64,000 nt of DNA from Niveispirillum cyanobacteriorum. GTDB taxonomy: Bacteria; Pseudomonadota; Alphaproteobacteria; Azospirillales; Azospirillaceae. The translations under genes were made by a program, and so were the position numbers. Below, one piece after another: positions 1 through 64,000 of this stretch. Below the pieces are notes generated by a model, which searched no databases, had not been told where the DNA came from, and saw only the letters and a program-made list of their open reading frames with translations. Position 1 is the stretch's first letter, and each line of letters starts with the position of its first letter. The stretch is from positions 806,001 through 870,000 of the forward strand of contig NZ_CP025613.1 of assembly GCF_002868735.1 (NCBI RefSeq), given 5' to 3'.

Positions 1-1249
1 GATCGAGAATATCGATGCCTTTGGACTCGAACCCCAGCCAAACCTTGCCATCACTGGCCGCCAGGATGGAGCGGACCTGCGGCTCACTGGGGCTGTCGGG
101 GTGCGAGGGGGAGGAGAAGATAGACAGAATGCCCTGATTGGCAGGGTTGTGCACATTCACGCCCCCACCCCAGGTCGCCACCCAGATCAGGCCGGACCGG
201 TCCCGCAGCATGGCGCGCACGGCATCGCTGCTGATGCTGGCCAGCACGGCGGGATCATGATGGATGGACCGCAGCACCCCGGTATCCAGGTCCAGCTCCA
301 GAAGCCCGCCGGGATCGGTGGCGATCCAGATACGGTCACGGACATCGCCATCGATACGCAGATCCTGGATGGCCCGGACCTGCGGACGGTCGGCGATACG
401 CCCATCGGCACGGGCCATGTCATAGGATTGTGAGATGCCTGTTTCCAGATCGTGACAGACGACGATGCCGCCGCGCGTGCCGATCCAGACACGACCGCGC
501 GCATCCTCGAACAAGGTAGTGATGGAGGCATCAGGCGGGATGCTGGGCAGTGACAGCACATCATGCGCATCCTCGAACGCGCTGTGTCCCTGACGACGCA
601 GGGCCAGCCCCCGGTCGGTCGCCACCCAGAGGGTGCCCTGCCGGTCGAACAACAGATCCAGCACGACATTACCCGGCAGGCCACCGGACCCGCCGCCATC
701 CTGTATCTTGTAATTCTCCGCCGCCCCGGTATCAGCATCCAGCCGGGCCAGGCCGGAGCGCAACGCCACCCAGATATTACCTTCCCGGTCTTCCGCGAAG
801 CGGTAGGCCGTGGGGTGGGCCAACCCGCCCGGACCCGCCGGATAGCGGGCAAAGCTCTCCGTTTCCGGAATGAACCGGGCGACACCGCCATTATTGGTGC
901 CCACCCACAAGCGCCCCCGCTGATCCACATGCAGCGCGTTGACATAGCCGTCGGGTAGAGAGGATGGATCACGGCTGTCCGGCTGAAACACCCGGAAGCG
1001 GTAGCCGTCGAAACGGGTCAGACCGACCGGTGTGCCAACCCAGATGAAGCCGGCGCGATCCTGTGCAATGGCTGTGACAATGTCGCTGGGCAGGCCGGCA
1101 CCACGACCGATGCGCTCAAAAAGCACCTCGGCCCTGTCATTCCAGTAGCTGTCGCCATGTAAGCCGGGGACAGGGTCAGCCGCCTTTACGCTGCCAACCC
1201 CAAACAGGATGCAGAGGAACAGCACGGCAAGCCTGTGGAACCGACGCAT
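1..1249 (-). CDS. Two-component-regulator propeller protein (N-terminal part, cut by window edge)
   Basis: The reading frame is open from an ATG at 1249 to the left edge, so about 416 residues are visible and the C-terminus is missing. The protein starts with a signal peptide (basic MRRFHR, then a hydrophobic stretch, then VKAADP). Repeats of the type [46 protein letters not shown] and GRVWIGT follow every 40-50 residues. These are the strands of the Reg_prop seven-bladed beta-propeller found in the periplasmic half of hybrid sensor kinases and GGDEF proteins. The output domain lies outside the window, so kinase or cyclase cannot be decided. It diverges from the metallophosphoesterase with 97 bp between the starts. 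The family call is firm and the ligand is unknown. Confidence 0.82.
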
Positions 1250-1346
1250 GGCCGGCATCCAGCCGTGTGTTGGCCCAACCGCATTGCCCAAACCGCTCCT
1301 CCGCCTCAAATTGAACAGAGATTACCATTTCCAGACGGAATTCACC

Positions 1347-2210
1347 ATGCGGCTTCAGGTTGCGGACGGGACAACGGGAAATCCGTCGCGTCTATGGGCC
1401 ATCAGCGATCTGCATCTGTCCATGTCCGCCAACCGGGCCGGGATCGAGGCTTTGCCCGACCATGGTGAGGATTGGCTGATCCTGGCCGGCGACGTGGCGG
1501 AGAAGCCGGACGATCTGGCCTGGGCCTTCGAACTCCTGTCCCGCTGCTTCGCCCGCCTGATCTGGGTTCCCGGCAATCACGAACTCTGGACGATCAAGGG
1601 ACCGGACGGCGCGGTTCTGGCGGGAGAGGCCAAGTATCGGGCCATGGTGGATGTGGCCCGCACGCACGGTGTCGTCACACCGGAGGACCCCTATCCCGTC
1701 TGGGAAGGGGTCGGCGGGCCGGTGCTGCTGGCCCCGATTTTCTTAGGTTTCGACTACTCGTTCCGACCGCCGGAGATAAAGCTGGAAACCGTGCTGGAAT
1801 GGGCATGGGAAAAGCGGCTGCGCAGTGCCGATGAGACGCGCCTGTTGCCCACCCCCTATCCGACGCGCCAGGACTGGTGCGCCGCGCGCGTCGCCTGGAC
1901 ACAGGCCCGGCTGGAACGGGAGGTGCCGGCGGGCATGCGAACCGTGCTGATCAACCATTATCCGCTGCGCCAGGATCTGGTGACCCTGCGCCGCATCCCG
2001 CGCTTCAGCCCCTGGTGCGGGACCGTTGCGACCGAGAATTGGCACCAGCGTTTCAACGCGCTGGCCTGCATCCACGGCCATCTGCACGTTCCCGCCACCC
2101 ACTGGCGCGACGGCGTGCGGTTCGAGGAAGTGTCCCTGGGCTATCCACGGCAATGGCAGCCCCATGGCCGCGGGCCCGACCGGGCCCTGCGGCTGGTTCT
2201 GCCTTTATAA
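1347..2210 (+). CDS. Calcineurin-like metallophosphoesterase
   Basis: This 287-residue protein belongs to the binuclear metallophosphoesterase superfamily. All family motifs are present in order: SDLHLS (D-x-H) near residue 22, AGDVAE (GD) near 48, PGNHEL (GNHE) near 78, a metal-binding His in NHYPL near 200, and GHLHVP (GH-x-H) near 240. It has no signal peptide, so it should be cytoplasmic. The substrate cannot be read from sequence. I chose the ATG at 1347 because homology begins there; the open frame upstream encodes nothing family-like. Its TAA stop overlaps the TAA stop of the convergent RTX gene within one TTATAA (2205-2210). Confidence 0.85.
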   Translation: MRLQVADGTTGNPSRLWAISDLHLSMSANRAGIEALPDHGEDWLILAGDVAEKPDDLAWAFELLSRCFARLIWVPGNHELWTIKGPDGAVLAGEAKYRAMVDVARTHGVVTPEDPYPVWEGVGGPVLLAPIFLGFDYSFRPPEIKLETVLEWAWEKRLRSADETRLLPTPYPTRQDWCAARVAWTQARLEREVPAGMRTVLINHYPLRQDLVTLRRIPRFSPWCGTVATENWHQRFNALACIHGHLHVPATHWRDGVRFEEVSLGYPRQWQPHGRGPDRALRLVLPL

Positions 2211-5200
2211 CCAGAGACCGGTATCGGCGGCCGCAATGACCCGCCCCTCCGCCATGCCGAACTGGATATAGTGCAGCAGCGGGGAGGCCCCGGCGGCAGC
2301 CACATCCATATGGGTCGACAGATAGGTGGAGGTATCGAACCAGGCCGATGGGTCCCGCCCTTCCCGCCAGCCATAAGTCAGGTAATGGGTCAGCGCGCTG
2401 TCGATGGCGCCCGTCCTTACCGCTGCGGCAACATCGGGATTCTGGGTCAGATACCAGCTGGGGCTGAACAAGGCCCCAAATTCCCGACCCTCGCGCTGAC
2501 CATAGCGGATGAAATGCTCCAGCCCGTCGGCATAACCGCCGGCACTGACCGCCGCCGCGACATCGGGATTGTGCGATAGATAATAGGTTTCGTCATACAG
2601 CCCCAGGGGCAGACTGGTTGACGGGAACCCGGCCCGGCCCTCCGCCTTGCCATACTGCATGTAATGCTGAAGGCCGGAACGGTACCCACCTGTCTGCACA
2701 GCGGCGGCCACATCCGGGTTGGTCGAGAGATAGTAACTTTCGCTGAACAGCCCGCCATCATAGTCGCGGTCAGCCGAGGCCGCCCGAAACTCCGCCCGGC
2801 CATATTGCAGGAAATGCTGATAGGCGCTGCGTAGCGACCCCGCCTGCACCGCCGAGGCGACGTCGGGATTATGCGCCAGATAGAAGGCGCTGTCGAAGGT
2901 GGCGTTGGTCAGGCGTCCTTCCGACTGACCGGAGAGGGCGTAATGGGCGGCACCACTGCTGAACTGACCGGTCCGCACGGCGGCCGCAACGTCGGGATTG
3001 GCGGCAAGATATGCCGCTTCACTGAAACCGGTGACGCTGCCCGTATTCGCCTGAACACCCTGCGCACCGCTCAGCAGCACGACACGGTCGGTGAAGCGCA
3101 GGGCCTCCACACTGCTCAGCAGATCGATACCCAGGGCGCCCGTCTTGTCCGCCACCGAAATTCGGCCATCGGACAAAGTGGTAATGACGGCATTGGCGAA
3201 AATCGTGTCGAACCGAGCAACATCGAAACCGTCGCCACCAAACAGCTGGTCACCGCCAGCCCCACCAACGAGCCGGTCATCACCGATGCCGCCGCTTATC
3301 GTGTCATTGCCAGCATCGCCGTAGAGCAGGTCGTTGCCGCCAAGGCTGCCCACGAAGTCATCGCCGCCGCCACCGCGCAAGGTGTCGTCGTCGGCACCCA
3401 GCGTGAAGCTTTGCGCATTACTATCGCCAACCACAAAGTTGGAGCCGCTGCCACCCGTGACGGTAACCGCACCGGTGATGACCGCGAAATCAACATTGTC
3501 GACCTGCAACTTGGATCCAGCCGGCAGGTTGCTGGCATTGATGATCAACGCTTCCTGGGTGGTGGAGCTACTGCCGCCGGTAATAACAATCGGTGTGCTG
3601 GAAAGGGCCGAGCTGGACTGAACCGGCGTCAGCGTACGGACAACCAGGGCCGTGCCACTGGAGGCCGCGTTGGCAAAATCCGTGACAGAGCCCAGGACCA
3701 CGCTGTCGCCACTCGCCGTGGTGCCGGACAGACCGCTGGTCAGCGTGGATGCCGCCTGGGTGGAGGATACAGGAGTGGACCGCCCGGATGCGGTCAGGGA
3801 CACGCCTACTGGCAAGGTTACCGCCAGGACCGTTTCTGCACTTCCGCCAGTGCCGCTGGTGACCAGCGGCACATTGCTGGGCGTATTAGTGCCACTGCCC
3901 GACACCGGGGTAATGGTGGTGGTTGTCGTCGCCTGACCACTGCTGTCGGTCCCCGTCTGTGTGGACACCGAAGAACCACCGATGATCACAGGCGGCGAGG
4001 TTGGCGGCGACACGGGCGGGGATACAGGCGGGGAAACCGGGGGCGATACCGGCGGTGACACAGGCGGCGAGACGGGCGGGGACACTGGCGGGGAAACGGG
4101 TGGCGACACTGGCGGTGAAACCGGTGGAGAAACGGGCGGGGACACAGGTGGCGAGACCGGCGGAGACGTCACCGTGATAGAGAAATTGGCACTGCTGACA
4201 TTGCTGGCGCTGTCGGCTGCCTGCACGGTGATGCTGGAAGTGCCCGCCGTCAGGGCCGAAGCATCGGCAACGGTGACGATGCCCGTGGAACTGTTGATGG
4301 CAAACGCGCTGCCCGGATTGGTGGTCAGGCTGTAGCTGATGCTGCCAACCGCATCGGTGGCAGCGGCGGTGATGCCGACAGCGGTGCCATTGCTGGCGCT
4401 GGTGGAGACGCTGTTGGCCGTGCTGTCACTATCCGTCGGGGTGGTCGGCGCGGTTGCGTCAGCTGTCACGGTGACGGTGATCTCGTCGCTGTCGCTGGCA
4501 CTGGCCAGGTCCGTGCTGACAATGCTGATCGTGCCAGATCCCGCCGATGTGCCCTTGAAGGACAGGTTGCCCAGCGCCGTATTCACCTGCGAAACAGACC
4601 CCGAAATGGTCAGGGAGGACGTGCCGGACCCGGTGATGGTTCCTGTACCCCCGCTGGCCGACAGGTTGCCGTTGGAAGCGGAAAGCTGCACCGTCAGCGT
4701 ATCACCGCTATCGTTATCGGTGACACTGACGGCGTTTCCACCTGTCAAGGCTTTGGACTGACCATTCTCCACACTGATGCTGCCGGGCACGGAATTGACC
4801 GGTGTGGTATTGGCCGGCGCTGCGATGGTGACGGCAAAGCTGTCGGCATCGGTCAGGCTGCCATCGCTGCTGCTGACACTGATGGTGGCGGTACCGGTCG
4901 TGCTACCCGTCAGGGTCAGACCGGCCATGGTATTAGACACATCGGTCGGCGTGCCGCTGATGGTAATGGTGGCGGTGCCGGAATTGCTGACACTCGCCGA
5001 ACCGCTGGCCGCGGCGGCCAACGTGCCATTGCTGGTACCGATCGTCGTGGTGACACTGGTGCCGTTGTCAGTGACCGACAAGGCGTTTCCGCCGGTAAAG
5101 CCAAAAGCCTGACCCTTGGTAGCACCCGTGACGGTCGTACCCGGCACGGTGTTGACAGGGGCGGTATTGGTCGGGGCCGTCACGGAATAGGAGATGGTGC

Positions 5201-6266
5201 TGCTGGCGGTGCCACCCTGCCCATCACTTGTGGACATGGTAATGGTCGCTACGCCCGGATCGGTGCCCGTGAAGGTCAGCGTATCGATGGCGCTGTTCAG
5301 GTCGGTCTGATTGGCGCCGCTGAACGTTACGGAGCTGTCGGAATTCTTCGTGTAGGTGACGCTGCCTTTCGAGGCATTGCTGCCCGCCAGGGTGCCGGCG
5401 CTGGTGGTGAAGGTCACCGTCAAGGTGTTGGTACTGTCGGCGTCGCTGACCGACACATTGGTCACGGTGGTGGCCACATCTTCCGTCGCCGACTGGGTTG
5501 TGCCCGGTACGGAATTGACGGGGTTATTGTTGATGGCCGCCGCCGCCGTGACATTGACACTGATCGTGTCACTGTCACTGCCGCCCAAGCCGTCGCTGGT
5601 CGCCACGCTGATGCTGGTGGTTCCGGCACTGGTCGGCGTGAAACTCACGGCCGCCAGCGCGGTATTCACGGCGCTGACCGACCCGGTCAGGGTCAGGCTG
5701 CCGGTACCGGACCCGGTGCCGCTGCTGGAGGTGAAGGTGCCGCCACTGCTGGTCAGCGTCACAGTCATGGTGGAGACGCTGCTGTCGCTGACGCTGATCA
5801 GGTTGGCATCCGCCAGATTGACCGCCGTCCCGGCGGTGGCATTGATGCTGCTGGGCACACTGTTCAGGGGGGCGGCATTGGCCACGACAGTGACGTTGAA
5901 ACTGTCGGCATCCGACAGACTGCCGCTATCAGTCGTCGTGACAGAGATGGTCGCTGTGCCAACCGCCGAACCGGTATATTTCAGCGTCTGAAGTACGGCG
6001 TTCAGATTGCTGACCACGGTGCCGGTATTGGCCGTCAGGGTCAGGGTCTGATCGCTGTTGGAGGGCGTCACCGTGACATTGGCATTGCCCGTCGCTGACA
6101 GGGTCCCGCTGGACGCCGTCAGGACGATTGTCATGGAATTGTCCTGGGTGCTGTCAGCGATGCTGACACCCGTGATGGACAGGGCCGCCCCTTGTGTGGC
6201 GGAAAGGACAGTGCCGGGCACCGTGTTGACCGGGGAAACGTTCTGTTCGGGAGGAACCAGGGCCAT
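2205..6266 (-). CDS. Large RTX/cadherin-like repeat surface protein with Pro-rich stalk
   Basis: This 1353-residue, probably secreted protein has a clear modular order. Residues 10-610 hold five Ig/cadherin-like repeats of about 120 residues, each opening with PVN[ST]VPG or PLNSVPS. Residues 610-698 form a further cadherin-like domain. Residues 699-758 are a Pro-rich PPVS stalk. Residues 955-1015 carry RTX nonapeptides of the GGxGxDxLx type that bind calcium. Six repeats of about 45 residues (YLxxNPDVAAAV...HYxxYGxxEGR) close the protein. There is no Sec signal, which fits type I secretion. The gene lies 58 bp downstream of the giant RTX gene on the same strand and is probably co-transcribed; GGAAGC precedes its ATG. 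The role is likely adhesion or matrix function, inferred from architecture only. Confidence 0.8.
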   Translation of the reverse strand: MALVPPEQNVSPVNTVPGTVLSATQGAALSITGVSIADSTQDNSMTIVLTASSGTLSATGNANVTVTPSNSDQTLTLTANTGTVVSNLNAVLQTLKYTGSAVGTATISVTTTDSGSLSDADSFNVTVVANAAPLNSVPSSINATAGTAVNLADANLISVSDSSVSTMTVTLTSSGGTFTSSSGTGSGTGSLTLTGSVSAVNTALAAVSFTPTSAGTTSISVATSDGLGGSDSDTISVNVTAAAAINNNPVNSVPGTTQSATEDVATTVTNVSVSDADSTNTLTVTFTTSAGTLAGSNASKGSVTYTKNSDSSVTFSGANQTDLNSAIDTLTFTGTDPGVATITMSTSDGQGGTASSTISYSVTAPTNTAPVNTVPGTTVTGATKGQAFGFTGGNALSVTDNGTSVTTTIGTSNGTLAAAASGSASVSNSGTATITISGTPTDVSNTMAGLTLTGSTTGTATISVSSSDGSLTDADSFAVTIAAPANTTPVNSVPGSISVENGQSKALTGGNAVSVTDNDSGDTLTVQLSASNGNLSASGGTGTITGSGTSSLTISGSVSQVNTALGNLSFKGTSAGSGTISIVSTDLASASDSDEITVTVTADATAPTTPTDSDSTANSVSTSASNGTAVGITAAATDAVGSISYSLTTNPGSAFAINSSTGIVTVADASALTAGTSSITVQAADSASNVSSANFSITVTSPPVSPPVSPPVSPPVSPPVSPPVSPPVSPPVSPPVSPPVSPPVSPPVSPPVSPPTSPPVIIGGSSVSTQTGTDSSGQATTTTTITPVSGSGTNTPSNVPLVTSGTGGSAETVLAVTLPVGVSLTASGRSTPVSSTQAASTLTSGLSGTTASGDSVVLGSVTDFANAASSGTALVVRTLTPVQSSSALSSTPIVITGGSSSTTQEALIINASNLPAGSKLQVDNVDFAVITGAVTVTGGSGSNFVVGDSNAQSFTLGADDDTLRGGGGDDFVGSLGGNDLLYGDAGNDTISGGIGDDRLVGGAGGDQLFGGDGFDVARFDTIFANAVITTLSDGRISVADKTGALGIDLLSSVEALRFTDRVVLLSGAQGVQANTGSVTGFSEAAYLAANPDVAAAVRTGQFSSGAAHYALSGQSEGRLTNATFDSAFYLAHNPDVASAVQAGSLRSAYQHFLQYGRAEFRAASADRDYDGGLFSESYYLSTNPDVAAAVQTGGYRSGLQHYMQYGKAEGRAGFPSTSLPLGLYDETYYLSHNPDVAAAVSAGGYADGLEHFIRYGQREGREFGALFSPSWYLTQNPDVAAAVRTGAIDSALTHYLTYGWREGRDPSAWFDTSTYLSTHMDVAAAGASPLLHYIQFGMAEGRVIAAADTGLWL
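2230..3015 (-). repeat. Six C-terminal NPDVAAA repeats
   Basis: Six protein-level repeats of about 45 residues carry the pattern YL-x2-NPDVAAAV-x2-G...HY-x2-YG-x2-EGR. The last copy is degenerate, with HMDVAAAG. Similar repeats occur at the ends of other alphaproteobacterial calcium-binding repeat proteins. Their role is not established to my knowledge. Confidence 0.75.
3991..4170 (-). repeat. 15 x 12-bp tandem repeat encoding a (PPVS)n stalk
   Basis: Fifteen consecutive 12-bp units with no indels encode PPVS repeats in the leftward RTX-type protein. The units differ mainly at third codon positions (Val GTG/GTC/GTA/GTT and varied Pro and Ser codons), so the peptide is almost invariant while the DNA has diverged. 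One unit encodes Thr in place of Val. The segment links the Ig-like half to the RTX half and probably acts as an extended rod. Confidence 0.9.
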
Positions 6267-6324
6267 GTCTTGCTTCCGTTCGGGGAGACATCAGTGAGCG
6301 GATGAGGAGGGGAATTGCCCGTCC

Positions 6325-9300
6325 TCAGCCCGTCCCGAAATTGCTGTCGGTCAAACCTGTGAACCCAACCAGGGTAAGGGTTGCCGTACCGCCGATCGTG
6401 ATGATCGTGTCGCTTCCGCTTGTGTTGATTTGCAGACTGCCGTCTGTGCGGGCGACAGTGGCGTTGATATTCAGGATATCGTTGCTGCTGAAGCCATTGA
6501 TGGTGTCGTTGCCATCGCCGGTTACCCACCGGATCACGGCAGCACCGGTGCCCAGATTAATGGTGTCATTGCCGGTACCCGCATCCACATAATCATCACC
6601 GCCGCCGCCATTGATCGTGTCATTGCCGGCACGCCCCAGAATGCCATCGCCGGTCGACGTACCCGTGATCGTCTCCCCCAGAACCGTGCCATAGATGTAT
6701 TTGCCGCCACCGCCCCCTTGAATATCGACGGTTTCGATGGCGATGCGCACAAACTGGTCGGCGAACTGCAACGCTTCGAAAGCGGCAATATCATCCGTCC
6801 CATCGTCACCGTTGCTGGTGTTGTTATCGATGATCTGGAAATTGCTGCCGCCAAGATGGTCGATGGTGTAATCCGCGAAATTGCCGGAATACACGGCGAT
6901 ATCAATACCCGAGGCATTATCACCGCCATCCATGACGTCGGCGCCGGAACCGCCAATCATGATGTCGGCACCGTCACCGCCTTCCATCGTGTCCCCGCCT
7001 GCACGGCCTTCCAGCACATCATTGTCTGACGTGCCGGTGATCGTGTCGCCAGTTGCAAGCTCTGTCCCAATTTGCAATTTGCCGTCGGCAGAGGTGTACG
7101 TGACCAACCGGACGAAGTTGTCGTTGAACGCGATACCCTCAACATTCTCCAGGCGGAAGGTGCGCGTGTCATTGACCACCTGGAAGACGCCCGCCGACAG
7201 CTTGGTGATGGACACATCCTCAAGATTGGCATGGATGCGGATCGTGTCATTACCGCCCATGCCATTGACGGTATCGTTGCCACCGTCGCCCGTGTCAAAG
7301 AAATCATCACGAGAATCAGCACCAGTTAGGCTTTCGCTGAACCGGGTCCCCTCAATAAAGGCAGTAGTCCCTCCCTGGCCGATGGTCGTCGACGCGCCGA
7401 TGCGGATGACAGTGTCATTGAAGGCAAGCAACTCGACATTGGTCAGGGTGTCGGTCCCGTCGTTGCCGCCATTCGCTTGGTCCTGGTCCTGCACAGTGAC
7501 CGTACCGGCATTGAAAGACAGAACGTAACCATCGGAGTCACTGTTGTAGCGCACAACGTCATTGCTGCCGTCGCCGCCATTGATGGTATCGTCGCCGGTG
7601 CCGCCGACGATGAAGTCATTGCCATCGCCGCCAGTGATACTGTCGTCACCGCCGCCGCCATTAATATTGTCGTCACCGTTACCGGCCGTGATGGTTTCGG
7701 CAAACTCCGACCCGGTGATGATCTTATTGCCACCGATCTCCTGGGTCGTAACGGTCAGACGAACAGTCCGGTCAGTGAAACTGAGCATTTCCACGCCGGT
7801 CATGCTGTAGCTGCTGCCGCCGATACTGTAGGTGGCCGTGCCCGCATTCTGTGACAGGAATGCGGAATTATAGGTCAGGTCCAGCGCAACAGTGTCGATG
7901 CCATCCCCGCCCGTAATCGTGTCAGTGCCCTGGCCCGGACGAATGAAGTCGGCGTCGCTGGTGCCCGTAATGGCATCATTGTAACGCGTACCTTCATAGT
8001 AATTGCCGTTGCCAGTGCCCGTGATGTCAAAGACACCCACAGTGACGCGCACAAACCCCTGATCCTTGAAGGATAGCGCCTCGATATTGGTCAGAGTGTC
8101 GGTGCCATCATCGCCATCGGCGGTATTATTGTCCGTGACGGTGACGGTGCCGCCGCTGATGCTGACGGAGTAATCGGCAAAGTTACCATTGTAACGGGCC
8201 ATGTCGATGATGGGATTGTTGTTGGCATCTGTGCCGTTGGCGCCGCCGTCAATGGTGTCGTTGCCCAGTCCGCCTTCCAACTGGTCGCCGCCAGACCCAC
8301 CGGAAAGGCTGTCCGCGCCCTTGTTCCCGCGGATGAAATCGTTGCCGGCACCGCCGGTCAGGGTCTCGGCAAAGTCGGTGCCATCGATGAACTTGTTGCC
8401 GTTGTTCTCCGACTCATAGGCCGTCAGTCGCAGGTAGCCGTCGGTGAAGCTGACGCTTTCGACGTTCTTCAACACGGCGGTATCGCCGCCGATGGCGACA
8501 TTCACATCGCTGCCCGACTTGGTGATCGTGGCATTGGCGATGCTGGTATTGAAGAAGACATTGTCCTCTCCACCCGCACCATCCACCGTGTCATTGCCGG
8601 TACCGGGGTTGAAGCTGTCGCGATTGGCCGTCCCGGTCAGGGTATCGGTAAAGCGGGTACCCTCCACATAGGTGGAGCCATCCTGGTTGGTGAAAACATA
8701 CGGCACCAGTCGGACAAAACCCTGATCCTTGAAGCTAAGGACCTCAACACCCGTCAGCGTGTCGGTGCCGTCATCCCCATCCTGGCCGGCTTGGTTGTCC
8801 GTAATGGTGAAGGTTGTCACGCCGCCATTGGTCACCGAACTGATCGTATAGGTGGAGAAATTACCGTCGTAACGCGCCACATCCAGCAGCGCGTTGCCTT
8901 GCTGGTTGGTGCCGTTGTCACCGCCCTGAATAACATCGTTGCCGGCACCACCCTGGAAATAGTCGCCACCGGCACCGCCAATCAGCGTGTCATTGCCGGC
9001 GCGGCCATTCAGGAAGTCATTGCCGGCACCGCCCGTAATGCTGTCGCCGAACGCATCGGTACCATCATAGGAATTGCCATCCGGCCCCGTAAAGGTCGCA
9101 ACATTCAGGCGCACATAGCCATCGGTGAAGGCAAGGCCTTCGACATTGGTCAGCCTGTCGGTGCCGTTGGCCGCCGTGGTTAGCGTCATGCTGCCATCGT
9201 TGTTGCGGACGATGGTGTAACCGGCGCCGATGGTCTGGCTCATGATGACATTGTCGTCACCAGCGCCACCGTCGATGGTGTCATTGCCGGTACCGCCATC

Positions 9301-12300
9301 AATGGCGTCCTGACCGTCACCGCCCAGGATACTGTCATTGCCGGCGCGGCCCTGCAGGTAGTCATTACCGGCCAGACCGCTGATCGTGTCTTCCCCATCG
9401 CCGCCTGTCAGGTTCTCGGCATTGGCCGTGCCCGTGATGACCAGATTGGCCGACGACGTGATGTCCGATCCCGACAGGCGCAGATTGGCGGCCTCAATCG
9501 CTGTCGACAGTTCAATGGTCAGGTCGGCACCCGCCGTCCCGTCAATGCCGACATAGATCCGCGTTACGCCATTTACGATTTCCGACTGGACCGCCCCTGC
9601 CGTCAGGGTGCTGCCATTGCCGGTGGTAACGCTGCCGGTCAGGGTCAGGCCATTGATGGTGATGCGGTCACCCGGGCTGAAATCCGTGATGCGGTCGGTG
9701 CCCTGGGCCAGCAGCGTGCTGCCATTGCCCAACGGATCGAAGGCGTAATAATAGAACGTGTCATCACCGCCGCCGCCGGTCAGGCTGTCATTGCCGCCCA
9801 TGCCGGCAATGGTTTCGACACCCAGGCCGCCCTGTACCGTATCGGCAAAGCTGCTGCCCGAAATCTCGACAACTTCAATCTGGCGCAGGGTGTCGGTGAC
9901 GCTGTTGTTGATCTGCACCTGCCCGGCAGAGACGCGAACAAGCAGGCCACCCGTGGCGCCATCGGCCAAATCATAGGCCGCAACGTCGTTGCCAGCCCCA
10001 CCTTCCAGCGTGTCGGCCCCCAATCCGCCATAGAGCGTATCGTCGCCATCGCCGCCCAGCAGGCTGTCGGCACCGGCATCGCCGAAGATCAGGTCGGCAC
10101 CGGCCCCGCCGGCCAGCGTGTCATTGCCGCCCTGGCCTGACAGTTGATCAGAAAGGCTGCTGCCCGTGATGCTGTCGGCGAAATTGCTGCCGGTAATCCC
10201 CAGCTTTTCAAAGTTGGTGACGGTGTCGGTGCCGCCCCGGCCATCACTGATGCTGGCGCTGGTGCCGCTGGTCACGTTGGCCAGCGAGAAGGTGACGCCC
10301 TGCGTCAGGCCGATATCGTCAAAGCGGTAGGAGACGAAGTCAGTGCCCGCGCCACCATCAATGCTGTCATTGCCGGCATCGCCACGCAGATTGTCATCAC
10401 CGTCGCCACCCAGCAGCGTGTCGTCGCCATCTCCACCGCGCAGGATATCATTGCCCGCACCACCGCTGATGCTGTCTTCCCGATCCGGCGCGGTGGGAAG
10501 GCTGGCGGAACTGGTGCCACCAATCAGCACATCATCGCCGTCACCGCCGGACAGCGTGTCAGCGCCACCATTGCCAGTCAGCGTATCATTGCCACCCAGA
10601 CCGCTGAGATTGTCGGCAAGCGACCGGCCCGCCAGGACATTGGCCGTGCCGTCACCCGTGGCCGTCGTGGCGGTATAGCTGGCGGTGATCCTGTTGTTGG
10701 ACAGGGTGAAGTTCGATGCGGCGAAACTGCCATCCAGGTCAATGAACAGATCCGCGCCCGCCGTGGCATCAAGCCCGATCGACAGGCGGGTACCGCCATT
10801 TTGCAGCGCCGTGACGCCGACCTGTCCCGCCGTCAGGCTGCTGGCCTGGGCATTGTCGGTGATACTGCTGAAGGATTGTCCTGTGACCTGAATGACGTCG
10901 CCAGACCCCAGATCACGGATCAGATCAGTGCCCGAACCGGCTCCGCCAAAGGAGAAGAGATCTTCGCCAAGCCCACCCACCAGCGTGTCATTGCCGGCAC
11001 CGCCATTAAGAAGGTCGTCACCCAGCGAGCCGGTGAGTTGGTCGCTGCCCGACCCACCTGTAATCAGGAAGCCTTCAATATTGCTGATGCTGTCGGTGCC
11101 ACCCAGCCCGTCTGCCACCGTGCTGGCGATGGTGTGGGTGAAGGCACCGCCATTGAACTGTACCGCGTTTGTGGACCCGCTCAGATCGTAGACAGCATAG
11201 TCAGTGCCACTGCCGCCGTTGATCGTGTCATTACCGGCCCCACCTGACAGGTGGAAATCATCACCATTGCCACCATTGATGCTGTCGGCACCGTCGCCAC
11301 CAGTGATCTGGTCGCCGCCGGAACTACCGGTCAGGGTGTCACCAAAGCTTGACCCGGTCAGGATCACATATTCGACATTGCTCAACGTGTCCGTACCACC
11401 GCGCCCATCGGACTGTGTGGTCGTCTGGTTGAAGATTGCCGTGGAGGCGTTGAAACTGATCCCCTGGGTCAGGCCTATATTGTCGAAACGATAGCCGACA
11501 CCATCATTGCCGGCACCGCCATCAATGGTGTCATTGCCGGCATCCCCGCGCAGATTATCGTCGCCATCGCCACCAACCAGGCTGTCATTGCCGTCGAAGC
11601 CGCGCAACGTGTCATTGCCCGCACCGCCCAACAGCGTATCAGCAGCATCATTGCCGCCCACACCTTCATTGCCGCTGTAGCCGGACAGGAAGTCATTGCC
11701 ATCGCCGCCTTCCAGGCTGTCCGACCCCGCCAGACCGGAAAGGGTATCATTACCGGCAAGGCCAATGATCGTGTCGTTCTGGCTGCCGCCCGACAGGATG
11801 TCACTGCCGCTGCTGCCCGTAAGGCTCTGCGGCGTGTTCGCGGCAAGGGCCAGCTTCTCGCCGTCGACGCGGATGAAATCCGCCGCCGTGAAGGTGCCAG
11901 TGAGGGTCAGGGTCATGTCAGCGCCGGCATTGCTGTCAAGCCCGACATGGATCAGCGTGGTGCCGTTCGTACCGGCCTCAACCCGGACATCGCCGCGCTG
12001 AATATTGGCCCCGCTGCCCGTGGCCGGGGCATTCAGGGTCAGTCCCTGGAACCAGAGCTGGTCCTTGCCGCCGAAATCGGTAATGCGGTCATTGCCGTCC
12101 GTCTGGCCCGCCGTACCATCAAAGCCGAAGACATCGTCACCAGCACCACCGGTCAATGTGTCATTGCCGTCACTGCCGCCGATGCTGTCATTCCCGCTGG
12201 AACCGGTGATGCTGTCATCGACGCTGGAGCCGATGACATAGACCGCTTCGATCCCGGTCAGCGTGTCACCACCCACCGTACCGGCACCGTTCTGCAGGCC

Positions 12301-15300
12301 GGCCGCCGTGAAGGTGACAGCCGTGCTTTCCGCCGAATAATCCCAATAGGCAACGTCGATGCCGGCACCACCGTCAATGACGTCGGCCCCCAGGCCGCCG
12401 GTCAGCGTGTCATCACCGGCTCCGCCGCGCAGCGTGTCATTGCCTGCGTCACCCAGGACATAGCTGTCATTGCCTTCGCCCGCATCAATACTGTCATCGC
12501 CGTCGCTGCCCGTCAGCTGATCATTCTGGGCACTGCCGATGATCGTGTCGGCAAAGGCGGTGCCGCCGATACCAATCTTCTCGATAGAGATCAGTGTGTC
12601 GGTGCCGCCCAGCGGGTCGGTGAAGGTGAAGGTCTGGCCTGCAACAAAGCTCGCAATGCTGACATTGATCCCGGCCTGCAGGCCGGCACCGGTATAGAAC
12701 AGGGAGGCAAAGTCATTACCCTCGCCACCGTTCAGCGTATCGCTGCCGGCATCCCCGCGCAGGTTGTCGTCGCCCGCCCCGCCCAGCAGCAGGTCGTCAC
12801 CCATGTTACCGCGCAGGATATCATCGCCCGCCCCGCCATCCAGCGTATCGGCGGCATCCAGATCCCAAGTCAGGGGCGTGGAGTTGTTGGCACCATAGAG
12901 GAAATCATTGCCATCGCCGCCAACCAGACTGTCAGAACCGGAACCACCGCGCACAAAATCGTCGCCCGCCCCGGCATTGATCGTGTCGTTGCCGTCGCTG
13001 CCTGTGCCGCTATTCTGCGTGGTCGTAATGCCGCCAAAGATGACGTCATCACCGTCGCCGCCGCTGATGCTGTCATCGCCGAGGCTGCCTGTCAGTTGGT
13101 CATTGCCCGCCAGACCGCTGATCGTGTCGTTGGCATTGGCACCCGTCATGAAATCGGCATTGGCGGTGCCCGTCAGGGTCTGCGGCTGGTTGGCCTTCAG
13201 ACCCAGATCGACATCACCGATCCGCACAAGATCCGCTGCCGAGAAACTGCCGACCAGGGTAACGGTCAGATCGGCACCGGCGGTATTGTCCAGCCCGACA
13301 TGGATCAGGGTGGTATTGTTACCCCCGGACTGCACCCGCACGTCGCCGCGCATGATACCCGTGGGGCCACCCGTCGCAGGTGCGTTCAACGTCAGGCCCA
13401 GGAAGCTCAGCCGATCTCCGCCGGAGAAGTCGGTGATGGTGTCATTGCCATTGGCAACCTGACCCGACCCGTCAAAGCCGAAATAATCGTCGCCGGCACC
13501 GCCGGTAAGCGTGTCATTGCCTTCGCCACCGCCGATACTGTCGACCGTGGCAGAACCGGTGATGCTGTCGGCAAAGCTGGAGCCGATGACATAGAAGCCT
13601 TCGATGCTGACCAGCGTATCGCTGGCCACGGTGCCGGCACCGTTGGACCAGTTTGATGCATTGAAGGTGATCGCTGCTTCATTGATGCTGAAATCATAAG
13701 CGGCAACGTCATATCCGGTGCCGCCATCAATCAGATCAGCGCCAAAGCCGCCGGTCAGCGTGTCATCGCCAGCCCCACCGCGCAGCGTATCATTGCCCGC
13801 CTCGCCCAGCACATAGCTGTCATTGCCGTCGCCCGCCTCAATACTGTCGTCCCCATCGCTGCCCGTCAGTTGATCATCGTTGACGCTGCCGATCAGCGTA
13901 TCGGCAAAGGCGGTGCCACCGATACCAATCCTCTCGATGGAGATCAGTGTGTCGGTGCCGCCCAGCGGGTCGGTAAAGGTGTAATTCTGACTTGAGACGA
14001 AGCCGGCAATGCTGACATTGATCCCGGCCTGCAGGCCGGCACCTGTATAGAACAGCGAGGCGAAGTCATTACCCTCGCCACCATTCAGCGTATCGCTGCC
14101 GGCATCCCCGCGCAGATTGTCATCGCCCGCCCCACCTAGCAGCAGGTCATCGCCCTTGTTGCCACGCAGGATATCGTCGCCCGCCCCGCCATCCAGCGTA
14201 TCGGCGGCATCCAGGTCCCAGCTCTGCGGCGAGGAACTGTTGGCGCCATAGAGGATGTCGTTGCCGTCGCCGCCAACCAGACTGTCGGAGCCGGAACCAC
14301 CGCGCACAAAATCATCGCCAGCCCCGGCGTCGATGGTGTCATTTCCGTCAGTGCCGGATCCGCTATTCTGCGTGGAAAGCGCGCCTGCGAAGATGACGTC
14401 GTTGCCATCGCCACCGCTGATGTTGTCATCACCGAACCCGCCGACCAGCTGATCATTACCGGCCAGGCCGCTGATCTGATCCGCACCGGTGGTGCCGGTT
14501 AGGGTGTCATTGCTGTCCGTCCCCGTGAGGACACCGTCAAAGATGGCCAGGACAGCATTATTCTGGGAATTATCGACACGGAACTGGCTTGCCGTGAAGC
14601 TGCCTACCAAGTCGATGGTAATCAAACTGCTGGCAGCTTTGATATAGAGCTTCGTCACCCCATCCGACGGGGTGCCCACCATCACTTGTCCTGCCGTCAA
14701 CCCACCCGCATCATTGCCCGACTGGATACTGGTGGACAGGTTCACATCGCTGCCTCCCGAGTGGAAGAATACGATATTGTCGCCCGCCGCGAAGTCTGTG
14801 ATCCGGTCGATACCGCTATGATTCCGGCTGATATCATAGGCGAAGGTGTCGTTCCCTGCGCCGCCGGTCAGCGTGTCAGCCCCCTCATTGCCGTCCAGGT
14901 AGTTGCGGCGCGCGTCGCCAACCAGGGTATCGGCGGCGGAACCACCCGCCACCTGCACCTCTTCGAGGCCGGTCAGGGTGTCGGTGCCGCCACGACCGTT
15001 CGCCTGACTGCTGTCGCCATTGGCATCCGCCGCGGCCACCGTGAAGTTGATGACAGAGTTTTTGTCGGCAAAGACATATGAAGCAATGTCGTACCCGGCG
15101 CCACCTGACAGGACGCTGTTCCCCGTCCCCGTCACCTCGATCACCAGCGTATCGTCACCTGAACCGCCGATCAGGGTGGCTTCCGACCGACCTTGCAAAC
15201 GGTCATTACCGATGCCGCCATCGAGAGATGCCCTGCCTATCGACCGGATTAAATCATTGCCGGCGCCGCCCGTGATCGTGGTCGTGCCGGACATGCCGCC

Positions 15301-17991
15301 GGAAATGCTGTCATTATAAATGACATCATCGCCATCGCCGCCATCGGCAGATCCGTATTCGTAGAAGGAGATCGTGTCATTGCCGGTGCCGCCGGACAGG
15401 GTTGGGTTGGCACCGACGCTGCTGATGCTGTCGTCGCCATCCTCGCCATTGAGGAAGCCGCCGCCAAAGATCGTATCGTTCCCCGCACCGCCCCAGACGG
15501 TACCTAGGCCAGTCAACCGGTCATTGCCAGCCCCCCCCATAAGGGTGTCGGAACCCGCTCCCCCGGTTACCTGATCGGCACCATCGCCGCCATCCAGACT
15601 GTCATTCCCAAGCCCGCCATCAAGCGTGTCATCGCCAATGCCGCCAAGAATGGTATCGGCGCTGCCACCCCCAGACAGCACATCGCCACCGGCCGCACCA
15701 TCGATCTGGTCCGGCCCCGCACCACCCGTCAGGGTGTCGGCACCCACCCCTCCCGTCAGCGTCTGACCGGCGGGCACCGTCCCGTCGGGGTTGTACCCTT
15801 CCGTCACACTATCAACCGTTAGGGCCGTGGCCGTGACATTGGACAAACGCAGCACCGTCGTAAACGTGTACGCACTGCCCGTTCCGTCACGGTCAATCTC
15901 CAGAAGTGTATCGGCCCCGTCCTGCCGGAACCGTACATGCTGACTGGCAAACGGATTGCTGCCATCGAAATTGATGATGGCCGGGTAATCATCGGAACTT
16001 AGTCTGGCCAGACTGATCCGGTCCCCGCCAGCACCCGCGGCAAAATCCGTGACCGTCGCGTTGGCGCTTGTATAAACGACGACGGTATCCTGCCCGGCGC
16101 CCAGCGTGGCTTTGGTGGTCCCCATGGCATGAATGATGTCGTCGCCGGTCCCCCCGATCAGGGTGGAATTGCCGGAGCCGGTCAGCGTGTCATTACCAGA
16201 ACCGCCATCAAGGGACGCCGGGCCCGCCGAACGGATTACATCGTTGCCGGCACCGCCCGTGATCGTGGTCGTGCCGGACATGCCGCCGGAAATGCTGTCA
16301 TTATAAATGACATCATCGCCGTCGCCGCCGTCGGCCAAGCTATATTCATTGAAGGAGATGGTGTCGTTACCGGCGCCACCGGATAGCGTGGAACCGTTCA
16401 AGGATGAAAACAGAACATCATCGCCACTTGTCCCGGTCAGGCTCTGCCCGGTCGATGTCACAGCAACAACCGCCATGCCTTCACTATTATCCACACTGAA
16501 CTGGCCCGCCGTGAAGCTGCCGACCATGTCGATGGTGATCAGGCCGCTGGCCGCCTTGATATAGAGCTTGGTCACCCCGTCTGATGGCGTGCCCAGCATC
16601 ACTTGGCCTAGCGTCAGACCGCTGGCATCATTGCCGGACAGAATGGTCGTAGAAAGATTGACGTCGGCGCCTTCCTCGTCAAAGACCAGAATGCTGTCGC
16701 CTGCCGACAGGTCGGTGATGCGGTCGGTCGCGCTTTGATTGGCGTTCGTCTCATAGACAAAACTGTCGGCACCGGCACCACCGGTCATAGTGTCGGCCCC
16801 GGCACCGCCGATGAAGACATTGCGCCGTGCATCGCCAACGAAGGTGTCGGCGGCGGTGCTGCCGTAAACAAAGACCTCTTCGATGCTGGTCAGGGTGTCT
16901 GTGCCACCCTGGGCATCGGGCTGGCTGCTATTACCGCTGCCATCGGCGGCGGCAACGGTGAAGTTAACCGCCGTGCCGCTTTCCACGAAATAATATTGCG
17001 CCGCGTCGTACCCCTCACCACCAGCCAGCGTATCATCGCCCGCCTCACCGCGCAGACTATCATCCCCCTGGCCACCGATCAGACTGTCATTACCGGCCAG
17101 ACCGATGATCATGTCGTTGCCGGCCAGCCCATCAATCGTGTCACCGCTGGGTGTGCCCGTCAGGTTGTCATCGCCAGCGCTGGGTGTACCGTTGCCAGCC
17201 GACATTGAAATGCTGGCGGCCTGGGCGCTGTTATTCACGCTCAACTGACCGGTGGTGAAGCTGCCGACCAGATCGATGGTCACCACGCCAGCAGAGCCGC
17301 CGGTATGGACGAACAGCTTCGTCACGCCACCGGAAGGGGAACCAATCCGCACCTGGCCCACCGTCATCCCCCCGGAATCGGGGCCGAACTGGATTTCGGT
17401 ATTCAGGTTTACGTCATTACCTTCCGCGTGAAAGAAGACGATATTATCGCCTTCGGAAAAATCGGTAATGCGGTCGATGCCGCTATGGTTCTTGTTGATG
17501 TCATAGGCGAACGTATCCTGACCATCCCCGCCAGTCAGCGTGTCCGCCCCTTCATTGCCGTCCATATAGTTCCGGCGCGCATCACCGGTCAGCGTATCGG
17601 CAGCAGTACCCCCCACCACCTGCACCTCTTCGATGCCCGTCAGCGTGTCGGTACCGCCCTGCCCGTCCGTCTGCGTGCTGTTGCCACTGCCATCTGCGGT
17701 CGCCACCGTGAAGTTTACGGCGGAACTGCTGCTTGAGAAGATATAATGCGCGATGTCATGACCATCGCCACCGGCAAGCGTATCGTCACCCGCATCGCCT
17801 TGCAGCGTGTCGTTACCAGACCCGCCCACCAGACTGTCATCACCGGCACCGCCGGAAAGCATGTCCGCCTCTTCGGCCCCGGTAATAAGATCATTGCCCT
17901 CCAGCCCCAGGATCGTATCCTGAGCCGACGTGCCGTCTAGGGTATCGTTGCTGCTGGTGCCGGTAATCGTGGTCATGACGTGATGCCCCAT
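6325..17991 (-). CDS. Giant hemolysin-type calcium-binding (RTX) repeat protein
   Basis: The gene encodes about 3888 residues, nearly all of them blocks of RTX nonapeptides (GGxGxDxLx, such as GGAGNDTL). The blocks alternate with beta-rich spacers of about 100 residues, including VNFTVA, DRITDFSEGDNIVFF and VTIDLVGSF types. There is no Sec signal, catalytic domain or peptidase motif. Such proteins are exported by type I secretion and fold on binding extracellular calcium. The start may be the ATG at 17991 (MGHHV) or one five codons later (MTTITG). A downstream RTX gene follows after 58 bp. The nearest type I exporter is 30 kb away (45.7-49.2 kb), and whether it serves this protein is unknown. 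Internal duplications are strong. Adhesin or matrix roles are inferred. Confidence 0.85.
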   Translation of the reverse strand: MGHHVMTTITGTSSNDTLDGTSAQDTILGLEGNDLITGAEEADMLSGGAGDDSLVGGSGNDTLQGDAGDDTLAGGDGHDIAHYIFSSSSSAVNFTVATADGSGNSTQTDGQGGTDTLTGIEEVQVVGGTAADTLTGDARRNYMDGNEGADTLTGGDGQDTFAYDINKNHSGIDRITDFSEGDNIVFFHAEGNDVNLNTEIQFGPDSGGMTVGQVRIGSPSGGVTKLFVHTGGSAGVVTIDLVGSFTTGQLSVNNSAQAASISMSAGNGTPSAGDDNLTGTPSGDTIDGLAGNDMIIGLAGNDSLIGGQGDDSLRGEAGDDTLAGGEGYDAAQYYFVESGTAVNFTVAAADGSGNSSQPDAQGGTDTLTSIEEVFVYGSTAADTFVGDARRNVFIGGAGADTMTGGAGADSFVYETNANQSATDRITDLSAGDSILVFDEEGADVNLSTTILSGNDASGLTLGQVMLGTPSDGVTKLYIKAASGLITIDMVGSFTAGQFSVDNSEGMAVVAVTSTGQSLTGTSGDDVLFSSLNGSTLSGGAGNDTISFNEYSLADGGDGDDVIYNDSISGGMSGTTTITGGAGNDVIRSAGPASLDGGSGNDTLTGSGNSTLIGGTGDDIIHAMGTTKATLGAGQDTVVVYTSANATVTDFAAGAGGDRISLARLSSDDYPAIINFDGSNPFASQHVRFRQDGADTLLEIDRDGTGSAYTFTTVLRLSNVTATALTVDSVTEGYNPDGTVPAGQTLTGGVGADTLTGGAGPDQIDGAAGGDVLSGGGSADTILGGIGDDTLDGGLGNDSLDGGDGADQVTGGAGSDTLMGGAGNDRLTGLGTVWGGAGNDTIFGGGFLNGEDGDDSISSVGANPTLSGGTGNDTISFYEYGSADGGDGDDVIYNDSISGGMSGTTTITGGAGNDLIRSIGRASLDGGIGNDRLQGRSEATLIGGSGDDTLVIEVTGTGNSVLSGGAGYDIASYVFADKNSVINFTVAAADANGDSSQANGRGGTDTLTGLEEVQVAGGSAADTLVGDARRNYLDGNEGADTLTGGAGNDTFAYDISRNHSGIDRITDFAAGDNIVFFHSGGSDVNLSTSIQSGNDAGGLTAGQVMVGTPSDGVTKLYIKAASSLITIDLVGSFTASQFRVDNSQNNAVLAIFDGVLTGTDSNDTLTGTTGADQISGLAGNDQLVGGFGDDNISGGDGNDVIFAGALSTQNSGSGTDGNDTIDAGAGDDFVRGGSGSDSLVGGDGNDILYGANSSSPQSWDLDAADTLDGGAGDDILRGNKGDDLLLGGAGDDNLRGDAGSDTLNGGEGNDFASLFYTGAGLQAGINVSIAGFVSSQNYTFTDPLGGTDTLISIERIGIGGTAFADTLIGSVNDDQLTGSDGDDSIEAGDGNDSYVLGEAGNDTLRGGAGDDTLTGGFGADLIDGGTGYDVAAYDFSINEAAITFNASNWSNGAGTVASDTLVSIEGFYVIGSSFADSITGSATVDSIGGGEGNDTLTGGAGDDYFGFDGSGQVANGNDTITDFSGGDRLSFLGLTLNAPATGGPTGIMRGDVRVQSGGNNTTLIHVGLDNTAGADLTVTLVGSFSAADLVRIGDVDLGLKANQPQTLTGTANADFMTGANANDTISGLAGNDQLTGSLGDDSISGGDGDDVIFGGITTTQNSGTGSDGNDTINAGAGDDFVRGGSGSDSLVGGDGNDFLYGANNSTPLTWDLDAADTLDGGAGDDILRGNMGDDLLLGGAGDDNLRGDAGSDTLNGGEGNDFASLFYTGAGLQAGINVSIASFVAGQTFTFTDPLGGTDTLISIEKIGIGGTAFADTIIGSAQNDQLTGSDGDDSIDAGEGNDSYVLGDAGNDTLRGGAGDDTLTGGLGADVIDGGAGIDVAYWDYSAESTAVTFTAAGLQNGAGTVGGDTLTGIEAVYVIGSSVDDSITGSSGNDSIGGSDGNDTLTGGAGDDVFGFDGTAGQTDGNDRITDFGGKDQLWFQGLTLNAPATGSGANIQRGDVRVEAGTNGTTLIHVGLDSNAGADMTLTLTGTFTAADFIRVDGEKLALAANTPQSLTGSSGSDILSGGSQNDTIIGLAGNDTLSGLAGSDSLEGGDGNDFLSGYSGNEGVGGNDAADTLLGGAGNDTLRGFDGNDSLVGGDGDDNLRGDAGNDTIDGGAGNDGVGYRFDNIGLTQGISFNASTAIFNQTTTQSDGRGGTDTLSNVEYVILTGSSFGDTLTGSSGGDQITGGDGADSINGGNGDDFHLSGGAGNDTINGGSGTDYAVYDLSGSTNAVQFNGGAFTHTIASTVADGLGGTDSISNIEGFLITGGSGSDQLTGSLGDDLLNGGAGNDTLVGGLGEDLFSFGGAGSGTDLIRDLGSGDVIQVTGQSFSSITDNAQASSLTAGQVGVTALQNGGTRLSIGLDATAGADLFIDLDGSFAASNFTLSNNRITASYTATTATGDGTANVLAGRSLADNLSGLGGNDTLTGNGGADTLSGGDGDDVLIGGTSSASLPTAPDREDSISGGAGNDILRGGDGDDTLLGGDGDDNLRGDAGNDSIDGGAGTDFVSYRFDDIGLTQGVTFSLANVTSGTSASISDGRGGTDTVTNFEKLGITGSNFADSITGSSLSDQLSGQGGNDTLAGGAGADLIFGDAGADSLLGGDGDDTLYGGLGADTLEGGAGNDVAAYDLADGATGGLLVRVSAGQVQINNSVTDTLRQIEVVEISGSSFADTVQGGLGVETIAGMGGNDSLTGGGGDDTFYYYAFDPLGNGSTLLAQGTDRITDFSPGDRITINGLTLTGSVTTGNGSTLTAGAVQSEIVNGVTRIYVGIDGTAGADLTIELSTAIEAANLRLSGSDITSSANLVITGTANAENLTGGDGEDTISGLAGNDYLQGRAGNDSILGGDGQDAIDGGTGNDTIDGGAGDDNVIMSQTIGAGYTIVRNNDGSMTLTTAANGTDRLTNVEGLAFTDGYVRLNVATFTGPDGNSYDGTDAFGDSITGGAGNDFLNGRAGNDTLIGGAGGDYFQGGAGNDVIQGGDNGTNQQGNALLDVARYDGNFSTYTISSVTNGGVTTFTITDNQAGQDGDDGTDTLTGVEVLSFKDQGFVRLVPYVFTNQDGSTYVEGTRFTDTLTGTANRDSFNPGTGNDTVDGAGGEDNVFFNTSIANATITKSGSDVNVAIGGDTAVLKNVESVSFTDGYLRLTAYESENNGNKFIDGTDFAETLTGGAGNDFIRGNKGADSLSGGSGGDQLEGGLGNDTIDGGANGTDANNNPIIDMARYNGNFADYSVSISGGTVTVTDNNTADGDDGTDTLTNIEALSFKDQGFVRVTVGVFDITGTGNGNYYEGTRYNDAITGTSDADFIRPGQGTDTITGGDGIDTVALDLTYNSAFLSQNAGTATYSIGGSSYSMTGVEMLSFTDRTVRLTVTTQEIGGNKIITGSEFAETITAGNGDDNINGGGGDDSITGGDGNDFIVGGTGDDTINGGDGSNDVVRYNSDSDGYVLSFNAGTVTVQDQDQANGGNDGTDTLTNVELLAFNDTVIRIGASTTIGQGGTTAFIEGTRFSESLTGADSRDDFFDTGDGGNDTVNGMGGNDTIRIHANLEDVSITKLSAGVFQVVNDTRTFRLENVEGIAFNDNFVRLVTYTSADGKLQIGTELATGDTITGTSDNDVLEGRAGGDTMEGGDGADIMIGGSGADVMDGGDNASGIDIAVYSGNFADYTIDHLGGSNFQIIDNNTSNGDDGTDDIAAFEALQFADQFVRIAIETVDIQGGGGGKYIYGTVLGETITGTSTGDGILGRAGNDTINGGGGDDYVDAGTGNDTINLGTGAAVIRWVTGDGNDTINGFSSNDILNINATVARTDGSLQINTSGSDTIITIGGTATLTLVGFTGLTDSNFGTG
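11815..14520 (-). repeat. 1353-bp duplicated module inside the giant RTX gene
   Basis: Two adjacent modules of about 451 residues each are closely similar. Shared landmarks include DLDAADTLDGGAGDDILRGN, LQAGINVSIA, FTDPLGGTDTLISIE, LTLNAPATG and TTLIHVGLD. Corresponding DNA landmarks sit 1353 bp apart (for example the segments starting at 12591 and 13944). This indicates an in-frame tandem duplication that has begun to diverge. Confidence 0.8.
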
Positions 17992-18340
17992 AGAGGCCGG
18001 TTACGCCGCAGAAAGGGCGTCCGGGAACGACAAAGAGACCTGCCCGCCCGAGTGGGCGCTGGCCTGTTTAATTCTGAAATATCAATGGGGTGAGGGTGGA
18101 GTGCACCGCGCGTTCGCGGTGTCGCCGTCGTAGTAAAGCTGACTTGTCAGCTTTCCCTGTCACGCTGATCATCATGCCCCACCCCTGCATGCAGCGATGC
18201 CATCCCCAATGGACTACGCGCCGCATGATATGTTGGCCCGCAAAATCCGCTGCCCACAGACCTTGCTTGCAATAATGAAAGTACTACGCCGTTCGCGGTA
18301 TCACAACCCCGCGCCACAATTGGGGAAATGTTTCTCATCG
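17992..18340. promoter_or_regulatory. 349-bp leader of the RTX genes, with palindrome and direct repeat
   Basis: No gene is seen here. The region must hold the leftward promoter of the RTX pair. It contains a 9-bp-arm inverted repeat with a 2-nt centre at 18135-18154 (AAAGCTGACttGTCAGCTTT), shaped like an operator for a dimeric regulator. A direct repeat CGTTCGCGGTrTC lies at 18111-18123 and 18290-18302. No convincing -35/-10 pair could be fixed by eye. Confidence 0.45.
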
Positions 18341-19075
18341 TTAGCGTTTATCGCGAAACGCCGGCGCCCGCAGCTTGATCAGGTGCTCGGGGTCACCGGC
18401 GTTCCCATCGGGAAGCTGCCCAAGGTAATAGCTTTTCTGCCATTTCTCGGCCTGTGCCGGAGAGCCGGGCTTTTGTAAGTCCTCATTGAAACGCTGTCGC
18501 CCCTGCGTCCACTCATTATAACGCTGAGCAAGTTCCGGTTCCTCCGACAGCGACCGGATTTCCGGTTCCATTTCCCGCAGCAGTTGACGCTGCACAGGGT
18601 AAAAACAGCAAAACGGCTCCCCCTTCTCGAATCGAACCGGTCGGCCCGGGCCTGTGAACTTCCAGTTCATGGTGAAGGTGTAGGGTGACCAGTCCGTCTC
18701 GATCACACCGGCCAGTGGGGCGATGGCGTCCTTGGGCGCGTTGAACGGCCCCTGCACCATGAGGCTCCATCCTGGTTCGGTCCGGAACAGGGCATGGACA
18801 TGGAAGGTCAGGATGCCGGCCCCGAAATGGCTGAGTGCGGGGGCCGTGGTGCCCGGATCGGGGATGATGGTGATGGAACTGGTCAGCCCACCCCCATCCC
18901 ACAGCGCCGAGAAACCGGACGGGCACAGCACCTCCCAGCCATGGGCATTGGCGATATTCAGGGGCAGGCAGCGATAGGCATAGGATTGCGGGGTTGCATC
19001 CATCCAGGCCCGCGTGGCCGGCGCTGGGCGCAGTTCCGGTGCCTCCGCCTGGGTCGGATAACAGATCAGCTTCAT
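18341..19075 (-). CDS. Conserved protein of unknown function (DUF6065-like)
   Basis: This 244-residue soluble protein has no signal peptide or membrane segment. Recognisable stretches are RAWMDATPQSYAYRCLPLNI, ANAHGWEVLCPSGFSALWDG, FGAGILTFHVHALFRTEPGW and NWKFTGPGRPVRFEKGEPFC. I associate these with the DUF6065 family from memory. No catalytic motif can be named. The C-terminal third is charged and helix-like. It is transcribed toward the RTX genes, 349 bp away, and has no obvious partner. The family name is moderately sure and the function unknown. Confidence 0.6.
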   Translation of the reverse strand: MKLICYPTQAEAPELRPAPATRAWMDATPQSYAYRCLPLNIANAHGWEVLCPSGFSALWDGGGLTSSITIIPDPGTTAPALSHFGAGILTFHVHALFRTEPGWSLMVQGPFNAPKDAIAPLAGVIETDWSPYTFTMNWKFTGPGRPVRFEKGEPFCCFYPVQRQLLREMEPEIRSLSEEPELAQRYNEWTQGRQRFNEDLQKPGSPAQAEKWQKSYYLGQLPDGNAGDPEHLIKLRAPAFRDKR

Positions 19076-19260
19076 GATGCCCCCTTGCCGGCGGGCCTCC
19101 CCGCAACTCTGTGGAGAGTAGCGCCCATGCTGGATGGGCGGAAGGGGCTGCCGCTGGGCAGCCGTGGCTGTTTCACCAGCCCGTTTTCCAGCAGCCTTCT
19201 GTCGATCCCGTATGGCGAAACGCGCTATGCTGGGTGCCGGACCATAAGGGGGAGCGGGAA

Positions 19261-19473
19261 TTGCGCGCGGTATATCTGCTGCTGGTCGGGGCCGCCCTGG
19301 GCCTGGGGGCGCTGGCCTTCCTCACCTTTCAGGTAACCGACAGCCTGGCGCCCCTGCCTGTGGCCGGACGCGGCGCCATTCTGGCCGCCTTTTGCGGAGC
19401 CGCCGGTCTGTTCAGCCTGTTTGTCTGGCTGCAGCGCAAGGCCCGGCGGCAACGGCAGCGGGAGGGGAAATAG
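19261..19473 (+). CDS. Small two-helix membrane protein
   Basis: A TTG start at 19261 is preceded by a strong ribosome-binding site (AAGGGGGAG, about 6 nt upstream) and gives 70 residues. The protein has two hydrophobic segments, roughly residues 4-24 (VYLLLVGAALGLGALAFLTF) and 40-60 (AILAAFCGAAGLFSLFVWL). It ends in a very basic tail (RKARRQRQREGK) that should face the cytoplasm. The frame is open further upstream to 19111, but that part reads like non-coding sequence. I do not recognise a family. It lies 194 bp upstream of lptD on the same strand. Confidence 0.55.
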   Translation: MRAVYLLLVGAALGLGALAFLTFQVTDSLAPLPVAGRGAILAAFCGAAGLFSLFVWLQRKARRQRQREGK

Positions 19474-19667
19474 GCATTGTTCGGTTTCCTCTAGACAGTC
19501 CCTGGATCGGGACCGGGATCATGACCGCGCAATCACCTTGTCGCCCTTTCGGGACCCGTCCCCCGACACCATGTCCCACCTGCCTCCCCCTGGCATCAGT
19601 TGACAGCGCACCCGGCGTCGGGGACAAGCTAGCACCCGTCGACCGTAAGCCTGAGACGCTGTTGAAA

Positions 19668-21935
19668 ATGCATCCTGCCCGGACCTATCGCCGCCTGCTC
19701 CTGTCCACGGCGCTGGCTTTTGGCCTGACGGGTGCCGTCCTGGCAGCTGATGGGCAGGCGCCGCAGGGGACAGCCAGCCATCATGGGGCCGGTCCCGCCA
19801 ATCCGACAGAGAACGGGCAGCCCGTGCTGCTGTCTGCCGACAGCGTGGATTACGACCAGGACCTGGGCATTATCACCGCGCGCGGCAAGGTGGAGTTGAG
19901 CCAGGGCGGGCGTCTGCTGCTGGCCGATAGCGTCAGTTTCTCTGAAAAAACCAACGTCGTCACCGCGTCCGGCAATGTCTCCATCCTGGAACCGACCGGG
20001 GAGGTGATGTTTGCCAACTACACCGAACTGACCGACGACCTGCAGCAGGGCTTCGTGGATCAGGTCCGCATCCTGCTGTCCGACAATTCGAAATTCGCGG
20101 CCCTGCAGGGTGAACGGCGTGAAGGCCGCTATACCCGCATGGAAAACGCCGTCTATTCCCCGTGCGAGTTGTGCGCCACCGACCCGTCGCGCCCGCCCAT
20201 CTGGCAGATCAGGGCGGCCCGCATCACCCATGATCAGCAGGCGCACGACGTCTATTACCGGGATGCGACGCTGGAGGTGGCGGGCGTGCCAGTCATGTGG
20301 CTGCCCTTCTTCGGCCATCCCGACCCCACCGTGGAACGGCGCAGCGGCTTCCTGACGCCGGGCGGTGGCATCAGTTCTGATCTGGGTACCTATGCCCGCA
20401 TCTATTATTTCTTCGATATTGATGAGAGCAAGGATTTCACCCTGGAGGTGACGCCCAGCACGGAGGACGGCCTTCTGCTGGGTGGGGAATACCGCCAGCG
20501 CTTCGCCACCGGCTCCGTCACCCTGTCTGGCAGCGGCGTCTACACCGACCGGGCGCGGGAAACGGCCAGCGGTGTGGTGGAGAAGAAGGAGTTCCGCGGC
20601 CATATCTTCGGCACGGGCCGGTTCGACATTGATGAGAACTGGCGCTGGGGTTTCGATGTCAAGCGCGTGACCGATAACACCCATCTGCTGCGCTATGACT
20701 ATAGCCGCGAAGATATCCTGGCCAGCCGGGGCTTTGTCGAACGGTTTGAGGGCCGCGATTACCTGGCCCTCAATGTCTATGATTTCCAGGATCTGCGCCC
20801 CGGCAACCCGGAAGAGGAACCCGTCGTCCTGCCCATGGTTACCTACAGCGCGCTGGGGGAGCCGGGCGGCCTGCTGGGCGGGCGCTGGTCGGCCGATGCC
20901 GGGTTCCTGTCACTGCTACGCTCATCGGGCAATGATACCCGCCGCATCTCGTCCGCCGCCGGCTGGCGCCGGGATGACATAACCGGCTTCGGCCTCGTCT
21001 CCGTCCTGAAGGCGGAGGCGCGGGCCGACGGCTATTGGGTCTCCAACCTGCGCCGCCCCGATGGCAGCGTGGAACAGGATGACAAGGTTCGTCTGCGCGG
21101 CTTCCCGCATGCCGACTGGACCGTCTCCTACCCCCTGGCGCGCCAGGATGCGACGGTGCAGACCCTGGTCGAACCCATGGTCATGCTGTCGGCGGCCCCC
21201 AATATCGACAATTCCGGTTATATCCCGAATGAGGACAGCCAGGATATCGAGTTTGATTACACGAACCTGTTCCGCGCCTCGCGCTATCCCGGTATCGACC
21301 GGCTGGAGGGTGGGCAGCGTCTGACCTATGGCGTGAAGGCCGGTCTGTACGGGTTCGGCGGCGGCTCCTCCACCCTGTTTCTGGGTCAGAGCCAGCGCCT
21401 GGAAGGCGATGCGGATTTCCCCGGCGGTTCGGGCCTGCGCCGCCGTACGTCGGACGTGGTGGGCAAGCTGGAACTGACACCCAGCCCCTGGATGGACATC
21501 TCCTACTCCTTCCGACTGGACAGCGAGACGGGCGCGCAGCGCCTGCACGACGTCTATGGCGTGTTCGGCCCGTCGCAGTTCCGGGTTTCAGGCTCCTATG
21601 TCTATCTGGACAAGCTGACCCAGGATGGCGGTCTTGCCACCCGCAACCGGGAAGAACTGACCCTGGGCATCTCCTCGGCGCTCAGTGACCGCTGGTCGGT
21701 GGGGCTGGCGCACCGGCGCGATCTGGCACCCGGCGGCGGCCCCGTCCTGTCCAGCGCCACTATCACCTATCAGGAAGAATGCCTGACCTTCTCCCTGGTG
21801 GCGGAACGTGACAATACGCGGCGTACCGGCATCGACCGGGGCGACCGGGTCTTCTTCCGTGTGGCCTTCAAGAATCTGGGTGAGTTCATGAGCCCCGCCC
21901 TGTCCGGCTCCGTCTTCGGCCCGCAGGACCGCTGA
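19668..21935 (+). CDS. lptD: LPS-assembly outer-membrane protein LptD
   Basis: LptD is the outer-membrane beta-barrel that inserts lipopolysaccharide into the outer leaflet as part of the Lpt bridge. The 755-residue product starts with a signal peptide (MHPARTYRRLLLSTALAFG, ending at VLA-AD). An OstA/LptA-like N-terminal domain (LLSADSVDYDQDLGIITARG) comes next, then the hallmark segment YSPCELC...PPIWQIRA followed by VPVMWLPFFGHPDPTVERRS. A long barrel domain closes with ITYQEECLTFSLVAERDN, whose Cys is part of the family pattern. I chose the ATG at 19668 because the signal peptide begins there. The usual alphaproteobacterial neighbours (surA, pdxA, rsmA) are absent. A winged-helix gene overlaps its stop codon instead. 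Confidence 0.93.
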   Translation: MHPARTYRRLLLSTALAFGLTGAVLAADGQAPQGTASHHGAGPANPTENGQPVLLSADSVDYDQDLGIITARGKVELSQGGRLLLADSVSFSEKTNVVTASGNVSILEPTGEVMFANYTELTDDLQQGFVDQVRILLSDNSKFAALQGERREGRYTRMENAVYSPCELCATDPSRPPIWQIRAARITHDQQAHDVYYRDATLEVAGVPVMWLPFFGHPDPTVERRSGFLTPGGGISSDLGTYARIYYFFDIDESKDFTLEVTPSTEDGLLLGGEYRQRFATGSVTLSGSGVYTDRARETASGVVEKKEFRGHIFGTGRFDIDENWRWGFDVKRVTDNTHLLRYDYSREDILASRGFVERFEGRDYLALNVYDFQDLRPGNPEEEPVVLPMVTYSALGEPGGLLGGRWSADAGFLSLLRSSGNDTRRISSAAGWRRDDITGFGLVSVLKAEARADGYWVSNLRRPDGSVEQDDKVRLRGFPHADWTVSYPLARQDATVQTLVEPMVMLSAAPNIDNSGYIPNEDSQDIEFDYTNLFRASRYPGIDRLEGGQRLTYGVKAGLYGFGGGSSTLFLGQSQRLEGDADFPGGSGLRRRTSDVVGKLELTPSPWMDISYSFRLDSETGAQRLHDVYGVFGPSQFRVSGSYVYLDKLTQDGGLATRNREELTLGISSALSDRWSVGLAHRRDLAPGGGPVLSSATITYQEECLTFSLVAERDNTRRTGIDRGDRVFFRVAFKNLGEFMSPALSGSVFGPQDR

Positions 21936-22318
21936 TGGAACAGCCGGCGATCAGCGACGATGACCTGTTCCGCTGGCTGGGCTTTCTGGAGGATTATGCC
22001 CGCGACTGGGACCGCGCGTTCGAAAACCGGCCCGGCTATTTCACACAGGAATATTGGTACCTGTTCGTGGGCTGCACCGTCAGCCACTGGCGCGGTTCGC
22101 CTCTGACGGTCAGTGCCGCTTGTCAAACCATGAAGAGCGGGTCCAACCGCACGCGCGAGGACCGGATCAAGCGCGCCGTCGATGACGGCTATCTGGAAAA
22201 GCGCCGCGCCGATCTGGATGGCCGCAACGCCCTGGTGGTGCCCACCCCGAAACTGGAACAGGTCATCCGGGGCCATTTCCAGCGAACCCTGCATATGGCG
22301 CGGCAGGCGATTGCCTGA
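21935..22318 (+). CDS. Winged-helix (MarR-like) protein coupled to lptD
   Basis: This 127-residue protein starts within the lptD stop codon (TGATG, one-base overlap), so translation is probably coupled. The middle has a MarR-like helix-turn-helix and wing: PLTVSAACQTMKSGSNRTRE for the helices and DDGYLEKRRADLDGRNALVV for the wing. The N-terminus (WLGFLEDYARDW) would be a dimerisation helix. No ligand pocket or metal motif is evident. The target genes are unknown; lptD itself or cell-envelope genes are guesses. Confidence 0.65.
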   Translation: MEQPAISDDDLFRWLGFLEDYARDWDRAFENRPGYFTQEYWYLFVGCTVSHWRGSPLTVSAACQTMKSGSNRTREDRIKRAVDDGYLEKRRADLDGRNALVVPTPKLEQVIRGHFQRTLHMARQAIA

Positions 22319-22458
22319 ACATCAATATACATGTACTTTGTGTGTTATTATCAGCACCACATAGCTGACGCGTGAATTCGCCGATTGTCGGTGCCGCTTT
22401 CCCACTTCACTCTTTGCCATGACAGCAATCCAGGGCAGGATCGGTCAACGACCGCCCG

Positions 22459-23577
22459 ATGAGTGACATGGACGCGATTGTGACAGGACAGGACGCATCC
22501 GACGCCACCACCGCAGAGGTGATGGTGCGGCTGGTGGGTATCGCCAAGACGTTCCACGGCAAGGACGGTCGAGCCGTGGCGGCCCTGGCCGGGATCGACC
22601 TTGATATCCCCCGGGGCGGGATCACTGCCATTGTCGGGCCCAGTGGCGCCGGGAAAAGCAGCCTGCTGCGCGCCGTCAACCTTCTGGAACGGCCCGATGC
22701 CGGTACCGTCATCCTGGGTGGTCGCGACCTGACCGGCCTGGATGAAGAGGCGCTGCGCCGCGCCCGGCAATCCATCGGTATGATTTTCCAGCATTTCAAT
22801 CTGCTGGCCAACCGCACCGTGGCGGGCAATGTCGCCCTGTCGCTGGAACTGTCGGGCTGGCCCGCGGCGAAGATCGGTCCCCGCGTGGCCGAGTTGCTGG
22901 ATCTTGTCGGCCTGACCGATAAGGCGACGCAATATCCCGCCGCCCTGTCCGGTGGGCAGAAGCAGCGGGTGGGCATCGCCCGCGCCCTGGCGCCCAATCC
23001 GCAGCTGCTGCTGTGTGATGAGGCAACGTCGGCGCTGGACCCCGAGACCACGCGCCAAATCCTGGCCCTGATCCGCCAGATCAACCGGGACCTGGGCCTG
23101 ACCGTCCTGCTGATCACCCATGAGATGGCCGTGGTCCGGGAAGTGGCGGATCAGGTGGTAGTGCTGGAGGCAGGCCGCATCATCGAACAGGGGCCGGTGG
23201 CGCAGGTCTTCGCCCACCCGACGCACCCCACCACGCGGCGCTTCCTGCTGGGCGAAACCGGTACGGAATTGCCGGCGGCACTGGCTGCCCGCCTGTCGCC
23301 CACGCCCATCGCCGATGGCGCCACCCTGATCCGCCTGCATGCCGTGGGTGATCTCGCCGCATCCCCGCTTCTGTCCGATCTGGGGGCCGCTGGCATCGGG
23401 GCACGTCTGATCGCGGGACGGGTGCAGCCGCTGGGAGAACAGCCCTTCGCCGGCCTGATCGCCGCCCTGACGGGCGATGCCGGCACCATCGACACCGCCA
23501 TTCATCAATTGCGCGCCCGTGGCGCGGAGATCGAGGTTCTGGGCCATGTCGCCACAGATGCTGTCACTGCTGGCTGA
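22459..23577 (+). CDS. metN: Methionine ABC importer, ATP-binding subunit MetN
   Basis: This 372-residue ATPase energises uptake of methionine. It shows Walker A GPSGAGKS (near residue 66), the Q-loop MIFQHFNLL, the ABC signature LSGGQKQRVGIARAL, Walker B LLLCDEATSALD and the switch His in ITHEM. A C-terminal NIL-type regulatory domain (about residues 275-372) is the mark of MetN, where bound methionine inhibits transport. The gene overlaps metI by 32 nt and metQ follows, making a standard metNIQ operon. An alternative start lies at the fourth codon (22468). The 140-bp leader showed no riboswitch I could recognise. Confidence 0.92.
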   Translation: MSDMDAIVTGQDASDATTAEVMVRLVGIAKTFHGKDGRAVAALAGIDLDIPRGGITAIVGPSGAGKSSLLRAVNLLERPDAGTVILGGRDLTGLDEEALRRARQSIGMIFQHFNLLANRTVAGNVALSLELSGWPAAKIGPRVAELLDLVGLTDKATQYPAALSGGQKQRVGIARALAPNPQLLLCDEATSALDPETTRQILALIRQINRDLGLTVLLITHEMAVVREVADQVVVLEAGRIIEQGPVAQVFAHPTHPTTRRFLLGETGTELPAALAARLSPTPIADGATLIRLHAVGDLAASPLLSDLGAAGIGARLIAGRVQPLGEQPFAGLIAALTGDAGTIDTAIHQLRARGAEIEVLGHVATDAVTAG

Positions 23578-24205
23578 CGCCACAGTTCAGACCCTGCTGA
23601 TGGTTGCGGTCGCGGGCGGGTTGGCCACGCTGGCCGGCGTGCCCCTGGGCCTGTTCCTGGCTTTGTCGGGATCGGGCGATCTGCTGCCCCGCCCGGCGTT
23701 GCAGCGCGTGGTCGGCCTGATCGTGAACGCCACCCGTTCCACCCCCTTCATCATCCTGGTGGTGGCCATCGTGCCACTGACCCGGCTGTTGACCGGCACC
23801 TCGATCGGTACGGCGGCGGCGACAGTACCCCTGACCCTGGCCGCCATCCCCTTCATCGCCCGTGTCGTGGAAGGGGCGGTACGGGAGGTGGATCACGGTC
23901 TGCTGGATGCCGCCCGCGCCATGGGGGCGAAGCCGGGTCAGGTGGTCACCAAGATTCTGCTGCCGGAGGCGCGGGCCGGCATCGTGCGCGGGCTGACGCT
24001 GGCCGCCGTCAATCTGGTGGGTTATTCCGCCATGGTAGGCGCGGTTGGTGGCGGTGGCCTGGGCGATCTGGGCATCCGCTATGGCTATCAGCGGTTCATG
24101 CCGGAAATGATGCTGGCCGTGGTGCTGATCCTGATTGTCGTCGTGCAGATCCTGCAATCAGGTGGCGAGGCGCTGGCCCGCCGCCTGGACAAACGCAACC
24201 CTTGA
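23546..24205 (+). CDS. metI: Methionine ABC importer, permease MetI
   Basis: MetI is the inner-membrane channel of the methionine importer. The 219-residue protein has about five hydrophobic helices. Its cytoplasmic EAA loop reads DAARAMGAKPGQVVTKILLPEA, which docks to MetN. The start at 23546 (MSPQML) matches the family length and lies within the end of metN, in another frame. The gene is followed 20 nt later by metQ. Confidence 0.92.
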   Translation: MSPQMLSLLADATVQTLLMVAVAGGLATLAGVPLGLFLALSGSGDLLPRPALQRVVGLIVNATRSTPFIILVVAIVPLTRLLTGTSIGTAAATVPLTLAAIPFIARVVEGAVREVDHGLLDAARAMGAKPGQVVTKILLPEARAGIVRGLTLAAVNLVGYSAMVGAVGGGGLGDLGIRYGYQRFMPEMMLAVVLILIVVVQILQSGGEALARRLDKRNP

Positions 24206-24225
24206 GAATGTGAAGGCCCGAAACC

Positions 24226-25008
24226 ATGCGCATTTCCGCCCTGCTGGCCGTTACCACCGCCCTTCTGGCCGCTGCCCTGCCCGCCCAGGCAGAGAAGGTT
24301 CGGATCGGTGTGACCCCCGGCCCCCATGCCCAGATCATGGAAGTGGTGAAGAAGGAGGCCAAGGCCCAAGGTCTGGACCTGGAAGTGCTGGAATTCAGCG
24401 ATTATGTCGTGCCCAACGCGGCTCTCGACAGCGGCGACCTGGATGCCAACAGCTTTCAGCATCAGCCCTATCTGGACAATCAGATTGCCGACCGGGGCTT
24501 CAAGCTGGTGTCCGTCGGCAAGAGCGTGACCTTCCCACTGGGCATTTTTGCCGCCAAGGCCAAGTCGCTGGACGCCCTGCCCAAGGGGGCCAAGGTCGCC
24601 ATTCCCAACGACCCCACCAATGGCGGCCGCGCCCTGCTGCTGCTCAGCCATGAGGGCGTGATCGGCGTCGATCCCAAGGCGGGGCTGAAGGCCACTGTCC
24701 TGGACATCACCCAGAACCCGAAGAACCTGAAGATCGTGGAACTGGACGCAGCCCAGTTGCCGCGCAGCCTGGGCGATGTTGATGCCGCCGCGATTAACGG
24801 CAATTACGCACTTGAGGCCGGCCTGGACCCCGTCAAGGATGCCATCGCGCGTGAGCCCGCCAACGGCCCCTATGCCAATGTCATTGTCGTGCGCGCCGCC
24901 GACAAGGAAAAGCCCTGGGTGAAGAAGCTGGTGGCCGTCTATAACTCCGCGCCTGTGAAGACCTTCATCGAAACCACCTTCAAGGGCGCCGTGGTTCCCG
25001 CCTGGTAA
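24226..25008 (+). CDS. metQ: Methionine-binding protein MetQ
   Basis: MetQ is the periplasmic substrate-binding protein delivering methionine to MetNI. The 260-residue product begins with a signal peptide (MRISALLAVTTALLAAALPAQA) cleaved after AQA, followed by the NlpA/MetQ core (VRIGVTPGPHAQIMEVVKKE, DLDANSFQHQPYL, VAIPNDPTNGGRALLLL, AAINGNYALEAGL). It lacks the lipobox Cys seen in many MetQ lipoproteins, so it should be soluble or only signal-anchored. The operon ends in a terminator just downstream. Confidence 0.93.
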   Translation: MRISALLAVTTALLAAALPAQAEKVRIGVTPGPHAQIMEVVKKEAKAQGLDLEVLEFSDYVVPNAALDSGDLDANSFQHQPYLDNQIADRGFKLVSVGKSVTFPLGIFAAKAKSLDALPKGAKVAIPNDPTNGGRALLLLSHEGVIGVDPKAGLKATVLDITQNPKNLKIVELDAAQLPRSLGDVDAAAINGNYALEAGLDPVKDAIAREPANGPYANVIVVRAADKEKPWVKKLVAVYNSAPVKTFIETTFKGAVVPAW

Positions 25009-25023
25009 AACCATGCGGACGCA

Positions 25024-25052
25024 AAAAAGGCGGGCACTAGGCCCGCCTTTTT
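25024..25052 (+). terminator. Bidirectional intrinsic terminator, metQ / amino-acid permease
   Basis: The stem GGCGGGC (25029-25035) pairs with GCCCGCC (25041-25047) across a 5-nt loop. It is flanked by an A-run on the left and a T-run on the right, so it can end metNIQ transcription and also that of the convergent permease gene (ends at 25079). Confidence 0.88.
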
Positions 25053-25078
25053 CATGTCCGGCTTAAACGCCACTTGGC

Positions 25079-26485
25079 CTATGCGATGCCAGCAGCCACC
25101 GCGTGCTTCTTTCGCAGCTCATAGATGACCAGACCAATGGCCAGCCAGATGCCCAGGCGCAGATAGGCATGTTCACCCAGCACCGAGATCAGGTAGCCGC
25201 AGACCAGGATCGACACGATCGGGATCAGCGGCACCAGCGGCACCCGGAACGGGCGGGGTGCATCGGGCCGGGTTCGGCGCAGGACGATGACGCTGACCGA
25301 CACCATCATGAAGGCCAGCAAGGTGCCCGACGATACCAGTTCCGCCAGGAAATCAATGGGGAACAGGGCCGCCAGGGCCGCCGCGATGGCACCGGTGATG
25401 ATCGTGCTGATATGCGGCGTGCGATAGGTGGGATGCACCTTGGCAAACAGCGACGGCAGGATGCGGTGCTGCGCCATGGCGAAGAACACGCGCGGCTGCG
25501 CCACCAGCAGCACCAGGATGACGGAGGTCAGACCCGCGATGGCGCCCAGCGACACCAGCGGCAGGATCCAGGACACGCCCTCACCCATATTCGCCACGGC
25601 CAACGCCACCGGCGACGGCACCGACAGTTGCGTATAGGGCACGGTACCGGTCAGGACCAGCGACATGGCAATGTAGAGAACGGTGCAGACGGCCAGCGAA
25701 CCCAGGATGCCGATGGGCACATCGCGCTGCGGCTTGCGGGCTTCCAGCGCCGTGGTCGCGACCGCGTCGAAGCCGATATAGGCGATGAAGACCACGCCCG
25801 CCGCCTTCATGACGCCGCTGATCCCATACTGGCCGAAGGTGCCTGTATTTTCCGGGATGAACGGGGTCCACAGTGCCGGGTTTACATGGAAGGCACCGAC
25901 CGCGATCACCACCAGGATGACGGTGACCTTGATCAGCACCACCACCATATTGGCCGCCGACGACCGCTTGACGCCGATGACGGCGCAGAGCGTGGCAAGC
26001 CCGATGATCAGGGCTGCCGGCAGGTTGATGATGGCGCCTGTCGCCTCCAGGTGACCATTGGTCAGCTTGAACGGCGCGCTGGTGAAGGCCTTGGGCAAGG
26101 ACAGGCCGACACTATCGCACAGCGCTGAAAGATAACCCGACCAGCCGACGGCCACGAAACTGGCCGCCACCAGATATTCCATGATCAGGTTCCACCCGAC
26201 CAGCCAGCCGATACGTGGGCCCAGCGCATCGCGCGTGTAGCTGTAGGCACCGCCCGATTCCTTCGACGTGGCCGCCAGTTCCGAATAGCACAGGCCGGCG
26301 CAGGCGCAGGCAAAGGCCGCCAGAAGGAAGGAAAGCGACACGGCCGGGCCCGCATAGTCCGCTGCGGCCGAACCCGTGATCACAAAAATGCCGGCGCCAA
26401 TAATGCAACCGACCCCCAGAAGCACCAGTTGCACCGGGCCTAAGGCCGGCAGCAAGCCGCTGCGATGATCCCCGCTGTCTTTCAT
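25079..26485 (-). CDS. APC-family amino-acid permease
   Basis: This inner-membrane amino-acid transporter of about 468 residues has roughly twelve hydrophobic helices. The first helix carries the family motif GCIIGAGIFVITG, and ELAATSKESGGAYSYTRDAL follows in the next segments. It resembles the cationic-amino-acid-transporter/YfnA-type branch, but the substrate cannot be told from sequence. I favour the ATG at 26485 (MKDSGDH) because AGGGG lies 5 nt upstream; the frame is open ten codons further to 26515. It converges on metNIQ. Confidence 0.85.
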   Translation of the reverse strand: MKDSGDHRSGLLPALGPVQLVLLGVGCIIGAGIFVITGSAAADYAGPAVSLSFLLAAFACACAGLCYSELAATSKESGGAYSYTRDALGPRIGWLVGWNLIMEYLVAASFVAVGWSGYLSALCDSVGLSLPKAFTSAPFKLTNGHLEATGAIINLPAALIIGLATLCAVIGVKRSSAANMVVVLIKVTVILVVIAVGAFHVNPALWTPFIPENTGTFGQYGISGVMKAAGVVFIAYIGFDAVATTALEARKPQRDVPIGILGSLAVCTVLYIAMSLVLTGTVPYTQLSVPSPVALAVANMGEGVSWILPLVSLGAIAGLTSVILVLLVAQPRVFFAMAQHRILPSLFAKVHPTYRTPHISTIITGAIAAALAALFPIDFLAELVSSGTLLAFMMVSVSVIVLRRTRPDAPRPFRVPLVPLIPIVSILVCGYLISVLGEHAYLRLGIWLAIGLVIYELRKKHAVAAGIA

Positions 26486-26611
26486 TATGACCCCTGAGGT
26501 CTGTCGTTTATGCACGCTTTCTATGTCCTAGACGCATCTGGGGCAAGAACATATGGTTTCATTTGAAACGATTATCGAGGCAACACTTTCCGCAGCTGGT
26601 GTCATTGCAAT

Positions 26612-26626
26612 TGACACCGGTTTCCA
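26612..26626 (+). promoter_or_regulatory. ACCGGT-centred operator candidate upstream of the MFS gene
   Basis: TGACACCGGTTTCCA lies 71 bp before the exuT-like start codon. Almost the same sequence occurs in reverse upstream of the GH105 gene, and a variant precedes the TRAP operon. The ACCGGT core is typical in shape for LacI-family operators. No regulator gene for it is in the window. Confidence 0.5.
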
Positions 26627-26697
26627 TTAGGGTCTGCGGATCAAAAAGGCCGCAACAGACGGCCAGTCCGATATCCTGTCAGACTCAGGGGAAAACG

Positions 26698-27978
26698 ATG
26701 GGAAGTGAAACGACCGAAACCGGCGCTGTCCGGGTCGGCATGGTCCGCTGGATCGTGGTGGCTTTGCTGTTCACCGCCATGGTCATCAATTATGTCGACC
26801 GTGGCATGCTCGGGTTCCTGAAATCCGATCTTTCCAAGGAATTTGGCTGGTCGGAAACCGACTATGCCGACATCGTGCTGTGTTTCCAGGCAGCCTATGC
26901 CGTGTCCTACGTGGCCTTTGGCCGGGTGATGGACAAGATCGGCGTCCGTTGGGGCTATGCCCTGGCCTTCGCCATTTGGACGCTGGGCCATATGGCCCAT
27001 TCGGCGGCGCGCTCGCTGGTCGGGTTCATGATCGCCCGCGCGATCCTTGGCGTGGGTGAGGGCGGTGCCTTCCCCGGCAGCATCAAGGCCGTGGCCGAAT
27101 GGTTCCCGCGCAAAGAACGCGCCTATGCCACGGGCCTGTTCAATGCCGGCAGCAATATCGGCGCGATTGTCACGCCGCTGGTCGTGCCCTTCCTGGCCCT
27201 GACCTATGGCTGGCAGATGGCCTTCATCATCACCGGTCTTGCCAGCCTGCTGTGGCTGCCGCTGTGGATCATCGTCTATCGCCGCCCGCGGGAGAGCAAA
27301 CTGCTCAGCCCCGCTGAACTGGCGCATATCGAAAGCGATCCGCCCGACACCACGGAAAAGATCGGCTGGCTGCGTCTGCTGCGCGTGCGGGAGACCTGGG
27401 CCTATGCGCTGGGCAAGTTCCTGATCGATCCGATCTGGTGGATGTTCCTGTTCTGGCTGCCCGATTTCCTGGGCAAGCGGCATGGGCTTGACCTGAAAAG
27501 CTTTGGCCCGCCGCTGGTCGTGATCTATCTGCTGTCGGACGTGGGCTCGGTCGCCGGCGGCTGGCTGTCGTCCAAGCTGATCCATCGCGGGGCCACGGTG
27601 AACCGGGCGCGCAAGCTCACCATGCTGGTTTGCGCGCTGTGCGCCACGCCGGTGGCCTTTGCGGCCTTTGCCGATCAATTGTGGGTGGCGGTGCTGATCA
27701 TCGGTCTGGCGACCGCCGCACACCAGGGCTTCTCCGCCAACCTCTACACCCTTCCCTCCGACGTGTTCCCGCGTTCGGCGGTGGGGTCGGTGGTGGGTAT
27801 CGGCGGCATGCTGGGCGCCATCGGCGGCATGGTCATGGCCAAATATGCCGGCTATGTGCTGGACAAGCTGGGCACCTACACGCCGATCTTCGTGGTTGCC
27901 GCCACGGCCTATCTGCTGGCGCTGCTGGTCGTACACCTGCTGTCCCCACGCATGGAACCGGCGCAGATCAAAGATTGA
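26698..27978 (+). CDS. MFS transporter, hexuronate (ExuT-like) / anion:cation symporter family
   Basis: This transporter of about 426 residues and 12 helices probably imports galacturonate or glucuronate with protons. The N-terminal NYVDRGMLGFLKSDL and the segment AILGVGEGGAFPGSIKAVAE followed by WFPRKERAYATGLFNAG are typical of the anion:cation symporter (ExuT/GudP/phthalate) branch. The start at 26698 follows CAGGGGAAAACG, a good ribosome-binding site. It faces a TRAP transporter and a GH105 hydrolase, which supports a hexuronate substrate. The exact sugar acid remains inferred. Confidence 0.8.
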   Translation: MGSETTETGAVRVGMVRWIVVALLFTAMVINYVDRGMLGFLKSDLSKEFGWSETDYADIVLCFQAAYAVSYVAFGRVMDKIGVRWGYALAFAIWTLGHMAHSAARSLVGFMIARAILGVGEGGAFPGSIKAVAEWFPRKERAYATGLFNAGSNIGAIVTPLVVPFLALTYGWQMAFIITGLASLLWLPLWIIVYRRPRESKLLSPAELAHIESDPPDTTEKIGWLRLLRVRETWAYALGKFLIDPIWWMFLFWLPDFLGKRHGLDLKSFGPPLVVIYLLSDVGSVAGGWLSSKLIHRGATVNRARKLTMLVCALCATPVAFAAFADQLWVAVLIIGLATAAHQGFSANLYTLPSDVFPRSAVGSVVGIGGMLGAIGGMVMAKYAGYVLDKLGTYTPIFVVAATAYLLALLVVHLLSPRMEPAQIKD

Positions 27979-28005
27979 TCGTTCATCACCCCTTGTTGCG
28001 TGAAT

Positions 28006-28040
28006 GGCCGGCACCCCCTCTGGTGCCGGCCTTTTCTTTT
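28006..28040 (+). terminator. Intrinsic terminator after the MFS gene
   Basis: The 10-bp stem GGCCGGCACC (28006-28015) pairs with GGTGCCGGCC (28022-28031), followed by TTTTCTTTT. It lies between convergent genes, so it may also slow transcription leaving the TRAP operon, although the reverse strand lacks a good T-run. Confidence 0.85.
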
Positions 28041-28044
28041 GCGC

Positions 28045-29325
28045 CTACTTCACCATGTTCGGCAGGGCCAGCGACAATGCCGGCACATAAGTCACCAGGA
28101 TCAGCGCCACCAGCAGGGCCACATAGAACGGGAGGATGGTCTTCACCGCCTGTTCAATGCGGATCTTGCCGACCGCTGCGCCGACGAACAGCACAGACCC
28201 CACTGGTGGCGTCACCAGCCCGATCCCCAGGTTCAGCATCATGATGATCCCGAAATGCACGGGATCGACACCAACCTGCATGGCCACTGGCAGCAGGATG
28301 GGCGTGGTGATGACGATCAGCGGCGACATGTCCATGAAGGTGCCCAGCAGCAGCAGGGCGACATTGATGATCAGCAGCACCAGGATCGGGTTATCGGTCA
28401 GCGCCGTGATCAGATTGGCCAGTTGCGCCGGTGCCTCCATGATGGCCAGCGCATAACCAAACGCCGTGGCCGCCCCGATGATCATCAGCACCAGGGCCGT
28501 GATCCGCACCGACTGCGTTACCGTCTCCAGAAACGTGCGCAATCCCAGGCTACGATAGACAAGGGTACCAACCAGGATCGTGTAAACGACGGCGATGGCC
28601 GAGGACTCGGTCGGCGTGAAGATACCAGACAGGATGCCACCCATGATGATGACCGCCGTCATGATACCCGGCATGGCATAAATCATGGCCCGGAACAGCG
28701 CACCCCAGCCGGGGAAGGTGCCCTTTGGGTAATTCCGCCGCCGCGCCACCAGCCAGGCCGTCAGACCCAGAAGCCCCGCCGCCAGCAGGCCGGGAACTAC
28801 CCCTGCCAGGAACAGGTCGCTGATCGACACGCCGATACCGCTGGCCGCCGAATAGATGATCATATTGTGCGAGGGCGGGATCAGCAGGCCGACAATGGCC
28901 GCCGTAACGGTGACATTCACCGCATAATCCCCGTCATAGCCCTTTTCCCGCATCAGCGGGATCAGGGTGGAGCCCATGGCGCTGGCGCTGGCGATGGCCG
29001 ACCCCGACACGGCCCCAAACAGGGTGGAGGCGCCAACATTGACCAGACCCAGACCGCCGCGCGCCGGTGCAAAAACCGCCCCCGCCACCTGCACCAGCCG
29101 TTCGGCAATGCCCGACCGGTACATCAGATCGCCGGCAAAGATGAAGAACGGGATGGCCATCAGCGAGAAGACGCTGATGCCCGATGCCATGCGCTGAAAC
29201 ACCACCACCAGCGGAATATCCAGCGCCAGGAAACAGGCGATGGACGCCCCCAGAAGTGCGAAGGCCACCGGCACGCCCAGCATCAGCAGGACGACCAGGG
29301 CAATGCCCAGAATTGCGATTTCCAT
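28045..29325 (-). CDS. TRAP transporter large permease (DctM family)
   Basis: This protein of about 426 residues and 12 or more helices forms the transport channel of a tripartite ATP-independent periplasmic transporter driven by a sodium gradient. Characteristic stretches are LMLGVPVAFALLGAS, MASGISVFSLMAIPFFIFAG, GGLGLVNVGASTLFGAVSGS and IPPSHNMIIYS. The ATG at 29325 overlaps the small-permease stop (TGATG); a GTG one codon earlier (29328) is possible. Third gene of the dctP-dctQ-dctM order. Context points to hexuronate or another sugar acid as substrate. Confidence 0.9.
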   Translation of the reverse strand: MEIAILGIALVVLLMLGVPVAFALLGASIACFLALDIPLVVVFQRMASGISVFSLMAIPFFIFAGDLMYRSGIAERLVQVAGAVFAPARGGLGLVNVGASTLFGAVSGSAIASASAMGSTLIPLMREKGYDGDYAVNVTVTAAIVGLLIPPSHNMIIYSAASGIGVSISDLFLAGVVPGLLAAGLLGLTAWLVARRRNYPKGTFPGWGALFRAMIYAMPGIMTAVIIMGGILSGIFTPTESSAIAVVYTILVGTLVYRSLGLRTFLETVTQSVRITALVLMIIGAATAFGYALAIMEAPAQLANLITALTDNPILVLLIINVALLLLGTFMDMSPLIVITTPILLPVAMQVGVDPVHFGIIMMLNLGIGLVTPPVGSVLFVGAAVGKIRIEQAVKTILPFYVALLVALILVTYVPALSLALPNMVK

Positions 29326-29822
29326 CACACCACATCCTTTTCCGCCGCCGCCGGCCCCGCCAATGTCTTCAATATGCGTTCCAGCGCGAACAGCACGATC
29401 AGTCCGCCCGCCAGTGGCAGGCCCAGATAGGCAAAGCCGCGCGACAGGCCCAGCGACGGGATCACATGCCCCCAGGTCCGGATGACCAGATCACCGCCCC
29501 AGAACAGCATGGCGGCCCCGATGCTCCCGACCACCAGATCAGCCAGCACATGCATGGCCTTGCGCACCGGCGGGGACACCATGTCCTCAACCGCCGTTAT
29601 GCGGATATGGAACCCTTCCCGCACGCCAACCGCCGCTGCCAGGGTGACGAACCAGATCATCAGTGTCAGAGCCGCCTGTTCCGACCAGGAGGGGCTGGAA
29701 TTCAAGATGAAACGGCCAAAGACCTGCCAGGACACGATGGCCGTCATCGCCACCAGCCCCAGCCCCGCCAGCCCGATCAGCAGGTTCGATGCCAGACGGG
29801 TCAGATTTGTCAGATGGTTCAT
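29325..29822 (-). CDS. TRAP transporter small permease (DctQ family)
   Basis: This 165-residue membrane protein has four hydrophobic segments. Typical elements are TAIVSWQVFGRFILNSSPSW and LTLMIWFVTLAAAVGVREGF, with HIRI after. The WSEQ/FVTLAAAVGVREG region is a signature of DctQ, which docks the binding protein and scaffolds DctM. It overlaps dctP by 4 nt (ATGA) and dctM at its stop codon, so all three subunits should be co-translated. Confidence 0.88.
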   Translation of the reverse strand: MNHLTNLTRLASNLLIGLAGLGLVAMTAIVSWQVFGRFILNSSPSWSEQAALTLMIWFVTLAAAVGVREGFHIRITAVEDMVSPPVRKAMHVLADLVVGSIGAAMLFWGGDLVIRTWGHVIPSLGLSRGFAYLGLPLAGGLIVLFALERILKTLAGPAAAEKDVV

Positions 29823-30877
29823 GGTGTGCCCTCCCCTGTGCCGGCCGCGTCATCCATTGCCTCAATCGCGGCGACCAGACGCTTCTGTTCGGGCGTCGTG
29901 ATGAACCGGTCCCAGACCGGTCGCATCAGATCGGAAAAGGCGGCGATATCGGTTACCTCATTGACCTTCACCCCACTGGCCAGCAGCTTTTCGGTGGCCT
30001 CCATCACGCGGCGGTCCCAAAGGCCCCGCATGAAAGGCACAGACAGCCGCGCCGTTTCCTGCACCAGTTCACGGTCCGCGGGCGACAGTTTCTCCCACCG
30101 TGCCATGGACATGACGAGGATCTCTGGCGCCATGACATGCCGAGTCAGGCTGTAGAAGGGGGCCGCTTCGAAATGCCGGCCTGTGAAGTAGGAGGGCTGG
30201 TTATTCTCCGCCCCGTCAATCACACCTTGCACCAGGGCCTGATAGACCTCGCCTGCATCCATAGGCGTGGCATCGGCCCCCAGCGCCTTGATCATGGCCA
30301 CGAACAAGTCGGAGTTCTGCACCCGTATCTTCAGACCTTTCAGATCTTCCGGGGTCTGAACGGGCCGCTTGGTATTGTAAAAGCTGCGTTCGCCGCTGTC
30401 ATAGAAACACAGGCCCACCATGCCATGGGGCCGCAGGCTGTCCAGCACAGCCTGTCCCACCGCCCCGTCCAAGGCGGCCCGCATATGGGCCGTGGACCGG
30501 AACAGGAAGGGCAGTGACGGGATCACTGTCATCGGCTCAATGGCGGTCAGCGGGGCCAGATTGACCCGGTTCATGTCCAGCCCGCCGAAGGTGGTGATCT
30601 CCAGCGTGTCCCGCTCGGCCCCCAACTGCCCGCCGGCATAGACATGGATGCCAAGGCGCCCCTCTGTCCGTTCCGATAGAAGCCGCCCCATCTCATTGAC
30701 GGCCTGAACTGTGGGATAATCAGACGGATGCGTATCGCTGGAAGTCAGCATACGCCCGCCCCGACGCTCACAGCCTGGTAACAGGCCAAGGGCGCCTATG
30801 CCGCCCGCCCAGCCAAGGACGGCGCGGCGCGTCATAAATTCTGTCATGTCATGCACCCGATCCAGATGACGGGGCAC
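29819..30877 (-). CDS. TRAP transporter substrate-binding protein (DctP family)
   Basis: This periplasmic solute receptor delivers an organic or sugar acid to DctQM. Family segments include GRLGIHVYAGGQLGAERDTL, VIPSLPFLFRS, LKGLKIRVQNSDLFVAMIKA and GEVYQALVQGVIDGAENNQP. The Arg in KIRV normally pairs with the substrate carboxylate. The first possible start is GTG at 30877, but ATG codons at 30847 and 30835 fit better before the export signal. That signal carries twin arginines (TRRAVLGWAGG) and ends in LLPGC, a possible lipobox with an unusual Pro. An ACCGGT operator candidate lies 44 bp before the outermost start. Confidence 0.88.
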   Translation of the reverse strand: MPRHLDRVHDMTEFMTRRAVLGWAGGIGALGLLPGCERRGGRMLTSSDTHPSDYPTVQAVNEMGRLLSERTEGRLGIHVYAGGQLGAERDTLEITTFGGLDMNRVNLAPLTAIEPMTVIPSLPFLFRSTAHMRAALDGAVGQAVLDSLRPHGMVGLCFYDSGERSFYNTKRPVQTPEDLKGLKIRVQNSDLFVAMIKALGADATPMDAGEVYQALVQGVIDGAENNQPSYFTGRHFEAAPFYSLTRHVMAPEILVMSMARWEKLSPADRELVQETARLSVPFMRGLWDRRVMEATEKLLASGVKVNEVTDIAAFSDLMRPVWDRFITTPEQKRLVAAIEAMDDAAGTGEGTP

Positions 30878-30920
30878 GAAGTGCTGCCATCCCCGCCACC
30901 AATTTTTGTTTATTGACGAA

Positions 30921-30935
30921 GGTAACCGGTATCAT
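30921..30935 (-). promoter_or_regulatory. ACCGGT-centred operator candidate upstream of the TRAP operon
   Basis: On the minus strand the site reads ATGATACCGGTTACC. It shares the TGAyACCGGTT core with sites at 26612 and 32248. The surrounding 30878-31100 stretch holds no gene and should contain the TRAP promoter. Confidence 0.45.
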
Positions 30936-31100
30936 AACGCGACCAGAGAACAGTCTCGTACCAGGGGCGGCGGAAAGATCCGACAGGCCCCTGGGACAGG
31001 AACGCTCCCGGACCTTGCTACAGATATGTATGACAACTCCGATTACGAGGGGTAATGTGCAAGATAGACGGGATTTTTCATCACGTCCGATCCTGACACC

Positions 31101-32189
31101 CTATCGTCGCATCGCCTCGGCCAACGCCATCATCAGCGCACCAACGCCCTTGGGGTCGTTGGGCACCACCGGCTCCGACAGGTAATACGCGTAGCTGCCG
31201 TCACGATAGGGATCATTGCCCAGGCCGGCGACGCCGCAGATGCCGTCCAGGTCCGTCTCGGTCAGGAAGTCGCGGATGACAGTCCGCAGCGCCGCCTCCC
31301 CTGCCCGTCCATGATCGGCTGGAAGCAGACCCAGGCGGCATCCGGCCATCAGGGAATAGGCGATCATCAGGCTGGCGGAGGTCTCCTCGTAATTGCCCTC
31401 ATCCCCGCCCCGGTCCAGCACCTGCCACCACAGGCCCCGCGCACTGCGCACCGCCATCAGGGCGATGGCCGCGTCCTGGAACATGGCGATCAGGGCAGCG
31501 CGGCCCGGTCCGTCGAACGGGGTGGCCAGTTCGATGCAATCCACCATGGCCATCATGAACCAGCCCATGGCCCGGCCCCAGAAACAGGCCGACACGCCCG
31601 TCTGCGGATCGGCCCAGCGTTCCTGCCGGCTTTCGTCCCAGCCATGGTAGTACAGCCCGGTGCGGGGATCGCGCATATGATCGCGCACCTGGATGAACTG
31701 GTGAACCACATCCTCCCAGGCATCGCGGTCACCGGTCGCCATGGCCTGGGCCGTGACCAGCGGCTGCGCCATGTACAGCCCGTCCAGCCAGACCTGCCAG
31801 GGATAGATCTGCTTATGCCAGTAATTGCCGGATTTCGTACGCGGATGGGTGCGTAACTGGTCGATCTGCGTTTCGATGGCGCGGCGGAATCGTTCCTCGC
31901 CCGTGCGGTCATGAAGCGGGAAGAATACCTTCGCGGGCTTCACATTGTCGATATTGTACTCGGCCGGATCAAAGCCCTCAATCACACCTTCTTCATCAAC
32001 CCGTGCGCCCACCTTGTCATGGACGAAGTCGGAAAATTCAGACCGCCCTGTGGCGTCGGCCAGATCCAGGCAACCCTTGAAGATGCAGCCATCTTCGTAA
32101 TTCCAGGTCGGCTTGAAAAAATCCCAGCCCCCCAGGTAATGGCGCAGGAAGGGCAGGACCTGCGGTCCGAAACGGCGGAAATCATGCAT
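31101..32189 (-). CDS. GH105 unsaturated rhamnogalacturonyl/glycuronyl hydrolase
   Basis: This 362-residue intracellular glycoside hydrolase removes the unsaturated uronic acid that pectate or rhamnogalacturonan lyases leave on oligosaccharides. The (alpha/alpha)6 fold family signatures are present: GNYWHKQIYPWQVWLDGLYM with the catalytic Asp of WLDG near residue 143, GWDESR...WADPQTGVSACFW, GRAMGWFMMAMVD, and GNYEETSASLMIAYSLM. There is no signal peptide, so it acts on imported oligosaccharides. It sits between the TRAP genes and a sugar-binding protein on the same strand, which supports pectin use. GH88 is the alternative family. Confidence 0.88.
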   Translation of the reverse strand: MHDFRRFGPQVLPFLRHYLGGWDFFKPTWNYEDGCIFKGCLDLADATGRSEFSDFVHDKVGARVDEEGVIEGFDPAEYNIDNVKPAKVFFPLHDRTGEERFRRAIETQIDQLRTHPRTKSGNYWHKQIYPWQVWLDGLYMAQPLVTAQAMATGDRDAWEDVVHQFIQVRDHMRDPRTGLYYHGWDESRQERWADPQTGVSACFWGRAMGWFMMAMVDCIELATPFDGPGRAALIAMFQDAAIALMAVRSARGLWWQVLDRGGDEGNYEETSASLMIAYSLMAGCRLGLLPADHGRAGEAALRTVIRDFLTETDLDGICGVAGLGNDPYRDGSYAYYLSEPVVPNDPKGVGALMMALAEAMRR

Positions 32190-32247
32190 GATGGGGCAAG
32201 CACCGCAGGTAGGAGGGCGTTGAATGATCGGTGAGCTTAATCGAACC

Positions 32248-32261
32248 GGAAACCGGTGTCA
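32248..32261 (-). promoter_or_regulatory. ACCGGT-centred operator candidate upstream of GH105
   Basis: The minus-strand sequence TGACACCGGTTTCC is identical over 14 bases to the site before the exuT-like gene at 26612. It lies 58 bp upstream of the GH105 start, inside the short gap after the binding-protein gene. This suggests GH105 has its own regulated promoter. Confidence 0.5.
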
Positions 32262-32273
32262 TCATAAGCATCG

Positions 32274-33578
32274 CTATCGTATCACCCGTTTCAGAATGCC
32301 GTTGATCTCACGCTCCATGGCGTGCCCGGCCTCTTCCGGGGTCAGCATGCCATAGCCCAGTTTCTCCAATATGTCGTTGAAGCCGTCGCGCACGCGGGCA
32401 TGCTCATAATATCCCGACAGGACAATGCCGCGCGGCAGGCTTTCGATCTGCCGCTGCCCTTCCAGAGCCAAACCCGTCAATTGACCGTCTTCCTCAAGCG
32501 TACGACGAGCCGCCGCACTGGCCGGCACCCCGCGCCGCGCACCCAGGATACGCACCCCCTCCGGATCGTTCAGCAAGAATTGCAGCAGCAGGGCTGCCTC
32601 GCGCGGGTGCTGCGTATGCCGGTTGATGGCGTACATCATGGCGGGTTTATAGAGCAGGCCCGGATCGGCGGCCCCCTCCAGCATGGGATAGGGGGCCAGG
32701 ACCATTTTCTGGCCCGGTTCCAGCGTCTCCACATATTTGCCGACAGAGCTGGTCCATTGATAGATGCCGGCATAGCGGCCCGTGATCCAGGGCCGCGTCT
32801 CCTGTAACTGCACATGCCCAAAGCTGGCCCGTTCGCGAGCAGATGGCACTACATGCTGATCCACCAGCCGCTGATAGAGTTTTGCCGCCGCCACCAGCAG
32901 GTCGCGGTCCGCGGTCAGTCGCCTTGCCTCCTCATCAATGAATGGCAACTGGGTTTTCTGGCTGATCCAGCTATAGAGCAGGGCCACCGTATCCTGAAAA
33001 TTCATGTCCAGCGGGTAGTGGTCAGGACCCAGCCGGTCACGGAACAAGGGCCCAGCGGCCAGCAGCGCCTCCCAGCTGTCGGGGATGGGCAGGCCCGCCT
33101 TGGTGAAGGTGGTCTTGTTGAACCAGAACAGCCGCGCCGTCATGTTGGGCGGCAGGCCGTTCAGCCGCCCGCGTACGGACGACATGGCTATGGCATCATG
33201 GTCAAACTGGCTGAGGTCGATAATATCGGCCACCTGGGCCAGGTCCAGGAACCCTTCCCCATCGCGGGAGAACAGCTTCAGCCAGTTCCAATTGACCATC
33301 ATCACGTCGGGGGCGGTGCCGCCAGCAATCTGGGTGGTCAGCCGTTCCAGATGACCGACCCAGCCCGTATATTCCGCCGTCACCTTGATGCCGGGATAGC
33401 GGGCTTCGAACGCCTCCAGGGCGCGCAACTGGGCGCGGTGGACATCATTGCCGCCCCACCAGGACATGCGCAAATGCACCCCTTCCTGCGCCCGCACCGC
33501 CGGCACCGCCAGCATGGCCGCCGCCAGGAATTGCCGCCGCCCGATGGCCAACCCGCCCCCTCCCCGCTCGCTTATCAT
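32274..33578 (-). CDS. ABC sugar-binding protein (family 1, oligogalacturonide TogB-like), orphan
   Basis: This 434-residue periplasmic solute-binding protein has a twin-arginine export signal (GRRQFLAAAMLAVPAVRAQ). The mature part opens HLRMSWWGGNDVHRAQLRAL and continues EAFEARYPGIKVTAEYTGW and GGTAPDVMMVNWNWL, the pattern of family 1 sugar-binding proteins. The WWGG opening resembles oligogalacturonide-binding TogB as I remember it. The permeases and ATPase expected in an operon are not in the window, so it must use an exporter encoded elsewhere or act alone. The gene order with GH105 supports a pectin fragment as ligand. Confidence 0.82.
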   Translation of the reverse strand: MISERGGGGLAIGRRQFLAAAMLAVPAVRAQEGVHLRMSWWGGNDVHRAQLRALEAFEARYPGIKVTAEYTGWVGHLERLTTQIAGGTAPDVMMVNWNWLKLFSRDGEGFLDLAQVADIIDLSQFDHDAIAMSSVRGRLNGLPPNMTARLFWFNKTTFTKAGLPIPDSWEALLAAGPLFRDRLGPDHYPLDMNFQDTVALLYSWISQKTQLPFIDEEARRLTADRDLLVAAAKLYQRLVDQHVVPSARERASFGHVQLQETRPWITGRYAGIYQWTSSVGKYVETLEPGQKMVLAPYPMLEGAADPGLLYKPAMMYAINRHTQHPREAALLLQFLLNDPEGVRILGARRGVPASAAARRTLEEDGQLTGLALEGQRQIESLPRGIVLSGYYEHARVRDGFNDILEKLGYGMLTPEEAGHAMEREINGILKRVIR

Positions 33579-33587
33579 TCTCCTTTA

Positions 33588-33600
33588 GGTAACCGATTTC
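33588..33600 (-). promoter_or_regulatory. Partial ACCGGT-type site before the sugar-binding protein
   Basis: GGTAACCGATTTC on the plus strand matches one half (GGTAACC) of the site at 30921 but breaks the ACCGGT core to ACCGAT. It lies only 10 bp from the start codon, so it could be an operator remnant or chance. Confidence 0.25.
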
Positions 33601-33618
33601 CCCGGCCTTGTCAGTCCG

Positions 33619-34515
33619 TCAGACGGTTCCGTAGGCCTTTGCCACAATGGCCGCGACTTCGGCATGGACAATGTTTCGGACGGCCTTGTCCGCCGTGGGA
33701 TTGGCGTAATAGCTGGTCAGCAACAACGGCCCGCCGGCCGGCGGCCACAGGATCGCGATGTCATTATTGAAGGCTTCATAAGTCCCGGTCTTGTCCCCGA
33801 TGCGCCATCCCGCCGGCAGACCGGCGCGCAGCCGATCCTTGCCCGTGCGGTTGTCGATCAGCCAATCGATCAGCAACTGCCGCGACGCAGGTTTCAGCAC
33901 ATCGCCCAGCAGCAGCGACCGCATCAGGCCCAGCATGGAGACCGGTGTGGTCGTATCGCGCACATCGCCCGGCCCCACGACATTCATCTCCGGCTCAATC
34001 CGGTCCACCCGCGTCACGCCATCGCCCGTCGCGCGCAGGAAGGCCGTCAGCGCTGCTGGCCCACCGCTTTCACGCATCAGGACATTGGCACCCGTATTGT
34101 CGGACTGGATCATGATGGCCTGGCACAGGTCGGCAATGCTCATCCCCTTGTCCACATGCGGTTCGGTCATGGGCGACCACATCACCAGTTCATGCTTACC
34201 GAACGTGACCAACCGATCCAGCCGCTCTTGCCCCGTATCGACACGCGACAGGATGTAACCGGCCAGCAGGAACTTGAACGTGCTGCACATGGCGAACCGC
34301 TCATCCCCGCGCCAGTTCATGGCGGCCCCCGTTTTGGTGTCCAGCAGGGTCACGCCCAGTCGTCCGCCCCGCGCCCGCTCCAGCGCAGCCATAGCTTCCC
34401 TCATGCCATCCGTGGGGGCGGCACCTGCCGGAATCGGCGCCAGCCCTTTCAGCGAAGCGGCTGCCAGTGTGCCAAAGAATACCGTATTTCCAATAAGTTG
34501 GCGTCGCGTCAGCAT
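33619..34515 (-). CDS. Class A beta-lactamase
   Basis: This 298-residue periplasmic serine enzyme hydrolyses beta-lactams. All class A elements are visible: the CSTFK motif with nucleophile Ser70 and Lys73, SDN (Ser130 loop), the omega-loop RIEPEMN with Glu166 (Met replacing the common Leu), and DKTGTY (KTG near 234). Residue 69 is Cys, as in several broad-spectrum enzymes, with no partner Cys near 238. The signal carries twin arginines (TRRQLIGNT), suggesting Tat export. GGGAG precedes the ATG. It is divergent from an AmpR gene that should control it. The substrate range is not predictable here. Confidence 0.92.
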   Translation of the reverse strand: MLTRRQLIGNTVFFGTLAAASLKGLAPIPAGAAPTDGMREAMAALERARGGRLGVTLLDTKTGAAMNWRGDERFAMCSTFKFLLAGYILSRVDTGQERLDRLVTFGKHELVMWSPMTEPHVDKGMSIADLCQAIMIQSDNTGANVLMRESGGPAALTAFLRATGDGVTRVDRIEPEMNVVGPGDVRDTTTPVSMLGLMRSLLLGDVLKPASRQLLIDWLIDNRTGKDRLRAGLPAGWRIGDKTGTYEAFNNDIAILWPPAGGPLLLTSYYANPTADKAVRNIVHAEVAAIVAKAYGTV

Positions 34516-34591
34516 CTCTGTCTCCCTTGTTGTGCGGATAACCTAGCGGCGCTGTTAGACCCCGACAAACTGTGATAAATCGGATGAAGCA

Positions 34592-34604
34592 TTAGAAAAA
34601 CTAG
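34592..34604. promoter_or_regulatory. Candidate AmpR operator in the bla-ampR intergenic region
   Basis: TTAGAAAAACTAG is an imperfect inverted repeat (TTAG/CTAG arms, 5-nt A-rich centre) within the 96-bp divergent gap, 7 bp before the ampR start. AmpR proteins bind such intergenic sites to repress themselves and control the lactamase. The assignment rests on position and shape. Confidence 0.5.
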
Positions 34605-34611
34605 GCCATCT

Positions 34612-35475
34612 ATGACCCGCCCGCACCTGCCCCTGAACGCATTGCGCGCCTTTGAGGCATCGGCCCGGCATCTGTCCTTCACTAAGGCCGCCATCGAGCT
34701 GTGCGTGACGCAGGCCGCCGTCAGCCATCAGGTGAAGGGGCTGGAGGCGCGGCTGGGCGCCACCCTGTTCCGCCGCCTGCCGCGCGGTCTGGTGCTGACG
34801 GATGAGGGCATGGCCCTGCTACCGGGCGTGCGTGATAGTTTCGATCAGATCGCCCGGCTGCTGCACCGGTTTGATGGTGGACCCGTTACGGAATTGCTGT
34901 CGGTTGGCGTGGTCGGCACCTTTGCCGCCGGCTGGCTGCTGCCACGCATTGACGGGTTCCTGGCCGACCATCCCTTCATCGATCTGCGCCTGTCCACCAA
35001 CAATAACCGCGTCGATATCCAGGCCGAAGGTCTGGACGCTGCCATCCGCTTCGGTGACGGCGCCTGGCACGGGATGGAGGCGCAGCCCCTGTTCACGGCG
35101 CCGATGTCCCCCCTCTGCATCCCCGCCATCGCCGCCCGTCTGCAAAGCCCTACCGATCTGGCAGGGGAACGGCTGCTGCGGTCCTACCGGTCGGATGAAT
35201 GGCCCAACTGGTTCACCGCCGCCGACGCCGCCTGCCCACCCCTGCGCGGCCCCGTCTTCGACAGTTCCTGGATCATGGTGGAGGCGGCGTTACAGGGCCA
35301 TGGCGTGGCCATCGCACCCGTGATGATGTTTGCAAAGGAGATCGCGGCTGGCCGTCTGATCCAGCCCTTCACCCCCACCATCACCACCGGTCGCTACTGG
35401 CTGACCTGGCCCAAATCCCGCCTGCCCGGCCCCGCCCTGAAGGCTTTCTCAGCGTGGCTGGCGGGGGCTGTCTGA
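34612..35475 (+). CDS. ampR: LysR-family beta-lactamase regulator AmpR
   Basis: This 287-residue transcription factor senses cell-wall recycling muropeptides in characterised homologues. The N-terminal helix-turn-helix (PLNALRAFEASARHLSFTKA, AIELCVTQAAVSHQVKGLEA) is nearly diagnostic for the AmpR branch. The effector domain follows from about residue 95 (LLSVGVVGTFAAGWLLPRID; DIQAEGLDAAIRFGDGAW). The divergent arrangement with the class A lactamase is the classic ampR-bla pairing. Whether the system is inducible cannot be seen from sequence. Confidence 0.9.
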   Translation: MTRPHLPLNALRAFEASARHLSFTKAAIELCVTQAAVSHQVKGLEARLGATLFRRLPRGLVLTDEGMALLPGVRDSFDQIARLLHRFDGGPVTELLSVGVVGTFAAGWLLPRIDGFLADHPFIDLRLSTNNNRVDIQAEGLDAAIRFGDGAWHGMEAQPLFTAPMSPLCIPAIAARLQSPTDLAGERLLRSYRSDEWPNWFTAADAACPPLRGPVFDSSWIMVEAALQGHGVAIAPVMMFAKEIAAGRLIQPFTPTITTGRYWLTWPKSRLPGPALKAFSAWLAGAV

Positions 35476-36156
35476 TCACACCTCCGCCCAGCGGCGCAGG
35501 AGATTGTGATAGGTGTTGGTCAGCGACAGGATGCCTGGATGGTCAGGCATATCCTTGTTCAGCGCCAGGATGGCCATGTCCATGTCGAACAGGGTCCGCC
35601 GCTCGCCATCATCGCGGATCATGCTTTGCAGCCAGAAGAAGGACGCGACGCGTGCGCCTGCCGTCACGGGCCGGACATGGTGCAGGCTGGAACTGGGATA
35701 CAACACCATATGGCCGGCGGGCAGTTTGACGGCGTGGTGACCATAAAGGTCCTCCACCACCAGCTCCCCGCCCTCATATTCATCCGGATCGCTGAAGAAC
35801 AGGGTGCAGGACAGATCGGTGCGAATGCGGGGGCCGCCGAACGGGGCTTGCCGGATGGCATTATCGACATGGGGGCCGAAATGCTGTCCCCCGGCATAGC
35901 GGTTGAACAGCGGCGGGAACACCCGCGCTGGCAGCGCCGCCGACATGAACAGCAGGCTCTTTGACAGGGCATCCAGGATCACCTGCCCCAACTGCTGCGC
36001 CACCGGGTGGCCTTCCGGCAGCTGGCTGTTCTCCTTCACCTTGCCCGACTGGAACCCCGCCGTGACCTTGCCATCGACCCAGTCGGCGGCATCGAGCGCC
36101 GCGCGGCACTGCCGCACCTGCTCCGGGGTCAAAACGTCGGGAATGCTGATCATCAT
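35476..36156 (-). CDS. piuC: Fe(II)/2-oxoglutarate-dependent PKHD-type hydroxylase (PiuC/YbiX)
   Basis: This 226-residue oxygenase is often paired with catecholate siderophore receptors. The iron-binding facial triad is visible: H-x-D in [11 protein letters not shown] and a distal His in [10 protein letters not shown], with an Arg in [12 protein letters not shown] for 2-oxoglutarate. The start at 36156 follows AGGA at proper spacing; the frame is open to 36312 but that part has no family similarity. It lies downstream of a Fiu-like receptor on the same strand, as in fiu-ybiX. The substrate is unknown; a siderophore or its breakdown product is inferred. Confidence 0.88.
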
Positions 36157-36184
36157 GATGAAGGGTCCTGACAGAAAGCTGTGA

Positions 36185-36215
36185 TCCCAACGGTCATAAT
36201 CTATGACCGTTGGGA
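36185..36215. promoter_or_regulatory. Perfect 14-bp-arm palindrome in the piuC leader
   Basis: TCCCAACGGTCATA (36185-36198) is followed by a 3-nt centre and its exact complement (36202-36215), ending 28 bp before the piuC start codon. No T-run follows in the direction of piuC, so an operator or a leader hairpin is more likely than a terminator. The rest of 36216-36392 shows no gene. Confidence 0.6.
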
Positions 36216-36392
36216 CGGCGGTGACTACCGCCGCGCCGCCCGTGCGGCGTAGCCAAGGGCGCGGATGCGCCCGCCGGCGACTGAGGGGCACGAAATCTTG
36301 ACCATCAGTCATGATATCGTGCCGCTGGGATGAGCTACAGCCTATAGCATCCGCTAATGCGATCCACTCTGATTTGCATCAAAGCAACCATC

Positions 36393-36426
36393 AAAAAGGC
36401 GGCGGCCGCTTCACGCGACCGCCGCC
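36393..36426 (-). terminator. Intrinsic terminator after the TonB-dependent receptor gene
   Basis: On the minus strand a 12-bp GC stem (GGCGGCGGTCGC with GCGGCCGCCGCC, one G-U pair, 5-nt loop) is followed by TTTTT. It starts 30 bp after the receptor stop, so the receptor and piuC are probably separate transcripts. Confidence 0.85.
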
Positions 36427-36455
36427 ACAGCTTCCAATCCCGCGGGACGGGCGGA

Positions 36456-38822
36456 TCAGAAGCTGTAATTCACCGTCAGCATGGCGTTGCGCGCCTCGCC
36501 CGGCGTGGCCCAGCCGCTGGCCGCAACATTGCGGACGCGGGTGTAATAGGTCTTGTCGAACAGGTTGTTGACGTTCAGGCGCAGTTCGACCTGATCATTG
36601 ACGAAATAGGACGCCGAGGCGCGATGGACCCAGTAGCTGGGAACCGCGTTCATCAGGGTCGTGGAATTGCTGGGATAGATCTTGCCCTGATAGGTGGCGC
36701 CATAGCCGACCTGCACGCCAATGGGCAGGTCATAGGTGGTCCACAGGCTGAAGGCATGCTTGGGCGTGCTGGTCAGCGGCGCGCCCTTGCGGCCGTTATT
36801 ACCGGCCAGCGCCGTGGCGCAGGCGGCGACCGTCGGGTTGGCCAGACAGAAGTCGGACACGCCCTGCAGAACCTCGCTGTCCAGATAGGTATAGTTGGCG
36901 AAGACGTTCCAGCCTTCGGTCACCATGCCGGCCACACCCAAGGCCACACCATCCACGCGGGACTTGCCGTCCAACTGCTGATCCGGCACCGCCGGGTCGT
37001 TGGAGGTGACCTTGTAATTGGTGCGCTCATTGCGGAACAGGGCAGCGGTCAGAGCCAGACGGGCGTCCAGCAGGTCCCACTTGGTCCCGATCTCATAATT
37101 CTTGGCGGTTTCCGGATCGACATTGCAGGTGGTGCCGGTACCGGTTGCCGTGCAGGAGCCATTGACCGCACTCTGCGACGGGGTCTTGGAATTGCCGATG
37201 GCGACATAGACGCTTCCATTGGGCAGAGGCTTGTAAACGGCACCGGCGCGCCAGGAGAACAGGTTCTCCTCATTGCGGGCCACGGGGGCCGCCGTTGTCG
37301 TGACGCCGGTGGTGGCATAGGCGAAACTGGTGGTCTGGTAGCTGCCCTTATTGTGCTCCCACCGCACGCCGCCATTCAGTTCGAACTGATCGTTCAGCTG
37401 CATGCGGTCGAACAGGTACAGCGCCTGATTCTCCAGTTCGCTGTCGGCGTCGGCAGTGACGGTGAAATTCACCGGACCGTTCCAGACATTCTCCGGATTG
37501 GCGATGGTGATGGGCGTGAAGCTGGCAGTGGGTACCGTGCCATCGGCATTGCGCAGGCGGTTGCCCGACTTCTGGTCAAAATTCTCCGACGAGATGGAGG
37601 CACCCAGCACCAGATCATGCGTGATGCCGCCCGTCACGACCTTCGCCTTCAGGTCGGTCTGGTTATACAGCATAGTGGTGCTGGCATCGCGGGTGATGCC
37701 GCGGTTGGTGTTGGGCGTGAACAGGCCGCGCGTGGTGCAGGCCGCACCCGTATAGGCGTTGATGCCGCTGGACAGGCACCAGGTGCCTTGCAGATAGGAG
37801 GTGGTGACAAACGCATCCACCTTCTGCCAGCGCGACAGGTTGCTGACCGACAGGCTGTCGTTGAAACGATGGTCGATCTTCACGGTACCGCTGTTGACCG
37901 TGCTCTCCTGGGTGTCGATGTTGCGATAGCCGTAATAGGCCTCGCCATCGGCCCCCGGCAGGATGCCGTTGGAATAGGCGTTCAGGGCGTAGGGCACGCC
38001 ATATTGCGGAATGTTGTTGTCTTCCTGATGGAAATAGCTGAACGAGACCTGCGTGTCGCTGCGCAGACCCAGGGTCAGCGACGGCGCGAAGCCCCAGCGC
38101 TTGAATTCCTCCACATCGCGGCCCGGCACATCATTGCGGTGCCACATGCCATTGATGCGCAGCGCGGTATTATCGTCCAGCTTCTGGTTCGCATCGACGG
38201 TGGCGCGATAGTAATTGTCAGTACCGATCCCGGCACTGGCCTGGGTGAAGCTATCGTCCTTGGCGGTCTTGGACACCAGATTGATGGTGCCGCCGACGGA
38301 GCCGGAACCCGAGTAGACGGAATTGGCGCCGTTCGTAACCTCGACCTGTTCCAGATTGAAGCTGTCGGAACGGATATAAGCACCGCTGTCACGCACGCCG
38401 TCCACAGCGATGTCGCTGGTGGCGCTATACCCGCGCATGGTGATGCTATCGGAACCGCCGACCCCGCCCTCACCGGCGGCAAAGGTGATGCCGGGCACAT
38501 TGGACAGGATGTCACGCAGGTTCAGCAGGTTCTGTTCCTTGATCACCGTGCTGGGAATAACAGTGATAGTCTGCGGTGTCTCCCGCAGTGGGGCCGTGTA
38601 TTTCGGTGACGCAACCACTTCCGGCTTGTTGGCAGGTGCCGCCGCCTGACCTTCCACCCCCAGGGTCGGCAGAATGACGGTCTTCTTCTCGCCTTCCTTG
38701 GTGGCGGGCGTCGTCGTCTGCTGGGCAAGCGCCGGGGCGGCAGAGGCCGCCACACCAACGGACAGGGCCGCCATCAGGGCCATACGGCCTCGCGCCACCT
38801 GGGAATTCATCTTCTCGTCCAT
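36456..38822 (-). CDS. TonB-dependent catecholate siderophore receptor (Fiu-like)
   Basis: This outer-membrane receptor of about 788 residues imports ferric siderophores using TonB energy. A signal peptide (ALMAALSVGVAASAAPALA-QQ) precedes the plug domain with ETPQTITVIPSTVIKEQN and MRGYSATSDIAVDGVRDSGA, then a 22-strand-type barrel that ends in NAMLTVNYSF with the usual terminal aromatic. The plug and the neighbouring piuC point to the Fiu/PiuA group. I prefer the ATG at 38822 (MDEKMNS): the open frame reaches 38861, but that position overlaps a Fur-like box. A further ATG lies at 38810. Confidence 0.9.
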   Translation of the reverse strand: MDEKMNSQVARGRMALMAALSVGVAASAAPALAQQTTTPATKEGEKKTVILPTLGVEGQAAAPANKPEVVASPKYTAPLRETPQTITVIPSTVIKEQNLLNLRDILSNVPGITFAAGEGGVGGSDSITMRGYSATSDIAVDGVRDSGAYIRSDSFNLEQVEVTNGANSVYSGSGSVGGTINLVSKTAKDDSFTQASAGIGTDNYYRATVDANQKLDDNTALRINGMWHRNDVPGRDVEEFKRWGFAPSLTLGLRSDTQVSFSYFHQEDNNIPQYGVPYALNAYSNGILPGADGEAYYGYRNIDTQESTVNSGTVKIDHRFNDSLSVSNLSRWQKVDAFVTTSYLQGTWCLSSGINAYTGAACTTRGLFTPNTNRGITRDASTTMLYNQTDLKAKVVTGGITHDLVLGASISSENFDQKSGNRLRNADGTVPTASFTPITIANPENVWNGPVNFTVTADADSELENQALYLFDRMQLNDQFELNGGVRWEHNKGSYQTTSFAYATTGVTTTAAPVARNEENLFSWRAGAVYKPLPNGSVYVAIGNSKTPSQSAVNGSCTATGTGTTCNVDPETAKNYEIGTKWDLLDARLALTAALFRNERTNYKVTSNDPAVPDQQLDGKSRVDGVALGVAGMVTEGWNVFANYTYLDSEVLQGVSDFCLANPTVAACATALAGNNGRKGAPLTSTPKHAFSLWTTYDLPIGVQVGYGATYQGKIYPSNSTTLMNAVPSYWVHRASASYFVNDQVELRLNVNNLFDKTYYTRVRNVAASGWATPGEARNAMLTVNYSF

Positions 38823-38855
38823 CTCTTTCAAACCTTTCTGGTGCGCCCACGAAAA

Positions 38856-38876
38856 GCGCAAATGCTTCTTATTCGC
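38856..38876 (-). promoter_or_regulatory. Fur-like box overlapping the upstream end of the receptor frame
   Basis: The minus strand has GCGAAT and ATTTGC half-sites around a 7-nt AT-rich centre. This resembles iron-regulator boxes before TonB receptors. Its position argues that translation starts downstream, at 38822. Confidence 0.45.
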
Positions 38877-38930
38877 TTATGATGTCAGCAGTTTGCCTGA
38901 CATCACCGATCCCGTCCGGCACGGACTATA

Positions 38931-38953
38931 TTGCGAAGCGTTCGCATTCGCAA
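38931..38953. promoter_or_regulatory. Second Fur-like inverted repeat upstream of the receptor
   Basis: TGCGAAGCGTTCGCA (38932-38946) is a perfect 6-3-6 inverted repeat. The right half TTCGCA is repeated at once (TTCGCATTCGCAA). Placed 110 bp before the receptor start, it could be the main operator or a second site for Fur-type control. Confidence 0.5.
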
Positions 38954-39008
38954 ACTATGAGGTAGGCATATCCATGCGACAACAACGCATGGCCTATGCG
39001 GATGGAAC

Positions 39009-39980
39009 ATGACAAAGGTGGATACACTTTGGAATACACACGTATACTATACAGCAGTCCCACAATGTAAAATCACAAGAAAAGTCATGACCAGCATCAT
39101 ATCGGGTTATTTGAACCATCAACCGGTTCCCACCGACAGAAAGCAGAATGCACTTACTAAGAGATTTATTTTTCCAGTATTAACCGATCTGCACGATATG
39201 TTAATGGATTTACGTCGGGAATTGGACCCCGTCTTGGCAAGACAGTACCCGCTTAACAAAAATATCCCATATCCTGTAGGGCGATGTGAGGAAATTACTA
39301 CAGCCGTCCGTCAGCACCTCCTGAAACGGATAGCAACACCCACCACCCGCGCTGAACGGGCCTTGCATGCGTTCCGCCGTCAAGGTGGCTTAATCAGACC
39401 CGTTTGGGGCGCATTGCGGGAGCGCTATTTCCAGAACGCCACTCAGATTGGAAGTCTGTATGTCGACGCTGCAAATGATACAGTGAACATCACAAAGCCA
39501 AAAGTTGAGATAATGCCCATGACCGAAAGTGGGCTGGAAGCCATTCGGGATATTTCTCACTTCTGCGATATCGCAAAACTTTACTGGAAGGCAGAGACCT
39601 ATGCCAATCTGGTGGCCCCCAGCCTGGCACCCCTGCTGCCAATGGCGGTACTCAACAAAGTATCAGAACCTCAGCTTCTATCCGCGTGCCCATACATGAC
39701 TGCTCTCGCACTTCATAATCATTTCAGGGATGCGGAAAGTTGGCTGGAGACAGCACCGGCCATGGATATAGCCGCTCAAGCACCGCTTTTGGAGCGGGTG
39801 CCCATTGACTTGCGCCCACGGGCAGGCGCAGACCCAAGGGAACTCGCCATAGATGCATGTCGTGAGGCACGGCGGGAGAAACGCTATCTCGATCCGGAAT
39901 GGAAGCAGGCACTGCTTAAGGATCTGGCCCGCATCAACAGTCCCCGACTGGAAACGGGGGACAAAGTTCAAATGGCTTGA
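39009..39980 (+). CDS. Unrecognised protein of less GC-rich composition
   Basis: I do not recognise this 323-residue protein. It is soluble by eye: there is no signal peptide or long hydrophobic segment. It is rich in Arg/His and predicted helices, such as PTTRAERALHAFRRQGGLIR, ALRERYFQNATQIGSLYVDA and DPEWKQALLKDLARINSP. Its first third uses many AT-ending codons, unlike its neighbours. A second start is possible at 39087 (MTSIISGYL). It ends 5 bp from the convergent lipoprotein gene and is divergent from the siderophore receptor. Composition suggests transfer or a lowly expressed accessory gene. Confidence 0.6.
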   Translation: MTKVDTLWNTHVYYTAVPQCKITRKVMTSIISGYLNHQPVPTDRKQNALTKRFIFPVLTDLHDMLMDLRRELDPVLARQYPLNKNIPYPVGRCEEITTAVRQHLLKRIATPTTRAERALHAFRRQGGLIRPVWGALRERYFQNATQIGSLYVDAANDTVNITKPKVEIMPMTESGLEAIRDISHFCDIAKLYWKAETYANLVAPSLAPLLPMAVLNKVSEPQLLSACPYMTALALHNHFRDAESWLETAPAMDIAAQAPLLERVPIDLRPRAGADPRELAIDACREARREKRYLDPEWKQALLKDLARINSPRLETGDKVQMA

Positions 39981-39985
39981 CGACC

Positions 39986-40693
39986 TTACGGCGGACTGTC
40001 CAATGCGAACAGCAGAACCAAGCCGGCAGTGTCGGCATCACCACCGGCCTGGCGCAGGTCAAGCGACCGACAGGCCGGTGCCATGGGGGCGGCGACGGCG
40101 CTGTTGACGAAACGGGAGAATACGTCGTCGGTCATCTCCCGATTGCCCCCAAGGAAGGCCGCACCCCGCACCTTGCCGTTCGCGGGGTCGAAATAGATGC
40201 CCACCTCAGCGCGGAAACTGCCGGCCCCGCGCGGCAGCGGCGGGGGTTCCCAGCAATCCATAATCTGGCTGCGCAGCAACGGCCCGGCCCTGCCCGACAG
40301 GTCATCGATCTTGGCCCAGTTGACGGGCGGTGCCGGCGCCTCTGCGATGGTGGTTTCGCCCTGCTGATGGCTGGGCGGCGGGGCCGGCAACCGGCTGGAC
40401 ATGGCCGGCTGCTTGGCCTTGGGCGGTGGCGCCGCCTCCTTCTGCACCTTCGGGGTCAGCGCCTCGATCCGGAGTCGCGCCAGGGCGGAGAAGCGGCCCG
40501 CCGGATAGGCATGGAGATAGGCATAATACTCGGCAGGATCCTTGGAATCCCGCACGCTCTCCCAGAAGACCAGTTCCGGGTCCGCAGGGCGCACGGGTGC
40601 CGCCGGGGTTTGCACAACCGGTGGCGGACTACCGCAGGCTGCCAATGCCAGAAGACCGGTCAGCGCGATGCAATGACGAAGGGCGATGGCCAA
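39986..40693 (-). CDS. Lipoprotein with a sporulation/caspase-associated-type repeat
   Basis: This 235-residue protein has a lipoprotein signal with lipobox LAAC near residue 20 (ALTGLLALAACGSPPP). Next comes a short repeat common in alphaproteobacterial proteins (FWESVRDSKDPAEYYAYLHA followed by YPAGRFSALARLRIEAL), a Pro/Ala-rich linker, and a C-terminal domain reminiscent of TonB/TolA C-termini (RAEVGIYFDPANGKVRGAAF). It is probably anchored in a membrane, facing the periplasm. No role can be assigned. Confidence 0.68.
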   Translation of the reverse strand: MAIALRHCIALTGLLALAACGSPPPVVQTPAAPVRPADPELVFWESVRDSKDPAEYYAYLHAYPAGRFSALARLRIEALTPKVQKEAAPPPKAKQPAMSSRLPAPPPSHQQGETTIAEAPAPPVNWAKIDDLSGRAGPLLRSQIMDCWEPPPLPRGAGSFRAEVGIYFDPANGKVRGAAFLGGNREMTDDVFSRFVNSAVAAPMAPACRSLDLRQAGGDADTAGLVLLFALDSPP

Positions 40694-40871
40694 GGCAACA
40701 TCCTCTGGGATGGTCAGGCGGCGGTACCGCCAGGCTTTCGAACAGCAGAAACAGGAACAGACACGCTTCTCCTTGGCATGCCCCCCCTGCGCTGGGTTAT
40801 AGATTAAGCATGTTGATCATGAAAGACCCGCCATTCGGCGCGGCCTTCGCGAACGCCCAAGAAGGATAAGC

Positions 40872-41831
40872 ATGAAACGCGCACGCAAGCGGGTATTGGT
40901 GGCTGGTGGTGCCGGTTTCCTGGGTTCACACCTGTGCGAACGACTGCTGAATGACGGACACGAGGTGCTGTGCGTCGATAATTTCTTCACCGGCTCGCGG
41001 GAGAATATCCGGCACCTGATCCCAAACCCCTATTTTGAGGTGATGCGCCACGACGTCACCTTCCCGCTCTTTGTAGAGGTGGATGAGATCTACAATCTCG
41101 CCTGCCCCGCATCGCCCATCCATTATCAGTTCAACCCAGTGCAGACGACGAAGACCTCTGTCCATGGGGCCATCAACATGCTGGGACTGGCCAAGCGAAC
41201 CAAGGCCAAAATATTCCAGGCCAGCACGTCGGAGGTTTACGGCGACCCGACAGTGCACCCGCAGACCGAGGATTATCGCGGCAACGTGAACCCAATCGGG
41301 CCCCGCGCCTGCTATGACGAGGGAAAGCGCTGCGCGGAAACCCTGTTCTTCGACTATCATCGCCAGAATGGCGTCAATATCCGCGTGGCCCGCATCTTCA
41401 ACACCTATGGCCCACGCATGCACCCCAATGACGGGCGCGTGGTGTCGAACTTCATCGTGCAGGCCCTGCAGGGCAATCCGATCACCATCTATGGCGAGGG
41501 CACCCAGACCCGGTCGTTCTGCTATGTCGATGATCTGATCGAGGGTTTCATCCGTCTGATGGCCGCCCCGGATGAGGTGACCGGCCCCATCAATATCGGC
41601 AATCCCGGCGAATACACGATCCGTCAGCTGGCGGAGAATGTAGTGCGGTTAACGGGCGCCAAATCGGAGTTCGTCTGGAAACCCCTGCCGCAGGACGACC
41701 CGCTGCAGCGCTGCCCCGACATCACCAAGGCCAAAACCCTCCTAAACTGGCAGCCGACCATCCATCTGGAGGAAGGCTTGACGCGCACCATCGCCTATTT
41801 CGCCGATCAACTGGGCGTGTCCCTGGCCTGA
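40872..41831 (+). CDS. UDP-glucuronate decarboxylase (UDP-xylose synthase)
   Basis: This 319-residue short-chain dehydrogenase/reductase-type enzyme converts UDP-glucuronate to UDP-xylose with bound NAD. It has the Rossmann motif [11 protein letters not shown], the family stretch [13 protein letters not shown], the substrate region [20 protein letters not shown], catalytic Ser/Thr in STSEVYG and YDEGK (Tyr-x3-Lys), followed by [21 protein letters not shown] good site, AAGGAT, precedes the ATG. It heads a rightward cluster with two OGT-like glycosyltransferases, 33 bp upstream of the first, and could supply their sugar donor or a capsule pathway. Confidence 0.88.
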
Positions 41832-41864
41832 TCATCCGTCCCGTCAACTGACGCGTTGCAAGCC

Positions 41865-43829
41865 ATGGATATCTACGAGCTGTTTGCCCTCGCCCACGCC
41901 ACCGAAGCGGAGCATGGCAAGGGAGCCGCCATCCGTGCCTATCAGGACTGGCTGGCGGCCAATGAAGGGCACCCTGCCATACATGCGGCCTGGTTCAATC
42001 TCGGCTCACTGCAATTGAGCAGCGATGACGGCAATGGCGCGCTCTATTCCTTTAATGAGGCGGTGCGTGTGCGGCCGGATTTCACGCCCGCCGTCATATC
42101 GCTGGGGTCCGCCCTGGAACGGGTGGGCCAGATCGATATGGCCATCCAATATTGGGGCCATGCCGTCGGCAACCTGTCGGGCGTTTCTTCCGACACGATC
42201 AATTACAAATTGACAGTGTTGAAGCAGCTGGCCCGCGTGCGGATGAGCCGGCAGGAAATGTCCGAGGCGGAGGAGGTGCTGCGCCTGTCACTGGATGTGG
42301 CGCCGGCACGGCGGGAGGAAATGCAGCACTGGGCCAATGTCCGTCAACGGCAATGCAAATGGCCGGTGCTGCAATCTTTCGGCCCCGTGACACCGGAAAA
42401 GATCATGGCCACGCTGGCCCCTCTGACCCTGGCCTATTTCACAGACGATCCCATACTCAGCCTTGCCAATGCCTACTCGCACAATCGGTTGGATGTGGGG
42501 TGGCCCGATGAGTTCAAGACCAGCGCCGATTTCGCCCATCGTCGCCGCGCGCCCGACGGGCGCCTGCGTATCGGGTATCTCTCGTCCGACCTGCGCAACC
42601 ATGCCATCGGCCACCTGACGGCGGAAATGTTCGGGCTTCATGACCGCTCCCGTGTCGAGGTGACGGCATTCTATTGCGGCGTGCGCATCGAGGATGCAGT
42701 GATGCATCGCATCCGGGGCAGTGTCGATCACTGGCACGATATTACGGGCCTGGATGATGCCGCCGCCGCAGCCCTGGTGGAAGAGTGCGGGATCGACATC
42801 CTGGTCGATATCAATGGCAATACGCGGGATGCCCGCACACGGATGCTGGGCCGCCGCCCCGCCCCGGTCATCGTCAACTGGCTGGGCTATCCCGGCACAA
42901 TGGCCAGCCCCTATCACCACTATATCATCGCCGATCAGGTGATCATTCCGCCCGGATCAGAGAAATATTACAGCGAGAAAGTGGAACGGGTCCCCTGCTA
43001 CCAGCCTAATGACCGCTACCGGGTCATCTCGCCGGAACCGCAGTCGCGCGCCCAGCACGGATTGCCGGAACAGGGCGTGGTCTTCTGCTGTTTCAATGGC
43101 CAGCAGAAGATGACCCGTTTCAATATGGCCCGCTGGCTGGACATCCTGAGGCAGGTCGACGGTTCCGTGCTCTGGCTGCTGCGCGGCGGAGATGAAGGTG
43201 ATAACCGCCTGCGGGAAGAAGCGGCCAAGGCCGGTATCGACCCTGCCCGTCTGATCTTCGCCCCCTATGCCGCCAATGCCGATCATCTGGCGCGCTATGT
43301 CCTGGCCGACCTGTTCCTGGACAGCAGCCCCTATGGCGCGCATACGACGGCGTCGGATGCGCTGTGGATGGGGGTGCCCGTCCTGACTCTGCCCGGTCGG
43401 GGCTTCGCATCCCGTGTCTGCGCCTCACTGGTGACGGCTGCCGGCACGCCGGAATTCGTGTGTGACAGCCCGGCAGCCTATGTGGAGATGGCCGTGCGGT
43501 TGGGACGTGACCCGGCAACCCTGGCCGCTGCCCGGCAGAAGCTTCTGGACCTGCGCCACACGTCCGTTCTGTTCAACACCAATGGTTTCGCCCGTGCGAT
43601 GGAGGATGCCTTCGACCGCATGTGGGCGGAGTGGGAGGCCGGTGCCCTGCCCGTCCCCGATCTGACCAATTTGGACCTCTATCTGGAAATCGGCAGCGCC
43701 ATGGACCATGATGCCGAGGAATTCGGCTTCCTGCCGGATTACGAAGAACGGTATCGCAAGGCCCTGGCCAAGCGGCACGCCCTGACACGGGTTCCGCGCG
43801 ATGTCAGACTGTGGACGCAGCCGGCATGA
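41865..43829 (+). CDS. TPR-containing O-GlcNAc-transferase-like (SPINDLY-type) glycosyltransferase
   Basis: This cytosolic protein of about 654 residues belongs to the GT41 group, which attaches sugars to Ser/Thr of proteins. Residues 1-150 form TPR-like helices (AAWFNLGSLQLSSDDGNGAL; EAVRVRPDFTPAVISLGSAL). The catalytic half begins with RIGYLSSDLRNHAIGHLTAE, matching the OGT His region. It continues with NWLGYPGTMAS, VVFCCFNGQQKMTRFN with the UDP-binding Lys, and LFLDSSPYGAHTTASDALWM, which keeps the HTT donor-binding motif. A TTG three codons earlier (41856) is a weaker start. It overlaps the next OGT-like gene by 4 nt. The protein target is unknown; the adjacent Thr-rich repeat protein is a candidate. 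Confidence 0.87.
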   Translation: MDIYELFALAHATEAEHGKGAAIRAYQDWLAANEGHPAIHAAWFNLGSLQLSSDDGNGALYSFNEAVRVRPDFTPAVISLGSALERVGQIDMAIQYWGHAVGNLSGVSSDTINYKLTVLKQLARVRMSRQEMSEAEEVLRLSLDVAPARREEMQHWANVRQRQCKWPVLQSFGPVTPEKIMATLAPLTLAYFTDDPILSLANAYSHNRLDVGWPDEFKTSADFAHRRRAPDGRLRIGYLSSDLRNHAIGHLTAEMFGLHDRSRVEVTAFYCGVRIEDAVMHRIRGSVDHWHDITGLDDAAAAALVEECGIDILVDINGNTRDARTRMLGRRPAPVIVNWLGYPGTMASPYHHYIIADQVIIPPGSEKYYSEKVERVPCYQPNDRYRVISPEPQSRAQHGLPEQGVVFCCFNGQQKMTRFNMARWLDILRQVDGSVLWLLRGGDEGDNRLREEAAKAGIDPARLIFAPYAANADHLARYVLADLFLDSSPYGAHTTASDALWMGVPVLTLPGRGFASRVCASLVTAAGTPEFVCDSPAAYVEMAVRLGRDPATLAAARQKLLDLRHTSVLFNTNGFARAMEDAFDRMWAEWEAGALPVPDLTNLDLYLEIGSAMDHDAEEFGFLPDYEERYRKALAKRHALTRVPRDVRLWTQPA

Positions 43830-45682
43830 CGGCACCCTCAGCTGTCGATCTCCTGATCGCCGATCTGCGGGGTGCGCCGCCGGGCCTGTCACCGGTTGAT
43901 CCGGCAACGCGCAGCCGCTGGCGTCATCTGTTGTCGGGCTTGCCGGCGATTGAGGCGATGGCCGCTGTTGCGCAGGCTGACCCCATGCCCAACCGGCATT
44001 GGGCCGCCGACATGCTGCATGAATGGCTCGTTTCACCAGGAAATGGCGGTGTCGACAGCGCGCCCATCTGGTTCAATCTCGGCGTCGAACTGGCCGCACG
44101 GGGGGATTCCGGCTCGGCAGCAACCGCTTACACCAACGCCCTTCTGTTGCAGCCGTCCTTGTGGCAGGCCACCATTAACCTTGCGGGCATCCGCGAGGCG
44201 GCGGGCGATACGCAAACAGCCCTGGCGACGATTAACACCGCGTTGCAGGATGACGAAGCGCGAACCAAGCTGCTGAACCAGCGGGGCCGGCTGCTGGAGA
44301 AGCTGTCCCGCCTGGATGAGGCGGAAACGACTTATTATCGCAGCCTGCTGACTAAACCCGATCAGCATTATGTGGTCCAGCATTGGGCCTTCGTCCGGCA
44401 GAACATGTGCGCCTGGCCTCTGTTTGGACCGGGCATACCTGGCTTGACGGTTGAACAGCTGCGCGACCAGTGCGGCGGGCTTGCCACGCTGGCATTGGCC
44501 GACAATGTGGCCGAACAGCGGCGGACGGTGCAATCCTGGCTGGACCGCCGACCGGTGCCCGTGACGCAGCCCTTGGCACCTGCCACCGGCTATGCCCATC
44601 GCCGGCTGCGTATCGGCTATATGTCGTCGGATTTCTGCCGCCATGCCATGACTTTCCTGGTGGCCGAACTGTTGGAACGGCACGACCGTGACCGGTTCGA
44701 GATCTATGGTTATTGCTCCAGCCCGGATGATGGCAGCGACATGCGGGCTCGCGTGCTGGCGGCCCTGGATCATTGCCGCCTTGTCCGCGACAAGGATCAT
44801 GAAACGGTCGCCCGCCAGATCCGGGCCGATGAGATCGATATCCTGATCGACCTCAACGGTATTACTGTGGGCGAACGGCTGGACGTGCTGCGCTGGAAAC
44901 CGGCGCCAGTACAGATGACCTATCTCGGCTTCATCGGACCGGTACCGATCCCAGAGCTGGATTACATTCTGACCGACGAATATGCGATTCCGCCTTCCAT
45001 CGCGGATCAATATTGGCCCCGACCGCTCTATCTCCCCGGCGTCTATCAGGCCAATGATGGCCGGCCCGTGCCGATGGCCGATATCAGCCGTGCGGATGAA
45101 GGACTGCCGCAGGACCGGTTCATCTTCTGCTGCTTCTGCGGCTCCTACAAGATATCCGAAGCCATGTTCGCCCTGTGGATGCGCATCCTGGCCCGCACAC
45201 GCGACAGCGTCCTCTGGCTGCTGGAGGATAATCGCTGGGTGGTGGGCAATCTGCGGGCACAGGCGGTACGGCACGGGATCGATCCCGACCGGCTGATCTT
45301 CTCCCCCCGTGCCATGCCCGACCGTTACCGCGCCCGCATGGCGCTGGCCGACCTGTTCCTGGATACGACCCCTTATAATGCCGGCACTGTGGCCAGCGAC
45401 GCGCTGCGTGCTGGCCTGCCGATCCTGACCCTGTCACGGGAAACCTTCGCCAGCCGGATGGCTGGCGCCCTGTTGCGGGCCATGGACCTGCCGGAACTCA
45501 TCACCACTAAAGATGATGATTACGTCGACCGGGCCGTGGCACTGTACAACACACCGGACCTTTACCGGGCGATCCGCAGCCGGACCACGCCCGAACACTG
45601 GCAGGCCACCTTGGGCGACACGCATACATTCACGCGCGGATTTGAGGCGACGCTGGACCGCGTCGCCATCCGCGCGGACTGA
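43826..45682 (+). CDS. Second TPR/OGT-like glycosyltransferase, divergent donor site
   Basis: This protein of about 618 residues is a paralogue of the preceding gene and overlaps its stop (ATGA). TPR-like helices (PIWFNLGVELAARGDSGSAA) are followed by a catalytic half starting RIGYMSSDFCRHAMTFLVAE. Compared with the first copy, WLGYPGT has become YLGFIGP and GAHTTASDALW has become NAGTVASDALR, so the His and first Thr of the donor motif are lost. The Lys in FCCFCGSYKIS remains. It may use another donor, need a partner, or be inactive. A GTG at 43811 is an alternative start. It converges on the secretion genes with no gap. Confidence 0.83.
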   Translation: MTAPSAVDLLIADLRGAPPGLSPVDPATRSRWRHLLSGLPAIEAMAAVAQADPMPNRHWAADMLHEWLVSPGNGGVDSAPIWFNLGVELAARGDSGSAATAYTNALLLQPSLWQATINLAGIREAAGDTQTALATINTALQDDEARTKLLNQRGRLLEKLSRLDEAETTYYRSLLTKPDQHYVVQHWAFVRQNMCAWPLFGPGIPGLTVEQLRDQCGGLATLALADNVAEQRRTVQSWLDRRPVPVTQPLAPATGYAHRRLRIGYMSSDFCRHAMTFLVAELLERHDRDRFEIYGYCSSPDDGSDMRARVLAALDHCRLVRDKDHETVARQIRADEIDILIDLNGITVGERLDVLRWKPAPVQMTYLGFIGPVPIPELDYILTDEYAIPPSIADQYWPRPLYLPGVYQANDGRPVPMADISRADEGLPQDRFIFCCFCGSYKISEAMFALWMRILARTRDSVLWLLEDNRWVVGNLRAQAVRHGIDPDRLIFSPRAMPDRYRARMALADLFLDTTPYNAGTVASDALRAGLPILTLSRETFASRMAGALLRAMDLPELITTKDDDYVDRAVALYNTPDLYRAIRSRTTPEHWQATLGDTHTFTRGFEATLDRVAIRAD

Positions 45683-47128
45683 TCAGGGTTCGTTCAGGGA
45701 CTCGTCCAGGCCGCGCAGCACGGGATAAAGGAAATAGGACATCAGGCTGCGACTGCCGACCTTGATTTCGGCTTGCACCACCATGCCCGCCGTCAGAACC
45801 GCACCCTGCGGCATGCGCTCCAGCGTCAGGCTGTCAAGATCGACCTGCGCCGTATGCACATAGGCACCGGCAACCGTCGGCGTGCGCAGCGCGTCCAGCG
45901 GCTCCGCTGTACCCGGCACAAAGCTCTGCCGGGAGACTGACCGCAGCCGACCCTTCAACATGCCATGGCGCTGGAACGGGAACGGTGCAACCTTCACCTC
46001 AACCGGATCACCCGCCTTAACATAGCCGATGTCACCGGACTGGATCACCACTTCGGCGATCAGCGGCGTATCCAGCGCCACCAGGGTGATCAGCGCTTCG
46101 GCTTCCCGGGCGATGGAACCGGGCGACAGGCGGGCCACCTCCTGCACAACGGCGTCGGCGGGCGCCGTCATCTCGACCAGATCGTTGCGACGGACGGCCT
46201 TAGCCAGATCCTCATCGACCTGGGAGGCCTGACGGCGGGTTTCCACAAGCTGTTCTAGAAGCTGGCGCTGCCAGTCATCCACGAAATTCCGCCGCTCCGC
46301 CCGCTTTGCGGCCAGATCGGCCTGCAATTCCTTGATACGATTGGTGGTACCCTGAAGCGAGCGCTCAGTCTCCAGACGCTGGGCCTGCGCCTCCAGAAGC
46401 TGCAGCCGCGACCCCGTCTGCGCCTTGAAAAGCTGGGAGCGCAGATTCTCCACATCGCGATAGACCACCATCTGGGCCGTCAGCGACTTTTCATCATCCT
46501 GAGCGGCCCGCAGCGAGGCATCAAGACTGACAATGCCGCTATCCAGACTGTCCAGATGCGACCGGTATTGGGTCTGGCGCTGCTGGAACAGCCGGGCCTG
46601 CAACGCCATGTCCGGATCGTCACTACTGGCCATTGTCTCGGGCAAGGTCTTACCCGCAGCCTCCGCCTCCAACCGCCGCAACTGCGCGAACAAGGCGCGC
46701 TGCTGCGCCGACAGGGCACTGCGGTCGGCTAGCGTGAAGGTCGGGTCCAACGTGGCGAGCAGCTGTCCCTTGGTCACACGTTCACCGGGCTGGACCAGGA
46801 GCTGGCGCACGATGGAACGTTCCAGCGGCTGCATCACGATGGGCGGTACCTGCGTGGCCAGGCGGCCTGTGGACACCACGACACGGTCCATCTGAACGAA
46901 GCACGCAATGATGGCCATCAGTGCCAGCATCCCCGCCGCAATCAGGTGGGGCGCCCCCAGAATGGGTGGCGGCGGTTCGCGGACGATCATCTCCAGTTCC
47001 GACTGGAACTCGATGGCTTCAGGAGCCACGTGCAGGCGCGGGGCCGGCGTCCCGTAGAACCGCCGCCAGCGCTCACGCAGCGCCTGGAAGGGCCGCATCA
47101 ATGGATGTGCTGTGTCTGGGTTTGCCAT
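45683..47128 (-). CDS. Type I secretion periplasmic adaptor (HlyD family)
   Basis: This 481-residue protein bridges an inner-membrane ABC exporter to a TolC-like channel. It has a cytoplasmic N-terminus and one membrane helix near residues 60-80 (HLIAAGMLALMAIIACFVQM). A lipoyl half-motif comes next (VVSTGRLATQVPPIVMQPLE; VKPG-like LLVQPGERVTKGQLLATLD), then a long coiled coil at about 130-310. The second lipoyl half is MTAPADAVVQEVA, followed by a C-terminal beta-barrel (AGDPVEVKVAPFPFQRHGML). It overlaps the exporter gene by 31 nt. No TolC gene is present in the window. Confidence 0.9.
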   Translation of the reverse strand: MANPDTAHPLMRPFQALRERWRRFYGTPAPRLHVAPEAIEFQSELEMIVREPPPPILGAPHLIAAGMLALMAIIACFVQMDRVVVSTGRLATQVPPIVMQPLERSIVRQLLVQPGERVTKGQLLATLDPTFTLADRSALSAQQRALFAQLRRLEAEAAGKTLPETMASSDDPDMALQARLFQQRQTQYRSHLDSLDSGIVSLDASLRAAQDDEKSLTAQMVVYRDVENLRSQLFKAQTGSRLQLLEAQAQRLETERSLQGTTNRIKELQADLAAKRAERRNFVDDWQRQLLEQLVETRRQASQVDEDLAKAVRRNDLVEMTAPADAVVQEVARLSPGSIAREAEALITLVALDTPLIAEVVIQSGDIGYVKAGDPVEVKVAPFPFQRHGMLKGRLRSVSRQSFVPGTAEPLDALRTPTVAGAYVHTAQVDLDSLTLERMPQGAVLTAGMVVQAEIKVGSRSLMSYFLYPVLRGLDESLNEP

Positions 47129-49227
47129 AGGTGCCGATAAATGTCGCAGCGTTGCAGCAGGATGGAGTGGGGGGCGCAGTCAACCAACTTGCCCTGTTCC
47201 AGAACAATGATCTTGTCAGCCTTAACCAAGGACGACAGCCGGTGCGAGACGATGATCATGGTACGTCCCTCGGCGATGCGCGTCAGGTTACGCTGAACAA
47301 TGGCCTCGCTGTCCGGGTCAAGCGCGCTGGTCGCCTCATCAAAGATCAGAAGACGCGGCTGTGTCACCAGGGCACGGGCGATAGCGATACGCTGGCGCTG
47401 GCCGCCGGAGAAGTTGGAAGCATTCTCCTCGACCATCGTGTCATAGGACAAAGGCAGGCGGTCGATGAATTCGTCAGCGCCCGCCATCTGGGCCGCCTGA
47501 AGGATTTCATGGAGCGGCGCGTCGGGACGCGCAGCCGCGATATTCTCACGGATGGTGCCGCGGAACAGCAGATTGTCCTGCAGCACGACGCCGATGGACT
47601 TGCGCAGATGGTTCAGTTCGATATGGCGCAGATCGACACCATTCAGCTTGATCAGACCTTCTTGCGGGATGTGGATGGACTGGATCAGTCGGGTGATCGT
47701 GGTCTTGCCTGACCCCGACCGACCGACGATACCGACAACCTGCCCCTCCTCGATATCGAAGGACACGCGGTCAAGCGCCGGAGTGGCACCGGGAGCATAA
47801 CGGAAGGTCACATCCTCGAAGAACATCTTGCCCGTGATATATGGACGGGACTGACGGGAATGACCACTGCGCTCCGGCTCGGCATTCATCACCTCGCCCA
47901 GCATACGCACCGACAGATCCGCCTCCTGGTACTCGTTGATCAAGGCCACGATCTGAAGCAGCGGGCCTGTGACGCGACCCGACAGCATGTTGAAGGCGAT
48001 CAGCGCGCCCAGTGTCATGGCGCCGTCGAAGACCTGAACGGCACCGATGGCAAGCACGCTGATCTGCATCAGCTTTTCCAGACCGCCGGTCAGCACGGTC
48101 CCCAGGATGCTGATGCCGCCAACCTTGGCATGGCGCCGGACGGCCAGGGCCACTTTACTGTCCCATGCCTGCTGCCGGTTCTCTTCAAGCACCAGTGACT
48201 TGACGGCGCGCATGGAATGCAGTGTCTCGACCAGATGCGCCTGACGGCTGGCCTCAGTCTCGTACAACCGTCCCAGATGCAGCCGGAAGATCGGCACCAT
48301 GAAGCCGATGATCGCCGCGATGACGACCGAGAAGGCCAGCACCACAGCAGTCAACAGGCCGCTGTAAAGGAACAGCAGCACCAGCAGCACCGGCAATGTG
48401 ACAGTATCCAGGAAAACCTGAAACAGCCTGCCGGTCAGGAAATGGCGCAGCTTCTCCGTCTGCTGCATATGCCGGGTCAGGATACCCGCACTGTTGCGCT
48501 CGAAGAAATGCAGCGGCAGCGAAAGAAGGTGCCGGAAAGTGCGGCTGGTCAGCTTGGCATCGATCTTGTTCGATGCCAGCAACATAAGATTCTGGCGGAC
48601 ATAGCCGAAGAACCCGTCAAAGACTGTCAGCAATATATAAAGCAGGACGATGACGAACAGCGTCTGGTAACTATGGTGGGTAATCACCTTGTCGACCAGC
48701 ACCTGGAACATCATCGGCAGCGCCAAGCCGATCAGATTGGCCATGATGGCCGCGATGGCGACGCCACGGAAGAATTTAGCGTTGCGCAGGATCTCCGGCA
48801 GGAACCAGCGGAAGCCGAAGGGCTGGTTCTCATCCATCAGGGCCCAGGCACGCTTGGCCAGGATGATCTCGCCCGTCCAGGTGGAGGTGAATTCCTCCTC
48901 GGACAGAAACCGGACGCCCTCAGCCTCACGCGTGGGGTCCAGTACGGCAGCCGACATCCGGCCCTCCACCTCCATCGCATAGGCAAGAATGACCCAGCTG
49001 CCATCCTTCCGGATCGCAATTGCCGGGTAAGCACTGCCTAGGTGACAGGCGGACTTCCAGCTGACGCGTGTCTTACGGCCCTTAAGGCCGGCGCCATGCA
49101 TGGATTTCAGTACGGCCGGTACGGGATCGCCCGGCACATCGGGCGGCAACTCATCCGGATGAAGTTGCACGCCATGGTGCAGCGCCACCAGAAAAAGACA
49201 CCTCAGAACCGTCATGTAAGGGGACAA
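47098..49227 (-). CDS. Type I secretion ABC exporter (HlyB-like, degenerate C39 domain)
   Basis: This protein of about 709 residues exports unfolded proteins. The N-terminal 130 residues form a C39-like domain (VLRCLFLVALHHGVQLHPDE) in which the catalytic Cys position appears to be Thr, so it should bind and not cleave cargo. The membrane domain spans about 155-440. The ATPase has Walker A GRSGSGKTT, signature NFSGGQRQRIAIARAL, Walker B LLIFDEATSALD and the switch His in IVSHRL. The start is uncertain: TTG at 49227 or ATG at 49215. It is divergent from the octapeptide-repeat protein, which is its most obvious cargo by position. Confidence 0.9.
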   Translation of the reverse strand: MSPYMTVLRCLFLVALHHGVQLHPDELPPDVPGDPVPAVLKSMHGAGLKGRKTRVSWKSACHLGSAYPAIAIRKDGSWVILAYAMEVEGRMSAAVLDPTREAEGVRFLSEEEFTSTWTGEIILAKRAWALMDENQPFGFRWFLPEILRNAKFFRGVAIAAIMANLIGLALPMMFQVLVDKVITHHSYQTLFVIVLLYILLTVFDGFFGYVRQNLMLLASNKIDAKLTSRTFRHLLSLPLHFFERNSAGILTRHMQQTEKLRHFLTGRLFQVFLDTVTLPVLLVLLFLYSGLLTAVVLAFSVVIAAIIGFMVPIFRLHLGRLYETEASRQAHLVETLHSMRAVKSLVLEENRQQAWDSKVALAVRRHAKVGGISILGTVLTGGLEKLMQISVLAIGAVQVFDGAMTLGALIAFNMLSGRVTGPLLQIVALINEYQEADLSVRMLGEVMNAEPERSGHSRQSRPYITGKMFFEDVTFRYAPGATPALDRVSFDIEEGQVVGIVGRSGSGKTTITRLIQSIHIPQEGLIKLNGVDLRHIELNHLRKSIGVVLQDNLLFRGTIRENIAAARPDAPLHEILQAAQMAGADEFIDRLPLSYDTMVEENASNFSGGQRQRIAIARALVTQPRLLIFDEATSALDPDSEAIVQRNLTRIAEGRTMIIVSHRLSSLVKADKIIVLEQGKLVDCAPHSILLQRCDIYRHLWQTQTQHIH

Positions 49228-49700
49228 TCGCCACGTCCATCGGCAGGAAAGGGGGTCAACGTGAGCCGGAAACTAAAGCGATTCTCGAAAACACACGACA
49301 AAAAAGCGACATGCCCGCTCCCGAAGGGTGCAATTGATCCATGATCTAGGCCCTAAGGCATAAACGATCTGAAATACCTCAGACGCAACACAGGTCGCGG
49401 CGCGTTTCGTGGGGGGTACACCGAATGTAACTTGACTCCTCCTCACGATGGGTATTCTATCCACACTGACCCAAAAAATTTGGGCGCCTATACCAAAAGG
49501 GGATTGAACACGGCCATGCGGCTGCGCCTTTTTGTGCGTGTCCGCGGTTGGGTACCTTTCCGGTTGTCGGCTCCAGATTGCGTGGGCTTCGGTTAATTCG
49601 GCATATGTCTTGCATGACAATTTCGGATTAATCGAGAAGGAGATCTTCCAGGCAGGGAAGGTTTCCGTAGATCCACTTTTCATGCTCTGGAGTCCTAGCC
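49228..49700. promoter_or_regulatory. 473-bp divergent promoter region, exporter / repeat protein
   Basis: No gene is apparent. A possible promoter for the rightward gene is TTGACT (49432-49437) with TATTCT (49453-49458); the 15-bp spacer is short. A small palindrome CCCAAA-AAA-TTTGGG sits at 49470-49484, just downstream, and could be an operator. That leaves a leader of about 220 nt before the repeat-protein ATG, unusually long. GGAG lies 9 nt before that ATG. Confidence 0.4.
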
Positions 49701-52700
49701 ATGTCGATCCTCTCGTTTCTCTCGACTACTCAGATCGGCCAGCTGAGCACGACAGCAATCGGCAACTGGACGACTTCAGACCTTCGTCAACTCTCGTCAA
49801 CACAGACCAGTGCGCTGTCGACCACCCAAATCGGGGCTCTGACAACGACGCAGATGGCGGGGCTGCTCACAACGCAGCTCTCGGGACTTGCAACGACAAC
49901 CGTTGCCGCGCTGACCAGCACCCAGCTGAATGCAATCTCGACGACCAACCTGACGGGTTTGAGCACGACGCAGTTCACTGCGCTCACCACAACTCAGGTT
50001 TCCGGCCTCAGCACCACGCTGGTTCGCAGCCTCAACAGCACCTACATCGCCAATCTCTCGACGACGCAGATCGGCGGATTGAGCACCACCCAGATCACCA
50101 CGCTGAGCACCGCCCAGGTGCAGTCGCTGGAAACCACCGACGTCGCGGCTCTGTCCACAACCCAGATCGTGGCGCTGACCACGGCCCAGATCGTGGCTCT
50201 GGCTAGCACGCAGTTTGCGGCCATTGAGACCACCGATCTGGCGGCCCTGACCACGACCCAGTTCCGGGTGCTGACCACCACTCAGATCGCCGGGCTGTCG
50301 ACCACCCAGGTCGGTGTCCTGACGACGACCCAGATCGCCTCGCTGACCACCACCCAGGTGCGTGGCATCGAGACCACCGATCTCGCCGCCCTCTCCACCA
50401 CCCAGATCGGCGGCCTGACCGCCGCCCAGATCACGGCCCTGACCACCACCCAGGTCGGCGGGTTCGAGACCACTGATCTCGCGGTGTTGAGCAGCACCCA
50501 GCTGAATGCCCTGTCGAGCGCACAGGTCGGCAGCCTGACCACGACCCAGGTCAATGCCCTGTCCTCCACCCAGATCGGTCAGCTGGGCACCGCCCAGGTC
50601 CGTGGCCTCAACAGCACCCAGGTGGCGTCTCTCTCCACCACCCAGATCGGCGGATTGAGCACCACCCAGATCGCGTCGCTGACCAGCACCCAGATCAGCG
50701 GGCTGGAAACCACGGACATCGCGGCCCTGTCCACGACCCAGATCGTGGCGCTGACCACGGCCCAGATCGTGTCTCTGACCACGACACAGTTCGCGGCTAT
50801 TGAGGTCACCGATCTGGCGACCCTGACCACGACCCAGTTCCGTGCCCTCACGACGACCCAGATCGCTGGGCTGAACACCACCCAGGTCGGTGTCCTGACG
50901 ACGACCCAGATCGCCTCGCTGACCACCACCCAGGTGCGTGGCATCGAGACCACCGATCTCGCCGCCCTCTCCACCACCCAGATCGGCGGCCTGACCGCCG
51001 CCCAGATCACGGCCCTGACCACCACCCAGGTCGGCGGGTTCGAGACCACTGATCTCGCGGTGTTGAGCAGCACCCAGCTGAATGCCCTGTCGAGCGCACA
51101 GGTCGGCAGCCTGACCACGACCCAGGTCAATGCCCTGTCCTCCACCCAGATCGGTCAGCTGGGCACCGCCCAGGTCCGTGGCCTCAACAGCACCCAGGTG
51201 GCGTCTCTCTCCACCACCCAGATCGGTGGCCTCTCCACCACTCAGATCGCGTCGCTGACCACCACCCAGATCAGCGGGCTGGAAACCACGGACATCGCGA
51301 CCCTGTCCACGACCCAGATCGTGGCCCTGACCACGGCCCAGATCGTGTCTCTGAATAGCACGCAGTTCGCGGCCATTGAGACCACCGATCTGGCGGCCCT
51401 GACCACGACCCAGTTCCGTGCCCTCACGACGACCCAGATCGCTGGCCTGAACACCACCCAGGTCGGTGTCCTGACGACGACCCAGATCGCCTCGCTGACC
51501 ACCACCCAGGTGCGTGGCATCGAGACCACCGATCTCGCCGCCCTCTCCACCACCCAGATCGGCGGCCTGACCGCCGCCCAGATCACGGCCCTGACCACCA
51601 CCCAGGTCGGCGGGTTCGAAACCACTGATCTCGCGGTGTTGAGCAGCACCCAGCTGAATGCCCTGTCGAGCGCACAGGTCGGCAGCCTCACCACGACCCA
51701 GGTCAATGCCCTGTCCTCCACCCAGATCGGTCAGCTGGGCACCGCCCAGGTCCGTGGCCTCAACAGCACCCAGGTGGCGTCTCTTTCCACCACCCAGATC
51801 GGTGGCCTCTCCACGACCCAGATCGCGTCGCTGACCACCACCCAGATCAGCGGGCTGGAAACCACGGACATCGCGACCCTGTCCACGACCCAGATCGTGG
51901 CGCTGACCACGGCCCAGATCGTGTCTCTGAACAGCACGCAGTTTGCGGCTATCGAGACCACCGATCTGGCGGCCCTGACCACGACCCAGTTCCGTGCCCT
52001 GACAACGACCCAGATCGCCGGGCTGAACACCACCCAGGTCGGTGTCCTGACGACGACCCAGATCGCCTCGCTGACCACCACCCAGGTGCGTGGCATCGAG
52101 ACCACCGATCTGGCCGCCCTCTCCACCACCCAGATCGGCGGCCTGACCGCCGCCCAGATCACGGCCCTGACCACCACCCAGGTCGGCGGGTTCGAGACCA
52201 CTGATCTGGCGGTGTTGAGCAGCACCCAGCTGAATGCCCTGTCGAGCGCACAGGTCGGCAGCCTGACCACGACCCAGGTCAATGCCCTGTCCTCCACCCA
52301 GATCGGTCAGCTGGGCACCGCCCAGGTCCGTGGCCTCAACAGCACCCAGGTGGCGTCTCTCTCCACCACCCAGATCGGTGGCCTCTCCACCACCCAGATC
52401 GCGTCGCTGACCACCACCCAGATCAGCGGGCTGGAAACCACGGACATCGCGACCCTGTCCACGACCCAGATCGTGGCCCTGACCACGGCCCAGATCGTGT
52501 CTCTGAACAGCACGCAGTTCGCGGCTATCGAGACCACCGATCTGGCGGCCCTGACCACGACCCAGTTCCGTGCCCTCACGACGACCCAGATCGCCGGGCT
52601 GAACACCACCCAGGTCGGTGTCCTGACGACGACCCAGATCGCCTCGCTGACCACCACCCAGGTGCGTGGCATCGAGACCACCGATCTCGCCGCCCTCTCC

Positions 52701-55613
52701 ACCACCCAGATCGGCGGCCTGACCGCCGCCCAGATCACGGCCCTGACCACCACCCAGGTCGGCGGGTTCGAGACCACTGATCTCGCGGTGTTGAGCAGCA
52801 CCCAGCTGAATGCCCTGTCGAGCGCACAGGTCGGCAGCCTGACCACGACCCAGGTCAATGCCCTGTCCTCCACCCAAATCGGTCAGCTGGGCACCGCCCA
52901 GGTCCGTGGCCTCAACAGCACCCAGGTGGCGTCTCTTTCCACCACCCAGATCGGCGGATTGAGCACCACCCAGATCGCGTCGCTGACCAGCACCCAGATC
53001 AGCGGGCTGGAAACCACGGACATCGCGGCCCTGTCCACGACCCAGATCGTGGCCCTGACCACGGCCCAGATCGTGTCTCTGAACAGCACGCAGTTCGCGG
53101 CCATTGAGACCACCGATCTGGCGGCCCTGACCACGACCCAGTTCCGTGCCCTCACGACCACCCAGATCGCCGGGCTGAACACCACCCAGGTCGGTGTCCT
53201 GACGACGACCCAGATCGCCTCGCTGACCACCACCCAGGTGCGTGGTATCGAGACCACCGATCTCGCCGCCCTCTCCACCACCCAGATCGGCGGCCTGACC
53301 GCCGCCCAGATCACGGCCCTGACCACCACTCAGGTCGGCGGGTTCGAGACCACTGATCTGGCGGTGTTGAGCAGCACCCAGCTGAATGCCCTGTCGAGCG
53401 CACAGGTCGGCAGCCTGACCACGACCCAGGTCAATGCCCTGTCCTCCACCCAGATCGGTCAGCTGGGCACCGCCCAGGTCCGTGGCCTCAACAGCACCCA
53501 GGTGGCGTCTCTCTCCACCACCCAGATCGGTGGCCTCTCCACGACCCAGATCGCGTCGCTGACCAGCACCCAGATCAGCGGGCTGGAAACCACGGACATC
53601 GCGGCCCTGTCCACGACCCAGATCGTGGCCCTGACCACGGCCCAGATCGTGTCTCTGGCCAGCACGCAGTTCGCGGCCATTGAGACCACTGATCTGGCGG
53701 CCCTGACCACGACCCAGTTCCGTGCCCTCACGACCACCCAGATCGCTGGCCTGAACACCACCCAGGTCGGTGTCCTGACGACGACCCAGATCGCCTCGCT
53801 GACCACCACCCAGGTGCGTGGCATCGAGACCACCGATCTGGCCGCCCTCTCCACCACCCAGATCGGCGGCCTGACCGCCGCCCAGATCACGGCCCTGACC
53901 ACCACCCAGGTCGGCGGGTTCGAGACCACTGATCTCGCGGTGTTGAGCAGCACCCAGCTGAATGCCCTGTCGAGCGCACAGGTCGGCAGCCTGACCACGA
54001 CCCAGGTCAATGCCCTGTCCTCCACCCAAATCGGTCAGCTGGGCACCGCCCAGGTCCGTGGCCTCAACAGCACCCAGGTGGCGTCTCTCTCCACCACCCA
54101 GATCGGTGGCCTCTCCACCACCCAGATCGCGTCGCTGACCAGCACCCAGATCAGCGGGCTGGAAACCACGGACATCGCGGCCCTGTCCACGACCCAGATC
54201 GTGGCCCTGACCACGGCCCAGATCGTGTCTCTGGCTAGCACGCAGTTCGCGGCCATTGAGACCACCGATCTGGCGGCCCTGACCACGACCCAGTTCCGTG
54301 CCCTGACAACGACCCAGATCGCCGGGCTGAACACCACCCAGGTCGGTGTCCTGACGACGACCCAGATCGCCTCGCTGACCACCACCCAGGTGCGTGGCAT
54401 CGAGACCACCGATCTGGCCGCCCTCTCCACCACCCAGATCGGCGCTCTGACCACTACCCAGATTGTGGCCCTGACTACGACACAGGTCGGCGGGTTCGAG
54501 ACCACTGATCTGGCGGTGTTGAGCAGCACCCAGCTGAATGTCCTGTCGAGCGCACAGGTCGGCAGCCTGACCACGACCCAGGTCAATGCCCTGTCCTCCA
54601 CCCAGATCGGTCAGCTGGGCACCGCCCAGGTCCGTGGCCTCAACAGCACCCAGGTGGCGTCTCTCTCCACCACCCAGATCGGTGGCCTCTCCACGACCCA
54701 GATCGCGTCGCTGACCACCACCCAGATCAGCGGACTGGAAACCACGGACATCGAGGCCCTGTCCACGACCCAGATCGTGGCCCTGACCACGACACAGATC
54801 GTGGCTCTGGCCAGCACGCAGTTCGCGGCCATTGAGACCACCGATCTGGCGGCCCTGACCACGACCCAGTTCCGTGCCCTCACGACGACCCAGATCGCTG
54901 GCCTGAACACCACCCAGGTCGGTGTCCTGACGACGACCCAGATCGCCTCGCTGACCACCACCCAGGTGCGTGGCATCGAGACCACCGATCTGGCCGCCCT
55001 CTCCACCACCCAAATCGGCGGCTTGACAACCACCCAGATTGCGGCCCTGACCACGACACAGGTGGTTGGTATGGAAGGAACTGACATCGCAGTACTGACC
55101 AGCACGCAGCTTACGGGGCTGACAGCCACTCTGGTTCAGAGCTTGACGACGACCCAGGTCGCCGCCTTCACCTACACCCAGGTCGGCCAGTTCAGCACAA
55201 CCCAGATCCGGGCGCTGGAAACCAGCGACATCGCGGTTCTGGGAACGGCACAGGCCACCATTCTGAACAGCACGCAGCTGGCGGCGTTGACCACAACCCA
55301 GGTCGCCAACTTCAGCACCACGGCAGTAGCTCAGCTGACGGGTGGCGGACAGTTCCCGGTCTTCACCTCCACCTTCGTGTCGGGTTTGACCACAACGCAA
55401 CTGGGTGTGTTGAGCTCGGCGCAGATCAGTGCCTTCACGACCACTAGTATCGTGGGGCTGAGCACGACGCAGATTTCGTCGCTGTCCACCACCCAGGTCG
55501 GTGGTCTGGAGACGACGGATATCGCGGCGATGAACACCACGCAGATCGCTGGTTTCACCTCCACGCAGGTGTCGTCGATGACCTCCGCTCAAATCAACGC
55601 CTTGTTCATGTAA
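49701..55613 (+). CDS. Giant Thr/Ser-rich octapeptide-repeat protein, probable type I secreted surface protein
   Basis: This 1970-residue protein is built almost wholly from 8-residue units of consensus [ST]TTQ[IV]xxL, roughly 240 in all. Every few units the Gln becomes Asp and the first residue Glu (ETTDLAAL). Hydrophobic positions 5 and 8 are kept throughout, as in a solenoid. There is no Sec signal, RTX nonapeptide, enzymatic domain or transmembrane segment. Units run from residue 7 (LSTTQIGQL) to the C-terminus (TTQIAGFTSTQVSSMTSAQI). Nine blocks of 24 units repeat exactly every 192 residues. The divergent type I exporter and nearby OGT-like enzymes suggest secretion and O-glycosylation. 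An adhesive or matrix function is inferred, and whether the fold is beta-solenoid or short-helix is open. Confidence 0.8.
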   Translation: MSILSFLSTTQIGQLSTTAIGNWTTSDLRQLSSTQTSALSTTQIGALTTTQMAGLLTTQLSGLATTTVAALTSTQLNAISTTNLTGLSTTQFTALTTTQVSGLSTTLVRSLNSTYIANLSTTQIGGLSTTQITTLSTAQVQSLETTDVAALSTTQIVALTTAQIVALASTQFAAIETTDLAALTTTQFRVLTTTQIAGLSTTQVGVLTTTQIASLTTTQVRGIETTDLAALSTTQIGGLTAAQITALTTTQVGGFETTDLAVLSSTQLNALSSAQVGSLTTTQVNALSSTQIGQLGTAQVRGLNSTQVASLSTTQIGGLSTTQIASLTSTQISGLETTDIAALSTTQIVALTTAQIVSLTTTQFAAIEVTDLATLTTTQFRALTTTQIAGLNTTQVGVLTTTQIASLTTTQVRGIETTDLAALSTTQIGGLTAAQITALTTTQVGGFETTDLAVLSSTQLNALSSAQVGSLTTTQVNALSSTQIGQLGTAQVRGLNSTQVASLSTTQIGGLSTTQIASLTTTQISGLETTDIATLSTTQIVALTTAQIVSLNSTQFAAIETTDLAALTTTQFRALTTTQIAGLNTTQVGVLTTTQIASLTTTQVRGIETTDLAALSTTQIGGLTAAQITALTTTQVGGFETTDLAVLSSTQLNALSSAQVGSLTTTQVNALSSTQIGQLGTAQVRGLNSTQVASLSTTQIGGLSTTQIASLTTTQISGLETTDIATLSTTQIVALTTAQIVSLNSTQFAAIETTDLAALTTTQFRALTTTQIAGLNTTQVGVLTTTQIASLTTTQVRGIETTDLAALSTTQIGGLTAAQITALTTTQVGGFETTDLAVLSSTQLNALSSAQVGSLTTTQVNALSSTQIGQLGTAQVRGLNSTQVASLSTTQIGGLSTTQIASLTTTQISGLETTDIATLSTTQIVALTTAQIVSLNSTQFAAIETTDLAALTTTQFRALTTTQIAGLNTTQVGVLTTTQIASLTTTQVRGIETTDLAALSTTQIGGLTAAQITALTTTQVGGFETTDLAVLSSTQLNALSSAQVGSLTTTQVNALSSTQIGQLGTAQVRGLNSTQVASLSTTQIGGLSTTQIASLTSTQISGLETTDIAALSTTQIVALTTAQIVSLNSTQFAAIETTDLAALTTTQFRALTTTQIAGLNTTQVGVLTTTQIASLTTTQVRGIETTDLAALSTTQIGGLTAAQITALTTTQVGGFETTDLAVLSSTQLNALSSAQVGSLTTTQVNALSSTQIGQLGTAQVRGLNSTQVASLSTTQIGGLSTTQIASLTSTQISGLETTDIAALSTTQIVALTTAQIVSLASTQFAAIETTDLAALTTTQFRALTTTQIAGLNTTQVGVLTTTQIASLTTTQVRGIETTDLAALSTTQIGGLTAAQITALTTTQVGGFETTDLAVLSSTQLNALSSAQVGSLTTTQVNALSSTQIGQLGTAQVRGLNSTQVASLSTTQIGGLSTTQIASLTSTQISGLETTDIAALSTTQIVALTTAQIVSLASTQFAAIETTDLAALTTTQFRALTTTQIAGLNTTQVGVLTTTQIASLTTTQVRGIETTDLAALSTTQIGALTTTQIVALTTTQVGGFETTDLAVLSSTQLNVLSSAQVGSLTTTQVNALSSTQIGQLGTAQVRGLNSTQVASLSTTQIGGLSTTQIASLTTTQISGLETTDIEALSTTQIVALTTTQIVALASTQFAAIETTDLAALTTTQFRALTTTQIAGLNTTQVGVLTTTQIASLTTTQVRGIETTDLAALSTTQIGGLTTTQIAALTTTQVVGMEGTDIAVLTSTQLTGLTATLVQSLTTTQVAAFTYTQVGQFSTTQIRALETSDIAVLGTAQATILNSTQLAALTTTQVANFSTTAVAQLTGGGQFPVFTSTFVSGLTTTQLGVLSSAQISAFTTTSIVGLSTTQISSLSTTQVGGLETTDIAAMNTTQIAGFTSTQVSSMTSAQINALFM
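50004..55187 (+). repeat. Nine 576-bp tandem super-repeats made of 24-bp units
   Basis: A landmark beginning CAGCTGGGCACC falls at 50580 and then every 576 bp through 54612 without a single indel; its degenerate equivalent is at 55188. Each block is 24 octapeptide codon sets. Asp-bearing units sit at fixed slots 5, 9, 15 and 19 counted from the NSTQV unit. Central copies are nearly identical, while the first half of copy one and the end of copy nine have drifted. Confidence 0.93.
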
Positions 55614-55630
55614 CCTGCTTGATCCTGGCT

Positions 55631-55675
55631 AGGGCCGGGCCTGTCCCACGGGACAGGCCCGGCCCTTTCCTTTTG
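55631..55675 (+). terminator. Intrinsic terminator after the octapeptide-repeat gene
   Basis: A 16-bp stem starts AGGGCCGGGCCTGTCC (55631-55646), has a 4-nt loop, pairs with 55651-55666 and is followed by a T-rich TTCCTTTT. It is a very stable hairpin 17 bp after the stop codon. Confidence 0.9.
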
Positions 55676-55760
55676 TGCGGGGCCCATACGATGGGTCACA
55701 TTGCCCTGACAGTGCGCGTCGGTCAGGATAAAGCATCGCCAATTACCCCGACGGGCACCG

Positions 55761-56213
55761 ATGCATCATCGCCAGATTCTCGACATGGCCCTGCGGGAGC
55801 TGCCTGCCGCCAAGGCGGCCTATCTTTCCCGTGTGGCTGATAACCTGTCCCGCGATCCGACGCTGGATGAGCGGTCACACCTGCTCTATCCCGTGTTGGC
55901 TGCAGCCGCAGCCGGCATCGAACCTGTGCTGCCGCCGCCCGAATGCGCTACCTTGATCGTCGCCTTCCTGACCAGCCATGCGGACGGCATCGCACACGCG
56001 CTCTACTCCCCCGCTTATCTGCGCGACGGGGCGGCGGCGATGGCGCCCTGGGCCGCACGGCTGCAGGCCGGGATTTCCACAGCCATCATGGACCAGTTGC
56101 AACGCGGCACCCTGGTTCTGGATGAACCTAAGGTATGGCGCTTCAGCAGTAGCATGGGCGAGCAGCCCCGCTTCCCCTATGGGGAGGAGCCGGAGGAAGA
56201 GGATCAGGATTGA
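55761..56213 (+). CDS. Small hypothetical protein with acidic tail
   Basis: I do not recognise this protein of about 150 residues. It reads as soluble and helical (LRELPAAKAAYLSRVADNLS; PPPECATLIVAFLTSHADGI) and ends in an acidic tail (GEEPEEEDQD). No ribosome-binding site is clear at 55761; an internal ATG at 55785 is possible. It lies between the repeat-protein terminator and the sigma-54 activator, with no visible functional link. Confidence 0.5.
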   Translation: MHHRQILDMALRELPAAKAAYLSRVADNLSRDPTLDERSHLLYPVLAAAAAGIEPVLPPPECATLIVAFLTSHADGIAHALYSPAYLRDGAAAMAPWAARLQAGISTAIMDQLQRGTLVLDEPKVWRFSSSMGEQPRFPYGEEPEEEDQD

Positions 56214-56618
56214 TCGGAGAAAGTCCGGCACGGCGACCGGGGCGGGCCGCCGTGCCGACAAGGTACCGCATCTTTGCCCTGAACCGAAAAGTGGGCCCGG
56301 CGGCGGGGCTGCCGGTAAGGCGGCGCAGTGGAAACGATCCAACCGGATCATCTCGCCCTGCGGCGTCGGCATAACCATCCGGGCTGTGGCCCTTGACGGC
56401 TAACGATTGTGGCGATTTCTTTCATCGCCTCTAAATCCGGTATCAGCACAGCAAATCACGGGCCAGTTGCCTGAAACCGGCTGTTTCCCTGGACGCCGAA
56501 CATGGAAACACCCCCGTATGTCCTGTCTGGAAACACTATCCATTGCCTTTTGCAATCACCTTCTATCATTCAGCAAGACGTCCTTGCTGAACGCAACGCC
56601 CCATGCAATCATCCTTCC
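56214..56618. other. 405-bp gap with no gene
   Basis: Open frames here read as non-coding. It must contain the promoter of the sigma-54 activator gene, but I could not fix -35/-10 or -24/-12 elements. Confidence 0.4.
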
Positions 56619-58208
56619 ATGCTGACTGAACCCGCCCGTATCCTGATCATTGAGCCGGCTCCATCCCTGTCACATGCCTATGTGACGGCACTGAAGCGCG
56701 ATGGGCATGCCCTGTCCGTTGTCGATGGCGGGGCGGCGGCGCGAAAGGCCTTGGCGGCCTCCGGCGGCACCGATCTGCTGCTGGTCAATCTGCAGCTACC
56801 CGATGGCCCCGGCATAGACCTGCTGCGTGACCTAACCCAGGCGGGCCTGGCCGCCCGCGCCATCGCCTTGACGGCACAAGGGTCGGTTCAGGTGGCCGTT
56901 GATGCCATGCGGGCGGGGGCCGCCGATGTACTGCTACTGCCGGTGGGCACCGACCGGCTGCGCGGCGCTGTCTCCACGGTCCTGGCCCAGCCGGTACCGA
57001 CGCGTGAGGCCGGGGGCAAGACGTCGAAAGCCAAGGGCGCCAAGGCCGCAGCCGCGGAACCCGCCGTCACCGAATATTCCTTCTACGGCTTCATCGGTGC
57101 GTCGCCGCCCATGAAGGCGGCCTACCGCCTGATCGAGGCGGCAGCACCATCCAAGGCAACCGTCTTCATCACCGGCGAAAGCGGTACCGGCAAGGAGGTT
57201 TGCGCCGAGGCCATCCATCGACGGAGCCCCCGCGCCCAGGGTCCCTTCATCGCCATCAACTGTGCCGCGATTCCGAAGGACCTGATGGAGTCGGAGATTT
57301 TCGGCCATGTGAAGGGGGCCTTCACGGGGGCCAGCACCGACCATGCCGGTGCGGCGTTGCAGGCCGATGGCGGCACCCTGTTCCTGGACGAAATCGGCGA
57401 GATGGACCTGTCCCTGCAGGCCAAGCTTTTGCGCTTTCTCCAGACCGGCATGGTCAAGAAGGTGGGCAGCGAGAAGCTGGAGCCGGTGGATGTGCGCATC
57501 GTCTGCGCCACCAACCGCGATCCATACGCCGAGGTGCAGGCGGGCCGGTTCCGCGAGGATCTGTTCTACCGCCTGCAGGTGATCTCCATCGAACTGCCGG
57601 CACTGCGCGAGCGCGGCGACGACATCCTGCTGATCGCCCGCCATTTCCTGGAAAAATATGGGCGGGAGGAGCGTAAATCCTTCAAGGGCTTCGATAAGGA
57701 AGCCGAGGGCATCCTTCAGACCTACGCCTGGCCCGGCAATGTCCGGCAGTTGTTGAATGTTGTGCGCAATGTCGTGGTGCTGAATGACGGGGACGAGATC
57801 AAGCCCTTCATGCTGCCCCCGCCCCTGAACAAGCCGACCATGATCGTGCCGCCGATTCTGCATGATCCGCGTTGGGCAGCGGTTGCCGGCCCCCTGGCCA
57901 GCCAGATCGGGCAGGCCTTCCCCGCCCTAGCCGCCCCGCCGTCCGGACCATTCGGGGGCCTTGGCATTCCGGGTGTGCCCATTCCCGGCATTGGCCCGGC
58001 CACGCCCGCTGCACCGCCACCGGCATCGGGCACTGCCGACGGTTGGCAGAATGATGAACGCCGTATCCGCCCGCTGTGGCAGGTGGAGGAAGAAACGATC
58101 GATGAAGCCATCCGCCTGTGTCACGGCAATATCACCCGTGCGGCGGCTTTACTGGAAATAAATCCCTGCACCATTTATCGTCGTCGCCAGAAAAAGCGTA
58201 CGGGCTGA
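56619..58208 (+). CDS. Sigma-54 activator (NtrC family) with a non-canonical receiver domain
   Basis: This protein of about 529 residues activates sigma-54 promoters. Residues 8-125 form a receiver-like domain, but the phospho-acceptor position is Asn57 (LLLVNLQLPDGPG) and the usual acidic pair is EP (ILIIEPAP), so normal phosphorylation is unlikely. The AAA+ domain (about 155-390) is complete: Walker A GESGTGKE, sigma-54 contact GAFTGAS, Walker B GGTLFLDEIGEMD, and a sensor region with RFREDLFYRL. After a Pro/Ala/Gly linker the C-terminus has a Fis-type helix-turn-helix (IDEAIRLCHGNITRAAALLE). I chose the ATG at 56619 because the domain begins there. Confidence 0.87.
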   Translation: MLTEPARILIIEPAPSLSHAYVTALKRDGHALSVVDGGAAARKALAASGGTDLLLVNLQLPDGPGIDLLRDLTQAGLAARAIALTAQGSVQVAVDAMRAGAADVLLLPVGTDRLRGAVSTVLAQPVPTREAGGKTSKAKGAKAAAAEPAVTEYSFYGFIGASPPMKAAYRLIEAAAPSKATVFITGESGTGKEVCAEAIHRRSPRAQGPFIAINCAAIPKDLMESEIFGHVKGAFTGASTDHAGAALQADGGTLFLDEIGEMDLSLQAKLLRFLQTGMVKKVGSEKLEPVDVRIVCATNRDPYAEVQAGRFREDLFYRLQVISIELPALRERGDDILLIARHFLEKYGREERKSFKGFDKEAEGILQTYAWPGNVRQLLNVVRNVVVLNDGDEIKPFMLPPPLNKPTMIVPPILHDPRWAAVAGPLASQIGQAFPALAAPPSGPFGGLGIPGVPIPGIGPATPAAPPPASGTADGWQNDERRIRPLWQVEEETIDEAIRLCHGNITRAAALLEINPCTIYRRRQKKRTG

Positions 58209-58230
58209 GACGGGAACGGAAAGAACGGCC

Positions 58231-58554
58231 ATGATTACCGAGATCCGTCACATCATCTTCTCCAATGACGAACTGAAGCTTGTCTTTCAGTCGGTGCCGC
58301 TTGACGGGTTCGATCCTGCCCGCCGCATCACCCGCATCCAGGTGGTGGAGGGTCCCCCGCCTTCCATCCGCATCCAGAGCGAGGCGGCCGGCGGCGGCGG
58401 CCGGTCGGAGCTGGAGGTGGAAAGCTACCAGCTGGCTCGCCTGATGGTCGCCTATTGCCGCGACAAAAAAATCCCTCTGCCCAAGGATGCGCTGAAAACC
58501 ATCCACGCCCAGGGGGACGCGCTCTGCTTCTCGATCATGAGCACGTTGGGCTGA
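58231..58554 (+). CDS. Small conserved-looking hypothetical protein
   Basis: This 107-residue soluble protein has a GGAAAG ribosome-binding site before its ATG, 22 bp after the sigma-54 activator, so it is probably co-transcribed. Its pattern is mixed beta then helix (EIRHIIFSNDELKLVFQSVP; ELEVESYQLARLMVAYCRDK), ending KDALKTIHAQGDALCFSIMS. No family is recognised. Confidence 0.6.
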   Translation: MITEIRHIIFSNDELKLVFQSVPLDGFDPARRITRIQVVEGPPPSIRIQSEAAGGGGRSELEVESYQLARLMVAYCRDKKIPLPKDALKTIHAQGDALCFSIMSTLG

Positions 58555-58693
58555 TCGCACCTCCTTTCCCATCGGACTATGCCAATGGAACAGGTCGCGG
58601 CTTGGATTCCATCTGGAACCATCCTATATTGTTTGATGTAGGAACAGTCCCGGTGGGCAATCACCGGTTCACGACCAGACGGAAGACACGCAC

Positions 58694-58885
58694 ATGGAAG
58701 TCAGCAGCTCTGCCGGCTATGCCACGGCCCTGAAACAGCTGAATATTACGCAGCAGTTTCAGACCGAACAGGTCCGTGCCTCATCTGACCAGTCGCAGCA
58801 GGTGACCAACCTGCTGGCGGGGAGCGGTTCAACCCGTCCCGCGGCGACCGGTGGCCGTGGCCAGATCGTCGATATCCAGGCCTGA
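58694..58885 (+). CDS. 63-residue small protein, possible motility-type (YjfB-like)
   Basis: A GGAAG site precedes the ATG. The product (MEVSSSAGYATALKQLNITQ then QFQTEQVRASSDQSQQVTNL) is Ser/Gln-rich and helical without hydrophobic segments. Its opening recalls small YjfB-type putative motility proteins (MDVSS...), a weak resemblance. A strong terminator follows, which supports a real small gene. Confidence 0.55.
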   Translation: MEVSSSAGYATALKQLNITQQFQTEQVRASSDQSQQVTNLLAGSGSTRPAATGGRGQIVDIQA

Positions 58886-58920
58886 TCCCGCCATCTTAAG
58901 ATTCTCCGAACCTAAAAAGG

Positions 58921-58954
58921 GCCCGGTCGGGACATCGACCGGGCTTTTCCTTTT
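58921..58954 (+). terminator. Intrinsic terminator after the 63-residue gene
   Basis: GCCCGGTCG (58921-58929) pairs with CGACCGGGC (58936-58944) across a 6-nt loop and is followed by TTTTCCTTTT, with an A-run on the left side. Confidence 0.88.
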
Positions 58955-59003
58955 ATGCCAAGGGGTATGACCCATGCCCCTTGGAGGTCGCCGACGGGCG
59001 GCC

Positions 59004-59078
59004 CGCGCCTGAGGGAACAGGTAACAACCAATAGCCATGGTCCATGGCTATTGGTCCCGAGGGCCTATCTCAGGCGCG
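59004..59078. repeat. Nested palindromic element upstream of exbB
   Basis: Outer arms CGCGCCTGAG (59004-59013) and CTCAGGCGCG (59069-59078) enclose an inner palindrome with 14-bp perfect arms (59027-59040 and 59042-59055, core ATAGCCATGG) and a 1-nt centre. As RNA it would fold into a long two-tier hairpin in the exbB leader. As DNA it could be a protein-binding or intergenic repeat element. Confidence 0.7.
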
Positions 59079-59112
59079 ACGTTTCGGCACGACACATGCG
59101 CCGCGAACGCAG

Positions 59113-59129
59113 TTGCAACTCAATCGCAT
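59113..59129. promoter_or_regulatory. Fur-like box upstream of exbB-exbD-tonB
   Basis: TTGCAACTCAATCGCAT is an imperfect inverted repeat similar to the site before the siderophore receptor (TTGCGAA...TTCGCA). It lies 47 bp before the exbB start, where an iron-dependent repressor would act. Confidence 0.45.
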
Positions 59130-59175
59130 GTGCAGTACCACCAGATCGGGACATGTTTCCTTTTGGGGGCCTGCG

Positions 59176-59952
59176 ATGGCGAAGCGGAAATTCGGGTGGA
59201 TCGTGGCGGGTGCGGCTCTTTCGGGGCTGCTGGCCGGGCCGGCGCTGGCGGAACCGTCGCTGAGCGGCCACGCCTTGTCGCCCTGGGGCATGTTCATGGC
59301 CGCCGACTGGGTAGTCAAATCGGTGATGATTGGGCTGGCCGGGGCGTCGGTCGCCACCTGGACCATTTTCATTGCCAAGCTGCTGGAATTGTCGGCGGCC
59401 AAGCGGCGGGCTGCTGCATCGCTGGCCCGGCTGGACAGTGTCCGGGGCCTGGCGGATGCCACTGCCGGCCTGAATGATGGCCGCGACCCGGCGGCCCCCC
59501 TGCTGCATGCTGTGCTGGAGGAGATGGAGCAATCGGCTGACCTGCCGCCCGAGGGGATCAAGGAACGCGCCGCCAGCCGGCTGGAACGGATCGAGGCGGC
59601 GACGGCACGGGCCAGCGCGCGCGGCACCGGCGTCCTGGCCTCCATCGGCGCCACCGCCCCCTTCGTGGGCCTGTTCGGCACCGTCTGGGGCATCATGAAC
59701 AGCTTCATCGGCATCGCCGAAAGCCATACGACCAATCTGGCCGTCGTGGCGCCGGGCATCGCTGAGGCGCTGCTGGCCACAGCCATCGGTCTGGTGGCCG
59801 CCATCCCCGCCGTGCTGGTCTATAACGCCCTGACGCGCAGCATCGGCGGTTATCGTGCCCAGGTGGGCGACATTGCCGCCGCCGTCCTGCGTCTGCTGTC
59901 GCGGGATCTGGACCGGCGTGGGGTGAAGCCGCGCCTGCGCGCTGCGGAGTAA
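59176..59952 (+). CDS. exbB: TonB-system motor protein ExbB
   Basis: This inner-membrane proton-channel subunit of about 258 residues energises TonB. It has a cleavable-looking leader ([20 protein letters not shown]), a first helix around [20 protein letters not shown], and the conserved cytoplasmic-to-helix block [20 protein letters not shown] followed by IMNSFIGI. The last helix is [21 protein letters not shown] chose the ATG at 59176 because the leader starts there. ExbD follows after 5 nt and tonB overlaps exbD. The set would power the siderophore receptor at 36.5-38.8 kb and others. Confidence 0.92.
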
Positions 59953-59957
59953 GGACA

Positions 59958-60398
59958 ATGGCCACCAAGCTGCGCACCGGCGGGGATGATGACCTGTCGG
60001 AAAATCACGAGATCAATGTCACGCCCTTCATTGATGTGATGCTGGTGCTGCTGATCATCTTCATGGTGGCGGCCCCGCTGGCCACCGTCGATGTGCCCGT
60101 CGACCTGCCGGCGTCCAGCGCGCCCCAGGCCGAGCGTCCGCCCAAGCCCCTGTTCCTGTCGGTGAAGGCCGACCTGTCGCTGGCCATCGATGAAACGCCG
60201 GTGGCCAGCAACAACGCGCTTGCCGCCGCCCTGAACGCCGCCACGGGCGGGGACAGGGAACAGCGCGTGTTCCTGCGCGCTGACAAAACCGTTGCCTATG
60301 GCGACCTGATGGCGGTGATGAACAACCTGCGCGATGCCGGCTATCTGAAGGTGGCGCTGCTGGGTCTGGACGGGGCCGCGGTGGGGGCCGCACCGTGA
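59958..60398 (+). CDS. exbD: TonB-system protein ExbD
   Basis: This 146-residue protein has one N-terminal membrane helix. The motif HEINVTPFIDVMLVLLIIFM contains the Asp required for proton translocation. The periplasmic domain (KPLFLSVKADLSLAIDETPV) ends with RDAGYLKVALLG, typical of ExbD/TolR. Its stop overlaps the tonB GTG start (GTGA). Confidence 0.93.
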   Translation: MATKLRTGGDDDLSENHEINVTPFIDVMLVLLIIFMVAAPLATVDVPVDLPASSAPQAERPPKPLFLSVKADLSLAIDETPVASNNALAAALNAATGGDREQRVFLRADKTVAYGDLMAVMNNLRDAGYLKVALLGLDGAAVGAAP

Positions 60399-61096
60399 CC
60401 GGTCTGGCGGCCATGCCCGCCGGCGGTATGCGCTGGCCCCTGGCCTTTGCCCTGGCGGTCGGGGCGCATCTGGCCGTGGCCGGGTTCGTCGCCCTGAAAC
60501 CCCATGCGCCAGCTCCGATGGAGCCGCCACCACCGCCCCCGGCTCTGCTGCTGGACCTGGCCCCGCCAGCGCCGCCGCCGCCCCCTCCCCCGCCACCACC
60601 GAAACCGATGGCGCAGGCACCGGCGCCAAAGCCGCCGCCGGTGATCGCGCGTGCCGTGGCAAAGCTGCCGCCACCGCCGCCCAGACCCGCTCCCCGCACC
60701 GAACCCGTGGCGGAACTGCCGCCGCAACCGATCGCCACACCGGCCCCGGCCCTGACCGAAACGGCACCGGCCCCGCAGGCTAGTGCCCCCGCCGGGCCAC
60801 CGCCCGACGCCCTGGCCGCCTTTCAGGGGCGTTTGATGGCGCATCTGGGCAAGCACAAGCGCTATCCCATGAGTGCGCGGCAGCGGCGGCAGCAGGGAAC
60901 CGCCTGGGTCCGCCTGACCCTGGACCGCAATGGCCGCGTCCTGTCACAGCAGTTGGAACGCGGTTGCGGGGTAGAGGCACTGGACCGGGAGGCGGAGGAG
61001 CTGCTGGACCGTGCCCAGCCGCTTCCCCCCATCCCCCCGGAACTGGGACAGGACCAGATGGAACTGGTCCTGCCCGTGGAGTTCAGCCTGCGCTGA
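60395..61096 (+). CDS. tonB: Energy-transducing protein TonB
   Basis: This 233-residue protein starts with GTG inside the exbD stop. One membrane helix (PLAFALAVGAHLAVAGFVAL) contains the His typical of TonB. A very Pro-rich spacer (residues about 35-135, runs of up to ten Pro) follows, then a C-terminal TonB domain (GRLMAHLGKHKRYPMSARQR, AWVRLTLDRNGRVLSQQLER, PLPPIPPEL) ending in VEFSLR. It contacts TonB boxes of outer-membrane receptors. Confidence 0.92.
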   Translation: MTGLAAMPAGGMRWPLAFALAVGAHLAVAGFVALKPHAPAPMEPPPPPPALLLDLAPPAPPPPPPPPPPKPMAQAPAPKPPPVIARAVAKLPPPPPRPAPRTEPVAELPPQPIATPAPALTETAPAPQASAPAGPPPDALAAFQGRLMAHLGKHKRYPMSARQRRQQGTAWVRLTLDRNGRVLSQQLERGCGVEALDREAEELLDRAQPLPPIPPELGQDQMELVLPVEFSLR

Positions 61097-61098
61097 GG

Positions 61099-61121
61099 GT
61101 GAGAGGGTCGCCCCCTCTCAC
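61099..61121. terminator. Hairpin between convergent tonB and the RND gene
   Basis: GTGAGAGGG (61099-61107) pairs with CCCTCTCAC (61113-61121). There is no T-run, so termination is uncertain. The hairpin includes the stop codon of the RND gene. Confidence 0.4.
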
Positions 61122-64000
61122 ACCGCCACCACCGGCTGCCGCCGGCCAAACCGGCCCCGGACCCAGCCAATCCCCCGCTTGGCATCCTCCACCAGCATCA
61201 GCAGGGCCGGCATCAGCAGCAGGACCAGAACCGTGGCCGTCCCGATGCCGAAGACAAAGGTGATGGCCATGGGCACCAGGAAGGCCGCCTGGAACGCCGT
61301 CTCGGTCAGCAGCGGCAGCAGGCCGAAGATGGTGGTCAGCGAGGTCAGCAGCACCTGGCGCAGCCGTTCCGCCGCCCCATGCACCACCGCACTCTCCACG
61401 GCTTCCCCCTCCTTGATGCGGTCATCGATGCTGCTGACCACCTGGATACTGTCATTCACCAGCACGCCGGCCATGCCCATGATGGCGATGTAGGACCAGA
61501 TGGTCATGTCCGCCCCCATCACCCAATGGCCAAAGATGGTGCCGGCGATGGAGAAGGGGATGATCATCAGCACGGCGAAGGGCCGGGCGAAGCTGCCCAT
61601 GATCCAGGCCAGCACCAGATAAATGGCGCCCAGCGAGACCAACATGCCCATCATGAAGTCAGACCAGAACTCTTCCTCCTGACGCGACCCATCATTCTGG
61701 TCCTTCTTGACGCCATACTTCTCCATGATGCCGGGCAGGTGGTTCTTTTCGATGTCGCTGCGGATCTCGCCTGAATTACCCTTCAGGTGATCGACCTCGG
61801 CAAAGATCGATACGGTACGCTGGCCCTTGTTGCGCAGGATACGCGACAGGCCGGGCCGTTCCGACAGTTCCACCACATCGGCCAGCGGCACCTGCATGCC
61901 GGTGGGCGAACGCAGCTTCAGACTGGCCAGTAGCGCCTCCGTCTGGTCGCTTTCCGGCAGGCGGACGCGCACCGTGACCTCCTCATCGCCCTTGGCAAAG
62001 CGCATGGCGATGGCGCCGTCCATGGCATCACGCAGCTGGCGACCCACATTCTCGGTGGTGAAGCCCAGGGCCTCTCCGCGCGGGGTGACCTTGACCACCA
62101 GTTCCGGCTTACCGGCGGGCAGGTTGTCGCGCGCCCCGCTGACCCCGCCATAGGTCATGATAACCTTCTTCAGTTCCTCCGACGCGGCCTTCAGCACATA
62201 GGGGTCATTATGGACCAGACGAAAGCCGAAGCCGTCGCCGCCAAACCCATCCTGTTCGGTGGAGAAGATCACCTGATCGATACCGGGCAGCAGCTTGGTC
62301 TCCGCCTCCCACTTCTTCATGATATCGGGCAGGCGCTGTTCACGGTCGTCGGCTACGGAGAACTCGACTTTCATGGAGCCGATATAATCGCCGACCTGTT
62401 CGGGCAGGTTGTTGCCGGTCGTGACGCCCAGCTTACCGAACGTCATCTTGACGATCTCACCCCGTGGCAAGCCATAGGCGGCCTCGACACGGTACAGGGC
62501 GGCTTCGGCCTCGTCGATCTGCTTGGCCACCACCTCACGCGGGGTACCGGGGCTGAACAGCAGGTTCAACTGCGCCTGGTTGCCCTCCGGCTGCGGGAAG
62601 AAGGCGAACTTCACATGGCCGCCGGCCTGCAACCCGATGGCCAGCGCCATGATCGTGACTGCCGCCGCAACCGTCAGTCCACGGTTATGCGTGGCCCAGG
62701 CAATGGCCTGCGTGAAGGGCCCATCACGGAAGCTGATGAATTTTGCATCGAACGCCACGCGCAGCTTTGACGGCGGTGACTTCTGCCCCTTTTCCAGTGC
62801 GTGGCGCATGTGGGACGGCAACATCAGGAAGCAGCCCAGAAGAGAGGCGATGATCACCGCGATGGAGATGGCGGGCAGCGGCATTACATATTGCCCTGTC
62901 GTCCCGCTCATCATCAGCATCGGGCCGAAGGCGGCAATGGTGGTGATGGCGGCGGCCGTGACGGGCCAGAACATGCGCTGGGCGGCCCGTTCCACGGCCT
63001 TGGCCGGCTCCATGCCCTTATCCATCAGGGTCTGGCCATGTTCGGCCACCACGATGGCATCGTCACAGATGATGCCCGTCATCATGATCAGGGCGAACAG
63101 GCTCATCACATTGATGCTCTGCCCGATCAGCACCATGATGGCGAAGGTGACCAGGAAGCTGACCAGGATGTCGATGGCGATCCAGAAGGTAACCCAGGGC
63201 CGCAGGAACACCACCAGCACAGCCATGACCAGCACCATGCCGCCGACCGCATTATCCATCAGCATGCCGATGCGATCTTCCAGCGCGTCGGAATTGCGGT
63301 CATAGCTTTCGACCGTCACGCCAGGCGGCAGGGTCGGGCGCAGTTTTTCAAGGTACGCATCCACCCGTTCGGTGATGGCGATCAAATTGCCGTTCTTGGA
63401 GGTCTGAAGCGACAGGTTGATGGCGGGATTGCCATTGCGCCGTCCGGTCACGCCCCGGTCGTCAAAGGCATCGCTGACCTGGGCCACCTGCCCCATGGTC
63501 ACGCGCTGGCCCTGCGCGTCGGTGCGCAGCGTCAGTCCGGCGACACCGGCGGCATCATCCTGCCGGCCCATGGACCGCATCTGCTTTTCAATATTGCCCG
63601 ACAGAGTACCCGACGGCACATCGGTCGATGCCTGGGCCAGACGCTGGGCAATCGACCCCAGGGTGGTATCCAGGCGCTGCAGCTCCGCCGCCGGCACCTC
63701 CACCCAGATCTCGGCATTGCGCAGACCGGACATATAGACACGGTCCACACCCTGCGCGGTCACCCCGTCACGCACCTGCTTGGCCAGCGCCCGCAATGCG
63801 GGTTCCGGCAGAGGACCGGAGATCGCCAGTTCCATCAGTTCGTCGGTGATGGTGAAGCGGTTGATCACCGGGCGTTCCGCACTCTGCGGCAGGGTGGTGA
63901 TGTTGTTGATCGCGCTTTCGACCTCCGACAGGGCCTTGGCCATGTCGGTGCCATGCTTGAAATTGATGAACAGTTCGCCGATGCCTTCGCGCGACCGGCC
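61118..64000 (-). CDS. RND-family efflux pump, AcrB type (N-terminus beyond window)
   Basis: The frame is open to the right edge, so about 960 C-terminal residues are visible. The first visible residues GRSREGIGELFINFKHGTDM are internal to the family. The pump expels drugs or other compounds using the proton gradient. The proton-relay Asp pair is in MTGIICDDAIVVAEH. Helix-rich regions (MLMDNAVGGMVLVMAVLVVF; LVSLGAIYLVLAWIMGSFAR; MGMAGVLVNDSIQVVSSIDD) alternate with two large periplasmic loops. Some extended loop text (DGFGGDGFGFRLVHND) differs from E. coli AcrB, so substrates are not predictable. The adaptor gene presumably lies outside the window. Confidence 0.88.
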   Translation of the reverse strand, partial: GRSREGIGELFINFKHGTDMAKALSEVESAINNITTLPQSAERPVINRFTITDELMELAISGPLPEPALRALAKQVRDGVTAQGVDRVYMSGLRNAEIWVEVPAAELQRLDTTLGSIAQRLAQASTDVPSGTLSGNIEKQMRSMGRQDDAAGVAGLTLRTDAQGQRVTMGQVAQVSDAFDDRGVTGRRNGNPAINLSLQTSKNGNLIAITERVDAYLEKLRPTLPPGVTVESYDRNSDALEDRIGMLMDNAVGGMVLVMAVLVVFLRPWVTFWIAIDILVSFLVTFAIMVLIGQSINVMSLFALIMMTGIICDDAIVVAEHGQTLMDKGMEPAKAVERAAQRMFWPVTAAAITTIAAFGPMLMMSGTTGQYVMPLPAISIAVIIASLLGCFLMLPSHMRHALEKGQKSPPSKLRVAFDAKFISFRDGPFTQAIAWATHNRGLTVAAAVTIMALAIGLQAGGHVKFAFFPQPEGNQAQLNLLFSPGTPREVVAKQIDEAEAALYRVEAAYGLPRGEIVKMTFGKLGVTTGNNLPEQVGDYIGSMKVEFSVADDREQRLPDIMKKWEAETKLLPGIDQVIFSTEQDGFGGDGFGFRLVHNDPYVLKAASEELKKVIMTYGGVSGARDNLPAGKPELVVKVTPRGEALGFTTENVGRQLRDAMDGAIAMRFAKGDEEVTVRVRLPESDQTEALLASLKLRSPTGMQVPLADVVELSERPGLSRILRNKGQRTVSIFAEVDHLKGNSGEIRSDIEKNHLPGIMEKYGVKKDQNDGSRQEEEFWSDFMMGMLVSLGAIYLVLAWIMGSFARPFAVLMIIPFSIAGTIFGHWVMGADMTIWSYIAIMGMAGVLVNDSIQVVSSIDDRIKEGEAVESAVVHGAAERLRQVLLTSLTTIFGLLPLLTETAFQAAFLVPMAITFVFGIGTATVLVLLLMPALLMLVEDAKRGIGWVRGRFGRRQPVVAV

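Follow-up and report, generated by a model that had tools for sequence, protein, structure and literature searches.

An OGT-like glycosyltransferase paired with a giant ALTTAQ repeat protein: a candidate glycoprotein pathway in Niveispirillum cyanobacteriorum

A cassette of six genes from Niveispirillum cyanobacteriorum probably encodes a dedicated glycoprotein pathway. In the reading that we favour (probability of about 0.6), the glycosyltransferase OGT1 would modify the threonine at position 4 (Thr4) of the eight-residue repeats (octads) of a giant ALTTAQ protein, and the adjacent type I exporter would secrete the product. The gene pairing suggests an undescribed route in which a protein is coated with sugar inside the cell and then exported, at least in the groups where the exporter is linked. 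The cassette lies in a stretch of 64,000 nucleotides (the window). All six genes listed in the initial annotation (a UDP-xylose synthase, two OGT-like enzymes, an exporter with its adaptor and a 1970-aa protein) were recovered. Features are listed below by position in the window.

39986..40693, minus strand: conserved 235-aa predicted lipoprotein (lipobox-like LAAC), cassette membership uncertain
40872..41831, plus strand: UXS, UDP-glucuronate decarboxylase (UDP-xylose synthase), candidate donor-sugar enzyme; human UXS1 is the best PDB relative
41856..43829, plus strand: OGT1, TPR and GT41 glycosyltransferase (PF13844, 2.6e-82), proposed modifier of Thr at octad position 4
43811..45682, plus strand: OGT2, second TPR and GT41 glycosyltransferase (PF13844, 1.4e-67)
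45683..47128, minus strand: HlyD-type adaptor (membrane fusion protein) for type I export (HlyD_3, 7.1e-11)
47098..49227, minus strand: HlyB-type ABC exporter with an N-terminal C39-like (peptidase-like) domain (ABC_membrane, ABC_tran)
49701..55613, plus strand: giant ALTTAQ octapeptide-repeat protein, 1970 aa (PF20080, 83 stretches), proposed substrate of glycosylation and export
55419..55613, plus strand: last 64 residues of the ALTTAQ protein (ending in AQINALFM), candidate secretion signal from conservation
55761..56213, plus strand: 150-aa orphan, conserved in sequence and in position behind the repeat gene, cassette membership uncertain

Human UDP-glucuronate decarboxylase (UXS1) was the top solved relative of the product of 40872-41831 (E-value 2.2e-128, against 6e-40 for the next epimerase class), which places this enzyme closest to the UDP-glucuronate decarboxylases. 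The UXS sequences share 93-99 % identity across the cassettes of related genomes. Both OGT1 and OGT2 belong to GT41, as a two-part catalytic domain and TPR repeats were detected in each with Pfam (PF13844 Glyco_transf_41 and TPR), and human OGT was their best solved relative (9e-85 and 4e-73, respectively). Their genes overlap by 19 bases, and an alternative start of OGT1 is possible at the ATG at 41865. The GT41 nucleotide-binding residues (His, Lys and HTT/Asp) are present in OGT1, where H249, K418, H496-T497 and D501 are invariant across 17 orthologs and align with the motifs of human OGT. In OGT2 the His and Lys are kept, but AGTVASD replaces the GHTTxxD of OGT. The two enzymes form separate, well-supported GT41 clades (support of 99 for the OGT2 clade), and both clades are linked to ALTTAQ genes.

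The 1970-aa protein, which is read divergently from the exporter genes, is filled from residue 7 to its end by the octapeptide repeat L-x-T-T-Q-I-x-x (about 245 octads), with approximately eight near-identical superrepeats of 192 aa (24 octads). This repeat is already catalogued in Pfam as the ALTTAQ repeat (PF20080), and the protein scores 1458.7 bits against a curated cut-off of 26.4. Its richness in Thr and Ser, pointed out in the initial annotation, was confirmed (501 Thr, 25 %; 192 Ser, 10 %), and Thr is found at position 4 in 205 of the 245 octads. No other domain and no RTX motif was detected with Pfam, and no signal peptide is evident. The protein also matched Gp5_trimer_C, LRR_EndoS and Fibrinogen_BP in Pfam, which we put down to artefacts of repeat composition.

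Residues 1-264 were modelled with AlphaFold (AF2) from an alignment of 16 N-terminal stretches of 264 aa (mean pLDDT 94; pTM 0.85). The model is a screw of 33 short helices, one per octad, each starting at octad position 3, so that the predicted N-cap falls on position 2, and position 4 comes second in the helix. An LRR or beta-type fold, indicated by weak profile matches, was not supported by this model of short helices. About 200 Thr4 acceptor sites would be arrayed along such a solenoid. When the model was compared with the PDB using Foldseek, only mesothelin and ARM-like proteins were returned, with low TM (about 0.36). The repeat matched PDB 9zem ('HeliScrew4', a solved chain of 120 aa) at 4e-13, and the two have the 8-residue period in common; the 9zem octads are of the LTPEQIAA type, with Pro/Glu where the window repeat has Thr. 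Among open PMC papers, none on PF20080 ALTTAQ or 9zem HeliScrew4 was found, nor was an assigned function for either. We also observed 35 acidic octads (ETTD) within 49701-55613, at spacings of 4, 6, 4 and 10 octads. As all of these spacings are even, alternate octads are suggested to face the same side of the screw.

For the comparison across genomes, 84,980 species genomes were scanned for OGT1 using an alignment of 17 orthologs, and the 80 loci with the closest OGT1 relatives were taken. ALTTAQ genes beside OGT1 were found with a profile made from the window protein and unlinked proteins with the Pfam profile. An ALTTAQ gene was present in 74 of these 80 best loci (within 500 bp in 66; on the same strand in 66). 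Five of the six loci without one end at contig ends (L107, L110, L114, L116 and L170), and L177 (Magnetococcales) is the sole true exception. The best 80 loci include Niveispirillum, Roseomonas-type Acetobacteraceae, Azospirillum, Nitrospirillum, Magnetospirillum, Telmatospirillum, Caulobacter, Asticcacaulis, Phenylobacterium, Methylosinus, Rhodoplanes and a Desulfovibrio. Adjacency of OGT1 and ALTTAQ genes is conserved across the Alphaproteobacteria and, among these 80 loci, is kept although gene order varies and the two genes occur in either relative orientation. Relatives of Niveispirillum have a conserved cassette, and genomes of the Roseomonas group have it in rearranged form.

Presence and absence were also compared in 82 genomes of the family, 24 of which contain ALTTAQ. 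A full-length OGT1 ortholog (47-100 % identity and E-value ≤ 1e-190, the next GT41s being at about 1e-117) was found in 19 of the 24 ALTTAQ-positive genomes versus none of the 58 negative ones (Fisher test, 2e-14, with kinship of the genomes ignored). Presence of both genes varies inside four genera. Three genomes of the same genus as the window lack both, and some but not most genomes of a large genus (g12) have both; this joint presence and absence within genera indicates more than one inheritance event.

These distributions bear on another explanation, in which the GT41 enzymes act on flagellin or other proteins and came to lie beside repeat genes by chance, through descent from one ancestral cluster. 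A precedent exists in FlmG of Caulobacter crescentus, a cytosolic TPR-containing O-glycosyltransferase that modifies flagellins before their export (PMC7591256). However, the adjacency extends over 74 of the 80 best-locus genomes in varied gene orders and on both relative strands, OGT1 and the repeat gene come and go together within genera, and none of the remaining GT41 genes of the N. cyanobacteriorum genome is near an ALTTAQ gene. We regard this explanation as very improbable.

Two of the scanned loci are unusual in composition. In L100 (G282:C1:3725001-3745000), from a different family, one OGT1 gene lies between two giant ALTTAQ genes and is adjoined by UXS. L138, from a bin named 'Candidatus Marinimicrobia', has a cassette type otherwise seen in Alphaproteobacteria, and may be misbinned or reflect horizontal transfer.

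Octad positions were scored in the ALTTAQ proteins of OGT1 loci and of loci without OGT1. The mean Thr4 fraction was 0.75 in loci with OGT1 and OGT2 (n = 17) and 0.65 in loci with OGT1 only (n = 51), with a minimum of 0.43, versus 0.19-0.22 in loci without OGT1 (n = 24), where Ala and Asp are found instead. All examined ALTTAQ proteins of the OGT1-less genomes G011, G023, G025, G031, G039, G121 and G221 had Thr4 fractions of 0.21 or lower. Intermediate fractions (0.31-0.50) without an adjacent OGT1 occurred only in genomes with OGT1 elsewhere (G032, G036, G077 and G282). In all seven genomes with both kinds of protein, the OGT1-linked protein exceeded every unlinked one, some of the linked copies being contig-end fragments; in N. 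cyanobacteriorum itself the values were 0.84 and 0.24. No such dependence on OGT1 was seen at octad position 2. The window-protein profile could favour Thr4-rich matches beside OGT1, but profile selection is not the cause of the enrichment because nearly every OGT1 locus has an ALTTAQ match.

This co-variation makes Thr4 the candidate acceptor. The link between OGT and repeat protein, which had been drawn from gene position alone, now has conserved adjacency, phyletic co-occurrence and Thr4 co-variation behind it. OGT1 would attach a sugar to Thr4 in the cytosol. This reaction is deduced from sequence, as are the identity of the sugar, the order of events, secretion and a place at the cell surface.

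The Thr4 difference could instead reflect paralog lineages. The enrichment would then be a lineage or structural trait of one ALTTAQ subfamily, unrelated to sugar, and OGT a chaperone or regulator that does not act on these threonines. The compared proteins do have common ancestry, and internal duplication and homogenisation of repeat proteins lets positional preferences drift. Against this, the shift has the same direction in 7/7 genomes with both kinds of protein and across many genera, the non-adjacent intermediates are confined to genomes that have OGT1 elsewhere, and the catalytic residues of OGT1 are conserved. A trait unrelated to sugar is improbable in our judgement.

That all ALTTAQ proteins are OGT1 substrates was ruled out, as a second ALTTAQ gene of the same genome and many in other genera have low Thr4 and no GT41 neighbours. 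The second gene (C1:369626-374650, L048; about 1690 aa) also has no exporter neighbour. It represents a separate subfamily, and its type is kept in related genomes and in another family (also L051, L082 and L074).

At octad position 3, Ser/Thr fractions were 0.87 and 0.91 with OGT2 versus 0.55 with OGT1 alone. The link of OGT2 to this position is weak because OGT2 has a single origin on the OGT1 tree. OGT2, found mainly in the exporter-linked branch, may modify a second position or extend the glycan. A fuller scheme can be drawn in which the two enzymes read adjacent octad positions (OGT1 Thr4 and OGT2 Ser/Thr3), UDP-xylose is the donor, and the product is a hyperglycosylated, mucin-like helical rod with dedicated type I export; taken as a whole, this scheme is quite unlikely.

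The ABC protein has E. coli HlyB as its best full-length PDB relative (1.3e-137), and its C39-like domain is a weak match in Pfam. Its gene overlaps the HlyD-type gene by 31 bases, so that a HlyB-type exporter and a HlyD-type adaptor of type I secretion are co-encoded; the two genes adjoin in loci of Niveispirillum and the Roseomonas group. No gene for a TolC-type partner occurs in the cassette, and PF02321 proteins (TolC family) are encoded elsewhere in the genome. In the pathway that we propose, the modified protein, which has no Sec signal, would leave the cell through this divergently encoded exporter and a TolC-type protein whose gene lies outside the cassette. The export signal would probably lie in the conserved C-terminal octads. 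Between the Niveispirillum and Roseomonas-group proteins of the exporter-linked class, the C-terminal 64 residues share 62 % mean identity, compared with 45 % (sd 10) for internal stretches drawn at random in register.

The initial annotation had asked whether the repeat protein, the OGTs and the exporter co-occur in other genomes, and took a lack of the OGT genes or of the exporter in most homologous loci as a refutation. For OGT and ALTTAQ the link held, while the exporter failed as a general rule: it is linked in 29 of the 80 best OGT1 loci and not adjacent in 51, and was ruled out as a universal partner. Orthologs of the ABC exporter are present in 25 of the 80 loci. OGT2 is present in 26, and 25 of these have the exporter. 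Two classes can be distinguished. In class A (Niveispirillum, the Roseomonas group and a few Hyphomicrobiales) the exporter adjoins the ALTTAQ gene, usually together with OGT2. Class B consists of OGT1 and ALTTAQ alone with no adjacent exporter. The exporter adjoins the ALTTAQ gene in several gene orders, and this trait changed at least 5 times along the OGT1 tree. Two more genomes of the family have an adjacent exporter of the same type at 49-50 % identity (G032 in L070 and G036 in L105). No close exporter homolog was found in some OGT1-ALTTAQ genomes (G016 and G015). In G001, of the same genus, the exporter is kept (73 % identity; L087, G001:C9:70001-90000) without ALTTAQ, OGT1 or OGT2; its neighbours there are RHS genes, a transposase and other glycosyltransferases.

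UXS was likewise part of the locus in a minority (20 of the 80 best OGT1 loci) and absent from most, its state switching about 10 times along the OGT1 tree, and was ruled out as an obligatory partner. It lies directly behind OGT1 in several Caulobacterales and occurred once among 41 control loci that lack OGT1. On these counts, dedicated export would be limited to a subset of loci and xylose is a hypothetical donor. The neighbouring UDP-xylose synthase may supply UDP-xylose, which to our knowledge has no precedent as a donor for GT41 enzymes. Methyltransferases near OGT1 (FkbM-type in 12 loci and others in 9, as raw counts) fit what is expected of a glycan island. A family of 763 aa combining an FkbM methyltransferase with TPR was observed downstream of OGT1 in Phenylobacterium/Caulobacter (L146, L156, L171 and L179).

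Export through the adjacent exporter would accordingly apply to class A, and it has to be weighed against an intracellular role. OGT1 could modify the repeat protein while the latter serves as an intracellular scaffold or filament and the exporter handles other substrates, such as the RTX-type giants at window 2205-17991. The 51 best loci without an adjacent exporter, the lack of a Sec signal and of an RTX motif in the repeat protein, and the presence of these giants about 28 kb away in the same window are consistent with such a role. Yet in Niveispirillum, the Roseomonas group and some Hyphomicrobiales the ALTTAQ gene has an exporter ortholog next to it, arranged in several ways and with repeated changes on the tree, and the C-terminal octads are better conserved than the interior. 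We consider the intracellular role unlikely, though worth keeping in view. The larger giant is an RTX-type repeat protein of 3888 aa (window 6325-17991, minus strand), and the other, of 1353 aa, combines a long SPPV tract with RTX repeats (window 2205-6266, minus strand); both are possible type I exporter substrates.

The principle that co-encoded transferases O-glycosylate a repetitive protein in the cytosol and a dedicated exporter then secretes it is already known from serine-rich repeat glycoproteins, which have co-encoded cytosolic glycosyltransferases and a dedicated accessory Sec exporter (PMC6973325). The proposed pathway resembles these systems in its Ser/Thr-rich repetitive protein, co-encoded cytosolic transferases and, in a subset, co-encoded exporter, the Niveispirillum system being known from its genes. 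The OGT1-ALTTAQ system is set apart by defining features: accessory Sec systems are Gram-positive, their transferases (GtfA/GtfB) are not GT41 and their exporter is of Sec type (SecA2/SecY2), whereas the exporter here is an ABC type I exporter and the transferases are GT41. Their repeats are Ser-rich and 10-20 aa long, and ALTTAQ repeats are helical and of 8 aa. It is set apart from FlmG by substrate and exporter. Both have a cytosolic alphaproteobacterial enzyme with a TPR domain for substrate binding and an OGT-like domain, and a modified protein that is exported (by inference in our case); in FlmG the substrate is flagellin, the donor derives from pseudaminic acid and the flagellar apparatus exports the product.

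HMW1/HMW1C, AIDA-I/Aah and TibA/TibC are Gram-negative systems in which the product of a neighbouring glycosyltransferase gene acts on an adhesin in the cytosol, ahead of its export. There the sugar is an Asn-linked hexose or a Ser/Thr-linked heptose, secretion is of the two-partner or the autotransporter kind, and the substrates are beta-helical. OGT1 has its family and motifs in common with human OGT, bacterial XcOGT and plant SPINDLY, whose donors are GlcNAc or fucose; we know of no genetic pairing of these enzymes with one repeat protein and an exporter, nor of physiological targets for most bacterial OGT-like enzymes. Nothing relevant on octapeptide solenoids or on GT41 with type I secretion was found in open PMC papers, and subscription journals and preprints may differ. 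If the proposed pathway is correct, a whole clade of OGT-like enzymes gains a substrate of its own, for which the acceptor residue is predicted, a role is assigned to a large unexplained repeat family (ALTTAQ), and Gram-negative bacteria have their own version of the serine-rich-repeat glycoprotein pathway, built from unrelated parts.

Two conserved genes without Pfam matches flank the cassette. Five related loci have the predicted 235-aa lipoprotein (39986..40693) in the corresponding position, with 56-97 % identity, and in three relatives the 150-aa orphan (55761..56213) likewise follows the repeat gene, with 74-76 % identity. A sigma-54-type response regulator (window 56502-58208, plus strand) comes after the cassette, as it does in three relatives.

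Follow-up and report, generated by a model that had tools for sequence, protein, structure and literature searches.

The window, the whole 64,000-nucleotide stretch that was analysed, carries two consecutive genes for TPR-containing glycosyltransferases of family GT41, here named OGT1 and OGT2, the second of which differs from the first in its donor-binding motifs. This raises the question of whether OGT2 is an active enzyme, which sugar it might transfer and on which protein the two could act. We consider it reasonably probable (about 70%) that both are active cytosolic O-glycosyltransferases dedicated to the adjacent ALTTAQ octapeptide-repeat protein, which would then be exported by HlyB/HlyD.

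Gene layout and catalytic residues of OGT2

Table 1. Features of the window around OGT2 (hOGT, human numbering)
Feature	Position	Strand	Supporting match
UXS (UDP-glucuronate decarboxylase / UDP-xylose synthase)	40872..41831	+	nearest solved proteins 4gll, 2b69
OGT1, TPR + GT41 glycosyltransferase	41856..43829 (first ATG 41865)	+	PF13844, 277.3 bits
OGT2, TPR + GT41 glycosyltransferase, 618 aa	43826..45682	+	PF13844, 228.7 bits (cut-off 25)
YLGFIGP in OGT2 (hOGT 652-658)	44921..44941	+	sequence, alignments
GTVASDALR in OGT2 (hOGT 920-928)	45383..45409	+	sequence, alignments
HlyD-type T1SS adaptor	45683..47128	-	TIGR01843, 292.4 bits (cut-off 208.65)
HlyB-like T1SS ABC transporter, weak C39-like N-terminal domain	47098..49227	-	TIGR01846 and PF03412, both below cut-off
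ALTTAQ octapeptide-repeat protein, 1970 aa	49701..55613	+	PF20080
24-bp tandem array within the ALTTAQ repeat gene	50080-55061

The first gene in Table 1 encodes a predicted UDP-xylose synthase: among solved structures its product is closest to UDP-glucuronic acid decarboxylase 1 (4gll and 2b69, E 2e-128), which we take to be human UXS1, and none of the 25 NCBIfam matches listed for it exceeded its cut-off. The stop codon of OGT1 and the ATG of OGT2 overlap by four bases (ATGA). The HlyB-like transporter scored 605.8 bits against TIGR01846 (cut-off 725.55) and 19.6 bits against PF03412 (cut-off 22). The repeat gene begins 4 kb downstream of OGT2, and its product is an ALTTAQ family member by the Pfam profile PF20080, which matched 37 stretches with 769.8 bits in the first 1000 residues (cut-off 26.4).

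OGT2 matched TPR_1 (30.6 bits, cut-off 27.8), and its predicted structure (pLDDT 91.7) has a GT-B fold with N-terminal TPRs. The closest solved fold was that of the GT41 enzyme XcOGT of Xanthomonas campestris (2jlb/2xgs; Z 46.3), which shares this domain arrangement and 32% identity over 467 aligned residues, followed by Arabidopsis SPINDLY (SPY; Z 39) and human OGT (hOGT; Z 37). In a residue table of 20 OGT2, 17 OGT1 and 51 other GT41 sequences, D554, H558, K842, R904, T921 and D925 (human numbering) were retained in every OGT2, that of the window included, in which K842 corresponds to K442. K842, H558, D554 and D925, which we assume to be the catalytic and nucleotide-binding residues of GT41, were also retained in 17/17 OGT1 and in six further OGT1 from Rhizobiaceae. 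In the latter T921 is replaced by Ser; the other tested catalytic positions were invariant across both clades. Because these positions are retained in all 20 OGT2, the protein is probably catalytically active, with its sugar pocket remodelled, and not a pseudoenzyme.

The preliminary description had suggested that the pair might consist of an active and an accessory subunit. The ATGA overlap, the adjacency of OGT1 and OGT2 across Niveispirillum and the loss of H920 and W928 in OGT2 would suit a non-catalytic OGT2 assisting a catalytic OGT1. However, besides the catalytic positions, selection on OGT2 is about as strong as on OGT1 (dN/dS 0.098 and 0.093, respectively, between genomes G000 and G010), and at 12 repeat loci OGT2 occurs without OGT1 on the stretch, which makes this arrangement very unlikely. 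TPR domains bind extended peptides, and the putative cargo is huge and repetitive; the GT41 proteins could use their TPRs to chaperone the repeat protein or to target it to the T1SS, with catalysis secondary. Yet the near-complete invariance of the catalytic positions in both clades goes beyond what a scaffold needs, and we regard such a role as highly improbable.

The sugar pocket of OGT2

The preliminary description had reported that HTTASDALW and WLGYPGT of the upstream paralogue become GTVASDALR and YLGFIGP in OGT2. These differences are real: OGT1 reads AHTTASDALW and NWLGYPGT, OGT2 AGTVASDALR and TYLGFIGP. Gly in the H920 column and Arg in the W928 column were invariant in the window OGT2 and 12 orthologues (45-95% identity to the window protein). 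Across the 20 OGT2 sequences, window included, position 920 was Gly in 20, 928 was Arg in 18 and 656 was other than Pro in 18. Judged by this conservation, the motif changes are lineage-wide and no chance event. The T922V change is narrower, position 922 being Thr in nine, Val in seven and Ile in four of the 20.

It had also been claimed that the changed residues contact the UDP-sugar. This held for two positions in our own alignment: 920 aligns with SPY T747, which contacts fucose, and 653 with SPY I592, which belongs to the C6 pocket, according to the available part of PMC10027727. Positions 922 and 928 are absent from the contacts given in that part.

Other changes are common to both paralogues. 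C917 is replaced by Tyr and T560 by a hydrophobic residue in OGT1 and OGT2 alike, and 46/46 members of the two clades have Tyr or Phe at 917 and a hydrophobic residue at 560; the latter feature also occurs in 22/51 other GT41 and is hence unspecific. In the accessible text of PMC10027727 and PMC9715652, the small Cys917 of OGT/SEC-type enzymes admits the N-acetyl group of GlcNAc, and the SPY papers assign position 917 to N-acetyl exclusion, through a clash with Tyr, and position 560 to the C6 pocket. None of the 46 members has a small residue at 917, and it is unlikely that OGT2 simply transfers GlcNAc. The alignment also addressed whether the OGT2 residues are common in active GlcNAc-transferring OGTs. 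G920 is absent from hOGT and XcOGT and occurs in 8/51 other GT41; with 920, 928 and 656 altered throughout the lineage and G920 uncommon elsewhere, the proposed change of the donor pocket is supported.

Comparison with characterised enzymes shows a mosaic of shared and divergent positions. XcOGT resembles OGT2 in R904, Y917 and Y901, but keeps H920, P656, T560 and W928 and falls outside both ALTTAQ-linked clades. The O-fucosyltransferase SPY shares with OGT2 a Tyr at 917, a small hydrophobic residue at 560 (V497) and a non-His residue at 920 (T747). However, guanosine recognition by SPY involves K689 and A731, equivalent to hOGT 866 and 904, in the part of PMC10027727 available to us, whereas OGT1 and OGT2 have R904 and mostly L866, the uridine type: R904 was found in 20/20 OGT2, and position 866 was Leu in 14, Val in three and Phe, Ala and Ile in one each, with no Lys.

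Linkage of both clades to ALTTAQ repeat genes

In the GT41 tree, OGT1 and OGT2 formed two clades of 23 sequences, each with support 1.0, and both remained intact after the addition of 18 further GT41 sequences from the class. The node uniting the two clades with XcOGT was unsure (0.904 before and 0.601 after this addition). Eight of 90 ORFs (fragments, partial or non-GT41) were left out of the trees and the residue table; two of these, and L153 too, stem from ALTTAQ neighbourhoods. In G015 (L153), two GT41 genes outside both clades also adjoin the ALTTAQ-OGT1 pair.

When ALTTAQ genes (PF20080) were called by repeat-motif counts in six-frame ORFs, 42/46 clade members lay on the same fetched stretch as such a gene, three were cut by contig ends and one stood without it. 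This one exception is L069, of the OGT2 clade, in genome G029, where ALTTAQ gave no hit. At 20 other GT41 loci, chosen non-randomly (10 from stretches that had been retrieved before and 10 from plasmid hits of lower rank, two of the latter, L239 and L240, appearing to repeat loci already among the 51 other GT41; L069 of G029 not counted), 0/20 were linked and none had more than one motif match. The 18 second-tier loci of the class fell in neither clade and had no repeat motif within their 4.4-4.6 kb. Moreover, 11/11 plasmid loci fetched after the idea had been formed, from Alpha- and Gammaproteobacteria, were ALTTAQ-linked; they represent 5/15 records with OGT2 at ≥44% (1/11 for Cereibacter) and 6/10 OGT1 records of Rhizobium, Shinella and Pseudorhizobium, and one, R. 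lusitanum, was picked with the repeat match on its record already known. The linkage spans at least 10 genera and two classes; the counts are not independent, however, because common descent or transfer connects the loci.

In Niveispirillum, the eight genomes with an OGT2 orthologue were exactly those with ALTTAQ at E≤1e-9, and the other three had none. ALTTAQ is rare, being found in 5/385 genomes of the class at E≤1e-6; top-tier OGT2 alignments were obtained in only 2/385 (G000 and G008). Caulobacter vibrioides carries both the GT41 and the ALTTAQ family. OGT1 adjoins OGT2 in the six Niveispirillum genomes besides G000 with both on one stretch and, judged by contig remains, also in G005, and in Pseudoroseomonas the order HlyB-HlyD-UXS-OGT1-OGT2 is consecutive; T1SS genes adjoin some pairs, not every one. 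The 12 repeat loci with OGT2 and no OGT1 on the fetched stretch belong to six g2 genomes, G036, Beijerinckia, Cereibacter, Rhodovastum and two Pseudomonas. The linkage is one-way, as many ALTTAQ genes had no GT41 on the stretches read: that on G000 contig C1, extra copies in G011, G023, G031, G259, G444, G446 and G447, those found in G098 and G198, and those on plasmids of Rhizobium CB3060 and R. grahamii (2/2 chosen by the repeat alone).

Linkage by itself is no proof of an enzyme-substrate pair. OGT1 and OGT2 could both be ordinary O-GlcNAc transferases of intracellular proteins with the repeat gene as a passive neighbour; they are GT41 members, and XcOGT, which also has Tyr917, O-GlcNAcylates one substrate in plant lysate (PMC9715652, in the part available). 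Nevertheless, the breadth of the linkage, its absence at the chosen control loci and the reported clash of Tyr917 with the N-acetyl group make this improbable. The same part of that paper states that neither XcOGT, tried with lysates of bacteria and with short peptides, nor TtOGT in vitro showed O-GlcNAc activity. The conserved genomic partner provides candidate substrates for bacterial OGT homologues and a concrete target. It also occurs in Cereibacter sphaeroides 2.4.1, a strain widely used in laboratories, whose plasmid pA carries OGT2 (DQL45_RS20570) and the repeat gene (DQL45_RS23715).

The giant repeat proteins are rich in threonine, and the repeat has the eight-residue consensus [ST][ST]x[QD][IVL]xx[LF]. 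A 235-residue segment was modelled as an alpha-solenoid (best pLDDT 92.6), in which helix starts had Ser or Thr at 20/29 (-1), 27/29 (0) and 25/29 (+1) sites. Since mean pLDDT exceeded 85 in only two of five models and the best PDB match, mesothelin, was weak (E 5.8e-4, TM 0.41), we describe the predicted fold only as a short-helix solenoid. Two sequence rules were rejected. That OGT1 loci select Ser/Thr at repeat position 3 failed at the six Rhizobiaceae loci fetched later (0.21-0.44 in the adjacent repeat ORFs); by lineage, OGT1-containing loci gave p = 0.13 against OGT2-only and p = 0.005 against unlinked ones. That a TT dyad marks linked proteins did not hold in Rhodovastum, Cereibacter or Pseudomonas, whose loci gave TT values of 0.01-0.10. 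We found no paper naming ALTTAQ or PF20080 among the open-licence PMC literature.

Proposed modification, its parallels and the donor sugars

We infer that OGT1 and OGT2 would place UDP-derived sugars, probably not GlcNAc, on Thr/Ser of the octapeptide repeats in the cytosol, that the glycosylated protein may leave through the HlyB/HlyD type I pump and that the product could work as a surface or adhesive layer. The changed pocket of OGT2 might confer a donor other than that of OGT1, or a different attack site. If the two enzymes do act on the repeats, the locus would also offer a simple, genetically encoded way to O-glycosylate a repetitive protein densely.

Two known systems offer parallels. 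HMW1C/NGT, like the enzymes proposed here, is a cytosolic GT41-fold enzyme targeting a secreted adhesin, HMW1 (PMC3012730, PMC10507012, as far as available), but it attaches N-linked hexoses to Asn of a two-partner secretion substrate, in contrast to Thr/Ser repeats and T1SS. Against the NGT equivalog NF049992, OGT2 gave no match at E≤0.01 and OGT1 21.6 bits (cut-off 1000). The autotransporter heptosyltransferases TibC/AAH likewise hyperglycosylate a repetitive secreted protein (TibA/AIDA-I) in the cytosol, on Ser in TibA, but with ADP-heptose and autotransporter export; the accessible text of PMC4358343 does not mention GT41. No paper linking GT41 to T1SS cargo was found among the open-licence PMC literature.

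As to the donor, most Niveispirillum loci have UXS, OGT1 and OGT2 in succession, and UXS has OGT1 or an ALTTAQ gene as its neighbour in Niveispirillum, in Pseudoroseomonas and in family f93. The preliminary description had suggested UDP-xylose as a donor of OGT2. This gene order, together with the hydrophobic C6-facing position 560, which would suit a pentose (PMC10027727, in the part available), is consistent with OGT2 specifically using the product of the upstream UXS. However, UXS was absent from 12/12 OGT2-only stretches and, at E≤1e-80, from 4/6 g2 genomes with OGT2, and the f93 stretches read with UXS beside OGT1 or ALTTAQ had no OGT2; the suggestion is weakened and unlikely to be correct. 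Because UXS tracks some OGT1 loci and four OGT2 genomes lack it, UDP-xylose appears to suit OGT1 better than OGT2, and OGT1 is the enzyme that UXS would most likely feed. More tentatively, and with odds somewhat short of even, the two GT41 clades may be specialised to coat a T1SS-exported alpha-solenoid of hundreds of octapeptide Thr/Ser repeats with one or two different small sugars, including xylose supplied by a dedicated UXS. Such an arrangement would constitute a previously unrecognised system for O-glycosylating and secreting a protein, give bacterial OGT homologues a native class of substrates and add a UDP-xylose-using member to GT41. UDP-xylose as the donor of every OGT1 was rejected, as the six Rhizobiaceae OGT1 loci had no UXS match within 16 kb (9.7 kb and 4.3 kb where the record ends on one side). 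On three of these six stretches we observed glf, the gene for UDP-galactopyranose mutase.

Donor-site residues of OGT2 and its activity

The reading frame of OGT2, the TPR and GT41 protein under study, starts at ATG 43826 and shares the bases ATGA with the stop of its upstream paralogue OGT1. Positions follow human OGT (hOGT) numbering (7yea chain number minus 10, taken from alignments), with the offset anchored on what we take to be the positions of residues such as K842. The motif changes claimed in the preliminary description are present in the sequence: H920G, T922V and W928R in one motif, and Y655F, P656I and T658P in the second. Further changes that it had missed are K898P, H901Y, Q839G and T560M. 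At two positions, C917Y and hydrophobic 560, OGT2 and OGT1 are alike in kind.

Features of the window and of related loci (G numbers denote sampled genomes, L numbers fetched loci)
Feature	Position	Strand	Placement	Match or remark
Uncharacterised protein gene	39009-39980		upstream of cluster	conserved among Niveispirillum (47-89% identity); matches no Pfam family above cut-off
UDP-xylose synthase (UXS)	40872-41831	+	upstream of OGT pair	closest solved: UDP-glucuronate decarboxylases
OGT1	41856-43829	+		
OGT2	43826-45682	+		PF13844, 228.7 bits, TPRs N-terminal to it (profile search)
HlyD		-	after OGT2	TIGR01843 above cut-off
HlyB-like exporter		-	after OGT2	TIGR01846 605.8, under its 725.55 cut-off
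ALTTAQ protein, 1970 aa	49701-55613	+	beyond HlyD/HlyB-like genes	PF20080
Second ALTTAQ protein, 1689 aa (source genome, contig C1)	L017:8597-13666		adjoins a GntR-like regulator and a large gene resembling sensor kinases (both named by eye)	poorer in Thr
Further GT41, SPINDLY-like (source genome)	L018:8348-10204			best solved match Arabidopsis SPY, E 3.8e-145; Ala at 904
Cereibacter sphaeroides 2.4.1 ALTTAQ protein	L225:10901-15586			annotated 'ICE nucleation protein'

We aligned a GT41 set of relatives, a class-wide sample and plasmid sequences, and counted residues in 20 OGT2 (window included), 17 OGT1 and 51 other GT41 sequences. G920 and Y901 occur in 20/20 OGT2, P898 in 19 and R928 in 18, while position 656 is I11 V6 P2 N1 and position 922 is T9 V7 I4, with T922V/I found only within Niveispirillum among the sequences aligned. 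Three sequences of another genus (L034-L036) lie inside the OGT2 clade and carry G920 but retain P656 and W928. OGT1 has Q839G in 17, K898N in 16, and Y917 and retained H920 in all 17; the six Rhizobiaceae OGT1 have S921 together with G839, N898, V560 and Y917. The other GT41 are H32 G8 T4 I3 A2 S1 L1 at 920 and T27 V12 I4 L3 G2 M2 F1 at 560. On these conservation counts, the altered OGT2 motif is a lineage marker.

It had also been proposed that OGT2 may be an accessory subunit. D554, H558, L653, G654, K842, R904, T921 and D925 are retained in 20/20 OGT2. An accessory pseudoenzyme is unlikely, given that the catalytic positions are invariant and that at 12 loci the fetched stretch carries OGT2 but no OGT1. 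OGT2 as modelled by AlphaFold (pLDDT 91.7, pTM 0.87) matched solved structures of XcOGT (Z 46), TtOGT (40), SPY (39) and human OGT (37), and dN/dS between the source genome and G010 was 0.098 for OGT2 and 0.093 for OGT1.

Linkage of OGT1 and OGT2 to ALTTAQ genes

The family search covered 99 relatives and 59 genomes. The eight Niveispirillum genomes with an OGT2 orthologue were those with ALTTAQ matches at E<=1e-9, and G001, G004 and G007 of this genus had neither at that threshold. When stretches of up to 20 kb were screened by repeat-motif count in six-frame ORFs, an ALTTAQ gene adjoined OGT2 in six genomes of a second genus (g2), G032, G036 and Beijerinckia, and OGT1 in G015, G056, G259 and G444; G448, G016 and G446 yielded linked loci subsequently. 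From plasmids we took five OGT2 loci (Pseudoroseomonas cervicalis, Rhodovastum atsumiense, Cereibacter sphaeroides 2.4.1 and two Pseudomonas) out of 15 records at at least 44%, and six Rhizobiaceae OGT1 loci out of 10 such records. The repeat gene was present in 11/11, of which 10 had been picked by enzyme similarity, blind to the repeat; that of R. lusitanum had already been seen.

In a tree of 107 sequences OGT1 (23) and OGT2 (23) were each monophyletic (support 1.0), and remained so after 18 further class GT41 were added. ALTTAQ lay on the same stretch in 42 of these 46 members; three were at contig edges (OGT1 and OGT2 of G003, OGT1 of G005), and G029 had no ALTTAQ on its stretch and no match in the whole genome. 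Among 20 chosen other GT41 loci (14-26 kb each) 0/20 had ALTTAQ, with at most one motif match. As a counter-case, two GT41 genes outside both clades adjoin ALTTAQ and OGT1 in G015 (L153). ALTTAQ was found in 5/385 class genomes and GT41 in 52/142. The linkage is given as counts, with no p value, because the loci share ancestry and transfer. This linkage of two enzyme clades to one rare repeat family, which held on later-fetched loci, is the strongest evidence obtained. Linkage falls short of proof of catalysis; dedicated glycosylation of the repeat protein by OGT1/OGT2 is given a probability of about 0.7.

The window's ALTTAQ repeat spans 8 residues (24 bp) in 207.6 copies. Its consensus is TTTQIAAL, and Thr makes up 25% and Ser 10% of the composition. 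A 235-residue piece was predicted to form a short-helix solenoid (pLDDT 92.6 in the best model, 38-89 in the other four), with S/T at -1, 0 and +1 of predicted helix starts in 20, 27 and 25 of 29 positions.

The link is one-way. No GT41 was found on the stretches read beside the second source-genome ALTTAQ gene, further copies in G011, G023, G031, G259, G444, G446 and G447, or the ALTTAQ genes of G098 and G198, nor within 16 kb in the Rhizobium CB3060 and R. grahamii plasmid loci, picked by repeat similarity alone. Several unlinked proteins are poorer in Thr but those of family f93 are not, so linkage is not predictable from sequence alone. Hypothetically, the GT41 enzymes might act on unlinked copies in trans.

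Candidate donor sugar and probable export route

Passages in PMC10027727 and PMC9715652 contrast the donor triad L866/R904/C917 of hOGT with K689/A731/Y744 of SPY, report that the N-acetyl group clashes with Tyr at 917, and describe SPY T747 (hOGT 920) as holding fucose and V497/I592 (560/653) as a pocket for its C6 methyl. SPY positions were matched to hOGT by our own alignment. Every OGT1 and OGT2 member has R904 and Y/F917, and position 866 is L in 17/17 OGT1 and L14 V3 F1 A1 I1 in OGT2; from these residues both look like uridine-nucleotide enzymes using a sugar without a bulky N-acetyl group. The hydrophobic residue at 560 in 46/46 clade members would fit a sugar lacking the C6 hydroxyl, for example xylose, a weak step because 22/51 other GT41 are hydrophobic there too.

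UXS adjoins OGT1 in 7/8 Niveispirillum (the G009 homologue is located elsewhere) and in Pseudoroseomonas, and lies beside ALTTAQ genes in f93 (G259, G444, G448). It was not found in G446, which has OGT1 and ALTTAQ, nor near Rhizobiaceae OGT1 loci, and the three Niveispirillum genomes that lack OGT2 do have it (61-81% identity). UDP-xylose had been suggested as an OGT2 donor, but UXS was on 0/12 OGT2-only stretches, some of which stop at a record edge, and at E<=1e-80 was missing from four of six g2 genomes with OGT2 (G011, G023, G031, G039; present in G035 and G042). On this distribution UDP-xylose has a moderate link to OGT1 and a poor one to OGT2. In three Rhizobiaceae OGT1 loci (L232, L233, L234) the stretch also encodes UDP-galactopyranose mutase, which hints at a different donor.

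Gene order is HlyB, HlyD, UXS, OGT1, OGT2 on a single strand in Pseudoroseomonas; in Cereibacter OGT2, an ABC exporter and HlyD diverge from the repeat gene; and P. asturiensis carries TolC, HlyD and a T1SS ATPase after OGT2, on the strand opposite to it. G259 has a same-strand ALTTAQ-OGT1-ALTTAQ run with UXS about 600 bases upstream. Since g2, Beijerinckia and Rhizobiaceae stretches had no HlyB/HlyD relatives beside the pair, only distant ABC-ATPase matches, linkage supports T1SS export in some lineages only. Caulobacter CCNA_02815-02816 includes, in a passage of PMC10688885, a gene named ICE nucleation protein, which may belong to the ALTTAQ family. In Azospirillum TSA2s and B510 (L240, L247) an ABC exporter, HlyD and a calcium-binding protein are encoded close to another GT41, so GT41-T1SS pairing may extend beyond ALTTAQ. 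Collimonas and Burkholderia glumae plasmids (L241, L245) carry genes for YadA-like adhesins in the neighbourhood of their GT41 genes.
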